DNA of 64,000 bases, from the NCBI GenBank assembly GCA_020205615.1, contig CM035163.1:46717652-46781651 (forward strand), written 5' to 3'. Position 1 is the first letter of the stretch. Each line of letters begins with the position of its first letter. The position numbers and the translations under genes were made by a program. This DNA is from Panax quinquefolius (Eukaryota; Streptophyta; Magnoliopsida; Apiales; Araliaceae). The notes beneath the pieces were generated by a model. It made no database searches and had not been told where the DNA came from. It was given only the letters and a program-made list of their open reading frames with translations. Shown here one piece after another: positions 1 to 64,000 of the stretch.

Positions 1-1444
1 TTGGACATGATCATAGTGTCTTGTTGAATATTGCTCATTGACTGATTGAGACAACACTACAATCCTGAGGAGTGTTCATTGGATCTTCAATATAGAACAC
101 TTATTTCTTCTACTGTTCAGTGCTTCAATACTTCTGTTTGCCTCGACTGATCTCAAGAACTGATAGCTTGACTCCTTATTCTGGTCTCTTTTGAATAGCA
201 AGACACTTCAGATTTGTGGCATGCCCAACTCGTTTTCTCCTTGTGATCTCCTGTTCACTTATCATCAATGGACTGACCCAATACTTAATCACTTTGGCCT
301 TGTTCTTCAGAAGCTGACCAGTATCTATGTGTACACTTCATCAGTTCCTGCTTTGTTTGGCAAACACTACGATCTTGGTTAATCCCAAGATCATTGTCTT
401 CTGTTCTTTTGACAGCTATTGCACTTACTGACTTTCCTTAGTCAGATACTTTTATTGAGGTCTTCTTCTGATCAACTTATGGAAGACTTCAACTCGAATG
501 GCTTTTCAACTAAATCTGGATGTTAATTGGGTTGATGCTTAGATCTTTTGTTAGCTTGCATGCCATTCGTTGAGTGCTCTCTGGTTTTCTTTAGGTAGTG
601 TGTAACTTTATAGCTCAGACCAGAGGCTTCATATTTTGGATATTTTGGGAGTGTTCATTTGTTGAGAATCGTGTTTGCTCTACAATTCTGTCTTGGCATT
701 GTGAGCATCTCTGTTGAATTCTTAGTTCTGCATTCTACGATTTAGCTTTGGTTGTGCAGACACTACGACTCTGAGATCAGATCTTGACACTCTACGATTT
801 TTGCCCTTAAGCTTGATGTCTTCATCTGATCTAGCTCGACTACGATCTCTGCCTCTTATTTGATCAGTAGACTCTACGACTTCGAGTGTGGTATAGGATT
901 CTTGACTTGGCTTTGGCAGATGCTCGGTCGGCTCTTCGACTTACTGTCTCTATGATTCTGAACATGACTTCTTCGATAGACTATGGCTTCGAAGAAGTTC
1001 TTCTCGACACACTACGGTCCTTCCTCGTTTCTCCTGACAGTCTACGAACTCCGAGATCTACTATCTTGCAGACTACGATTATGTTTTGATAGCTCTCGAG
1101 TTTTCCTTGACTCTCCTGGCAGACTACGATTTCTGGTGTAGTGCTCGACAATCAGACAAGACTATCTATTACATTAAAAGATCAACCTAACAAGCTTGGT
1201 CTTTCTATATTTATAGTCCTTGTATATCATTTCTTTTTAAGGACTTTACAAAGGTGTTTAACTTATGTAGGATCAACCTAACACATTTTATCAATTCATT
1301 CTAAGTCCTTATACATATGTTCCTATTATATATCAAAGGACTTTACAGATTTTCTTAATGCAAGCATACTTGCATATTCATTCATTTATATCATAATCAA
1401 ATCATATACAAATAGGAATATCATTCACATGAATATTCCTGACA
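1..1444 (-). repeat. LTR-like end of an unassigned minus-strand retroelement
   Basis: On the minus strand a sequence starting TGTCAGGAATATTC begins at 1444, directly after a purine run (AATAGGGGGAGAT), which is the usual order of polypurine tract then 3' LTR. The other LTR end lies outside the window or is lost, and I found no second copy of the TGTCAGG end, so this is inferred. The stretch is non-coding and carries many scattered copies of a CTACGA-containing motif between about 365 and 1130. Short open frames here (for example 191-382 and 886-1089 on plus) have no recognisable content. Confidence 0.4.
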
Positions 1445-1457
1445 ATCTCCCCCTATT
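1445..1457 (-). other. polypurine tract, Copia-like
   Basis: Minus strand reads AATAGGGGGAGAT immediately before the putative LTR start. AGGGGGAGATTG-type tracts are common next to the 3' LTR of plant Ty1/copia elements. That assignment is by resemblance only. Confidence 0.4.
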
Positions 1458-1681
1458 TGTTTATGACAAAAACAATTAGTGCATATGCATGATATGAATG
1501 AATCTTATATACAGTGAGCAACTATATTTCTAGAATAGATAATCATGAATGTTATTGATAATAATATGGAATTACATAAACTATGACACTTTACATCCTG
1601 GATCCAGAACATACCTAACTAGATAGAGATGTACCTTTTTGGCTCCATGTGTGTCTTTCAGGATGCCTGTTGATCAGCTAT

Positions 1682-2971
1682 TTATTTGTTTGATCTTTTT
1701 TGCTCCTGCTCCCCCTGAGATAGGGACTCCATTTCTTTTCTCTGCTCCTTCTCAGATTCATGCTCTTCTTCTTTTTCTGGCTCCCCCTCAAACTTCACAT
1801 TCATGAGATCATCATCCTTTGACTCCACCTCAGATGATGATTCTGCTACTGTTGCTGCTATCTTCTTCTTTGCCTTCCTCTTGGCATTCTTATCTTCTTT
1901 TCTTCTGATATCCTTGCTCTTCCTTGAGTTCCTTTTTCTATGCCTCTTTTTCTCCCCCTTTTTGTCATTAATCACTTGTGAGAGCTCCTCCATTTTGGAC
2001 ATAAGTTGTTCCATTAAGTAAGATGAGTTACCAACCTCCATCTTAAGTTCTTGTTGGCTCAACTCAAGCTGTAGGGAAAGAGACTGATTCAAATTGTCAA
2101 TCTTGTTAGAGAGGGATATGATTTGTTCTTCATTAGCCTTCTGTGCTCATAGAGCTTCTTCCTTTTGATCAATCATGGCCTTCAAGTAGATTTGATCTCT
2201 CTCTTTGATTTTAAAAGATATATCAGTCATGGTGGCTTGAAGTCTGTCTTGAAATGCATTGCCTCCTTTGGTCAACATCTTTGCCTCTTTAGTGATGATG
2301 GACATCTTCTTGACCAACTCATCAGAATTCCTCAGTAACTCCTGCTCCGTAGGAGTTTGGTTATATGGTCAAGAAGCTTCATTGAACACCGATCGGACTC
2401 CACGATTTTCATTTTTAGACAGATTTTTGAAAGCATTGAGAATCTGATAAATCGTTGAGTGTCAATCACTGTTAGAGGATGAAGGAATATCATACAACTT
2501 TGTTTGTTCAGAGGGAAGCTTCTCAAATTGAACTTGATCATCTTCAATGGTAGAGTGAAGGGACTCTACGATCATCCACTTCGGCATAATCCTTCTGCCA
2601 TTAGAACTCACTCTACACTCATAGGGAATGTACTGATTTCCAACATGTCGATAGACTTCGTAGTGAGGTTGTTCTTTGATCATCTTGATTGCAAACTTCT
2701 TTACCCTTAAAAAGTTTTGTGACATCAGCTCCAGGTTGGGAAGATGAGAGAAAACCCATGTGAGATAGATGTTATCTCTAGTGAGAGATGCCTTTACCCA
2801 TGGCATATGACGGTGAAACCATCTTATTGCATGGTTCTTAATTTCAGGCTCATATATTACAGTTGAGGTGTCTAGTTTCATAGCCTTACGATTGTTGAGA
2901 GCATTTTTTGCAGTCATCATTACCAAATTTAGCCTTTCATTCCCATGATTGATCCATCTGTCGGGAAGCAC
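1682..2971 (-). pseudogene. C-terminal part of broken retroelement ORF
   Basis: Two minus-strand open stretches (2462-2971, 169 aa; 1682-2092, 136 aa) joined by frame-broken but still coding-like sequence. The first contains a compact segment (DRWINHGNERLNL, then VKASLTRDNIYLTWVF) with no family I can name. The second is heptad-like, then very lysine/arginine-rich, then acidic and Glu/Gln-rich at the end. It lies just upstream of the polypurine tract. On the far side of the solo LTR at 3110-6141 the same ORF continues (6150-7778); with the insertion discounted the whole spans about 1,020 codons. The order (large non-gag/pol ORF, purine tract, LTR) resembles the extra or env-like ORF of some plant retroelements, but no gag, RT or integrase motif is visible. 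Frameshifts and stops make it non-functional. Confidence 0.45.
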
Positions 2972-3109
2972 ATCTAGTGATTCGTCAATTTCTACTACAA
3001 TTTTTCTCTTCCGATTTACAGGATTAGGAATGTGAAAATTTTATGACTCTTCTGTTTCAGAACTGGAGTCTTTTCCATCTTTATTTTGTCCGGGGCTGGA
3101 GTAGACCTG

Positions 3110-6100
3110 TGTAATGACCCCAAAATTCATACAATATAATTCTCAACTTCGGTCATTAATAACACATCTACCTTCTGATTTTACATCATTATTCGATGTT
3201 AGACTTTATAAAATACGTAATAATTTAAACTTTTCTATCTTCTTACTTTAATTCCCTGAATCAAAACCTTTATCATCTACATGTCTTTGAATCAATCTTA
3301 TTTTATGATTCGCTTCGTCACAATTATTATAAAAAAATTTACATTTCAATCCGATAACCTTTACATATCAAATAACTCTAACTTTAGCTTTACAACTCAA
3401 CATAAAACTATACATCATAAAACATTTGGTACATCTCATGAATCTTAATCATGGTATTAAGAAATAACAACTTTAGCTAAAATATTAATCTTCGTGTATT
3501 ATTTCTGATCCACATCATTCAAGTAGCACATAGTTTTATCTTTAATCCTTATCCTGCAAAAAATGGTTATTTGCAAGGTTGAGCTCGACAGCCCAGCAAA
3601 ATCTAACAGTTTTCATGCATCACACAACACATAATAGCATGTTTATCATACATCTCTGAAACATTGAACTAACATAACATACATGCTGATGTTCAAATAA
3701 CAAGTATAAAGATTGAGTTCCTTACTCAATCAGCATTCAATACTCAAACAACGTAGTCAGATATTGACTTTAACATTCCATGTTTTCAACATATATATAA
3801 CACATTATGCTATTTACAATAAAGAATTAAAACAGTTCATCATCAAGTTCACATAGCAAATAGGAACTGAAAGACTTGCTTGGTTTGTAGATTACTAATT
3901 ACCGAAAAATTGCTTAAATACTTCGCGTACATCCTACAATAGTTCAAAGGTTCATATTCACATGCATTAGTTACACAAATAACGAAACCACAATGACTCT
4001 TAGTCTTACTATTTTTATAACTTGCGTCTCTTTGAAACTTAACGCATATCTTCAGGTGTTTATTCCTCTTCATATGACGCTTATCATTACATAATCCCAT
4101 TTTGTGTTTCTTTATACTTCTTTCGTAACCGACACTTAACGTTCATTAAAGTCATCATAGATTCCATTACCTCATATTGGATGTATTACACTTGTTAACA
4201 ACAACTAGGTTATATAACCTCCGCCTTATATCTCGTTACACTTCCCTTACAATTGACAATTTAAGTCTTCTAACGCGTATTTACATCCTTTTAAACATAT
4301 ATTAGATTAACTAATCAAGTTAACATTCAAATCGTTCTTTCAACTTATATCTCACTATAAACCAACATAAACCTTATCATTTATCTTTAACTTTTGAAAA
4401 CATCACATTTGGTTTCATTTCCTAACTTATTTAAATAATTACTTAAAATCTTTACACTTTGTATTACATCGCAATAAAATCTGTTATTGTAGTCCACATT
4501 ATGTTTTAACATCATTAACATGCTTGCCAAACTAGATTAAGTCCACCAATCATGACCTACAAATAAGCAGACTTCACTATCTCGGATTGTAGGTATGCAA
4601 GCAATGCGCTTATACTTAAGCTTTCAGGACCAGTAGAAATAAGCTATACTGCATTGCCTTCAGCACTAAATAAATTGCTACTTGGTGCATGATTGTAAAT
4701 GTAAACGTAGTGTAATAGTAGTAGTTTTTAGCCTAACTAACACGAATTTCACCCACAAAATAGTGAAATTAGCATATACAATTGATGTAAAACTAACACA
4801 AACATGTTTTCTCACATATTCATCAACTTAGAACAATTAAACATCAATTTAAACTAATTTAATTCCTTAAATTTTATGTTTTCTCATAAAAACTCAATTT
4901 TTTACATTCTTCATAGAAATCATCACTGTGATCACAATTCTTGTTCAAATCACTTCGTTCAAACTACGTTCCCTTTGTTTCTTAACATACTAACACATTC
5001 TAACATCAAATAGCAGAATATATCACATATTGAGCATGAAATTTTGTACTTTAAACAAGCCATATCACATGAACATATCACTTGTATTTTAATTCCCTCC
5101 TATAATCCAATTTTACGTGTTTGGTTATTCCAATAACACTCAAATATGGTGACTAACAAATTCTACCGAACTATATGTACACATATATACAATCATCCAA
5201 CGTGACTTAATAGTTTACAGAAAAATTTTCACTGAGAACTCAAAACATAAAAATTAGAAATACAATATACCTTAATCCTTGTTTATTGAAGCAATTGATA
5301 TATATAGTGGCTTCAATTCATTCCCCTTCCACAGCAAAACCCTCAATCTCTTAGCAATTTCTCTATGTGTTTCTTTTTTCTCACCAAACCCTCTCTAAAC
5401 ATAGCCTTAAAAAAAATAGACGCGTAGAAAATAAATTGGCTTCCACTAACCCACGTATGCTTCAGTTATAAAACCCAAACAGACGTCAGTTCAAATAAGC
5501 CAAAGGCCATAAGGCTGTCACAAAATCTCCCCCATACTAGATTATTTTAATAGTATTATATTATATAGTTTTTATTTGTCACACCAATAACCAATTTACA
5601 TAACTTACCATAATAAATATAATAATTATAATTTTTATTATAATTATTCTAATAATTAATAAATAATTATATATCTAATTTAATTAATAAATTATACTTA
5701 AACATCACTTTATTTAATATACTTATTTTCTTTAATATTAAATACTTTCATTTAATTTAATTAATTCATTAAATTAAATCTACAAATCTAATAAAATTTA
5801 CCTTTGCTTTAACTTAATTATCATACACACGTAACTAAATTATTATACCACGCTTTTATAAATTATTTATTTATCTCAATAAATAAATAAATTAAAATAT
5901 TTATTTAATTCAATAAATATTTAAAATTAATTACAAAATTTATTTAATTTCTTCAATAGTTAACTTAACTATTAAAGCTCACTTTCCCAATATATGAATA
6001 TATATTTCTCTTCACACCAGATCACATATTTCAAAATATATAGCACGTATATATAAATACTCAAACTCAAAACATCTCATAATAAGAATTTTAATTATTA

Positions 6101-6141
6101 AATTCCTATTTTAATAACTTATAAAAATTCAGGTTGTCACA
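3110..6141 (-). mobile_element. solo LTR of a Ty3/gypsy-type element
   Basis: A 3,032-bp block with TG...CA ends (TGTAATGACCCC at left, GGTTGTCACA at right), flanked by a perfect 5-bp duplication ACCTG (3105-3109 and 6142-6146). It interrupts a minus-strand ORF whose two parts lie on either side. No internal coding domain is present, so it is a solo LTR left by recombination between two LTRs. Minus orientation is inferred from a CTGGGCT...GAGCTCA motif near 3580-3600 (read on minus) that also occurs near the 3' part of the chromovirus LTRs elsewhere in the window, and from a leader-like stretch near 5280-5480. Very AT-rich between 5540 and 6130. Confidence 0.8.
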
Positions 6142-6149
6142 ACCTGTGT

Positions 6150-7778
6150 AGACTTCCTTCATTAGACTCATCAGTGTGTTCCTCTGATTCCTGGCTTGTA
6201 GAATCTTTTTCCATCTCATCAACTTCTTCTTCAGCATCTTCTTCCGCGAATTCAAACTCATCATCACTTAAGTCAATGACAGCATTGAAGTGTTCTCCCA
6301 TCCTTTTTGAGATAGATTTAGCAAATAGTCTATTTATTTTTCTTCTTATTGGCTGGTCAGCTATGGGGGTTTCAGACTTTTCTTCTTCTTCAGAATCTGA
6401 AGCCTCTGTATCACCATATAAGCTTTCTTGATGATCAACAATAGTGGGAGCATATCCTTCTTCCTCAGACCCAACATCTTTTAAACCCTCAAATGAGCTT
6501 GTTGGAGCATTAACAGTGGGAGATCCAATTGTTTCATCTTTCCCACTTTCTTCAGCAGCAGAGTGACAACTCTGAGTGTTAGCCACAGGACTTGCACATT
6601 CTTCTTCACCATCAAATTTGGCTATTTCTTTCATAGACTCAGCTTCTTCTTCATTGCTGGACTTTCTCTTTGAGAGTTCAATCTTGAAGCTCTCAGTTCC
6701 CTTCTCATTTTTAGACTCTACGTCTTCTCTTTCTTCTTGAGTAGATAGGCTACTTTGAGGAACTAGAACTGACTTCTTCATCACCTTTGTTTTCTTCTTC
6801 GGTGGCCCTTAGAGTAATCTGTTACTCCTTCTTCTCTTTGGGGTTTTTGTAGTTGAAACTTTTTCTTCTCTTGTTTCATGCCTTTTTTTGTTAGTGGAGA
6901 GACGGATAGATGGAGTCTTTGTATTCTTCCCACTCTTAGACTTCTTCTTTACTGGTGTGGCTGCTACCGATCCAGAGTCATCAGATTGAGAGCTTTCCAC
7001 CTCTTGTGAGACAGAGACCTTGCTACTACTCCCAGTTGTTATTAGCATCTTGTTTTCCTTGGGATTTTTCTTCCAATTTTCGAACAACTGTGGGGACATT
7101 ACTTTATGAACATTAAGAATTTCACCCTCATCATCCTTAATTTTATTCTTCAACTTTTTCTTCAAGATGATACTTAAAAACCTTCCATGGAAAACCTTTG
7201 TGAGAGGTTTTTGAGCTAACCTTTTCTTCTCTTCCTTATCCAGCCATTTGGAAATTTGATTAAGCAGGATAGCTCCAAAGTTGATGTGTTCCTTCAAGAC
7301 TATTGCAGACATGATCTTTAGCTGTTGATCAATCACAGTGTCATGTGCAGTGTCTTTGCATAGGATACACTTGCCCACTATTTTAGCAAGGAACTTGAAT
7401 TATTCAAGAAACTCCTTTTTTCTTCATGTCCTTCATACTAGGGTTTCTTTTGTACTGCATAATTTTCTTAGCTTTCTCAGTGTCGATCTCATCCAGGCTT
7501 TTTAGATCTTGGTCAGGAAGGCCTAAGCATTGATTGATGTCAGAAGAATTTAGCTTCAGAATTTGACCCTTAACCTTGGTGGAGAGGATTCCAGAATTTA
7601 TGGTTGCGTTTGAGTGAAACTCTTTGACCAGGTCACTATATATTCGTGTGTTTGCCTCAAGACATTCAAAGAATCTGGCCTTCTTTATGAGTTCAAGAAC
7701 ATCTTTGAACTTCTTCTCAGATTTCTCAAAAGTCTTTGTTCCGAGCTGAATGATAGTGATTACTCGCCAATCTGCCAT
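6150..7778 (-). pseudogene. N-terminal part of broken retroelement ORF, NLS-like
   Basis: Starts at an ATG at 7778 (MADWRVITIIQL) after an unspliced leader-like region. 7404-7778 gives 124 aa of globular-looking sequence (IYSDLVKEFHSNA..., NQCLGLPDQDL). It shifts frame into 6809-7378, a Ser/Lys-rich segment ending KRRRSNRLL; one stop later the same frame continues (6137-6784) through an NLS-like GPPKKKTKV and a long acidic Ser/Glu-rich stretch with DLSDDEFEFAEEDAEEEVDE. The first 120 residues recall the 'putative plant transposon protein' ORFs found next to plant retroelements; that is a resemblance, not an identification. The solo LTR at 3110-6141 cuts the ORF and supplies the local stop. 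Confidence 0.45.
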
Positions 7779-8901
7779 TTGTAGAGTTCGAAGTATATGG
7801 GTATTTAATTTCAGATGACTAATAAGAGGTAGCTGAGCACAATTAGAGCGAAGCTTGAGCTTTGATAGATTTAGGCTTTGAAGAGAGTTTTAGGGTTTGA
7901 ACAAGGGAGGGAGAGAGAGGTTCGATAGCTTTTGATAACTTGTTCAAAGGTTTTGGCTGTTTAGAGGTAGCTAGGTTTTGCCTTAGGTATAGATTTGACA
8001 GGTTTGTAGAGTTTTGAAGAGCCTGCTAAGATGAAACTGCCAATTATTTGAATTTTCCTCTTGTAATTGTTCCTTCCACGTTTCTTAGTGGGATAGTTGT
8101 AAGTTGCTGATAAGCCATCATCTATAAGTCCACCATCATGTCCGTTCTTTAGATTTGACTTTTCTTCTGTTGACTATTTCAGTATGTAGAGTAGCTTGTT
8201 AAGGCAGCTATTGACTCTACGATTTTCTTCGTCGACTCAACGATCATCTTCTGAGAGATGCTTCAGTGGATGATTGGACATTAATCCTCATCTAGAAGTT
8301 GCATGACTTAACCACTGATGTATTCCGAGGCAGTTCGGGCACTGAAATTCCGAGGTGATTTTTCAGGGCGTCTTTCCTAGCTGAATTTGAACTTATCTCC
8401 ACACTATCTGAATAGTTGAGCATGTGCCCATTTCCTTTGAGCTCTCCATGAGCTAGTGTGTCCTTTGGGAAGACTGCAATCGTCAAGGCTACTCTACGAT
8501 CTTTGAGTTTGCACTATGATCGTTGAGTTTACTTTAGAATTTATTCTACGATCGTTGTCTATCCTGGTCCTTGAGATGAACTAGACTAAGCATTCCTTCT
8601 AGGTTAAGGTAGCTAAGGAAGGGCCAACCTCTTAGAATGAACTAAGGGTCAGGTTTGTCCTTAAGGCGCTTTCCAGATGAAAAACTTTAGAAGTGATTAG
8701 TACTAATATCTCATTTGATCTTTTCTGCTAGGAAGTTCATCTACCAACTTTAGACATTTGCATTGGTTGTAATCGTGGTGTTCTCTTGCTCTTATACTAC
8801 GATCAAATGGTTGATCGTAGGCACTCCATGATTTTGAGTTGCGTGGTTGACAAGGTTATCAGTAGTACATTTTGAGACGTTCCTACTGACTATGGATCTT
8901 C
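7779..8901 (-). other. leader and LTR-like region of the same retroelement
   Basis: Non-coding. 7779-8040, read on minus, is a pyrimidine-rich leader-like stretch ending at the ATG at 7778. From about 8200 to 8830 the CTACGA-type motif reappears (for example ACTCTACGAT near 8214 and 8490), as in 1-1130, which suggests the matching LTR or promoter region on the 5' side of the element. I could not align it base by base to 1-1444, and no primer-binding site was recognised. Confidence 0.3.
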
Positions 8902-8904
8902 ATT

Positions 8905-9190
8905 CACTACTACAAAACAGTAAATAAATAACGCGGAAAAAACGTTGTGGTTTCAATCAGAAAAATGTCATGGTTAAGGGTGTTATCTATTTGACACCCT
9001 TACATAAAGTTTTTAAAACGTTGTAGTTAAGCACATTACACAACATTTTTAAGAAAAAAAGTTATAGATTTGTTATTCATATATTAGCAGATGCTTAAAA
9101 ACGTTGTAGAAGATATGATTCCACAACGTTTTCTGGATAAAAACGTTGTAGAAGATATGATTACACAACGTTTTTAAAATGTTGTAGATT
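8905..9190. repeat. left subterminal repeats of the CACTA-like element
   Basis: Many direct and inverted copies of AACGTTGTRG and its complement, including two near-identical 35-bp blocks around 9097-9132 and 9139-9174. Such arrays are the transposase-binding subterminal repeats of CACTA elements. The matching right-end array lies at about 12588-12780. Confidence 0.6.
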
Positions 9191-10100
9191 AAAAAAAAGA
9201 AAAAAAAGGTTGATTCACCTACATTACTAATGCACCTGCAATATGCTAATGCCATGATATATAGCTAAAAGGTCTAAATTCTCATTTAAATTTAAAGCCA
9301 AAATATATCAACCATTCAAAATATATTCCAATAATACCATTCGTGTAATTCAAATTACTACATCCACAAAATATATACCAAACTATCATATATGCTCTAC
9401 ATGTAGCTGCTCACATACGTTGCCCACTCATCCCGTACTTCGTCAAAGTATCATATATGCCTTCAATACTATCATCTTTCATGCAAATCAGGAAGCAGCT
9501 ACTCAACTCAACTGCCAAGAATAGCAAGAGAGCTATATCAGCATGCTGTTAAAAATTATATCATATCAGTCCATGAACCACATAAGACAATAAGGCAGAA
9601 AAACTCAAGGGAGTATAATATATGCCTTCAATACTAATGCTTGTAGCATTGGATCAATATCTACAAACATAAACACTTGTAGCATTGGATCAATATCTAG
9701 GATCAATATATGTATAACATGTATAACAACAAACATTACCAGAGATGATCCAGCAAGTCAAGTAAGGATTACTTTCTATTACCAGAGCATGCACACACAA
9801 ATGATATTCACCAGCAGCTGATGTCCTGCAACATAGGATCATCATATACTACTAGATGCAACAGCTTAACCCAGCAATAAAGTTTGACTGAAAGGAAGAC
9901 TAGGTGAAAGGAAGAAACATAAAGACTAGAAAATTTGACTACTATACCTCAACTTGTCATTGCAGTGATTGAACATAATTAATGATTTCATCAAGCATAA
10001 CTGCTTTGATTTGTTAAGAAATGAAATGCAAAAAAACCATCAAAAGTATATTTTTTACTAAAGATTTCTTTATGAGACCTTAAAATGCAATGACTAACCT

Positions 10101-10273
10101 TGCTACCACCTTGATCTTCATGCTGCTTGGGGCCAAAGCAGTGATTTCTTTGTTCATTCGGTCAGCAATGCCTGGGAACATGGTGGTTTCATGAATTCCT
10201 GCAGCTTCTCCTTCATAGTAAAAATTTTTACTACCTTTTCCCCTGTTCTGTTGTCTTGCACAAACCCATGAAC
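10101..10273 (-). pseudogene. captured actin fragment, internally deleted
   Basis: Minus-strand frame from 10208 to 10101 encodes 36 residues running [18 protein letters not shown] then [18 protein letters not shown], unmistakably actin subdomain 3. In real actin about 26 residues lie between EAAGIHETT and the [13 protein letters not shown] segment; here they are missing and the join falls on a repeated TT (ACCACC), so a microhomology-mediated deletion is likely. The fragment is preceded in the same exon-like block (10273-10209) by sequence that is not actin and follows a good acceptor (TTGGCAG at 10274), and it ends at a donor-like AAGGTTAGT. It cannot make actin: no nucleotide-binding regions are present. 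It lies inside the CACTA-like element. Confidence 0.8.
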
Positions 10274-10423
10274 CTGCCAATACAGTTATATACAATCAGT
10301 ATAGTGTGGCAAGGAGAGGAAAAATGAACTCTAAATGATCCACAAAGTTGGAACTCACAAATGAAGCAAGTAAACAAGTGGTGAAAAATATAGAAGAGCA
10401 CAGACATTTAAGAATGTACATAC

Positions 10424-10537
10424 CTGATTCTTAAAAGTGGCTTCATGCTCAAGCATTTTTTGTTTTAATGCGTCCTTCTCATACCCTGGATATACATCTG
10501 TGATGGTCCTAAGCACGAAGCCATTATAGTACTCCAT
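10424..10537 (-). pseudogene. captured exon of a DUF863-family gene
   Basis: Minus-strand 38-codon open stretch from 10537 reading EYYNGFVLRTITDVYPGYEK and then KQKMLEHEATFKNQ, ending exactly at a splice donor (CAG followed by GTATGT). The pattern YYNGF...YPGY-KD...MLEHEATFKNQ is the conserved N-terminal segment of plant DUF863 proteins, nuclear proteins of unknown role in which it is normally followed by VYELHRLYR. Only this exon is present, and the continuation is absent downstream. The assignment rests on my recall of the family. The exon is in the same orientation as the actin piece 150 bp further on, so one transcript could contain both. Confidence 0.6.
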
Positions 10538-11176
10538 TATAGTATTCTTTATTCAATAAAAGCTACTCAAAATTACTTTGCAATATATTAAGAGAAAGCA
10601 GTGGTGAAATCAAAAAATAATAAGCAGTTTATACTTCCTTGATAAAGATTGAGCCTTAATGAACTACAACATACAATAAGATTTTTAATTTGTCAGAATT
10701 GTTATAATACCACATTGACAGAACTTGGGTCATGGGAATGTAAAAGTTACATCATGCTGAACAAAATAGGCATAAATGAAGAGTTACTCCATGTTTGCAA
10801 AGTCACGATCTAAAAAGTATGAGTTCAAAAGAGGGGAAGGGGGAACACCTACTGGTGCACTAGTACTTATGCCGAGAGATCTGGAGAAAAGTATATCAAT
10901 CATGTTATGTTAATTGTTTAGTCTCATGTTATATCAATTACTTTCAACAGCTAAAAGATATTCAGTATTATGTATAATAACTCCTTAAGGTAAACTTCGT
11001 AAAGTAAATTGATATACATAGTACTAATAACAGTTTCTTACCTCTGTTATGGCAGTAGTCATAAATTAATATATCACATTAATCAAGGTGTCAACACACA
11101 ACTTCAAAAAAATATAATGTCATATAATGCATTAAATAAACCAGAAATTACCCAAGAAAAATGATGAAGATATTAC

Positions 11177-11256
11177 CCATACTTGCAGAGGTTCAACATT
11201 CTATCTTCACAATCAATGTAAAGGCTATCAATAGATGATGTTTGATTCAAAGAAAC
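11177..11256 (-). other. possible captured exon, unidentified
   Basis: An 80-bp minus-strand open stretch (translating VSLNQTSSIDSLYIDCEDR, then MLNLCKYG) bounded by an acceptor-like TTTAG and a donor-like GTAATA. It lies inside the CACTA-like element in the same orientation as the actin and DUF863 pieces. I do not recognise the source gene, and the exon boundaries are inference. Confidence 0.3.
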
Positions 11257-12078
11257 CTAAAGAGGATAATTCATTATAAGAGGCAAAAGTATAAGCACAG
11301 AGAGAATCACACAGTTGCTACTTTAGTTTCATTAGCCCCAGGAATATATGAATCACACAGTGCTCTTTCCAGTGTCGGTGTTCCACGGTAAAAGTTTTGG
11401 ATAGAAGGTGTTCCACAGTAAATTGAACTCAAACAAAAAAATGTTGTGTAAAGATGCTAAACCTTGGTGAATATTAAAAGGTTAAATTTTTAGAGCAGCT
11501 TTGAAGAGATGGAACATGGTCTCAGCATCAGTCACTCTCTTTTGAAATTGAAAGGAGCACACTTTCAAAAAAATTCATCCATAACCTGCAGCTACCTATT
11601 GAGGTACAGGTAGTTACAATTTCTCCCTAGCTAGCTTTTCTCCTTTGCTATGCTTGCTATTCATTTACACAAATCTTCATTTGCTCAAGGTGCTTAACAA
11701 TATTTCAAGCAAGAAACAACTATACTTCACTAAAATAATCATTAAGCTCCATAGACTGGCAAACATACTCTGCATTGATCTTGTAAGATATATGGCTTGA
11801 CAACATGTCCTAGCCTACAAACTCCTATGAAATGACATTAACATTCATCACTTATAGACAACCATTCGCATGTCTCATCTAAGAGCTTTTATTTCTTTTC
11901 ATAGAAAAAGAAATTTAATTAGAAAAGCAGAAAGAGTATAAGCCTCCTGAGAAAGCAGAACAGAAGAGAAAAACAATTGTTTCTTTAAAACATGAACAAG
12001 TATAACTATAATTGACAACAATTTTTTTTTAAAAAAAAAAATAGGACAAAATATATAATATTGGCAGATCAAGATTCA

Positions 12079-12453
12079 TTAGAGATCGGAGCGATGAAAA
12101 ATTGAGGCACCTGAACGAGCCAGAGGGAAGTTGTACCGGCAGCGACGCCTCACATGATGGCCGACTGAACGTCGATGGCTTGGGGGCGCATCCTTGGCGT
12201 GAACAAGTGACCGATCTTCATCCAGCAGCTTCCGCACCTGTGGAGGGCCCAAACTAAACTTTTTAGCAGCCATCAGAAAACCTTTAAGAAGGGATTTAGG
12301 AATAGAAGGATTTGATTCAAGAATACTCATAGAGTTAAGGGTTTTACCCTTTGATGTTTTCCCTCTATGTTTCATGCACTGAGAAGAAACCCCAAAATTG
12401 ATACCCAGTCTCTGGCGAAGCCGATTCGAACAACGTTTAGGCTTGGGAGCCAC
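12079..12453 (-). CDS. 124-aa basic hypothetical protein of the CACTA-like element
   Basis: Complete minus-strand ORF beginning MAPKPKRCSNRLRQRLG near the right end of the element, where a transposon-driven transcript would start. The product is basic (Lys/Arg about one fifth), with no signal peptide or membrane segment and no family I recognise. A splice acceptor-like CCACAG occurs at codon 75 or so, and base composition becomes clearly more GC-rich from there (12080-12240), so the ORF may itself be a fusion of two captured fragments. It could be exon 1 of a chimeric transcript running into the pieces at 11256, 10537 and 10273. Confidence 0.35.
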   Translation of the reverse strand: MAPKPKRCSNRLRQRLGINFGVSSQCMKHRGKTSKGKTLNSMSILESNPSIPKSLLKGFLMAAKKFSLGPPQVRKLLDEDRSLVHAKDAPPSHRRSVGHHVRRRCRYNFPLARSGASIFHRSDL

Positions 12454-12800
12454 TATCGATCCTTCTTCCTTTGAACTGGTTGACGAGATCGAGACGGGTT
12501 TGAGAGTGAGAGAGAAGACAGGCTAAGGTTTTGGGCTAAAGAGAGTGCTAGCGTTTTATTTTAATTTCAAATTCACCTCCGCGTTTTTTTTAACCTCCGT
12601 GTTTTTTAGATACATAATATTTTTTTCAAAAAAACGTTATCTAGTTAAAATCAAAAATTACATTTTTTAAATAGATAACGTTTTTTCATATATATTTACA
12701 ACATTTTGTTAAAAAACGTTGTGGAAAAAAATACCACAACATTTTTTATAAAAATATTGTGGTTTAAGTGTTGTTTATTTACTACTTTGTACTGGTAATT

Positions 12801-14219
12801 TGGTTCATCAGTCAAAAAGTTTTGGGACTTTGTAACTGGTACATTGTTTCATAGTGCACTTCTGATATTTTTAGTGTTGTTGTTGTTCTTTAGCAGATCA
12901 CTGCTCCACCATAGTTGATACTATCTTTTTAGAGAGGTGTGAGTTCTTCTTCTTCATGTGCATTAGAAGGCAGCCTTACATATCTCCAGGGCTGATCACT
13001 CTATGATGGTTTCAAAAAACTACGAACTTAGTCTTCTTTGACAGTTTGTACTTGTGGAGTTCTGCTTTTGTAATGAATTCCTCATGATTGATGCTCGATG
13101 ATCCTCTGATGTGAACTTCCTTGAGGATTCTTCTCATATAATAAGTTATGCATGATTGAGCATATAAGGCCCTTTTTATCTTAAGGTGAATGGTCTGCTT
13201 CCATATATAGATTAGCAACCATGTGAGCTTCATTCATGTTAGCTCAGCAAGTCTTCAAGGACAGACTTTAACAAATAAAGATTTAGTCAGAAATTCTTCT
13301 GAAATGTCTTAAGCCTACTGCTGGTTGAATCTACTTGGTTGAAGTCTTCTGCTTCAGCATTCCTTAGTGTGGTCATGAAAGTAATATGCATATAAGTCAA
13401 TCATGTTTGATGATAAAGCATATACTTTGTAACAATCTTATTCATTTATTAATAAAAAGTATTAATTTAGTAAAGGCTTTTAATTATCTACATGATGTTA
13501 TTTTATAATATGTGATAAACTCATAGTTTTAAGCAATGCTTTTAGAATAATGACGATGATCATTCTAATGAGATCTAAATTCTTAGAAAGCTTAAAACTA
13601 AAATAGTTCCTAATCGTTGGATTACTAAATTGGGGATTAGTGAATCCGGATAAATTGGTACATATATTGCTTGCTCATTGGATAATGATGATTGATCTCA
13701 TGATCATTTGTGTGGAGACACTAAAGCAAGTATGTAGGTGCTTATTAGAGAATAAGTTCACTGAACGTGCCTCGCTAAGGAATACCTAATGGAGTTTTAC
13801 TTGTGCGCCATAGGAATTCTGTAGTGATAGTAATCTGATTGATCCTTGAGACTTGTGATCATCATAGTATCTTGTGTATGATAAATTATACTTTGACTTA
13901 TTCCTTAAGACCCTTAGGGTATATCAAAGGGTATGCTTGGGTATAGTAAGTCGAACATGGAGATAATGTATGATCAATAAAGAATCTACCACTTCTAGTA
14001 AAAGAAGAGAAATGCCCTATGTGATTCGATAAATGACAACTCAGTAGTCCTTGGCCAAGGCAGAATGAAATTAGAAAGGAGTTTCTAATTGCATTATTTG
14101 GAGTTGTGCATTTAAGAGTCGAAATACATATAATTAAATAAAATAAGACTTGACAGTAATTCCATGTCTTATATTTAATTGGGACATTGTATGGTGGAAT
14201 GATTGAATTGTACAATAAT
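12801..14219. other. retroelement-derived non-coding flank
   Basis: 12801-13330 continues the sequence interrupted by the CACTA-like element and still has an ACTACGAACTT-type motif at 13018-13028. 13400-14219 is different: AT-rich, no coding content, with a TGTAACAATC start-like string near 13428, and it continues on the far side of element A at 38379-38635. It looks like part of an LTR or leader of an older element that A inserted into, but I could not assign a family. Confidence 0.35.
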
Positions 14220-16527
14220 TGTGACACCCCCAAAATAGATATACATCACCCATTTTGGGTCGCCAAATACATAGTACTGAATACAAATACAAACTTAATT
14301 ATACAACATGAGCTGAGAGTTTTTTACACGAATATTGTCTTCTAGACAATATCCAAACTCAAATAGAGTCCTCATTATATTTATTATCACACTATTTTAT
14401 AGAATAGTTAGGACTACTATAAATGAGGACTTTTACCACATCATTTGTAACATTACGGGTCACGATTATACCGAATGATCTGTGGTCATAATTATACCAA
14501 TCAACAGTCCATCTATGCACGTAAGCCAAAGATAACTTTCATATTAATATAAGCATGAGGATGATGACAATGATATAAGCATTAATCAAACGAAATCAAG
14601 GATAAATTTTAAAGACTTTAAATTTATCCAGAGTTTAAAAATATCCAAATTGTCAACATGATATTGCTTTGTGGAGTAAAATTCAAGAATAATATTCATG
14701 TATGAAAAATAATTTGGATAGAAAAGAAATATATTTTTCGGATGAATAAGACCCAAATGAATAGTACCCTATGAATAGTACTTGAGAATAGTACCTCGTG
14801 AATAGTACCCCAGCATGAAAAGTACCCCAAATACCCGAGTGAATAATATTCGAGTGAATAGTAACTAGGTGAATAGTAACTCGTGAATAGTAACTCGTGA
14901 ATAGTACTCCGGCATGAAAAGTGCCCCGAATACCCGAGTGAATAATATTTGAGTGAATAGTAACTGGGTGAATAGTAACCCATAAATAGTAACTCATGAA
15001 TAGTATTCTGGTATAAAAAGATCAATAATTATCTAGAAAGCTCATAATAATATTTCCATAAAAAGATACTGGATGAAGCACAAATATCAAGGATATTCTA
15101 CTAATTTCACGGAGTATAAAAACAATACTTTAATAGAATGAGTGTAGAATTAGGAATATGAAATGAAATAATATTACTCACATACTACAGAGTATGGAAG
15201 AAAATATTATTTCTACGAATACTAAAAAATATAATATCCCTTACCTCAAAAGAAGACTGGATACTGGAATAGTGAGGTAGCAGACCTCCCTTCTTCTTTC
15301 TCTCTATAATTGCTTTTGTGAGTCTTAGTGAATTGGTGAGAATGAAAGAAGAATGAGCTTCTATTTATAAGAAAATATAGTTTCGATAATTGCACGTTTT
15401 GGGGCTCGAAATATTACAGTATAATACCTTAATCTTTTTCTTCATTTTTAATTTAGTCCTGCAAGTATTATCAAACTTACACCACCTCCCCTAATAGTAC
15501 ATCATGTGAATCAATAGTACATTCATGTGAATTAATAGTTCTATACATGTGAAAAATAGTTACAATATAGTACCTTCATCTATACCTCGATTTTTAATTT
15601 AGTCATGCAAGTATTATCTATCTTGCACCACCTCCCCTAATAGTACATGCATGTGAATCAATAGTACACACATGTGAACAAATAGTTATAAGCATGTGAA
15701 TTAATAGCAATTAATTGCTCATTTATCCGATTAATTGCCTGATTGGTCAATATAACCTCCAGAAATCAATTATTATCGAAATAAATGTCAATTTCCACTA
15801 ACACTAATAATCCCAACATAATGAAACTATCAAATTCATCTTTAATCAACATGAACTTATTCATCATTAATATTATAACTCATAATATTTAACAACCATA
15901 TCATTTCCAGGAAAGAGGGGGCTTTCCGATAAGTATTTCTCCCTATTGGCACGCAATTAGGTGATCAAACCTCTCCTCGACAGAACTTTCTAAACATCAT
16001 CAATATTGCAAATAATAATATGAATAACTTTGTCATCTCAATTATTGATTTAATAATATAGAATAGTGATACTGTGATAATAATTAAATCAATAATATGA
16101 GAGATATTATGCAGCAATTACTATAGCAATAATTGAGTATAATTGAGTGACTTCTCACGTAAGCATCAATAATCAATATCGTGTGCTACTATGCAACCAC
16201 GCGTATTACTTTACTTTTACCACCGGGTAGTTCAACAGTTTAACGGTAAAACTTTTGCTATTATTTTTATAAAAAGATAATTCTGTCGTTTTCTAACTAC
16301 GACAATACTTCCGTTGTGGGGTCCACCAATGATTGTGCCATCGTACGAATATTCCCTGTTAAAACGAATATTCCCCGACCAATCGAATATTATATAACCA
16401 CTTTCTAACTTTGTAAAATTTGTATATACTACCCATAACTATAACATTATATCAAACCCACACCATAATACTAAAAAATATATTTCGAGAAAAATTATTC
16501 TTTATTCATAAAAGTTGGGGTCTTACA
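14220..16527 (-). repeat. 3' LTR of element A
   Basis: 2,308 bp, TG...CA ended, next to the polypurine tract. Compared with the 5' copy (27661-30101 plus 38071-38378, about 2.74 kb) it lacks roughly 430 bp: 27880-28300 has no counterpart after 14430. It contains about ten GAATAGTA units (TACTATTC on the coding strand) between 14759 and 15010, and a second loose array of ATAGTACAT..CATGTGAAT near 15490-15690. Confidence 0.85.
15361..15369 (-). promoter_or_regulatory. TATA box of element A 3' LTR
   Basis: TATAAATAG on minus. The equivalent occurs in the other family members at 31892-31900 and 36948-36956 (D), 48035-48043 (B 3' LTR) and 57202-57210 (C); the B 5' LTR has a mutated TATGAATAG at 39955. 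It probably marks the U3/R boundary region. Confidence 0.6.
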
Positions 16528-16540
16528 ACCTTCCCTTCTT
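16528..16540 (-). other. polypurine tract of element A
   Basis: Minus strand AAGAAGGGAAGGT immediately before the LTR start TGTAAGACC. The same tract (AAGAAGGGGAGGT) occurs in B (46718-46730) and C (63362-63374). Confidence 0.75.
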
Positions 16541-16567
16541 ATGAAATTTTGCCCTCGAAATTAGGGT

Positions 16568-16931
16568 ACGTACCTGATATGTCGAAGAGGTGAGGATACC
16601 TTGACTTCATTTCAGATTCTAACTCCTAGGTCATTTCCTCAACATCGTAGTTTCTCCACAAAACTTTGACTTGAGGTATAACTTTGGAGCGTAGAATATG
16701 ATCCTTCTTATCCAAGATTTTAACAGGTACCTCTTCATACGTTAAATCTTCCGCTATCTCGTTCGGTTCTAATTCAATAATATGGTTCGGGTCTTTCACA
16801 TATTTACGTAACATAGATATGTGAAAAACGTTATGAACACGAGACATACTTGGCAGTAAGGCGAGTCTATAGGCCACAGTTCTTACTTGATCGAGGATTA
16901 TAAATGGGCCAATGAATCAAGGATTGAGCTT
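16568..16931 (-). pseudogene. element A integrase C-terminus with chromodomain
   Basis: End of the pol reading frame, separated from the rest by element E. Recognisable: the integrase C-terminal region (SRVHNVFHISMLRKYVKDP), then a chromodomain-like segment (VKILDKKDHILRSKVIPQVK followed by VLWRNYDVEEMT). A TAG at 16626-16628 stands where the family has Trp (EEMTWELESE in B and C), so the chain is truncated. The chromodomain of such elements targets integration to modified histones; this copy is inactive. Confidence 0.8.
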
Positions 16932-18706
16932 TGTTGGGTAAATTCTATATACGCTCACACGCAAGTATACGTGGTCAACAAGTAATAAAGTGATAAGTTG
17001 ATTATCGTTCCCACATAGAATTATTTAATAAAAATCACCAAATACTAACCCGTAACCAACTCAATCTTATTTAAATGAATGAATTTCAAATTATACAAAT
17101 TAAACTACTATTAAATTCCACTAGTTAAATTAAGATTACGGAGATTTAAGATCACAATTTCACTTATTGCTTCATTTAAATTAACACACTTCTCATCAAT
17201 TATTCTCTATCCTGAATTGTTAATCAAGAACACTAAAGCAGATAAAACTACCTCTCGATACATAATACCCATACTCACTTAAATCCACGTATGATAGAAT
17301 TAAGCAAGACACCCTAATTAACTAATCCACTATATCTCTATGTGAATTACAATTAAAAAGGATTTAAAGCACAAGTTCTCTATAAGATTACATATGGCGT
17401 AAAGGCATATCTCTATCCTAAACACGAATCATGAATTCCATCTATGCAGAAATCACAAACACATTTTATCATGATCAGATTTAAATCAATACTTCATCTC
17501 TCGAGTTCATATAGATTATCACGGTAATTGATGGCCAATCAATTAAGAAATTAAGTCCAAATCACAATAGACAATCCTCACAATAGAACATAATAATTGA
17601 TAGTGAATCATATTAAAATAAACTACACAATAAGATCCATTGTAATCTCAAACAAAGAATTAGTTCATTGAATTAAAACTAAGAATCCACACTTGAATAA
17701 ATAATAAAAGACAAAGATAGAAGAAGATGAGAAGATAGAATCTATTGTCTGTAGATTTGATGCTCTCTCCTTCCTCCTACTTTGAATCTTCAATGGTCTC
17801 TAAGTTGCTTCAATCTCCAAAAACTCTTTAGAACTAGTGTTTTGATCTAATTTACTCTAATCTAATCTAGTGGAATCATATTTCTCCTCTAATCTCCTTT
17901 CTAATCCTTGTTATTCTCCTCCTTTTATAAGCCTTTTTATATGTCTTTAAGTACTCTTGGAAGTCCTTGAGTCAATTGGATCGAAACAATCCTTCCCGAA
18001 CTCAAATTTGGACAAAAAGCGGCTTTTCACAAGATACCTCCGCCTCCATTGCAGAAGTCCTAAAACTTAAAGGGCCCGCCCGTAGGGTACCTACTATTAT
18101 TTTGCAATTGCATATGCACTTGCCAAGAGGTTTTATGAAGGAAAAGCCATGGTGAAAGTCCAATTACCGCCACAAAGTGTCCTCTAGTAACGCGACCTAT
18201 CAAATCGAAGCTATCGACGAGCTCTACAACTTTCATTCTTTGATATTTGAGAAATTCTAGCCGGAACAAAATCGAAATAGAGCTTGAACTAGATGATGTG
18301 TAAATTGCAAGCATGAGAACTCTTAGCTTTGATCTTTGTTGATAAAAAGGCCATAACTGTCGCATCCGAACTCCGATTGGGATGATTCAAAATGTTCTGG
18401 AAAGCTAAGAAGAAGCTCTACAGTATAATCCAAGTTCCAAGCCAAGAACATGCATCCAAATTGGTGTTAAAAGTCCTTCAATCTTCCCTTCTTGCATTTA
18501 CTTGCATATTTTGGTCCAAAAGATGTCCGAATTGCTTTTCTTTACGTTTTCCTTGCTTTTCCTTACCAATAGTCGCTCACACCGCTCCCAAACATATAAC
18601 CTACAAAATGAACACAAAATGCATGAAAAGTAACTAAGACACATGAATATAAGCAACTAATTCAAGTAACAGATACCGGATAAGTAGGTATAAAACCTAC
18701 TTATCA
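16932..18706 (-). repeat. 3' LTR of element E
   Basis: Ends TGTTGGGTAAATT at left and CTACTTATCA at right on plus. Closely similar to the 5' LTR over most of its length, but 18020-18175 differs strongly from the matching GC-rich stretch at 22645-22760. Confidence 0.85.
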
Positions 18707-18720
18707 AATACCCCCAAACT
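18707..18720 (-). other. polypurine tract of element E
   Basis: Minus AGTTTGGGGGTATT directly precedes the LTR start TGATAAGTAGG, as in Athila-type elements. Confidence 0.7.
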
Positions 18721-20150
18721 TAAACCATTGCTTGTCCCCAAGAAACACAACATAATGCAATGCAATGCAATGAAATGCAACTCATCTATATGCCTACGAA
18801 TCCAGCAGTATTGATAGAATCAAATCTATTCACTCGGCCTTAGAGCAATCAAGAAAACACAACAATACTTCATATCAAAACCAATCAACAATTTCTTAGT
18901 CAATCATCAAGTCTTAAACTGTTATTACTGGTATAGTGCGTGTGTGCTCAACATCCATGTTAACTGATATAATGCTAAATACAACACATAATAGATCTCT
19001 TTAAAGGCATCATATAGTGCAAACTCACAAAATTCACGAACAAGCTAAATCAAACAAAGTTCAAACATCCACCAAGTTCAAGAGTCCAATCTGGGATACT
19101 TATGCTTTACTTTGCATTACGGGGGCTTTTTGCTCTTTTCCCATTTTATTGTTTTTTTTTTGTTTTTTTTTTACCATGACTGTGCAATGTCTCATTCCAT
19201 TAGGCTAATAGTTCTACCCCTTAGCGAAGCTTTCGATCAACGACTCCTGACCATATAAAGACCTTAGGTATTAGGTGTAAAGACAATCACCTCGGGCGTA
19301 CTTGCTCAAGTAACAAAGGCCCCGAAACAAGACTAGCCACGATATTTATTATTTTTTTTGAAGCTTATATATCCCAAATTTTTCCCCCAAACTTAAGTTT
19401 TTGTCTAAATTCAGTCATCTCCGCCTTTTCATGTCTTTCATTCATTCAAACTAATATTATCCTTAAGAAGTCCATTATGTGCCAATTTAAACTTAAACAG
19501 TCAACACAGTTATTTCTATCGTGCTAACCTTGATTATACCAGTTTCAAACAGAAAAAGATTCAATTCATAACAACAAATCACATCAAAGCTCTAATAGTC
19601 AGTACTATACTTGTCTATTCAATTCCATTCTCATCATTGGCCAAATTAAACTGAACCATCTAACAACTGGAATCATGCAAGATGAACATAGTAACTAACT
19701 ATTATTTTTGAATTTTTGATTTTTGATTTTTTTTTAAACAAGAAACTGAATATAATGTTATTCAAACTATACTACTATCTGTTACTTACTTATACAACAG
19801 TACTACATGAATGCAAACATAATGAACCTAAACTAAATTAACAACATATGCAACATGACATAACATAAATATGAAACTAAACATGCAATAAAGAACTAAA
19901 CTAAACTCCCCCAAACTTAGCAATTACAATGTCCTAATTGTAAGAATATAGCGGTAAGTATAAGAGAACTTCCCTGTAATCAGCTAAGTGTGATGTGATG
20001 GTGGCGATGGCGGCGACGATCATTTTACTATCCATTGAACCTCCAATACCTGCAATGAAAAGAGACAACATGAATTAAAATAGCACTTTGGAATATAACA
20101 TGATTCCTATCTACTAAATAAACTACGAAAGCATATAAATATAAAAATTC
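18721..20150 (-). other. non-coding interior of element E
   Basis: AT-rich, no credible ORF, with homopolymer runs (T-runs near 19150-19171). Such long spacers between the coding part and the 3' LTR are usual in Athila/Tat elements and their non-autonomous derivatives. Confidence 0.5.
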
Positions 20151-20468
20151 CTGGGTTGTCTCCCAGTCAGCGCTTGATTTATAGTCTTTCAGCCTGACTT
20201 TGCCTGGTCAACGCTATCCAATTCCTCTTCGAAAGTTGAGGAACCCTCCATCCATCAGTAACAAATTGTCCTTTTGGAGGTTCCTAAAGGCGATGGCCAA
20301 TGCATCAAAGTCACCTAGCTTGCTCTGATTGGGTATGATCTCAATCAAGAACGTCCCACAGCTAGGTGTTTTCTCCATTGTGTATGTGATCACTTTGGGG
20401 TATGGAATCTTTTCACACACAATGGGCTCTTCATCTATCTTCTCTTTCTCGTCCCACCATGGATTCAA
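20150..20468 (-). other. Athila-type conserved spacer and 84-aa ORF
   Basis: 20152-20180 (plus CCTGGGTTGTCTCCCAGTC, then AGCGCTTGA) resembles the conserved TGGGTTGCCTCCCA..AGCGCTT block seen in many plant Athila/Tat elements. Next to it is a minus ORF 20214-20468 (MNPWWDEKEKIDEEPIVC...), possibly the tail of a longer degenerate frame. It has no recognised domain and I assign no function. Confidence 0.4.
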
Positions 20469-20699
20469 AATTGTACTCGCTCTTATGTCATAAAGAGCTT
20501 CGCCGATGACATGACTACCAAGTGGGCATCATTTTGCAAATCTGTTCGACACTTTGATCTTTGGTGGAGACCCATTAAGATCTTCGTCGACCTCTATTTC
20601 ATTATCCCCAGTTGTCTCCACACTTCCGATATCTTGTGGCTCATCCAGTCGTAGATTTGGTTTGGGTTCTCTGTCAATTTCGTCATCCATGTCATAAAG

Positions 20700-21416
20700 C
20701 TAAGTGTTTGGAGGAAGATTGCTTATGGCTTTGGTCATTTGCTCTATCTGATCCGCAAGATTTTGAATTAATATCTCTTGATTCTGAATTAACCACTCTT
20801 GATTAATCCTTCTCTCCTCATTTGATGCTATAAACTTGGACAATAATTCCTCCAATCTTGAATTATCTGTCTCAGTTTTGGAATCCATGTATTGAGGACC
20901 ATGGGTTGAAGTGGTGATGAGTTATTCCATCTGGTGCTGAAAATTGTGGCTCGATATTTCTTGACTCATCATCTTCTCCTCTTGGTTTGCTATGACCTTT
21001 GACAGTAATTCCTCCAACTTTGACTTTTCTTCTTTTAATGGAGGTTGATATGAGAATTCCGACATGTATATTGAATTTGGAGTAGAGTATTGGTCTTGAT
21101 AGTTGTAGCTCCATGAAGAATCCGGGTGATACCCCCAAACTTGATGATAATTATCATATGCATACTGGTTGAGGTATTCACCGCTATGTTGTCCCGACCC
21201 AAAACTAATGGTGCATTGATGACTCGGATGGTTGCCATCATAATAGCCACACGTAACTGCCATCCTTCGCCTCCGTTTGGCTGCGATAACCTCCAACGTC
21301 TTCGAATTTGCCTCAATTTGTACTGACTCTATAGAAAATGTATTAAGTCCATTAATCCCTATTTCCCTTGGTTGAGTCATGTTCGTGTATGGCCATTGAT
21401 ACGCAAAGTCATCCAT
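20700..21416 (-). pseudogene. reduced Athila-like gag of element E
   Basis: Begins at ATG 21416 (MDDFAYQWPYTNMTQPRE). An Athila gag-type knuckle remnant, CGYYDGNHPSHQC, sits at about residues 57-69 (the usual CGYCGG..PSH.C with the second Cys replaced by Tyr), followed by a Tyr/Gln-rich stretch and two related segments LEELLSKVIANQEE and LEELLSKFIASNEER. It ends with NLADQIEQMTKAISNLPPNT, the typical gag tail. A frame break lies near 20922. The capsid region of a full gag is absent: knuckle-type sequence starts within 60 residues of the ATG, so the ORF is a drastic internal deletion of gag rather than a working capsid gene. Confidence 0.6.
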
Positions 21417-21526
21417 GGTACCTGAAAAGAGAGAAAAATAGGAAGAGAATTAAATAAAGAGAAAAAAATGTTCAAATTAAGATTAATTTGATTTAAGATA
21501 ATATTGACAAAAAATATTAAACTAAT

Positions 21527-21546
21527 TCCTCGGCAACAGAACCAAA
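21527..21546 (-). other. primer-binding site of element E (tRNA-Asp)
   Basis: Minus TTGGTTCTGTTGCCGAGGAA, four bases inside the 5' LTR. It matches the TGGCGCCGTTGCCGGGGA type complementary to tRNA-Asp with a few changes. Confidence 0.65.
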
Positions 21547-21550
21547 AGCT

Positions 21551-23331
21551 TGTTGGGTAAATTCTATATACGCTCACACGCAAGTATACGTGGTCAACAG
21601 TTAATAAAGTGATAAGTTGAGTATCATTCCCACAGAGAATTATTTAATAAAAATCACCAAATACTAACCCATAACCAACTCAATCTTATTTAAACGAATG
21701 AATTTCAAATTATATAAATTAAACTACTATTAAATTCCACTACTTAAATTAAGATTACGGAGATTTAAGATCACAACTTCACTTATTGCTTCATTTAAGT
21801 TAACACACTTCTCATCAATTATTCTCTATCCCAAATTGTTAATCAAGAACACTAAAACAGACAAAACCATCTCTCGATGCAAAATACCCATACTCACTTA
21901 AATCCACAGATGATAGAATTAAGCAAGACACCCTAATTAACTAATCCACTATATCTCTATGTGAATTATAATTAAAAAGGATTTAAAGCACAAGTTCTCT
22001 ATAAGATTACATATGGCGTAAAGGCATATCTCTATCCTAAACACGAATCATGAATTCCATCTATGTAGAAATCACAACCACATGCTATCATGATCAGATC
22101 TAAATCAATACTTCATCTCTCGAGTTCAAATAGATTATCACGGTAATTGATGGCCAATCAATTAAGCAAATAATTCCAAATCACAATAGACAATCCTCAC
22201 AATATAACATAATAATTGATAGCGAATCATATTAAAATAAACTACACAATAAGATCCATTGTAATCTCAAACAAAGAATTAGTTCATTGAATTAAAACTA
22301 AGAATCCACACTTGAATAAACAATAAAAGACAAAGATAGAAGAAGATGAGAAGATAGAATCTATTGTCTGTAGATTTGATGCTCTCTCCTTCCTCCTACT
22401 TTGAATCTTCAATGGTCTCCAAGTTGCTTCAATCTCCAAAAACTCTTTAGAACTAGTGTTTTGATCTAATTTACCCTAATCTAATCTAGTGGAATCATAT
22501 TTCTCCTCTAATCTCCTTTCTAATCCTTGTTATTCTCCTCCTTTTATAATCCTTTTTATATGTCTGTAAGTCCTCTTGGAAGTCCTTGAGTCAATTGGAT
22601 CGAAACAATCCTTTCCAAACTCAAATTTGGACAAAAACTGGCTTTTCTGCGCATACCCCCGCCCCGGCAGGGTCCTAAGGCTTAAAGGGCCTGCCCCGGC
22701 GGGGATACCTACTATTTTGTAGCTGTTATGCCCGCCCCGGCGGGGGTCCAATTTCTACCACAGCGTCCTCTGGTAAAACGGCCATAACCTTTGATTCGGG
22801 AGGAGTTACGGGGCCTATGACCTATCAAATCGAAGCTATCGACGAGCTCTAAAACTTTCATTCTTTGAGATTTGAGAAATTCTGGACGGAACAAAATCTA
22901 AATAGAGCTTGAAGTAGATGCTATGTAAATTGCAAGCACGAGAACTCTTAGTTTTGATCTTCGTTGATAAAAAGGCCATAACTCTCGCATCCGAACTCCG
23001 ATTGGGATGATTCAAAATGTTTCAGAAAGCTAAGAAGAAGCTCTACAGTATAATCTAAGTTCAAAGCCAAGAACATGCATCCAAATTTGTGTTAAAAGTC
23101 CTTCAATCTTCCCTTCTTGCATTTACTTGCATATTTTGGTCCAATGGATGTCCGAATTGCTTTTCTTTGCGTTTTCCTTGCTTTTCCTTACCAATAGTCG
23201 CTCACACCACTCCCAAACATATAGCCTATAAAATGAACATAAAATGCATGAAAAGTAACTAAGACACATGAATATAAGCAACTAATTTAAGTAACAGATA
23301 CCGAATAAGTAGGTATAAAACCTACTTATCA
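21551..23331 (-). repeat. 5' LTR of element E
   Basis: 1,781 bp. It holds a GC-rich island at 22649-22757 with three variants of GCCCCGGCGGGG inside otherwise AT-rich DNA, which the 3' LTR lacks. Confidence 0.85.
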
Positions 23332-24600
23332 AGCTTTCCTCTCTTTCCAAATCTCATAACTCGTTTCCATGGAACAACATGTAATAATACATGATCTCCA
23401 ATATTGAATTCCACGTCCTTTCGATGAAGATTAACATAACTCCTTTGTCGATCTTGTGAGGTTTTTATACGTTGTCGGATCGTTTGAATCTTTTTCGTAG
23501 TCATACGTACCAACTCTGGTCCCAACAACGTTGCTTCACCCACCTCATCCCAGCATACTGGAGAACAACACTTTCTTCCATACAACGCCTCAAATGGAGC
23601 CATGTCAATACTTGCTTGATAACTGTTGTTGTAGGAAAACTCCACCAATGATAAGAACTTGTCCCAACTTCCTTTGAAGTCAAGGACACAAAGTCTTAAT
23701 AAATCTTCAAGAGTTTGAATAGTCCTCTCCGACTGCCCGTCCATTTGAGGATGATATACCGAACTAAATCATAAATCCGTGCCCATAGCTTTTAGCAAAC
23801 TAACCCAAAATCTTAAAGTGAATCTTGGGTCTCGATCAGAAACTATGGATACTGGCATATCATGAAATCTTACAATCTTGTTTATGTACATATGAGCAAG
23901 ACGTTCAAGTGTATAAGTTTCTCGTATCTGTAAGAAATGAGCAAACTTGGTCAATCTATCAACAATGATCCAAATCGCATCTATGCCTTGAGAAACCTTG
24001 GGAAGACCAGTAACAAAATCCATGGTAATGTGCTCCCACTTCCATTCTGGAATTTTAAGTGGTTGCAATGGACCTTTTGGCACTTGATGCTCGAATTTGA
24101 CTTCGTTGACAAGTTAGACACCTTGAGATAAACCCCGCTATCTCTTTCTTCATATTGCTCCACCAAAATGTATGTCAAAGATCACGATACATTTTGGAAC
24201 TCCTAGGATGGATTGCAAACGGTGTGTTGTGTGCCTCCATCATGATTTTATACTTCAAGTCAGAATCATTAGGAACACAAAGTCTGGAGTTGACTCGAAG
24301 TATTCCTTCTTCATCGATTCTTACTTCCAGAATAGCACCTTCTTGCACTTTCTTCCTCATACGCATCAGCTCCAGGTCTGTAGCTTGACCAGCTTTAACT
24401 TTATCGATTAAAGTCGGTTCTACTCATATATTCGCCATCATCACGTGGGTCCCTGAAGTCTTTAACTCTATCTCCATCCTTTGCAAGTCATACAAAATTG
24501 GCCTTTACATTGACAATAACGCACTCGTACCTGCATATGATCTTCTTCTCAATGCGTCAGCTACCACGTTCATTTTTCCAAGGTGGTATTGAATGGTATG
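23332..24600 (-). pseudogene. element A integrase (zinc finger and catalytic core)
   Basis: Minus-strand frame covers the HHCC region (HNTPFAIHPRSSKMYRDL...FISRCLTCQ) and the DDE core: first Asp in WEHITMDFVTGLPK, second in IVSDRDPRFT, and the DGQSERTIQTLEDLLR stretch carrying the Glu. The C-terminal GDHVLL region ends at the E insertion (GKRGK). It is interrupted by in-frame stops (for example before HTFWW near 24174 and after KAMGTDL near 23766). Integrase would insert the cDNA into the genome; this copy cannot. Confidence 0.85.
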
Positions 24601-24639
24601 ATTATAATCTTTTAACAGTTCGAGCCAACGTCGTTGCCG

Positions 24640-25708
24640 CATGTTGAGCTCCTTTTAAGTGAAGAAATATTTGAGGCTTTTTATGATTCTTATAGATCTC
24701 CACCTTCTTTCCATACAGGTAATGCCTCCAAATCTTAAGCGCAAAAACGACAGCTGCCAACTCTAGATCATGAGTAGGATAATTCCTCTCATATTCTTTG
24801 AGTTATCATGAGGCATAGGCTATGACTTTCCCATGTTGCATGAGAACACATCCTAAACCTTCGCTTTGAGCATCATCAGATATGACAAATCCCTCCGAAC
24901 CAGATGGTATTGTCAGAACAGGTGCTGAAATGAGTCTCCTCTTGAGTTCTTGAAAACTCTTCTCACATTCCTCGCTCTAACCAAATTTTGTATCTTTCCG
25001 AGTCAGCTGAGTTAATGGAGTAGCAATTCAAGAAAATCCTTCCACAAATCTCTGATAATAACTAGCTAAGCCCAGAAAGCTACGTACTTCGGTCACTGAC
25101 TTAGGTTGCTCCCAGCTTTGAATTGCTTCAATCTTTGCCGGGTCAATAGATATTCTATGATTTGATATCACGTGTCCAAGAAATGCTGCTTCCTCAAGCC
25201 AGAACTCCCATTTCTTCAACTTGACATATAGCTTGTTTTCACGAAGCTTTTGGAGTACCAGCCTCAAGTGTTGCTCATGATCTTCACGGCTTTTGGAGTA
25301 AATGAGGATGTCATCAATACAGACGACCACAAAGTGATCCAAATATTCCTAGAATACTCGGTTCATCATCTCCATGAAGGCAGCAGGAGAATTAGTCAAT
25401 CTAAAAGACATGACTAGGAATTCGTAATGCCCGTACCGAGTTCTGAAAGCAGTCTTTGGAATGTTATTAGTTTTAATCTTTAATTGATGATATCTAGAAC
25501 GAAGATCGATCTTTGAAAAGAATTTGGCACCTTGTAACTGGTCAAACAGATCATCAATTCGAGGTAATGGGTACCTATTTTTTATGGTGACATGATTCAA
25601 CTCCCGATAATCAATACGAAGTCGCATACTTCCATCTTTCTTCTTCACGAATAGAACATGAACACCCCAAGGAGACGTACTAGGATGAATGAAACCGATG
25701 TCTAACAA
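24640..25708 (-). pseudogene. element A reverse transcriptase and RNase H
   Basis: RT is readable from [16 protein letters not shown] through [33 protein letters not shown] and [15 protein letters not shown] (active-site IDD kept, preceding Phe changed to Cys), then the connection [16 protein letters not shown]. RNase H remnants run to about 24640. Stops at 25346-25348 and 25709-25711 and several frame breaks downstream disable it. Confidence 0.85.
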
Positions 25709-25711
25709 TTC

Positions 25712-26470
25712 CTATAGTTGGGTTTTTAACTCCTGAAGTTTAATAGGAACCATTCGATATGGGGCTTTGGAAATGGGTTTTGTACCGGGTTCGAGGTCGA
25801 CACAAAATTTAATTTCACGCTCTGGGGGTATTCTAGGAAGTTCTTCAGAGAATACGTCAGGAAATTTATTAACAATAGAAATATCAGTCAAATCTGACGT
25901 ATTTTTATTTAAATCCGTGACATGGGCTAAGAAAGCTTGACATTCATTTTTCAATAAACGAATATCTTTATGGCTTGATATGACAGTGATTAACTTTAGT
26001 GGTTTCGCTGCTTGAATTCGCATAATAGGTTGGTTAGGAATATAAAAGCTAACCACCTTACGAAAACAATCGATTTTTGCAGGATGAGTAGTTAACCAAT
26101 CAATCCCTAAAATCACATCAAATGTAAGTATTTTCAAAGAGATAAGATCGATAGGTAACGTGCGGTTATCGATTTGAATCAAACATGACTTATAAACAGT
26201 GGATGTAATGAAGGTTTCTCCTAATGAAGTTTCAATAGATAAATAAAAGTCTAATTTCTCCGGAGTTAAATTTAAACGTTGAGCGCAAGTAGGAGAAATA
26301 AAAGAATGGGTAGAACCGATATCAAATAAGGTATAGACTTCGCTAGAGTTTATGATTAGCTTACCTGTGATCACCTCGTTCGAATTCCTTACTTTTTGGG
26401 AGGTTACAACAAACGCTCTCCCTTGAACTATCGATTTTGTCTTGTTTGGGACACCCTTTGATGCCTCCAT
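25712..26470 (-). pseudogene. element A aspartic protease region
   Basis: 252-aa open stretch. The active-site string is LFDIGSTHSFIS where a working retroviral-type protease has DTG or DSG, so the catalytic triplet is altered (Thr to Ile). Downstream VILGIDWLTTHPAKIDC and the linker into RT (FPDVFSEELPRIPPEREI) are typical of plant chromoviruses. Confidence 0.85.
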
Positions 26471-26479
26471 CCCAGTTGG

Positions 26480-27473
26480 ACTTAACTTTGGTGCACGACA
26501 AAATCGGGCTAGGTGACCTTCTCTTCCATAATTATAACATACTTTGGATTATTGCATATAGTTTGGACTGATGTGTCCCTCCCCTCCGCATTTGTAACAT
26601 ACGACTAGCGGTCGTTCTCCTTCCTTAACAACAAGTTCTGGTGCTGACGTCTTTCCATCATTATGCAATTCATACAACATCAGGAGAGAGCGACTTGTCG
26701 GCTGCTCTCTCTGGGTTGGGTTGACTCATTATCGCGCTCCAATAACTGAGCCCTATTTACAACATCTGAATACAAACACAGTTTGAGAGAAATTAGGTAT
26801 TGACATATCTAAGGTTTCAAACCTCTTAGAAACATCCGCGTCATTCTCTCCTCATTATCAACCAAGTGGCACGTAAACTGGGACAACTTGGCAAACTTAG
26901 CTTCGTACTATATGACATAGTCATATTGTTTTGCTTTAGTTTGATGAACTCTACCTCCTTCATGTGACGAATACTTTCGGGAAAGTACTTGTCGTTGAAC
27001 AGTTCTTGGAACTTCTCCCAAGACATCTTTAGTGTGGCAGGCTGAGTACGCTTTACAGATTCCCACCAGTAATCTGCCTCTCCTCGCAACATGAAGGTGG
27101 AAAAGGGAACCTTTTGCTCCTCAGAGCATCCCAAGACATCAAATATCTTGGTGATCTGCTTTATCCATGTCTCTGCCTTAAGTGGTTTTGGCTCTCCCAA
27201 AAACTCCGGTGGTCCCATCTCCTTGAACTGTTTAGCGGTGATCGTCCGAGAGTTGCCAGTGTTTCCACCCACATTTTGAACAGGAGTCGTTCTCTCCTGA
27301 TGTTGTATGAATTGCATAAAGTCTCTGAACATCCCATCGTTCATCATTTGATCGGTGTTGTTGTTAACCTGAGGATTATTGTCTTCCTGTTGCGCATTAT
27401 CCTGGGTATTGATCGTTGGTGACTCAACGGTCTCATGTGCTTCATTGCTGATCTCAAAATTTTCAGATGTCAT
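26480..27473 (-). pseudogene. element A gag
   Basis: Starts MTSENFEISNEAHETVES at 27473. Contains the retrotransposon gag core (PPEFLGEPKPLKAETWIKQI, then FDVLGCSEEQKV and ADYWWESVKRTQP...FQELFNDKYFPESIR) and two CCHC knuckles near 26500-26607. The first has lost its last Cys ([14 protein letters not shown]) and the second has Tyr for its second Cys. A frame break near 26841 separates the two halves. Confidence 0.8.
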
Positions 27474-27646
27474 TTTCAAACACTGCCACAAAATAAGGGT
27501 TAATTGGCATGTCACATATTATCCCTATACTCTGACTGACCAATTAAATACCAAATAAACTTAGGTAGGTCATACTAGTGAAGGAATTCTCCATCTCTCC
27601 CCTCCTAGTTCTCGTCTCACATCTCAGCCAAGGATCATATCCCTAA

Positions 27647-27658
27647 GCTTTGATACCA
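27647..27658 (-). other. primer-binding site of element A (tRNA-iMet)
   Basis: Minus TGGTATCAAAGC two bases inside the 5' LTR; complementary to the 3' end of initiator tRNA-Met with one mismatch. The same site lies in B (41912-41923), C (58591-58602) and D (35145-35156). Confidence 0.8.
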
Positions 27659-27660
27659 TA

Positions 27661-30101
27661 TGTGACGCCCCCAAAATAGGTATACATCACCCATCTTGGG
27701 TCGCCAAATACATGGTACTGAATACAAATATAAACTTAATTATACAACATGAGCTGAGAGTTTTTTTACATGAATATTGTCTTCTAGATAATATCCAAAC
27801 TCAAATAGAGTCCTCATTACATTTATTGTCACACTATTTTATAGAATAGTGAGGACTACTATTACACCATCTCGGACCATCACTCCGTTCCCCGACAAGT
27901 TCCGGCTACGTTCTCATTTCCTGAAGAGAACAATGAAAGTAAAAAGGTGAGCTCAACTAGCCCAGTAAGAAATATTATGACTAAGATAATGCAGAATAAA
28001 TTATCATTAGTCTTCAACAGTGTTAAACTGATAAAATACAATAAACATCAAGTTTAACTGCAGCGGAATAAGCAATCCATTAGAAGAGTCAGGTAGAGCA
28101 TGATATCTACTATCATCTATGAGTTAAGAAGTTTTTCATCAATTTTATCGCTGAGACTCAGCTTAATAAATAAATCATATCATCGAATCATCCCTGCACT
28201 ACGGGCCAAGGATATTCATGTAATCATCAATGGTCATGATTATACCGAATAATCCCTGGTCATAATCATACCAAAAACTGTCCATCAATGCACTACAGGC
28301 CAATAAGGACTTTTACCACATCATTTGTAACATTACGGGTCACAATTATACCGAATGATCCATGGCCATAATCATATCAATCAACAGTCCATCTATGCAC
28401 GTAAGCCAAAGATGACTTTCATCACAATATAAGCATGAGGATGATGACAATGATATAAGCATTAATCAAACGAAATCAAGGATAAATTTTAAAGACTTTA
28501 AATTTATCCAGAGTTTAAAAATATCTAAATTGTCAACATGATATTGCTTTGTAGAGTAAAATTCAAGAATAATATTCATGTATGAAAAATAATTTGGACA
28601 GAAAAGAAATATATTTTTCGGGTGAATAGTACCCCGTGAATAGTACCCTATGAATAGTAATTCGGGAATAGTACCTCGTGAATAGTACCCCGGCATGAAA
28701 AGTACCAAAAATACCCGAGTGAATAATATTCGAGTGAATAGTAACTAGGTGAATAGTAACTCGTGAATAGTACTCCGGCATGAAAAGTGCCCCGAATACC
28801 CGAGTGAATAATATTTGAGTGAATAGTAACTGGGTGAATAGTAACCCACAAATAGTAACTCATGAATAGTATTCCAGTATAAAAAGATCAATAATTATCA
28901 AGAAAGCTCATAATAATATTTTCATGAAAAGATACTGGATGAAGCACAAATATCAAGGATATTCTACTAATTTCACGGAGTATAAAAGCAATACTTTAAC
29001 AGAATGAGTGTAGAATTAGGAATATGAAATGAAATAATATTACCCATATACTACAAAGTATGGAAGAAAATATTATTTCTATGAATACTGAAAAATATAA
29101 TATCCCTTACCTCAGAAGAAGACTGGATACTAGAAGAGTGAGGTAGCAAACTTCTCTTCTTCTTTCTCTCTATAATTGCTCTTGTGAGTCTTAGTGAATT
29201 GGTGAGAATGAAAGAAGAATGAGCTTCTATTTTTAGGAAAATATAATTTCGATAATTGCATGTTTTGGGGCTCAAAATATTACAGTATAATACCTTCATC
29301 TTTTTCTTCATTTTTAATTTAGTCCTACAAGTATTATCAAACTTGCACCACCTCCCCTAATAGTACATCATGTGAATCAATAGTACATTCATGTGAATCA
29401 ATAGTTCTATACATGTGAAAAAATAGTTACAGTATAGTACCTTCATCTATACCTCCATTTTTAATTTAGTCATGCAAGTATTATCAATCTTGCACCACCT
29501 CCCCTAATAATACATGCATGTGAATCAATAGTACACACATGTAAATAAATAGTTATAAGCATGTGAATTAATAGCAATTAATTGCTCATTTATCCGATTA
29601 ATTACCCGATTAGCCAATATAACCTCCAGAAATCAATTATTATCGAAATAAATGTCGATTTACACTAACACTAATAATCCCAACATAATGAAACTATCAA
29701 ATTCATCTTTAATCAACACGAATTTATTCATTATTAATATTATAACTCACAATATTTAACAACCAAATCATTCCCAAGAAAGAGGGGGCTTTCTGATAAA
29801 GATTTCTCCCTATTGACACGCAATTAGGTGACCAAACCTCTCCTCGACAGAACTTTTTAGACATCGTTAATATTACAAATAATAATATGAATAACTTTGT
29901 CGTCTCAATTATTGATTTAATAATATAGAATATTGATACTGTGATAATAATTGAATCAATAATATGAGAGATATTATGCAGCAATTACTATAGCAATAAT
30001 TGAGTATAAATGAGTGACTTCTCACGTAAGCATCAATAATCAATACCGTATACTGCTACGCAATCACGCCAGACATTCTTTATACTTTACCACTTCGGGC
30101 A
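27661..30101 (-). repeat. 5' LTR of element A, larger part
   Basis: Matches 14220-16527 with the extra 430 bp noted there. Cut at 30101 by element D and resumed at 38071-38378. Carries the GAATAGTA array at 28625-28870. Confidence 0.85.
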
Positions 30102-32983
30102 TGTGACGCCCCCAAAATAGGTATACATCACCCATCTTGGGTCGCCAGATACAAGGTACTGAATACAAATACAAACTAATTATACAACGGTCATGTAAAA
30201 TACGACGAAACATAATCTAAGAGTTTTAATACGTATATTGTCATCTAAACAGTATACAAACTCAATGAAGTCCTCATTACATTTATTATCACACTATTTT
30301 ATAGAATAGTGAGTACTACTATGACACCATCTCGGACCGTCACTCCATTCCCTAACTAGTCTCAGCTATGTTCTCATTTTCTGAAGAGAACAACGAAAGC
30401 AAAAGGGTGAGCTCAACTAGCCCAGTAAGAAATATTATAACTAAGATAATGCAGAATAAATTATCATTAGCCTTCAACAATGTTAAACTGATAAAATACA
30501 ATAGACATCAAGTTTAACTGTAGCGGAACAAGCAATCCATTAGAAGAGTTAGGTAGAGAATAAAATCTATTATCCTTTATGATTTAAAAGGTTTTTCATC
30601 ACTTTTATCGCTGGGACTCAGCTTAATAAATAAACCACATCATTCATGCACTACGGCCAAGGATATTCATTAGTATCACAACCACAAATTATCCATGCAC
30701 TACGGGCCAATGATATTCGTGTATTCATCAATGGTCATGATCATGCCAACAACTGTCCATCAATGCACTACGGACCAATGAGGACTTTTACCACATCATT
30801 TGTAACATTACTATTAAGATTGATTACCTTGAATAATCCACAGTGCGTAATCATACCAAGTCCATCTATGCACTACAGGCCACAGATAACTTTCAAAAAA
30901 ATATATAAACATGAGGATGATGACAATGATATAAGAGTTCAATAAAACAAGTTCAAGAATTAATTTATTCACGAACTAATAACATCCAAATTGTCAACAT
31001 GATACTTCTTTGTAGAGTAAAATTTAAGAATGTTCAGAAGAATATTTCCATGAAAAGATACTGGATGAAGCGAAAATATAAAGGATATTCCACTAATTTC
31101 ATGGAGTATAGAAGTCAAAACTTTAACCAACTGAGTATAATACAGAATGGAATAACAAAAGAAATCACCATGCATGCGATACTTCCAGCATGATAAAGTT
31201 ATTCCAACAAAATAATAAATAACGGAACCGGAGCGAGCGTGTACGCACCGGCGGGATATTCCAAATGTAATAATAAAGAATGGAATAACAACAGAAATCA
31301 CCGTGCATGCGGTACTTGGATAGACAAAGTTATTCCAATGAATAATAAATAACGGAACCCGGTCCCACAGTAAAATGCACTGTATGCACGGATATTCAAA
31401 TGAATAATAAAGAATGGAATAACAGAAGAATTTCACCATGTATGCGGTACTTTGCATATACAGGTTATTCCAACATAATAATAAAGAATTGAATAACAGA
31501 AGAATTTCACCGTGTATGCGGTACTTCACATAGACAGGTTATTCTAACATAATAATAAAGAATGGAATAACAAAAGAATTTCACCAAGTATAGGGTAGCC
31601 CGCATATGAAGGTTATTCCATCAGAATAATAAAGAATGGAATAACAGAAGTTCTCTTCATGAATACGAAAGAAATAATACCCCTTACGAGTACAACAAAT
31701 AATATCCCTTACCTTATAAAGAAGAGTACTCCGACAGTAGGGCGGGGATATACTTGAAAAACTTGCACTACGTTCAAAGCTTTCTTAAACGCTAAAGAAA
31801 TACGCTCAAGATTATAAAAGAAGAATTCTCTCTAAAGTTTCTCTTTCTAGAGTTTCAGTGAATTCGTAAGAAATAATGAAGGAGTGAGCTTCTATTTATA
31901 GAAGAATGGACTGAATAGTAAACCAATCCATGAACGGTCCAGATTGATTTACTTTTAAACGGACGGTCCAGATTGGTTTAGAATAAAATATAATATATTC
32001 TATTTATAATCTAATAAAACGAATAACTTTATAAAAGTATTCATTTTTATATAAAAAAGATTTTACTATCTGAAACACTATGTATAATAAAATATAATAT
32101 ATTCTAATTATTGTCTAATAAAATGATAACTTTATAAAAGTATTACATTTTTATATAAAAAGATTTTACTATACAAACACTATGCAGAGCCTTATCAAAA
32201 CACTATCGTAATAAAATATAATATATTCTAATTATTGTCTAATAAAACAAATAACTTTATAAAAGTATTACATTTTATATAAAAAGCTTTTCTGCTTTAT
32301 TACATTAATAATACTAATAAAACAAAACTTCATCATCATTATTATAATTCACACTATTAATCGACCGAGTTTGTTTCCGGAAGAGGGCTTTTCGATAAGG
32401 ATTTCTCCTATTGGTAGCAATTAGGTGACCAAACCTCTCATTGGCGAACTTCTAGACATCGTTAATAATGCAAATAATAATATTAACAACTTTGTTATCT
32501 CAATTATTGATTTAATAATATATTAAATATTGACAATAATTGAATCAAATAACGTGAGATACTATGCAACAAAGACTGAAGCAATAATTGAACAAAACTG
32601 AGTGACTTCTCATGTAAGCATCAATAATCAATACCGCGTGCTACTATGCAACCACGCGTATTACTATACTTTTACTACCGAGTAATTCAACAGTTTTAAC
32701 GGTAAAACTTCCGCCGTTATTTTCATAAAAAATATTTTTTTTGTTTTCTCAATCCGACAATAATTCCGTTGTGGGGTCCACCAATGATTGTCTTGTAAAT
32801 ATTTAATATTCCCCAAACAAAAAGAATATTCCCCGACCAATCGAATATTATATAACAACTTGCATACTTTGCAAAATTTATAAATATTACCCACAACAAT
32901 AACATTATCTCAAATCCACACTATAATTTTAAAAAATATTTCGAGAAAATTAAATCTTTATTCATAAAATTTGGGGTCTCACA
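30102..32983 (-). repeat. 3' LTR of element D
   Basis: Contains, from about 31130 to 31650, tandem units with AATAATAAAGAATGGAATAAC spaced roughly 75 bp apart, and lacks the GAATAGTA array of A. TATA box at 31892-31900. Confidence 0.85.
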
Positions 32984-32999
32984 ATCTCCCCTCCTTATG

Positions 33000-33545
33000 A
33001 AATTTCACCCTCAAAATTTACGTACGTACCTGGTATGTCGAAGAGGTAAGGATACCTTGACTTTATTTCAGATTCTAACTCTTGAGGTATAACATTTGAG
33101 TGTTGAATACGATCCTTCTTATCCAAGATTTTAACACATATCTACTCATACGTTAAATCTTCTACTATCTCGTCTAGTTCTAATTTAATAACGTGGTTCG
33201 GGTTATCCACATATTTACGTAACATCGATACGTGAAAAACGTTATGAACACGCCGACGTACTTGGCGAGAAAAGCGAGTCTATAGGCCATGCCTCCTACT
33301 CAATCAAGGATTTCAAATGGGCCAATAAAATCGAGGGTTAAGATTTCCTCTCTTCGTCGATTCTTGCTTCTAAAATAACACACTCTTAAACCTTCTTCTT
33401 TACATTCATCAGCTCTGAGTATGTAGCTTGAGCGGCTTTAACTTTATCGATTAAAGTCGATTCTACTCGTATATTCGTTATCTTCACGTGGGGCTCCTAG
33501 AGTCTTTAACTCTATCTTCATCATTTGTAAGTTATACGAAATGGG
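33000..33545 (-). pseudogene. element D integrase-end/chromodomain remnant
   Basis: Minus strand, badly frame-broken, but pieces such as LDFIGPFEILD and short tracts aligning to the A/B/C integrase tail and chromodomain can be followed. It joins directly to a protease-RT linker remnant near 33540-33650, so RT to integrase core was deleted. Confidence 0.6.
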
Positions 33546-33819
33546 TTTTGTACTAGGGTCAATACAAAATTCGATTTCACGCTTTAGGGGTAGGATAAGA
33601 AGTCTTCAAGAATACGTCAGAAAATTTATTAATAATAGAAATATCATTCAAAACTGTGACCCTCATCCAAGACTTAGATAACACGTCACCTTGATATCTA
33701 TCAACTTACCACCGTTATTCACGACGTCCCCTACGGATAGTCTGGCTTTAGTGCATTCCACACAAGGAAGTCACCAGATAAAGGCTCGGGGCTCTTTACT
33801 TATGGCTTGATATGACAAG

Positions 33820-34250
33820 GATTGACTTTAGTGGTTTGGTTGCTTGAATTCGCAAAATAGGTTGATTAAGAATATGAAAGCTAACAACCTTACGAAAAGC
33901 ATGATGAGTAGTTAGTCAATCGATTCCTAAAATCACATCAAAGGCAAGTATTTTCAAAGAGATAAGATCGACAGGTAACGTGAAAGTGTCGATTTGAATC
34001 AACAAGATTTATAAACAGTGGAGGTAACGAAGGTTTCTCCTAATGAAGTTTCAACCAATAAGTCAAAGTCTAACTTCTCAGGAGTCAAATTTAAATGTTG
34101 AACACAACTAGGTGAAATACAAGAGTGGGTAGAACTAAGTATGGAATAAGATATAGACTTCAAAAAAGTTTATAATTAACTTACCCGTAATAACTTCGTT
34201 CGGGTTTCTCGACAAACGCTCTCACTTAAACTACCGATTTTGACTTGTCT
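33820..34250 (-). pseudogene. element D protease remnant
   Basis: Minus-strand remains of the PR region ([11 protein letters not shown], then [12 protein letters not shown] with stops and frame breaks). The active-site position is destroyed (a stop follows FHT). About 150 bp at 33655-33810 on its downstream side matches nothing in A, B or C. Confidence 0.65.
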
Positions 34251-34422
34251 GGGACATCCCAGTTGGACTTAACTTTGTTGTAGAGTACATTCCACCCTTA
34301 ATTGCTTCGTCACATTCCTGATCCATGATTCAAATCATTATTCTCCGATCCATATCGAATTGGGGTTGACCGCTCTGCACAGGGTAATTCCGAATTCGAT
34401 GTTGGATTCTTCCAATTGTTGT

Positions 34423-34971
34423 CTAAAAAGCGAAATCCATTTCATCTATTTTGGTCTTATTAGATCGGACGTCTTTTTCTACAATATCAACACGTCGTAC
34501 GGCTTTTACCCATGCATCATCTATTCTCATTCGTTCATTTTCTTCTTCTTTCATCAGAACTTTGATCATAGCATTATCAGATTCCAGCTCTAATATCTTA
34601 TACTCTGCCAAAGAGTGCTTCTGTTCAAGCATCACACACCGGGTAACACAATTTTGAATTGTTGCATCTCTTTATTCCACAAACGCCTGCCGTTCTTCAG
34701 CATGCTCTTCTAACTCATGAATACGATTTTGTAATTCTAAATTTTGATCATATACTTCTTCTAACCAATTCTCCTCAGGTTCCTTTTCTTCCTCTTCTTC
34801 CTCACTCTCAGCTGCTACCTCTGCAACTAACTCGGGTGCAACTATTAGTTCTTCACTTACCACGTAGATATCTCTAATTTCTTCTTCGTCTGACATCACA
34901 TTAACCTGGTTAGTGATTAAAGGTGTCTCAATGGTCTCATTCACTCCATTGCTAACATTTTCAGCTGCCAT
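34423..34971 (-). CDS. element D acidic coiled-coil protein with gag-like start
   Basis: Reading from ATG 34971, the first 25 or so residues (MAAENVSNGVNETIETPLIT) parallel the gag start of A, B and C (MASENVEI..E..ETVESPTI). The sequence then leaves gag and becomes Glu-rich (EEEIRD...ESEEEEEEKEPEENWLEE) and then heptad-like (YDQNLELQNRIHELEEHAEE). A single TAA at 34672-34674 ends a 99-residue protein; the same frame stays open for 82 more residues (KHSLAEYKILELESDNAMIK...), clearly more coiled coil, so the intact product was about 181 aa. No zinc knuckle and no capsid motif. Function unknown; dimerisation or a packaging role in place of gag is a guess. Confidence 0.6.
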
Positions 34972-35144
34972 TTTCAAACACTGCCACAAAACAAGAGTTA
35001 ATTAACATATCACATGTTATCCCTATACTCTGACCGACTAATTAAATTCCAAATAAACTTAGGTAGGTCATACTAGGGAAGAAATTCCTCATCTCTCCCC
35101 TCCTAGTTCTTGTCTCATATCTCAGTCAGGGATCATATCCCTAA

Positions 35145-35156
35145 GCTTTGATACCA
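35145..35156 (-). other. primer-binding site of element D (tRNA-iMet)
   Basis: Minus TGGTATCAAAGC next to the 5' LTR at 35159; identical to the site in A and B. Confidence 0.8.
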
Positions 35157-35158
35157 AC

Positions 35159-38070
35159 TGTGATGCCCCCAAAATAGGTATACATCACCCATCTTAGGTC
35201 GCCAGATACAAGGTACTGAATACAAATACAAACTAATTATACAACAGTCGTGTAAAATATGACAAAATATAATCTAAGAGTTTTAATACGTATATTGTCA
35301 TCTAGACAGTATACAAACTCAATGAAGTCCTCATTACATTTATTATCACATTATTTTATAGAATAGTGAGGACTACTATGACACCATCTCGAACCGTCAC
35401 TCCATTCCCTGACTAGTCCCGGCTACATTCTCATTTCCTGAAGAGAACAACGAAAGCAAAAGGGTGAGCTCAACTAGCCTAGTAAGAAATATTATAACTA
35501 AGTTAATGCAGAATAAATTATCATTAGCCTTCAACAATGTTAAACTGATCAAATACAATAGACATCAAGTTTAACTGCAGCGGAACAAGCAATCCATTAA
35601 AAGAGTTAAGTAGAGAATAAAATCTATTATCTTTTATGATTTAAAAGGTTTTTCATCACTTTTATCGCTGGGACTCAGCTTAATAAATAAACCACATCAT
35701 TCCTGCACTACGGCCAAGAATATTCATTAGTATCACAACCACAAATTATCTATGCACTACGGGCCAAGGATATTCGTGTATTCATCAATGGTCATGATCA
35801 TGCCAACAACGGTCCATCAATGCACTACGGGCCAATGAAGACTTTTACCACATCATTTGTAACATTACGGTCATGATTACACCAAATAATCCCTGGTCAT
35901 AATCATACCAAGTCCATCTATGCACTATAGGCCACAGATGACTTTCAAAAAAAAATATAAACATGAGGATGATGACAATGATATAAGAGTTCAATAAAAC
36001 AAGTTCAAGAATTAATTTATTCACGAACTAATAACATCCAAATTGTCAACATGATACTTCTTTGTAGAGTAAAATTTAAGAATGTTCAGAAGAATATTTC
36101 CATGAAAAGATACTGGATGAAGCGCGAATATCAAGGTTATTCCACTAATTTTATGGAGTATAGAAGTCAAAACTTTAACCAACTGAGTATAATAAAGAAT
36201 GGAATAACAAAAGAAATCATTATGCATGCGGTACTTAAGCATGATGCAAAGTTATTCAACGTAATAATAAATAACGGAACTAGGTCGGTAAAGTAATATC
36301 ATGCGCAAGCGGGATATTCAGCGAGAATAATAAAGAATGGAATAACAACGAAATCAACATGCATGCGGTATTGGCATGAGGCGAGTTATTCCAATGAGAA
36401 TATTAAATAACGGAACCCGGTCCGGCGTAAAATGCATGCAGACGGGATATTCCAATGAATAATAAAGAATGGAATAACGTAAGAATTTCACCATGTATGC
36501 GGTACTTTGCATATACAAAGTTATTCCAACATAATAATAAAGAATGGAATAATGAAGAATTTCACCATGTATGCGGTACTTCACATAGGCAAAGTTATTC
36601 TAACATAATAATAAAGAATGGAATAATGTAAGAATTTCACCAAGTATAGGGTAGCCATGATATGAAGGTTATTCCAATGTAAATAATAAAGAATGGAATA
36701 ATGAAGTTCTCTTCATTAATCTGAAAGAAATAATACCCTTACGAGTACAACAAATAATATCCCTTACCTTATAAAGAAGAGTACTCACCAGGTGAGGCGG
36801 GGATATACTTGAAGAAACTTGTACTACGCTCAAAGCTTTCTTAAACGCTAAAGAAATACGCTCAAGATTATGGAAGAAGAATTCTTTCTACAGTTTCTCT
36901 TTCTAGAGTTTCAGTGAATTCGTAAGAAATAATGAAGGAATGAGCTTCTATTTATAGAAGAATGGACTGAATAGTAACCAATCCATGAACGGTCCAGATT
37001 GATTTACTTTTAAACGTACGGTCCAGATTGGTTTACAATAAAATATAATATATTCTATTTATAATCTAATAAAACGAATAACTTTATAAAAGTATTACTG
37101 CTTTTATATAAAAAGATTTTACTATCTGATATCTATCGCAGCACTATCATGCAAACACTATGCATTATAAAATATAATATATTCTAAATATTGTCTAATA
37201 AAATGAGATAACTTTATAAAAGTATTATGTTTTATATAAAAAGATTTTACTATCTGAAACACTATGCAGGCATTATACAAACACTATGCATAATAAAATA
37301 TAATATATTCTAATTATTGTCTAATAAAATAAGTAACTTTATAAAAGTATTCTATTTTATATAAAAGCGTTTCTATTTTATAACATTAATAATACTAATA
37401 AAATAAAACTTCATCATCATTATTATAATTCACACTATTAATCGACCGTGTCGCTTCTCGTGAAAGAGGAGCTTTTCAATAAGGATTTCTCCCTATCATG
37501 CCGCATTAGGTGACCAAACCCTTCCTTGGCGTAACTTACAGACATCGTTAATAATGTAAATAATAATATTAACAACTTTGTTATCTCAATTATTGATTTA
37601 ATAATATATAAAATATTGACAATAATTGAATCATATAACGTGAGATACTATGCAATAATTACTGAAGCAATAATTGAACAAAACTGAGTGACTTCTCACG
37701 TAAGCATCAATAATCAATACAATTGTCTTTCTATGTAACCACAGCAGACATTCTTTGTACTTTTATTACCGAGTAGTTCAACAGTTTTAATTGTAAAACT
37801 TTCGTCGTTATTTTCATAAAAATATTTTTGTCATTATCTCAATCTGATAATAATTCCGTTGTGGGGTCCACCAATGATTGTGCCGTCGTACGGATATTCC
37901 CTAACAAAAAGAATATTCCCCGACCAATCGAATATTATATTACAACTTGCATACTTTGCAAAATTTATAAATATTAATCACAACTATAACATTATCTCAA
38001 ATCCACACCATAATTTAAAAAAATATTTCGAGAAAATTAAATCTGTATTCATAAAATTTGGGGTCTCACA
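35159..38070 (-). repeat. 5' LTR of element D
   Basis: Pairs with 30102-32983. The GAATGGAATAA unit array lies at about 36185-36710 and the TATA box at 36948-36956. Confidence 0.85.
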
Positions 38071-38378
38071 GGGTATTTCAACAGTTTAACGATAAAACTT
38101 TCGCCGTTATTTTTATAAAAAGATAATCCTGTCGTTTTTTAACTACATGATACTTTTCGTTGTTGGGTCCACTTGAAGATTATTATTAAATAAATGCGAA
38201 TATTTCCTGTTAAAATGAATATTCCCCGACTAATCGAATATTATATAACCACTTGCGTACTTTGTAAAATTTGTAAATACTATCCACAACTATAATATTA
38301 TATCAAATTCACACCATAATATTCAAAAATATATTTCGAGAAAAATTATTCTTTATTCATAAAAGTTGGGGTCTTACA
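38071..38378 (-). repeat. 5' LTR of element A, remaining part
   Basis: Resumes the LTR interrupted at 30101: starts GGGTATTTCAACAGTTTAAC (compare 16225 onward) and ends GTCTTACA, reading TGTAAGACC on minus. Confidence 0.85.
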
Positions 38379-38383
38379 ATAAC

Positions 38384-38635
38384 TATTTACTCAAAGGTTC
38401 TTTTATGATTAATGTTGAAATCTATATTATCTGGAAAGTTGTTGATCGCTAGGGAGGCTTATCCATATTGCAGAATAAATATTATTTATTTAAATAAATT
38501 AATAGTTTAATTTATTTATTTAAATAAGATTAGAGTTGTTTTAATTGATTTATTCACAACCAGTTTAATATGGAGAACCTAAAGGGTCGCAGCATAAAAG
38601 GAAGAATAATTATTTAAGAAGTTAATGGCATAATC
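38384..38635. other. continuation of the sequence A inserted into
   Basis: Joins to 13400-14219 across element A. Non-coding, AT-rich, with ATGGAGAACCTAAAGGGTCG near 38570, a phrase reminiscent of plant Copia LTRs. Cut at 38635 by element B. Confidence 0.35.
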
Positions 38636-39719
38636 TGTAAGACCCCAACTTTTATGAATAAAGATTAATTTCTCTCGAAATATATTTTTGAATATTATGG
38701 TGTGGATATGATATAATGTTATAGTTGTGGGTAATATTTACAAAATTTGTAAAGTAAGCAAGTGGTTATATAATATTCGATTAATCGAGGAATATTCGTT
38801 TTAACAGGAAATATTCGTACGACGGCACAATCATTGGTTGACCCCACAACGGAAGTATTGTCGTAGTAAGAAAATGACAGAATTATCTTTTTATAAAAAT
38901 AACGGCGGAAGTGTTACCGTTAAAACTGTTGAACTACCCGGAAGTAAAAGTACAGTAATACGCGTGGATGCATAGTAGCACATGGTATTAGTTATTGATG
39001 ATTACGTAAGAAGTCACTCAATTATACTCAATTATTGCTACAGTAATTGTTGCATCATATCTCTCATATTATTGATTCGGTTATTGTCATAGTATCATCT
39101 ACATAATATGATATATTATTAAATCAATAATTGAGACGACAAAGTTGTTTATATTATTAAATTGCAATATTTACAATGTCTAGAAGTTCTGTCAAGGTGA
39201 GGTTTGGTCACCTAATTGTGCGCCAATAGGGAGAAATCCTTATTGGAAAGCCCCCTCTTTCTTGGGAATGACCTGGTTGTTAAATATTGTGAGTTATAAT
39301 ATTAATGATGAATAAGTTCGTGTTGATTATAGATGAATTTGATAGTTCCATTGTGTTGAACTTATTTGTGTTAGTGGAAATCGACTTTTATTTTGATAAT
39401 AATTGATGTCTGGAGGATATATTGTTCAATCGGGTATTTGGGGCACTTTTTGTGTCGGAGTACTATTCACGAGTTACTATTCATGAGTTACTATTCACAG
39501 GTTACTATTCACCCGATTACTATTCACTCTAGTATTATTCACTCGGGTATTTGGGACACGTTTTGTGTTAGGGTACTATTCACGAGGTTACTATTCCCGA
39601 AATACTATTCACGGGATACTATTCACCCGAAAAATATATTTTTTTTCGGTCCAAATCATTTTTGGGTACAATATTATTCCATGAGGAGATGTGCTAATTT
39701 TTCAGACCGTTGGTTGAAA

Positions 39720-39900
39720 TTATAATAGTAAATCAATATGGATCGTTGGTTTAAAGCTTTAATAGTAAATCAATATGGATCGCAAGTTTAAAGTATTAAT
39801 AGTAAATCAATATGGATCACTGGTTTAAAGTTTTAATAGCGAATCAGTATGGACCGTTGGTTTAAGTTTTAATAGTAAATTAATATGGATCGTCCGTTTA
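39720..39900 (+). repeat. 37-bp tandem repeat in element B LTR
   Basis: About four to five units of AATAGTAAATCAATATGGAT followed by CGTTGGTTTAAAGTTTT. The 3' LTR has about five units at 47805-47990. D and B share the related CAATCTGGACC segment just beyond it. Confidence 0.75.
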
Positions 39901-40119
39901 AAAGTAAATCAATCTGGACCATTCATGAATTAGTTACAATTCATTCCATTCTCCTATGAATAGAAGCTCATTCCTTCATTATTTCTTACGAATTCACTAA
40001 AACTCTAGAGAGAGAAATTATAGAGAGAAAGAAGAAGAGAAGTTTGCTACCTTACTTTTCCAATATCCAGTTCTTCTAAGGTAAGGGGTATTATTTCTTT
40101 CGTATTCATGAAGAGAACT

Positions 40120-40830
40120 TCTGTTATTCCATTCTTTTTTATTATGTTGGAATAACTTGTATACGCGGACTCCCCTATACTTGGTGAAATTCTTCTGTTA
40201 TTCCATTCTTTATTATTATGTTGGAATAACACATACATCTCAATCTGCATACATGGTGAAATTCTTATGTTATTCCATTCTTTATCATTACATTTGGAAT
40301 ATCATGTGCCGGTTATGTATTACGCTTTGACACGGTTCCATTAATTATTATTACATTGGAATAACCTTTACATCTTTGTCTATCGCATGCGTGGTGATAT
40401 CTGTTGTTATTCCATTCTTTATTATTCTATTGGAATATCCTGTCGGTGCAAATTTCGCCTGACCTGGTTCCATTAATTATTATTCTGTTGGAATAACCTG
40501 TCTCTGCGGTCTATCGCATGCATGGTGATTTCTGTTATTATTCCATTCTTTATTATTCTATTGGAATATCTTGTCGATTATGAATTTACTTTGACTCGGT
40601 TACATTTTTTATTATTACGTCCAGAATATCTTGTGCGTGCGTTCGCACGTGACACAGTTCCATTCTTTATTATTACATTGGGGAATAACACATGCATGCG
40701 ATCTATCGCACGCATTGTGAATCATACATTATTCCATTCTTTATTATTACATTGGAATAACACATACATGTGGATTACCACATGCATGGTGAATGATCCT
40801 TTGTATTCATTCCTTATTAAATTATGGAAA
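40120..40830 (+). repeat. minisatellite of ~75-bp units in element B LTR
   Basis: About nine units each starting TTATTCCATTCTTTATTATT and followed by GGAATA and a variable stretch with TGCATGCG/CATGGTGA. Second copy at 48200-48870; inverted in D at about 31130-31650 and 36185-36710. Confidence 0.75.
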
Positions 40831-41911
40831 TGATCTGTATACGTGGATTACCACATGGCGGGCGAAAATCCATTTACAGTTTCTTATATTCTATTATACA
40901 CAGTTGGTTAAAGTTTTGGATTTTATACTCCATGAAATTAGTAGAATATCCTGGATATTTGCACTTCATCCAGTATCTTTTCATGAAAATATTATTCTGA
41001 GCATTCTTGAATTTTTCTCCACATAGAAGTATCATGTTGACAATTTGGATGTTGTTGGTTCCTGGATAAATTAATTCTTGAACTTGTTTTATTGAATTAT
41101 TATGTCATTGTCATCATCCTCATGCTTATATTGTAATGAAAGTCATCTTTGACTTACGTGCATAGATGGACTTAGTATGATTATGACCAGGGATCATTCG
41201 GTATAATCATGACCTGTAATATTATAAATGATATGGTAAAAGTCCTCAGTGACCTATAATGTATTGATGGACAATTTTTGGTATGATTATGACCAGGGAT
41301 TGTTCGGTATAGTCGTGATCATTGATTATTTAATGAATATCCTTGGCCCATAGTACAGGGATGATTAGATGATGTGTTTTATTTATTAAGCTGAATCTCA
41401 ACGATAAAAATTGATTAAAACATTTTAAACCATAGAAGATAGTAGATTTTATTCTCTACTTGACTCTTCTAATGGATTGCTTGTTCCGCTGCAGTTAAAC
41501 TTGATGTCTATTGTATTTTATCAGTTTAACATTGTTAAAGACTAATGATAATTTATTCTGCATTATCTTAGACATAATATTTCTTACTGGGCAAGTTGAG
41601 CTCACCCTTTCTTTCACTGTTCTCTTCAGGAAATGAGAATATAGCTGGGACGAGTCGGGGAACGAAGTAATGGTCCAGATGATAGCATTAGTAGTCCTCA
41701 CTATTCTGTTAAATAGTGTGACAATAAATGTAATGAGAACTCCATTGAGTGTGGATATTGTCTAGATGACAATATTCTTATTAAAACTCTTAGTTTATGT
41801 TTTGTCGTATTTTACACGACAGTTGTATTATTAAGTTGTATTTGTATTTTTGTACCATGTATTTGGCGAATCAGAATAGGTGATGTATACCTATTTTGGG
41901 GGCGTCACATT

Positions 41912-41923
41912 TGGTATCAAAGC
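41912..41923 (+). other. primer-binding site of element B (tRNA-iMet)
   Basis: TGGTATCAAAGC two bases after the LTR end at 41909. Confidence 0.8.
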
Positions 41924-42095
41924 TTAGGGATGATCCCTGGCTGAGATGTAAGGCAAGAACTAGGAGGGGAGAGACGGGGGAATTCCTTCACTAATATGAC
42001 CTACCTAAGTTTCTTTGGTATTTAATTGGTCGGTCAGAGTATAGGGATAATATGTGATATGTTAATTAACCCTTGTTTTGTTTCAGTATTTGAAA

Positions 42096-43196
42096 ATGGC
42101 ATCCGAAAATGTTGAGATAATCAATGAAGCACGTGAGACCGTTGAGTCACCAACGATCAATGCCTGGGGTAATGTGCAACAGAAAGACAATAATCCTCAT
42201 GTAAACAATAACACCGATGAAATGGTGAGCGATGGGATGGTCGGAGGCTTTATGCAATTCATGCAACATCGCCAAGGCGGCTCTCATCCAAAATGCGGTG
42301 GAAACAACGACTCACTCACTCGGTCACCGCTAAGCGATTCAAGGAGCTGGGACCACCGGAGTTTTTGAGAGCCAAAACCACTAAAAAGGCGGAGACGTGG
42401 ATAAAGCGGATCAACAAGATATTTGATGTCTTGGGATGCTCCAAGGAGAAAAAGGTTCCTTTGCCACCTTCATGTTGCGTCGAGGCGATTCTTGGTTGGA
42501 ATCTGTAAAGCGTACTCAACCTGCCTCACTGAAGATGTCTTAGGAGAAGTTCTAAGAGCTATTCAACGACAAGTACTTTCCTGAAAGTATTCATCACATG
42601 AAGGAGGTAGAGTTCATCAAGCTTGAAAGCAAAACAATATGGCCAGTGGCGCGATGCTGAAGCTAAGTTTGCGTTTTTTCTCGGTTTCGTCCCCTCTTGG
42701 TTGATAATGAGGAGAGAATGATCACGAATGTTTTAAGAGGTTTGAAACCCGAGATACGTCAATACCTTATCTCTCATAAACTGTGTTTGTATTCGGATGT
42801 TGTGAATAGGGCTCGATTATTGGGCGCGATAATGAGTCAACCCAACCAAGAGAGATCGGTAGATAAGTCGATAATACCGGTGGTAGCGATCATCGAGCGG
42901 TGACAACAAACGTGGAGGAATCAACATGCTTAGAAATGATAACCACTTTGGTGGTAATCATGGCCAAGACAATAGGAGTGGAAAGTTCAAGAAGAAGGTT
43001 CAATGAAGATGGAAAGATGTTAGCACCAAAGACCATTGTTAAGGAACAAAAAGCACCATGGCCGTATATGTTACAAATGTGGAGGGGAAGGACACATAAG
43101 TCCAAACTGCACGATGCAGTCCAAAGTATTTTATAATTGTGGAAAAGAAGGCCACTTAGCCCGATTTTATCGTGCATCAAAGTCAAGTCCAACTGG
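42096..43196 (+). pseudogene. element B gag
   Basis: Starts MASENVEIINEARETVES at 42096, shifts frame near 42300 (the GPPEFLRAKTTKKAETWIK segment is in another frame) and again near 42500-42700. Zinc knuckles lie at about 43060-43180: [14 protein letters not shown] is intact, while the second reads [14 protein letters not shown] with first and last Cys lost. Confidence 0.8.
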
Positions 43197-43197
43197 G

Positions 43198-43770
43198 ATG
43201 GAGGCATCTAAGGGTGTCCCAAACAAGACAAAACTAGTAGTTCAAGGGAGAGCATTTGTCGTAACCCAAAAAGCGAGGAATCCGAACGAGGTGATCACGG
43301 GTAAGCTAATCATAAACTCTAGTGAAGTTTATACTTTATTTGATACCAGTTCTACCCATTCCTTTATTTCTCCTACTTGCGCTCAACATTTAAATTTGAC
43401 TCCGGAGAAATTAGACTTTGACTTATCTATTGAAACTCCGTTGGAAGAAACCTTCATTACATCCACGGTTTATAAGTCTTGTTTAATTCAAATCGGTAAC
43501 CGCATGTTACTTGTCGATCTTATTTCTTAAAAAATACTTGCATTCGATGTGATTCTAGGGATTGATTGATTAACTACTCATCATGCAAAAATTGATTGTT
43601 TTCGTAAGGTTGTTAGCTTTCATATTCCTAACCAACCTATTATGCAAATTCAAGCAACCAAACCATTAAAATTCATCACTGTCATCTCAAGCCATAAAGT
43701 TATTCATTTATTGAAAAACGGATGTTAAGCTTTCTTAGCTCATGTCACAGATCTAAACAAAAATACGTCA
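43198..43770 (+). pseudogene. element B protease region
   Basis: [20 protein letters not shown] through [12 protein letters not shown] (Gly of the DTG triplet replaced by Ser) and [18 protein letters not shown]. Stop at 43528 and further breaks up to the RT linker. Confidence 0.8.
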
Positions 43771-43773
43771 GTT

Positions 43774-45090
43774 TTGAATGATATTTCTATTGTTAATGAA
43801 TTTCCTGACGTATTCCCGGAAGAACTTCCTAGCCTACCCCCAGAGCGTGAAATTGAATTTTGTATCGATCTTAAAACCGGTACAAAACTCATTTCCAAAG
43901 CCCTATATCGAATGGATCCTATTGAACTTCAGGAGTTAAAAACCCAACTACAGGAATTGTTAGACATAGGTTTCATTCGTCCTAGTACGTCTCCTTGGGG
44001 TGCTCCTATTCTATTCGTGAAGAAGAAAGATGGAAGTATGCGACTTTGTATTGATTATCGGGAGTTGAATCATGTCACCATCAAAAATAGGTACCCGTTA
44101 CCCTCGTATTGATGATCTGTTTGACCATTGCAAGGCGCCAAATTCTTTTCAAAGATTGATCTTCGTTCTGGATATCACCAATTGAAGATTAGAACCGATG
44201 ACATTCCAAAGACGGCTTTCAGAACTCATTACGGGCATTATGAATTCCTAGTCATATCTTTTAGATTGACTAATGCTCCTACTTCTTTCATGGACATGAT
44301 GAATCGAGTATTCAAGGAATATTTGGATCACTTTGTGGTCGTCTTTATTGATGACATCCTCATATACTCCAAAACCCGTGAAGACCATGAGCAACACTTG
44401 AGGTTGATACTTCAAAAGCTTCGTGAAAACAAGCTATATGCCAAGTTGAAGAAATGTGAGTTCTGGCTTGAGGAAGTTGCATTCCTTGGGCACGTGATAT
44501 CAAATCATGGAATATCTATTAACCCGACAAAGATTGAAGCAATTCAAAGCTGGGAGCAGCCTAAGTCAGTGACCGAAGTACGTAGCTTTCTCGGCTTAGC
44601 TGGTTATTATCGGAGATTCGTAGAAGGGTTTTCTCGAATTCTTACTCCATTAACGCAATTGACGAAAAGATACAAAATTTGGTTGGAGCGAGGAATGTGA
44701 AAGAGTTTTCAAGAACTCAAAAGTAGACTCATTTATTTTGTTACGACAATACCATCCAGCACGGAGGAATTTGTCATTGTGATGATGCTTGAGCAAAGGG
44801 TTAGGATGTGTTCTCATGAAACATGGGAAAGTCATAGCCTATGCCTCACAACAACTCAAAGAATATGAGAGGAATTATCATACTCATGATCTAGAGTTGG
44901 GGCATTGCTATCGTTTTTAACTTTAAGATTTGGAGGCATTACACATATGGAGAGAAGGTGGAAATCTATCTGGATAATAAAAGCCTTAAATATTTCTTCA
45001 CCCAAAAGGAACTCAACATGTGGCAACGACGTTGGCTTGAGTTGTTGAAAGATTATGATCATACCATCCAATACCATCCTGGAAAAGTGA
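43774..45090 (+). pseudogene. element B reverse transcriptase and RNase H
   Basis: 43774-44112 and 44128-44700 together hold the [35 protein letters not shown], then [14 protein letters not shown] with the catalytic IDD intact, and [18 protein letters not shown] one-base-type frame break lies at 44110-44128. RNase H (44700-45090) is heavily damaged, with YHPGKVNVV at its end. Confidence 0.85.
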
Positions 45091-45296
45091 ACGTAGTAGT
45101 TGGCGCGTTGAGTAGAAGATCATATGCGATGCGAGTGCGATATTGTCAATCTGAAGGCCCATTTTGTATGACTTACAAAGGATGGAGATAGAGTTAAAGA
45201 CTCAGGGACCCACGTGATGATGGCGAATATATATGAGTAGAACCGACTTTAATCGATAAAGTTAAAAAGTTTGGTCAAGCTACAGACCTGGAGCTG

Positions 45297-46719
45297 ATGC
45301 GTATGAGGAAGAAAGTGCAAGAAGGTGCTATTCTGGAAGTAAGAATCGATGAAGAAGGAATACTTCGAGTCAACTCCAGACTTTGTGTTCCTAATGATTC
45401 TGACTTGAAGTATAAAATCATGATGGAGGCACACAACACACCGTTTGCAATCCATCCTAGGAGTTCCAAAATGTATCGTGATCTTTGACATACATTTTGG
45501 TGGAGCAATATGAAGAAAGAGATAGCGGGGTTTATCTCAAGGTGTCTAACTTGTCAACGAGTCAAGGCTGAGCATCAAGTGCCAAAAGGTCCATTGCAAC
45601 CACTTAAAATTCCAGAATGGAAGTGGGAGCACATTACCATGGATTTAGATTCTTGGTCTTCCCAAGGTTTCTCAAGGCATAGATGTGATTTGGGTCATTG
45701 TTGATAGATTGACCAAGTCTGCTCATTTTTTACCGATACGAGAAACTTATACACTTGAACGTCTTGCTGGTATGTACATAAACGAGATTGTTAGATTGCA
45801 TGGTATGCTAGTAGCCATAGTTTCTGATCGAGACCCAAGATTCACTTCAAGATTTTGGGTTAGTTTGCAAAAAGCTATGGGCACGGATTTACGATTTAGT
45901 TCGGCATATCATCCTCAAACGGATGGACAGTCGGAAAGGACTATTCAAACTCTTGAAGATTTATTAAGACTCTGTGTCCTTGACTTCAAGGGAAGTTGGG
46001 ACAAGTTCTTACCATTGGTAGAGTTTTCCTACAACGACAGTTATCAAGTAAGTATTGGCATGGCTCTATTCGAGGCGTTGTATGGAAGAAAGTGTCGTTC
46101 TCCAGTATGCTGGGATGAGGTGGGTGAAGCAACGTTGTTGGGACTGGAGTTGGTACGTATGACTACGGAAAAGATTCAAATGATCCAACAACATATAAAA
46201 ACCTCACAAGATCGACAAAAGAGTTATGCTGATCTTCATCGAAAAGTCGTGGAATTCGATATTGGAGATTATGTGTTGTTACGTGGTGCTCTATGGAAAG
46301 GAGTTACAAGATTTGGAAAGAGAGGAAAGCTTAATCCTCGATTCATTGGCCCATTTTTAATCATCGATCAAGTAGGAAATGTGGCCTATAGACTCGCCTT
46401 ACCACCAAGTATGTCTCGTGTTCATAATGTTTTTCACATATCTATGTTACGTAAATATGTGAAGGACCCGAACCACATTATTGAATTAGAACCAGACTAG
46501 ATAGAGGAAGATTTAACGTATGAAGAGTTACCTGTTAAAATCTTGGATAAGAAGGATCATATTCTACGCTCCAAGGTTATACCTCAAGTTAAAGTTTTGT
46601 GGAGAAACCACGATGTGGAAGAAATGACCTGGGAGTTAGAATCTGAGATGAAGTCAAGATATCCTCACCTCTTTGATATACCAGGTACGTACCCTAATTT
46701 TGAGGATGAAATTTCATAA
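45297..46719 (+). pseudogene. element B integrase with chromodomain
   Basis: HHCC region at 45430-45570, damaged by a stop after MYRDL (45486-45488); core 45600-46110 with frame break near 45650 (MDLDSWSS instead of MDFVTGL) but IVSDRDPRF and TDGQSERTIQTLEDLL present. 45685-46500 is open for 271 codons, ending at a TAG (46498-46500) just before the chromodomain EEDLTYEELPVKILDKK...VLWRNHDVEEMTWELE, which reaches about 46719. Confidence 0.85.
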
Positions 46720-46730
46720 GAAGGGGAGGT
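46718..46730 (+). other. polypurine tract of element B
   Basis: AAGAAGGGGAGGT directly before the 3' LTR start at 46731. Confidence 0.75.
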
Positions 46731-48986
46731 TGTAAGACCCCAACTTTTATGAATAAAGATTTATTTCTCTCGAAATATATTTTTGAATATTATGGTGTGG
46801 ATATGATATAATGTTATAGTTTTGGGTAATATTTACAAAATTTGCAAAGTAAACAAGTGGTTATATAATATTCAATTGGTCGAGGAATATTCGTTTTAAC
46901 AAGGAATATTCATACGACGACACAATCATTGGTGGACCCCACAATGAAAGTATTGTTGTAGTAAGAAAATGACAGAATTATCTTTTTATAAAAATAACGG
47001 TAGGAAGTGTATTCTGTTTAAAATTGTTGAACTACCCGGTAGTAAAAATGCGATGTCTGGCGTGGTTGTATAGTAGCACACGGTATTGGTTATTGATCTT
47101 TACGTAAGAAGTCACTCGGTTATACTCAATTATTACTACGATAATTCTTTGCATCATATCACTCGTATTATTGATTCGGATATTGTCATAGTATCATCTG
47201 CATAATATGATATATTATTAAATCAATAATTGAGGCGACAAAGTTGTTCATATTATTAAATTGCAATATTTACAATGTCAGAAGTTACATCGATGAGAGG
47301 TTTGGTCACCTAATTGCGCTTTTGATAGGGAAATCCTTATTGAAAGCCCCTCTTTCTGAGGAGCGACACGGTTGTTAAATATTATGAGTTATAATATTAA
47401 TGATGAATAAGTTCGTGTTGATTATAGATGAATTTGATAGTTCCATTGTGTTGAAATTATTTGTGTTAGTGAAAATCGACTTTTATTTCGATAATAATTG
47501 ATGTCTGGAGGATATATTGTTCAATCGGGTATTCGGGGCACTTTTTGTATCGGAGTACTATTCACGAGTTCTTATTCACGGAGTTCTTATTCATCCGATT
47601 ACTATTCACTCTAGTATTATTCACTCGGTATTTGGGACACTTTTTAGGTATTAGGTACTATTCACACGGGTTACTATTCAAAGTAATATTCACGGTACTA
47701 TTCACCCGAAAAATATATTTCTTTTTGGTCCAAATCATTTTTGGGTACAATATTATTCCATGAGGAGATGTGCTAATTTTTCAGACCATTGGTTGAAATT
47801 ATAATAGTTAATCAATATGGATCGTTGGTTTAAAGTTTTAATAGTAAATCAATATGGATCGTTGGTTTAAAGTTTTAATAGTAAATCAATATGGATCGTT
47901 GGTTTAAAGTTTTAATAGTAAATCAATATGGATCGCTGGTTTAAAGTTTTAATAGTAAACCAATATGGACCGTCCGTTTAAAAGTAAATCAATCTGGACC
48001 GTTCATGAATTAGTTACTATTCATTCCATTCTCTTATAAATAGAAGCTCATTCCTTCATTATTTCTTATGAATTCACTGAAACTCTAGAGAGAGAAATTA
48101 TAGAGAGAAAGAAGAAGAGAAGTTTGCTACCTCACTTTTCCAATATCCAGTTCTTCTAAGGTAAGGGGTATTATTTCTTTCGTATTCATGAAGAGAACTT
48201 ACATTATTCCATTCTTTATTATTACATTGGAATAACTTTTGTATCGTGAGACTCCCGTATACTTGGTGAAATTCTTACATTATTCCATTCTTTATTATTA
48301 TGCTTGAATAACTTTGTCCATCATGAAGTACCTCATACATGGTGAAATTCTTCTTTTATTTCATTCTTTATCATTATGTTGGAATATCCTGTCGGTGCGT
48401 ATTACGCTGACTGGTTCCATTAATTATTATTCTATTGGAATAACTATATCATGCGATCTATCGAATGTATGGTGATTTACATTTGTTATTCCATTCTTTA
48501 TTATTACATTGGAATATCACATTGTCTGCGAATTTCTTTGACACAGTTCCATTAATTATTATTTTGTATGAATAACTTTTATGCATGCGATTACATAGCA
48601 TGCATGGTGATTTACATTTGTTATTCCATTCTTTATTATTACATTTGGAATATCACAGCCGGTCTTGATTTACGCTTTAACTTTGGTTCCGTTTCTTTAT
48701 TATTACGCCGAATATCTTGTGCGTAACGTTTATGTATGACTGGTTCCATTCTTTATTATTACATTGGGAATAACTTTGCATATGCGATCTATCGCATACG
48801 AATAATGAATCATACATTATTCCATTCTTTATTATTACATTGGAATAACCTATCTATGTGGATTACCACATGCATGGTGAATGATCCTTTGTATTCATTT
48901 CTTATTAAATTATGGAAATAATTTGTATACGTGGATTACCGCATGGCGGGCGAAAATCCATTTGCAGTTTCATATATTCTATTATA
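46731..48986 (+). repeat. 3' LTR of element B, truncated
   Basis: Follows the 5' LTR module order (TACTATTCAC array 47560-47710, 37-bp units, TATA box 48035-48043, 75-bp units) and ends abruptly at 48986, after which unrelated sequence begins. Confidence 0.8.
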
Positions 48987-49499
48987 GACCAAAAATGAGT
49001 CCCAATAAATAAGCGTAAAAGTAGATTGAGAAAATTAAATTGAAAAATGATATATATATATATATAGATATATATTGCAATTTTATGTATCATTTTTTAT
49101 TATTAATTACATAAATACTTATTAGTAATAACTATTTTAATGAGATATATAATACGATAGATTAATCTTATAATTACATTACATCTCATATATACTATAA
49201 TCATATAATTCAAACAAAAAAATTTCACAATACATACGAGCATTCAACTGATACTGTCCTATCTTATATCAAGTTCCTTTGAGTTGTAAAAAGTTAACTT
49301 TAAGAATATTTTCACATGTATTTTTAATATTTTTATATGATCATCTCTCACATGAGTATATAATAGGTCCCACCTTCATGTAAGAAGAAACTATATAGAA
49401 ATATCAAAAAAACATGTCAAAATAGTGGTCTCCCTAAGTTTACTGTTCTTAAAATCAAGATACTTTAAATATTGCAAATGATCGTTTTACCCTTGATGA
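48987..49499. other. AT-rich intergenic sequence
   Basis: No coding content. Contains a TA microsatellite at 49050-49066. No repeat family recognised. Confidence 0.5.
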
Positions 49500-49507
49500 T
49501 ATGCCAT

Positions 49508-50647
49508 TAGGAGTGGGTATCGGTAAAATCTTCTTAGGCAAATCCGAGGCCAAACTCTACCGAATTCATCAGAAATTAGAATCTGGATTCTGCAGTCTGG
49601 ATTGAATTTGGTATCTGAGAACCAGGTTAGGTTGATGCTGATCTTAGGATTAGTACTGGATTTTTACTGTTTATACCGATTATCCTGCATGACAATATGA
49701 CAGAGAGACTATTAGTCTAAGCCCATAATTGACCCTTCCAAAAGTGGCTCATAAATTAGTGACTAGAAGCCCAATAACCAGGTCGCCAGGTAGGGATAAA
49801 ACTCTCTGTGTGTGTATAGAGGCTGACATAATTAAGAAATTTTTTCCCCTCAAAATCATAAAGTGTAACAGCCGATTCAATATCCTATATTTTCTCTTTT
49901 CAAACTTAATTCAAACATATATTCGTCTTGTAATTGTACATTCAAATCCCATGAGGAACAATTCCACTCCTCGATAAACTTCGAGTCTTTAAGATCCAAG
50001 GCCGAGATAAACGCGGCCGCCTGATCCTCTGCATCATCGCCAAATTCTTCCCTGGTATATTTATACTGCTCGAATTTTGTTAACCTAGTTCATATAGACG
50101 AAGACATGTTTGTATAGAGATGCGGATGTGTGTGTATAGAGAAGCTAACATAATTTTTTCCTCCAACATGTGAGAGTGTATAAGAAGGAATAAGAATGAA
50201 AATTCTTATTATATTAAGATCTGATGGAGCTAGATCTTGTACCTGATGGAGTCATAAAGGGTCTGTCCAGGAATCATGGCGGCATCGGAGGCGGGATCAA
50301 GCGAGACTAAGAGGCGAATGAGACTACCAACGAACCTGATGGATATGGAAAGGAAGATGCGAAGGTTTTGGTTCAACAGAGAAATGAGAAGTGAGAAAGG
50401 GACAGAGTAGTGGAGCTGAGAGCACGCATATTTGGGAATAAAATTAATAAATCATCTGTAACCGGTATAACCGGTTCGGTCCGATTAATACCGAACAAGC
50501 CAAATCCCTACCCGATCCCGATACCGAATATTCGGTATGTATCAATTTTTTGTATCATTATCGAACCAATACCTATTTGTCTCAAATCGGCCGATTCAAA
50601 CCAATTTAACCAAAAATGAAAAATACCAAACTTTTTGCCCACCCTTG
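49508..50647. mobile_element. hAT-like non-autonomous element with gene fragments
   Basis: Ends TAGGAGTGGG and, read inward on minus, CAAGGGTGGG; 8-bp flanks TATGCCAT (49500-49507) and TATACCAC (50648-50655) match at 6 of 8. The ends and the subterminal GGTTCGGT/ATACCGAA-rich stretch at 50460-50560 resemble plant hAT elements. The interior holds exon-like minus-strand pieces and no transposase. The terminal match is imperfect, so the call is moderate. Confidence 0.45.
49877..50371 (-). pseudogene. exon-like gene fragments inside the hAT-like element
   Basis: Two minus-strand open stretches of clearly higher GC content than their surroundings. The first (about 50371-50243) contains MIPGQTLYDSIR and stops at a splice donor (CAG then GTACAAG). 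The second (50084-49877) follows an acceptor-like ACTAG and reads KFEQYKYTREEFGDDAEDQ, then AAAFISALDLKDSKFIEEWN, ending in a stop. They look like two exons of a host gene that I cannot name. Whether they are captured or an old local gene overrun by repeats is open. Confidence 0.35.
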
Positions 50648-50655
50648 TATACCAC

Positions 50656-51007
50656 GCTTAGTGCTCCCAATATTGTTCGATAATTCCACCAGCTATCATA
50701 TTAATGATGAGAGTGACAGGATTAGTAGCTAGCTAGGGAAGGGGAGTAGGGGTTGTGGAGGTTGTAAGTTATGACTTTATCTTTTGTGATTTCATAAGTC
50801 ATATCATATGATTTAAATTGGATAATTTATTTAAGCAATTTATAGATATAAATCTTAGTATATAGATGTAAAATAGTTGTATAAAAACTATAATTTTAAG
50901 CGCAATTACCTATTTTATTATTGTAGCTTCATTTTTTAAACTGTTAAAATAAATTGTTTATTTTAAAAGTGTTAGTTTCACAAATTGTTTCTCACATAAA
51001 TAGTGTT

Positions 51008-51051
<44 letters not shown>

Positions 51052-51094
51052 GAATGAGAATTTTATTTAAAAGGTGTGACATTTGGTTCATACC
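50656..51094. other. AT-rich intergenic sequence with TA microsatellite
   Basis: Non-coding. A 40-bp TA run lies at 51010-51049. Confidence 0.6.
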
Positions 51095-51989
51095 TTTTTA
51101 AAGGGATATATCTTTTCAAAGGGATATAACCTTTCAAAAGGATGTAACCTTTCAAAAGAATGTAACCTTTCAAAAAGGATGTAACCTTTTGAAAGGATGT
51201 ATATCTTCAAAGGGGTATTTGGAAACCTATAAATAGGTTCCAAATCTACTCAAAACAATAACTTCAAATTCAACTTCAATCCTTCTCAAGTTCTTAAAAT
51301 TATATTCATTCATCATTCATTAAAAGTCATAGAGAGTATTCAATATTTTGTTGGTTCGTGGAACTCTTCCATTGAAGTGCTTCTTGTGAGAGTTGGAGAC
51401 CATTTTATCCTGGGAAGTAGTCGTCCATTGTTCCATCCGTAGTAAATGGCGATGAGGGACGAAATCACTTTAAGGAGAGCATCCAACAGATTGACTTGGT
51501 TTTAAAAGTTTGTCAATTGCATCTTGTAAGTCACCTTTTCAAAGGGATGTGTCTTTTCAAAGGGATATAACCTTTCAAAAGGATGTAACCTTTCAAAAGG
51601 GTGTAACCTTTCAAAAGGATGTAACCTTTCAAAAAGGATGTAACCTTTTGAAAGGATGTATATCTTCAAAGAGGTATTTGGAAACCTATAAATAGGTTCC
51701 AAATCTACCCAAAACAATAACTTCAAATTCAACTTCAATCCTTCTCAAGTTCTTAAAATTATATTCATTCATCATTCATTAAAAGTCATAGAGAGTATTC
51801 AATATTTTGTTGGTTCGTGGAACTCTTCCATTGAAGTCTTCTTGTGAGAGTTGAAAGACCATTTTATCCCAGGAAGTAGGCGTCCATTGTTCCATCCAGT
51901 AAGCCTTAGATAATGGAGGGAAAAATCGATTTAAGGAGAGACTGTCCAATAGTTGACTTGGTTTTAATTTATCAATTTCATCTAGTAAG
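51095..51989 (+). repeat. tandem duplication of a TATA-bearing LTR-like unit
   Basis: Two direct copies of about 440-455 bp (51095-51533 and 51534-51989). Each begins with several 18-bp units of the type GATGTAACCTTTCAAAAG, then an imperfect palindrome around TATAAATAGG (51228-51237 and 51687-51696), then a leader-like stretch with GTGGAACTCTTCCATTGAAG. The composition is that of the promoter end of a plant LTR, but there is no internal element between the copies. Confidence 0.65.
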
Positions 51990-52115
51990 TTATCATTTTT
52001 TTAAAAATTATTTATCTTTTAATTATGTTTATATATTTAGTATAATATAATAATACTTAAGGAGTAACAAATAGTAAGTGTACCTTCATGTAAGAGAATA
52101 TTTTGTGGAATTTAA

Positions 52116-52322
52116 GGTGGTGTTTGATTGTATCTTAACAACCTATCTCTTAATACATTTTAAAAGATCTTATTTTTGTATTAAGAGGTCATCCTCTGAA
52201 TAGTTTAGACTCATATTTATATCTTAACTATTCAGAGGACTTCTTAATACAAATATGTGAGCTCTTTAAAGGCATTAATAAGTAGACTGTTAAGATATAT
52301 TCAGATACAATTAAACATCACC
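52116..52322. mobile_element. Tourist-like MITE (PIF/Harbinger)
   Basis: 207 bp; inverted ends GGTGGTGTTTGATTGTATC and (minus) GGTGATGTTTAATTGTATC; flanked by TAA (52113-52115, 52323-52325). The inner part also folds back (CCTCTGAATAGT with ACTATTCAGAGG). No ORF. Sits 445 bp upstream of the SHINE-type start codon. Confidence 0.75.
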
Positions 52323-52325
52323 TAA

Positions 52326-52767
52326 CACTTTTATTTGTGTAAATATTAATTCTCTAAAATAAAGTGTTCATTTTAATATGTTCAGACCGTGCTCCTTCTT
52401 TTGCAGGTATGTATATACTCTCATATTGATTCAATTCAATAATGGTGATAACTCAAAAGTAGTTATGGACATAATGACATAGGTCACACTTATACTTGTG
52501 TAGGTGAAACATTAATTGCAAATGCACCCCCCACTTTAAACACCCTTGGACTTTACACACCGACAACTACATAAATAACAATAAGAATAAGACCAAGTAG
52601 AAGGAGTAGATCTCCTCCACAGACTCCCCCCGCCCATTCATCTTTGTACCAAATGCCCGTACTAGATACTCTGAAAAACACACACAAACACACACTATAT
52701 ATATTTATTATATCTATCTTACATATAAACACACATATGTGAAGTTATAAAAAGAGAGTATATAATT
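52326..52767 (+). promoter_or_regulatory. promoter and 5' leader of the SHINE-type gene
   Basis: Non-coding, with TATA-like candidates CTATATATAT (about 52696) and GTTATAAAAAG (about 52744). The first is better placed for a normal leader. A C-rich stretch (CCCCCCGCCC) lies near 52627. Which TATA is used cannot be told from sequence. Confidence 0.4.
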
Positions 52768-53297
52768 ATGGTACAATCAAAGAAGTTCAGAGGTGTCAGG
52801 CAACGCCAGTGGGGCTCTTGGGTTTCTGAAGTTCGCCATCCTCTCCTGTAAGTTTACCACTCCCCTCGCCTCCCCTCCCCTCTCCTCCCCATTATGCAAC
52901 TCACATACATATATATATATATATATATATAGTTATTAACCCATATGCAAGTCCAAACTATATTATTTACCCGCATTCTTAATTCATGTGTTCATTTTTT
53001 ACCGATTTGTGAGTCTCTTTCTTTTTGCCTATGACACCCTTAGCCCTTTTTTAAAAAAAATTCATTGATACCGAGTCAGTTGAACACATTTCTAACGCTT
53101 ATTTGACTTTTGAAAGATCCTGACCATAACTTATCAGCTAATTCTTCAATTTCAATAAGTTCTGATCAATTTCGATCGAAAACTATGTTCCCTCTTGATC
53201 TTCCTCCGTATAGCTTCTCTTCAAAATGAGAGTTTTGTACAATTTTTTTTTTTTTATGAAAAACTTCTATTAGGGATTACATAACACACACACACAC

Positions 53298-53347
<50 letters not shown>

Positions 53348-54553
53348 ATATAAGCGTATTTCTTAAATAACACACCTCACTTAAATAATATATTTTTATT
53401 AAAAGTACTTCGTTTTGAAAATTCTTTTAAAAAATAAAATAATATTAAAAGAGAGTGATCTCACTTGCATTTCATTTATTTATAAAAATGCTACCCACAA
53501 TCCCACTTGTTTTTTAAAATAATCTTTAAAACGACATAGTTTTAATAAAAATATGCTATTTAAGAGAGTATACTTTAGATTTGTCCTCTGTATATATAAT
53601 ATTAACTTACATTAAAATTAAAAAAAAACTCTTGATGCATATATTTTTTTAAATGTTTATCAAACAACCCAAAACTTTTATTGTTTTCAATTTTGGGCAC
53701 CCATTAAGACCTAATCAAACAATCTTCTTGTAGTTCTCAAAAATCCTATCCAAACCTTAATAAATGTGAAAATTAAATATAATTTTCACATTTTAATCAT
53801 TAATAGGATAAAAAGAACAATCTTATTGCATACAAACCCTAATAAGTCAAAAAGAAGAAAAATAAAATTCTCAATTTTCACGGTTAACATACACTAAGCA
53901 CTTCTAAGGCATTTTGCAATTTTATTTCGTTTTATTTTAATTATTTTTTATATAAGTATTTCATAATTATCAGCCCAATCACGCGTTACATAATTTATTA
54001 TTTATTTTTTGCTTATTATAGAAAGAGAAGGATTTGGTTAGGTACATTCGAGACGGCCGAGGCGGCTGCAAGGGCATACGACGAAGCGGCCGTCTTAATG
54101 AACGGCCAAAACGCCAAAACAAATTTCCCGATCATCACAAAATCCGATAACTCAGATCTCAAGACGGATTCCCCCTCATCACCGTCCATTCTATCCGACA
54201 TACTTAGCGCAAAGCTCCGAAAATGCTGCAAGGGCACCGCACCATCGCTCACCTGTCTAAGGCTCGACACAGATAATTCCCACATCGGAGTGTGGCAGAA
54301 ACGCGCCGGCCAGCAGTCGGGGTCTAATTGGGTGATGAGAGTTGAGCTTGGGAAAAAGAATAAGGCACAAATATGCTCCGAAGAGGTATCGGTGTCGGAA
54401 TTATCATCGGTGTCGGAAGTATCGTCCGAATCAGTTTCGTATCCAGTGGGTGAGCAAATGGATGAGGAGAATAGAAATGCAATGCAAATGATAGAGGAAT
54501 TGCTTAATTGGAATGGTTCAACGCCTTCACTTGCTGCAAGGGGGAGTCTATGA
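52768..54553 (+). CDS. SHN: AP2/ERF transcription factor, SHINE/WIN1 clade
   Basis: Two exons, 52768-52847 and 54022-54553, separated by a 1,174-bp GT-AG intron; 203 aa. The start [20 protein letters not shown], the AP2 domain at residues 6-63 with the [19 protein letters not shown] core, and the intron directly after HPLL are all diagnostic of the SHN/WIN1 clade. So are the middle motif (residues 84-139: [14 protein letters not shown]...[20 protein letters not shown]...WVMRVELG) and the C-terminal [10 protein letters not shown] (182-190). Arabidopsis members are slightly shorter (about 190 aa). These nuclear factors bind GCC-box-type promoters and raise cutin and wax synthesis and affect epidermal cell-wall traits. 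The C-terminus carries a Ser/Val/Glu-rich run (148-166) and a short extension after the motif. Frame is intact and key DNA-contact residues (Arg8, Gly9, Arg11, Trp15, Trp18) are present, so it is probably functional. Which SHN paralogue it is cannot be settled here. Confidence 0.95.
52848..54021 (+). other. intron of the SHINE-type gene
   Basis: GTAAGT donor and TTATTATAG acceptor. Holds a CT-rich run (52858-52890), an AT repeat (52908-52931), a CA run (53284-53298) followed by a TA run (53300-53344), and no ORF or recognisable transposon. Confidence 0.85.
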
Positions 54554-54751
54554 ACTAGGGGACTAAATTGTAAAAAGCTTTATATTTTCTTTAGAAAAAT
54601 TCTAAAGAATTTGGAATATGTAATAGTATGAAAAATGTTAAAATGTGGAATATATGTAATAATATGGAAAATGTTGGGAAAAAGTTATAGTAAGTAATTA
54701 TTTTTGGTTTTTTGAAGTTTTACCTCTTAATTATGACTTCATTCGCCCTTT

Positions 54752-54757
54752 AATAAA
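54752..54757 (+). terminator. candidate polyadenylation signal of the SHINE-type gene
   Basis: AATAAA about 200 bp after the stop codon, in an AT-rich 3' flank. Plant poly(A) signals are loose, so other sites between 54600 and 54760 are possible. Confidence 0.35.
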
Positions 54758-54809
54758 ATCTTTTATTTTTTAAATATGTGTGCGGAAGTTAAAAGAAAAT
54801 AAATATAAA

Positions 54810-54953
54810 GAGTAATGTTAAAAGTCTCAAATGACATGACTTTAAATATTTTAATGATAATTTATGACATAGACAATCACATGAGATTTATCCAATTAAT
54901 ATTATAGTGACACATCATTTAAGTAAAAAAAATTGAGACCCATAACATCACTC
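54810..54953. mobile_element. MULE-type MITE
   Basis: 144 bp with inverted ends GAGTAATGTTAAAAGTCTCA and (minus) GAGTGATGTTATGGGTCTCA, flanked by an exact 9-bp duplication AAATATAAA (54801-54809 and 54954-54962), the length made by Mutator-like transposases. Non-coding. Lies about 260 bp after the SHINE-type stop codon. Confidence 0.8.
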
Positions 54954-55159
54954 AAATATAAATAAATTACGGTCTTACTTCGTATTTGTATACGTGCATA
55001 TATAATATATTTACTTATATTTTATATAACTATGTGTTATTCCCAGAAAGAAAGAGATCTAGAAAGGGAGTTGAATATATATATTAAATTTTCTTTGTAA
55101 ATAGATGTTACCAAATTAGCTAAGCAAGTTAATTGATTGATTATGTACAACATAATTAT

Positions 55160-55606
55160 TGTAACGTCCGAAAAAATCAAATTATTATGCGAATTAAATT
55201 TTATTTGACTATTTGAATTAAATGTAATTATATGTTTATTTAAGTGAGTAAGTTGTTTAAAGGTCGTTCTATGACCTAGAATGTGCGGATGTGGTTAAGA
55301 TTCTAGCTGTGTGCTAGAATTAAATTATTTGAATTTTCAAGACGAAAATAAAAGTTTTTCGAGAAATTTTCAAAAAAATTACTATTCTGCTCGGGAATTA
55401 TTTTTGAATTTTAGAGAAACGCATAATGATAGAATTCTAAGACGAGATGGAATATCCAATAATATTTCAGTTATGACAAACGAAGTTTTCTCCTGCGAAC
55501 AAAACCCTAAGGGTTAGGGAAAGTGAAGATTTAAGAATAAAATGATTAAGTGTAATAACAACGATTATTATACATGACGAATACGAGTATAATACTAGTT
55601 ATTATA
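55160..55606 (+). repeat. partial LTR of another gypsy-type family
   Basis: Begins TGTAACGTCCGAAAAAATC, a common LTR start in plant Ty3/gypsy elements, and is cut at 55606 by element C. No coding content; the rest is not seen in the window. Confidence 0.4.
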
Positions 55607-56090
55607 TGTAAGACTCGAACTTTTATGAATAAAGAGTAAATTTTCTCTAAATATTATTTTTGAATTTTATGGTGTGGATTTGATATAATGTTATAGTTGT
55701 GAGTAATATTTACAAATTTTGTAAAGTAAGCAAGTTGTCATAAAATATTCGATTGGTCGGGGAATATTCGTTTTATCAGGGAATATTCATACGACGGGAC
55801 AATCATTGGTGGACCCCACAACGAAATTATTGTCGGAGTTAGAAAACGATAGAAATATCTTTTTATAAAAATAACGTTGAAAGTTTTACCGTTAACTGTT
55901 GAAATACCCGTTGATAAAAGTACAGTAATATACGTACTTTGATTATTGTACAGTATCTTTGATTATTGATGCTTACGTGAGAAGTCAATTAGTTTTATTC
56001 AATTATTGCCACAATATTTGTTGCACAATATCTCATATTATTGATTCAATTATTGTCACAGTATCATCTCCACACTATTTTATATTATTA

Positions 56091-56560
56091 CACTACAAGA
56101 AATCCGGCTATTTCTGACGGACGTATCCTCGACGGATTAAATTCGGTTGGAATAATCTTACTTCCAAGGGAATAATGCGTTGGTTATAAGTCCCTCAAAA
56201 ATAACGTAATTCTGACGGAATTCCGTCGAACTTAGACCTCTCCAATTGGCGCCAAGTTTCGCGCCATCGCGAAAACTAATTTCGACGAACAAACGTTAAT
56301 TCCGAGGGGCGTACTCGACGTAATTTTTTCGTCGAGATAACTTTCGTCGAACATAAGTTATTTCTGACGAACTTTCTGACAGAAATAATTCCCTCAGAAA
56401 TAATTATTTTTGACCGAATAATTGACGAAAATAAGCTCGACGATATTATATTCGTCCGAATTTTCGACGGACTATTCCGTCGGAAGTAATATCATTTTCG
56501 ACGGAATAACCTTAGTTCCGATGGACTAGTCCATCAGAAACAACCGGTTTTCTTGTAGTG
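56091..56560. mobile_element. CACTA-type MITE in the element C LTR
   Basis: 470 bp with perfect CACTACAAGAAA ends extending imperfectly to about 30 bp, and TTA duplications (56088-56090, 56561-56563). The interior is full of short GACGGA/TCCGTC-type repeats in both orientations, the subterminal repeats of CACTA elements. Its removal restores the LTR sequence. No ORF. Confidence 0.85.
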
Positions 56561-56879
56561 TTAAATCAATAATTGACACAACACAATTATTCATATTATT
56601 AGTTAGCATTATTGGCAATATCTAGAAAATTCTATCGAGGAAAGGGGTTAGGTTATCTAATTGCGTGCCAATAAGGATAAATCCTTTTCGAAAAGCCCCC
56701 TCTTTCCTGGGAATGATTTGATTGTTAATATTGTGAGCTTATAATATTATTTATGAATAATTATTATGTGGTGGATATTAGTTCAATTTTAATATTAATG
56801 AAGGAATTTTGCATTTGTTGAAAGTTTGACATATTTTTCTGTGAAATTATAATTATCTCATCCGATAAAATATTCATTC

Positions 56880-56903
56880 ATATATATATATATATATATA
56901 TAT
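56880..56903. repeat. TA microsatellite in element C LTR
   Basis: Simple TA repeat; not present at the matching place in the other LTRs. Confidence 0.7.
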
Positions 56904-58590
56904 TATCATAATATATTATAATTGTTTAATAATATTATTATTATAATATATAAGCATGTGGTTAAGGAACGGAAGTAAACAAAATGTATATAAATACTTT
57001 GTTTTTAAAAAAACAGTTTGTAACATTGTTTTGATTGGTGGGAATGGTTGGTGGAGAAATTAGGTCTGCAAAGTTGTGATTCTCTTGTGTGGGACCCCAA
57101 CAATTGAAAAAAGAGAGGATTTAGGCAAACATATTAGGCAGAGAAGGGAAAAAAATAAGAGTTAGGCAGAATGCTTTGATTTTTTTTTCTTCCTCCGTTG
57201 CTATAAATAGGGGGTAACCCCTCCTTCCTAAAACACACCTTCAATATCAAAAATCCTTATTCGATAGTATTGTGAGTATTTTCTTGAGTATAAGGATACT
57301 TTGAGCGTAATTTTTGTGCAAGATTTTCTCAAAATAATATCCGATATTCCAGTCAAATCCAGTTTCTACTAAGGTAAAGGATATTATTTTATTTCAATAC
57401 TCGTAAGAAATATTATTTTCTTTCATACTTCATATTATGGAAGGGATATTATTTCATTTCATATTCCTAAATTTAAACTTACTATGGTAAGTATTGCTTC
57501 TATAATTCCTGAAATTAGTAGAATATCCTTGAAATTTGCGCTTCATCTAGTATCGTTTCACAGAAATATTTTTTTGAATATTCTTGTTAAATTTTAATCT
57601 TTTCATGTCGGGGTACTATTCACGGGGTACTATTCCTGAAGTACTATTCATAGAGTACTATTCACTCAGGTACTATTCACCTGGGGTACTATTCATGATA
57701 AAAAATAATTTCTTTTTTGTCTAAATCATTTTTGATACAATATTATTCTTGAATTTTACTCCATAATGAAGTATCATGTTGACAATTTGGATATTATTGA
57801 ATTCTGGATAAATTGAATTGTAAATCTTTAAAATATATCCTTTGTTTTTATTTAATTGAATTCTTATATCATTGTCATCATCTTTATGCTTATATTGTGA
57901 TGAAAGTCATCTTTGCCCGTAGTGCATAGATGGACTGTTGATTGGTATGATTATAACTAGGGATTATTCGGTATAATCATGACCTGTAATGTTACAAATA
58001 ATATAGTAAAAGTCCTCATTGGCCCGTAGTGAATTGATGGACAGTTGTGTATGGATAATTCAGTGATGTGGATTATTTATTGAGCTGAGTCTCAGCGATA
58101 AAATTGATGATAAACTTTTAAATCATAGAAGATAGTAGATATCATGCTCTACTTGACTCTTTTAATGGATTGTTTGTTCCGCTGCAGTTAAACTTGTTAT
58201 CTATTATATTCTATCTGTTTAACACTGTTGAAGGCTAACGATAATTTATTCTGCATTATCTTAGTCATAATATTCTTTACTGGGCTAGTTGAGCTCACCC
58301 TTTAGTTTCATTGTTCTCTTCAGGAAATGAGAATATAGCTGGGATAAGTCGGGGAACGGAGTACGGTCTAAATGGTTGTTTTAGTAGTCCTCACTATTCT
58401 ATGAAATAGTGTGATAATAATTGTAATACGATTGAATTTGAGTTTGGATATTGTCTAGAAGACAATATTCGTGTTTAATGTTTATCGTATTTTACACGAC
58501 AATTGTATTAATGAAATTGTATTTGAATTTTGTACCATGTATTTGGCGACTCGGAATGTGTGAGTATACCTATTTTGGGGGCGTCACAAT

Positions 58591-58602
58591 TGGTATCAAA
58601 GT
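58591..58602 (+). other. primer-binding site of element C (tRNA-iMet)
   Basis: TGGTATCAAAGT, two bases after the LTR end; last base differs from A, B and D. Confidence 0.75.
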
Positions 58603-58744
58603 TTAGGGATATGATCCCTGGCTGATATGTGAGACTAGAACTAGGAGGGGAGAGATGGGTAATTCCTTCGCTAGTATGACCTACCTAAGTTTATTTATTA
58701 CTTAATTGGTTGGTCAGAGTATAGGGATAATATGTGGCATGTCA

Positions 58745-59850
58745 ATGACATTCGAGAATGTTGAGATAAGCAATGAAGCACATGAGACTGTTGAGTCACC
58801 AACGATCAATACCCAGGAGAATGTGCATTATGAAGGCAATAATCCTGAGGTAAACAACAACACCGACCAAATGACGAACGACAAAAAATGTTCAGAGGCT
58901 TTCTGAAATTCATGCAACATCAGGCGAGAGAGACTCCTGCCTAAAATGCAGGTGGAAACACTGGAAACTCACGGATGGTCACCGCTAAGTAGTTCAAGGA
59001 GTTGGGACCACCGAAGTTTTGGGGAAAGCCAGAACCACTTAAGGTGGAGACGTGGATAAAGCATATCACCAAGATATTTGATGTCCTAGGATGCTCCGAG
59101 GAGCAAAAGGTTCCCTTTACCACCTTCATGTTTAGAGGAGAGGCAAATTATTGGTGGGAATCTGTAAAGCTTACTCAACCTGACGCACTAAAGATGTCTC
59201 GGGAGAAGTTCTAAGAACTGTTCAACGATAAGTACTTTTTCAAAAGTATTCGTCACATGAAGGAGGTAGAGTTCATCAAGCTGGAGCAAAATAATATGAC
59301 CGTATCGCAGTATGAGGCTAAGTTTGTTGAGTTTGCCCGGTTTGCATCCCATTTGGTTGATAATGAGGAGAGAATAATGTGAATGTTTCTGCGAGGTTTG
59401 AAACTCGAAATACGTCAATACCTCATTTCTTAAAAATTGTGTTTACATATTCAGATGTTGTAAATATGACTTAGTTATTGGAGCACGATAATGAGTCAAC
59501 CCAACCAAGGGAGAGCAGCCGACAAAATGATAATACCAGTGGTAGCAGTCATCGAAGCGGTGACAACAAACGTGGAGGGAATTAACATGTCAGAAATGAT
59601 AACCACTTCGGTGGTAATCATGTCCAAGACAATAGGAGTGAAAATTTCAAAAAGAGGAGATTCAATAATGATAGAAAGACATCAACACCAATAATCATTT
59701 TCAAGGAAGGAGAACGACCACCCGGTTAGATGCTACAAATCTTGGAGGGAGGACACATCATTGGTATGCGCATCAATCTAAAGCGTGTTACAATTGCAGA
59801 AGAGAAGGTCACCTAGCTTGATTTTGTTGTGTAGTGAAGATAAGTCCAGC
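58745..59850 (+). pseudogene. element C gag
   Basis: ATG at 58745 (MTFENVEISNEAHETVES). A frame break near 58885 precedes the core (FWGKPEPLKVETWIKHITKI...ANYWWESVKLTQP), a stop lies at 59212-59214 and others follow. The knuckle region (59740-59830) is damaged: only pieces like CYNCRREGHLA remain. Confidence 0.8.
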
Positions 59851-59883
59851 TGGGGTGGTGACACCAAATGCCGTCCCAGACAA

Positions 59884-60440
59884 GTCAAAGCCGGTAGTTT
59901 AAGGGAGAGCGTTTGTCGTGACCATCCAAAAAGCGAAGAACCCGAACGAGGTTATCACGGGTAAGCTAATCATAAACTCTTGCGAAGTCTATACCTTATT
60001 TGATACCAGTTTTACCCATTCTTTTATTTCACCTACTTGCGCTCAACGTTTAAATTTGACTCCAGAGAAATTAAACTTTGACTTATCTGTTGAAATTCCG
60101 TTGGGAGAAATCTTCATTACATCCACTGTTTATAAGTCTTGTTTGATTTAAATTGGCACCCTTACATTACCTGTTGACCTTATCTCTTTGAAAATACTTG
60201 CATTTGATGTTATTGTAGGGATTGATTGGTTAACTATTCATCATGCAAAAATTAATTATTTTCATAAGGTTGTTAGCTTTCATATTTCTAACCAACCTAT
60301 TATGCGAATTCAAGAAACCAAACCACTAAAGTCAATCAGTGTCATAACAAGCCATAAAGTTATTCGTTTATTAAAAAATGGATCTCAAGCTTTCTTAGCC
60401 CATGTCATGGATTTAAACACAAATACGTCAGATTTGAATG
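59884..60440 (+). pseudogene. element C protease region
   Basis: [19 protein letters not shown] then [17 protein letters not shown]: the catalytic DTG is changed to DTS. 60188 onward reads ILAFDVIVGIDWLTIHHAKI. Stop at 60149-60151. Confidence 0.8.
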
Positions 60441-61700
60441 ATATTTTTATTGTTAATAAGTTTTTTGACGTATTCCCTGAAGAACTTCATGGCCTACCCC
60501 CAGAGCGTGAAATTGAATTTTGTATCGACCTTGAACTCAGTACAAAACCCATTTCCAAAGCCCCATATTGAATGGCTACTATTGAACTTAAGGAGTTAAA
60601 AACCCAACTGCAGGAGTTATTAGACATTAGTTTCATTCGTCCTAATACGTCTCCTTGGGGTGCTCCTGTTCTATTCGTAAAGAAGAAAGATGGGAGTATA
60701 CGACTTTGTATTGATTATCGGGAGTTGAATTATGTCACCTTAAAAATAAAGGTATCCATTGCCTCGCATTGATGACCTGTTTGACCAGTTGCAAGGTGTC
60801 AAATTCTTTTCAAAGATCGATCTTCGTTCCGGATATCATCAGTTGAAGATTAAAACTGATGACATTCCAAATACTGCTTTCAAAACTCGGTACGGGCATT
60901 ACGAATTCCTAATCATGTCTTTTGGATTGACTAATGCTATTGCTGCCTTCATGGATATGATGAACCGAGTATTCAAGGAATATTTAGATCATTTTATGGT
61001 TGTCTTTATTGATGACATTTTCATATACTCCAAGAGCCGTGAAAATTATGAGCAACACTTGAGGTGATACTCCAAAAGCTTCGTGAAAACAAGCTTTTTG
61101 CCAAGTTGAAGAACTTTGAGTTCTGGCTTGAGGAAGTAGCATTCCATGGGCACGTGATATCAAATCATGGAATATCTGTTGACCCAACAAAGATTGAAGC
61201 AATACAAAGCTGGGAGCAACCTAAGTCAGTGACCAAGATACGTAGCTTTCTGGGCTTAGCTGGTTATTATCGGAGATTCGTGGAAGGATTTTCTCGAATC
61301 ACTACTCCATTAACTCGGCTGACTCGAAAAGATATAAAATTCGGTTGGAGCGAGGAATGTGAGAAGAGTTTTAAAGAACTCAAGAGGAGACTCATTTTAG
61401 CACCTATTCTGATAATATCATCTGGTTCGGAGGGATTTGTCATCTACAATGATGCTTCAGGCAGAGGGTTAGGATGTGTTCTCATGCAACATGGGAAAGT
61501 CATAGCCTATGTCTCACGAAAACTTAAAAAATATGAGAGGAATTATTCTACTCATGATCTAGAGTTGACAGCAGTCGTTTTCGCACTAAAGATTTGGAGA
61601 CATTACCTATATGGGGAGAAGGTGGAGATCTATATATACCGATCATAAAATCCTCAAATATTTCTTCACCCAAAAGGAACTCAACATGCGGCAATGACAT
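60440..61700 (+). pseudogene. element C reverse transcriptase and RNase H
   Basis: RT spread over three frames (60572-60772, 60759-61067, 61064-61648): [46 protein letters not shown] (IDD intact), then [17 protein letters not shown]. RNase H is the best preserved in the window: [20 protein letters not shown] with [20 protein letters not shown], although the first catalytic Asp follows an Asn. Frame lost at about 61630. Confidence 0.85.
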
Positions 61701-61879
61701 TGGCTCGAGTTATTGAAAGATTACAATCATACCATTCCATACCATCTTGGAAAAGCGAATGTGGTAGCTTATGCAAGTAAGAGTGCGATATTGTCAACGC
61801 AAAGGCCCATTTTGTACGACTTACAAAGGATGGAGATAGAGTTAAAGACTCCAGGGACCCACGTGATGATGTTAAATAT

Positions 61880-63363
61880 ACATGTAGAACCGAATTTAAT
61901 CGATAAAATTAAAGCTGCTCAAGCTACAGACATGGAGCTGATGCGTATGAGGAAGAAAGTAAAGAAGGTGCTGTTCTAGAAGTAAGAATCTATGAAAAAG
62001 GAATACTTCGAGTCATCTCTAAACTTTGTATTCCTAACTACTCTAATTTGATGTATAAAATCATGATGGAGGCACACAACACACCGTTTACAATCCATCC
62101 TGGGAGTACCAAAATGTATCATGATCTTCGACATACATTTTGGTGAAGCAATATGAAGAGAGAGATAACGGAGTTTATCTCAAGGTGTTTAACTTGTCAA
62201 CGTGTCAAGGAAGAGCATCAAGTGCCAAAAGGACTATTGCAACCACTTGAAATTCCAGAATGGAAGTGGGAGCACTTTACCATGGATTTCGTTATTAGTC
62301 TTCCCAAGGTTTCTCAAGGAATATATGCGATTTGGGTCATTGTCGATAGATTGACCAAGTCAGCTCATTTCTTACCTATACGAGAAACTTATTCACTTGA
62401 ACGTCTTGCTCGTATTTACATAAATGAGATTGTGAGACTGCATGGTATGCCAGTATCCATAGTTTCTGATCGAGACCCAAGATTCACTTCACAGTTTTGG
62501 GTTAGTTTGCGAGAAAGCTATGTACGCGGATTTACGATTTAGTTCAAAGATATCACCCTTGAGCGAGCAGGCGATCGAAGAGGACTATTCAAACTCTTGA
62601 AGATCTATTAAGACTCTGTGTCCTTGACTTCAAAGGAAGTTGGTATAAGTTCTTGTCATTGGTGGAATTATCCTACAATAACAGTTATAAAGCAAGTATC
62701 GGCATGGCTCCATTCGAGGCGTTGTATAGACGCAAGTGTTGTTCTCCAGTATAATGGGATGAGGTAGGTGAAGAAACGTTGTTAGTACCAGAATTGGTAC
62801 GCATGACAACGAAAAAGATACAAGTGATCCGGCAACGTATAAAAACCTCACAAGATCGACAAAAGAGTTATGCTGATCTTCATCGAAAGGACGTGGAATT
62901 CAATGTTGGAGATCATGTGTTGTTACGTGTTGCTCCATGGAAAGGAGTTACAAGATTTGGAAAGATAGGAAAGCTCAATCTTTGATTCATTGGCCCATTT
63001 GAAATCCTCGATCGAGTAAGAACTGTGGCCTATAGACGCGCTTTACCGCTAAATATGTCTCGTGTTCATAACGTTTTTCACATATCTATGTTACGTAAAT
63101 ATGTGGAAGACCCAAACCATATTATTGAATTAGAACCAGACGAGATAGCGGAAGACTTAACGTATGAAGAGGTACCTGTTAAAATCTTGGATAAGAAGGA
63201 ACACATTATACGCTCTAAGGTTATACCTCAAGTCAAAGTTTTGTGGAGAAACTACGATGTTGAGGAAATGACCTGGGAGTTAGAATCTGAAATAAAATCA
63301 AGGTATCCTCACCTCTTCGACATACCAGGTACGTACACCAATTTTGAGGACGAAATTTCATAA
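61880..63363 (+). pseudogene. element C integrase with intact chromodomain
   Basis: HHCC region near 62060-62200 (FISRCLTCQRVKEEHQVPKG), core 62260-62700 with MDFVISLPKVSQGIYAIWVI and IVSDRDPRFTSQFW, broken at about 62520-62600 and at a TAA near 62752. The C-terminal ORF 63025-63363 is whole: SRVHNVFHISMLRKYVEDP and chromodomain VLWRNYDVEEMTWELESE, ending DIPGTYTNFEDEIS just before the polypurine tract. Confidence 0.85.
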
Positions 63364-63374
63364 GAAGGGGAGGT
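63362..63374 (+). other. polypurine tract of element C
   Basis: AAGAAGGGGAGGT directly before TGTAAGACCCC at 63375; its first three bases overlap the pol stop codon TAA. Confidence 0.75.
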
Positions 63375-63763
63375 TGTAAGACCCCAACTTTTATGAATAA
63401 AGATTAAATTTTCTCTAAATATTATTTTTAAATATTATGGTGTGGATTTGATATAATGTTATAGTTGTGGGTAATATTTAAAAAAATTTACAAAGTAAGC
63501 AAGTTGTCATAAAATATTCGATTGGTTGGGGAATATTCATTTTATCAGAGAATATTCGTACGACGGCACAATCATTGGTGGACCCCACAACAGAATTATT
63601 GTCGGAGTTAGAAAACAATAGAAATATCTTTTTATAAAAATAACGGCGAAAGTTATATCGTTAACTATTAAAATAGTCATTGATAAAAGTTCAGTAATAC
63701 GCGTGGTTGTATAGTAGCACACGGTATTGTACAGTATCTTTGATTATTGATGCTTACGTGAGA
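63375..63763 (+). repeat. 3' LTR of element C, first 389 bp
   Basis: Matches 55607-55990 without the MITE, then stops. Confidence 0.8.
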
Positions 63764-64000
63764 AGGCACGCTGGGTTTTACATGAGGTTTATCTAGGACT
63801 TCTCACGGATAACCAAACCCCTGTGTACACTTTTGGAAAAGGACATACCTTTTCAATTTGATAAAGCTTGCCTGAGTGCTTTTGATCTATTAAAGGAAAA
63901 ACTTATTTCGGCTCCTATTGTGGTAGCCCCTGACTGGACCTTTCCTTTTGAGCTAATGTGTGATGCAAGTAATTTTTCTATTGGGGAGGTGCTAGGGCAA
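63764..64000 (+). pseudogene. Athila/Tat-type RT/RNase H fragment
   Basis: Plus frame reads HAGFYMRFI, a stop, DFSRITKPLCTLLEKDIPF, then KEKLISAPIVVAPDW and FELMCDASNFSIG at the window edge. This is the RT connection and RNase H start of the Athila/Tat branch of Ty3/gypsy (compare HAGFYRRFIKDFS and PFELMCDASD), different from the chromovirus RNase H in A, B and C. The first RNase H Asp is in CDAS. One in-frame stop; it continues beyond the window. Confidence 0.8.

Follow-up and report, generated by a model that had tools for sequence, protein, structure and literature searches.

A probably immobile CACTA-like element in Panax quinquefolius with apparently captured pieces of actin, DUF863-protein and QCR10 genes

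Pieces of unrelated plant genes lie on one strand within 3,893 bp of Panax quinquefolius DNA, and the question raised by this locus is whether they were brought together by a single transposon of CACTA descent or in some other way, and whether anything is made from them. The stretch of DNA analysed (the window) comprises 64,000 nucleotides; all positions refer to it, and the features of the element are collected in Table 1.

The edges of the element read ATT-CACTACTACAAAACAG...CTTTGTACTGGTA-ATT. An ATT target-site duplication (TSD) had been predicted, with correct coordinates, and these 3 bp are repeated exactly at the edges of the terminal inverted repeats (TIRs). When the first 28 bases were compared with the reverse complement of the last 28, 22 of 28 were identical in an ungapped alignment, and agreement fell to 8/28 on a one-base shift. 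The value of 22/28 was equalled by 2 of 20,000 control pairs (window positions with the same spacing) and the gapped local score over 60 nt by 17 of 5,000 control pairs; taken alone, the TIR is good but not overwhelming. Among the marks of the CACTA superfamily, the left CACTA with the TIR, the 3-bp TSD and subterminal arrays at both ends were found, and an intact CACTA at the right end was not. The original prediction of CACTA-type ends thus held for the left terminus, which is a perfect CACTA, and for the TIR; it failed for the right terminus, which reads TACCA and shares three of five bases with CACTA. A right terminus of this kind makes it probable that the copy is decayed, and its sequence suggests the decay of an old copy, hence the wording 'CACTA-like, of CACTA descent' used here. 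The left-end 13-mer had no match in the literature searched.

A right end without a true CACTA and a gapped TIR score matched by 17/5,000 control pairs would also suit a locus with no single element, its termini having met by chance or come from different repeats; the 3-bp TSD placed exactly at the TIR edges, together with a subterminal motif shared by both ends, makes this extremely unlikely. For the latter, AACGTTGT or its complement was scored with at most one mismatch, overlapping offsets being counted separately. Inside the element, 14 matches were found in the left 300 bp, 8 in the right 227 bp and 3 in the 3,366-bp interior, and the flanks held 9 in 8,904 bp on the left and 59 in 51,203 bp on the right, which gives densities per kb of 46.7 and 35.2 at the ends vs 1.0 and 1.15 in the flanks (approximately 30 to 45 times denser). 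Away from both ends, a 300-bp stretch contained at most 3 matches. Since the motif is dense at both ends only, the termini belong together; the predicted subterminal repeats were accordingly recovered as arrays of one motif, and the check for termini derived from different repeats, once run, found both TIR and motif common to the two ends. BLAST self-comparison of the window (E ≤ 1e-5) additionally returned an internal 37-bp duplication in the element (9096-9132 and 9138-9174).

Table 1. Positions of the element and of its parts in the window
Feature	Position	Strand	Remark or basis
ATT target-site duplication, left	8902..8904		abuts left TIR
CACTA-like element, non-autonomous, 3,893 bp	8905..12797	- (strand of recognised cargo)	ends, repeats, no transposase domain found
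Left terminal inverted repeat	8905..8932	+	starts CACTACTACAAAA
Left subterminal repeats	8939..9187		AAAACGTTGTGG-type, both orientations
Actin piece, 36 codons	10101..10208	-	PDB sequence search
Joining stretch, DUF863 to actin pieces, 59 bp	10209..10267	-	
Probable captured DUF863 intron, GT...AG, 150 bp	10274..10423	-	VH follows in phase
DUF863-protein N-terminal exon piece (EYYNGFVLRTITDVYPGYEKDALKQKMLEHEATFKNQ)	10424..10534	-	protein search, tblastn
QCR10 (complex III 6.7-kDa subunit) fragment, in-frame TGA	12111..12197	-	PDB search
Open block (VAPKPKRCSNRLRQRLG...)	12241..12462	-	in 147-codon open frame 12082-12522
5'-UTR-like candidate stretch inside right subterminal region	12463..12560	-	sequence, composition
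Right subterminal repeats	12629..12762		motif as at left end
Right terminal inverted repeat	12770..12797	-	starts TACCAGTACAAAG; 2/5 bases unlike CACTA
ATT target-site duplication, right	12798..12800		abuts right TIR

Three pieces of cargo were recognised, all on the minus strand as had been proposed. For the predicted 36-codon actin segment, a 40-residue query ending in the piece matched 109 distinct PDB sequences at E ≤ 0.001, the best among the matches listed being pollen F-actin (2e-13). The Pfam actin model matched the piece below its cut-off (20.5 bits vs 27); almost all of the score came from TTMFPG onward, and the first nine residues were matched separately, in the correct order, with 4.7 bits. 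Along the pollen actin chain, EAAGIHETT runs up to residue 274 and TTMFPG starts at residue 299, and the piece in the element is without 26 codons, in frame, between HETT and TMFPG (the Thr-Thr pair being counted once). A deletion between short repeats, namely the two Thr-Thr pairs, is the likely source of this gap. Both edges of the piece lie, on our assumption, away from the native splice sites of plant actin genes, and this too favours capture.

The DUF863 exon was searched as a 51-residue query (exon 10534-10424 plus the next codons), and eight candidates were returned. Five of these had E ≤ 1 (from Forsythia, Fraxinus (2), Olea and Lactuca), and PF05904 is present in 5/5, in agreement with the exon named in the original prediction; the best match had E 6.8e-9 and 74% identity across 76% of the piece. 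In this best relative Pfam places DUF863 at residues 151-1065 and the exon aligns to residues 49-89; the exon is thus N-terminal and outside the PF05904 model, and for this reason is not named by Pfam. When compared with the window by tblastn, the best relative reached 4e-12 at the exon and E 4.0 or worse at other places, and the best match of the other four off the exon had E 0.30. FKNQ is followed by VHELHRLY in all three relatives compared; in the element GTATGT...GGCAG comes directly after FKNQ, then GTTCATG (VH), and there similarity ends. This reads as capture of the exon, of an apparently whole intron of 150 bp and of the following exon's first few bases. Because the intron was apparently retained, the captured template was probably genomic DNA and not cDNA.

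At least one further exon-like block had been claimed, and this region is better described in two parts, a QCR10 fragment and a separate open block. The QCR10 frame (minus strand, 12197-12111) reads PRMRPQAIDVQSAIM-stop-GVAAGTTSLWLVQ; the query was picked with the family in mind, and the stop was entered as X. All three PDB matches at E ≤ 10 (E 0.00069, 0.019 and 0.055) were of QCR10 type, under the names QCR10, cytochrome b-c1 complex subunit 10 and ubiquinol-cytochrome c reductase 6.7-kDa protein, and are presumably plant proteins; the TGA falls at a Trp conserved in all three. The fragment ends in CAG/GTGCCT, a possible splice donor. A 24-residue piece stopping before the TGA gave no match, and no candidate was returned for the QCR10 piece from a large protein collection. 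Since it was missed by these two other searches, its identity is good but the weakest of the three, and the case for QCR10 as a third captured gene, which had not been named before, is good but weaker. The open block is contained in an open frame of 147 codons, and mononucleotide shuffling produced such a frame in 2 of 2,000 cases. The block itself, upstream of the QCR10 fragment, had no relative in any of the searches made with it, one of which returned 13 candidates, none at E ≤ 10; it is possibly a further captured exon or an exon of the element's own.

For detection of transposase and further cargo, all six frames of the element were searched with Pfam, stops being entered as X. No transposase domain was found at E ≤ 0.5, so that movement would need an enzyme from elsewhere; this lack is compatible with membership as a non-autonomous CACTA copy. 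Two matches were obtained at E ≤ 0.5, both below cut-off: actin (E 0.011) and Tom5 (E 0.14, and E 0.0022 on a short piece), the latter covering the end of the DUF863 exon and the intron and taken as chance. DUF4819, DUF7037, Sas-6, ribonucleotide reductase, DUF6726 and Dyp_perox_N, all seen with short pieces and below the Pfam cut-offs, were judged in the same way. Whole-frame PDB searches covered five of the six frames, the actin/QCR10 frame (8907-12797, minus) being searched as pieces only; four whole frames were without a match at E ≤ 1, and the fifth, a plus frame, matched cytochrome c1 (7 PDB sequences, best E 0.048), a match that is partly antisense to actin and was dismissed as chance. 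Rfam gave no match within the window. Outside the element, approximately 1 kb from its left end, an open frame (7404-7889, minus) has weak similarity to PF20167 (Transposase_32, putative plant transposon protein; E 1.4e-4, below cut-off).

The window as a whole has 34% GC and is plant-nuclear-like, with retrotransposon gag, protease and integrase-type domains and a partial AP2 domain. Neither another copy sharing these ends nor an empty site was found within the 64,000 nt, and in the BLAST self-comparison (E ≤ 1e-5) the flanks were without repeats before 14217, with no match of at least 60 bases starting left of that position. Three related retrotransposon copies (23331-26659, 42095-47088 and 58744-63729), with protease and integrase-type frames and many shared repeats around them, are 85-90% alike in pairwise matches. 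A second, unrelated miniature element of CACTA type (470 bp, 56091-56560, TSD TTA) has CACTACAAGAAA inverted at both ends, 31 of 40 terminal bases identical and internal GACGGAAT-like repeats; it is inserted in a retrotransposon-like repeat, and its joined flanks (680 bp) match three uninterrupted sites elsewhere in the window at full length with 79-83% identity. An open frame on the plus strand (53888-54553) holds the C-terminal half of an AP2 domain (E 1.3e-5, below the Pfam cut-off) and may belong, as one exon, to a gene for an ERF-type transcription factor.

In our reading, to which we assign a probability of about 0.87, 8905-12797 is a non-autonomous, gene-capturing element (Pack-CACTA) that is of CACTA (En/Spm) descent and can probably no longer move. 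As in a Pack-CACTA, pieces of host coding genes are present and no transposase was found; the proposal that several unrelated genes sit in one element is borne out by actin, DUF863 and QCR10, which share one orientation and are enclosed by matching ends. Past movement would have depended on CACTA transposase from another copy, binding at the subterminal repeats and cleaving at the TIRs. Host genes would have contributed genomic DNA, probably in separate events, either by neighbouring copies moving as one unit or by filler synthesis in repair; deletions, of which the 26 codons missing from actin are an example, would later have shortened the captured pieces, and the cargo would be passenger DNA. 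Pack-TYPE capture through mobilisation of neighbouring copies is described in the sections of PMC8903248 relied on here. Internal remnants of ends might perhaps be expected under fused neighbours, and that none stands out counts against this route: outside the subterminal arrays no remnant was found above background, the best interior scores being 22 for the left end (11415-11448) and 23 for the right end, with scores elsewhere in the window of up to 25 and 29. The stretch 11415-11448 resembles the left end of the element (ACAGTAAAT...AAAAAAATGTTGTG), its score being not above background.

The one orientation of all recognised pieces and the gap of only about 60 bp between DUF863 and actin would also be consistent with pieces already joined elsewhere, in a host chimeric pseudogene or in a Helitron or MULE, so that a CACTA element captured the block whole or formed around it. 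QCR10 and the open block, however, lie 1.6 kb from DUF863 and actin, with A+T-rich DNA between (31.6% GC), and a transposon domain inside the element was looked for by Pfam and not found; neither point is decisive, and we regard prior joining as unlikely. Uptake by the Pack-CACTA element itself, probably piece by piece, is retained as the preferred reading.

A different account of the same cargo is that of a young gene, transcribed from one promoter at the right end into a chimeric mRNA that is spliced and whose product is under selection. The C/T content of the minus strand near the right end is 58% in 12463-12560 and 70% in 12540-12481; plant 5' UTRs are frequently C/T-rich, and the single promoter proposed near 12500 is on this composition a candidate and no more. 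A promoter scan returned 5 sites vs 1.7 expected, with a model that is bacterial and uninformative for plant DNA. The 147-codon open frame (2/2,000 shuffles) and the GT-AG interval also fit such a gene, the DUF863 exon spliced onward giving 77 codons from the ATG at 10537 into the actin stretch. The actin piece is then read in another frame, which makes an actin fusion protein unlikely, and is internally deleted besides; the QCR10 piece is interrupted in frame by a TGA and uses a different frame from the 147-codon ORF. A young gene is therefore very unlikely. A functional fusion is likewise disfavoured and appears unlikely from the in-frame stop in QCR10 and from an actin piece that is out of frame and minus 26 codons. 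Read-through using the splice sites of the cargo could yield non-coding or short chimeric RNAs. It is highly improbable that transcription starts at the right end and gives a spliced chimeric RNA, or small RNAs made from it, with effects on the parental genes for actin, QCR10 and DUF863; if true, one transposon would couple a cytoskeletal gene and a respiratory gene in their regulation through such RNAs. Annotation pipelines may label the captured pieces as genes.

Comparison with known systems places the element in familiar company. Tgm-Express1 in the soybean wp allele is, in the portions of the report drawn on here, a CACTA element of 5.7 kb that carries five fragments of unrelated host genes; it is inserted in the second intron of a flavonoid gene, and its chimeric spliced transcripts were shown by RT-PCR (Zabala and Vodkin 2007, PMC1947982). 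As far as those portions describe it, the present element is like Tgm-Express1 in that CACTA ends enclose unrelated host gene fragments that keep exons and introns, and differs in the genes captured and in its degenerate right end; transcripts were shown for Tgm-Express1, whereas the present case is one of sequence. CACTA elements of Chenopodium, in the parts of PMC8978399 used, have captured fragments upstream of a kept transposon domain, 'TAD'; captured gene fragments are common to both, whereas no transposase-type domain was found here. With Pack-CACTA and Pack-TYPE elements, as presented in the relevant passages of PMC8903248 and of the review PMC13317346, it shares a CACTA TIR with TSD and coding pieces from more than one locus; the Pack-TYPE annotation outlined in PMC8903248 clusters elements and drops singletons, and the present element is one copy in view. 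Multi-gene capture by CACTA-like elements is already well documented, and the published picture of gene capture is unaltered by the present element, which is one more case of it, with an apparent intron retained and a deletion within one of its pieces.
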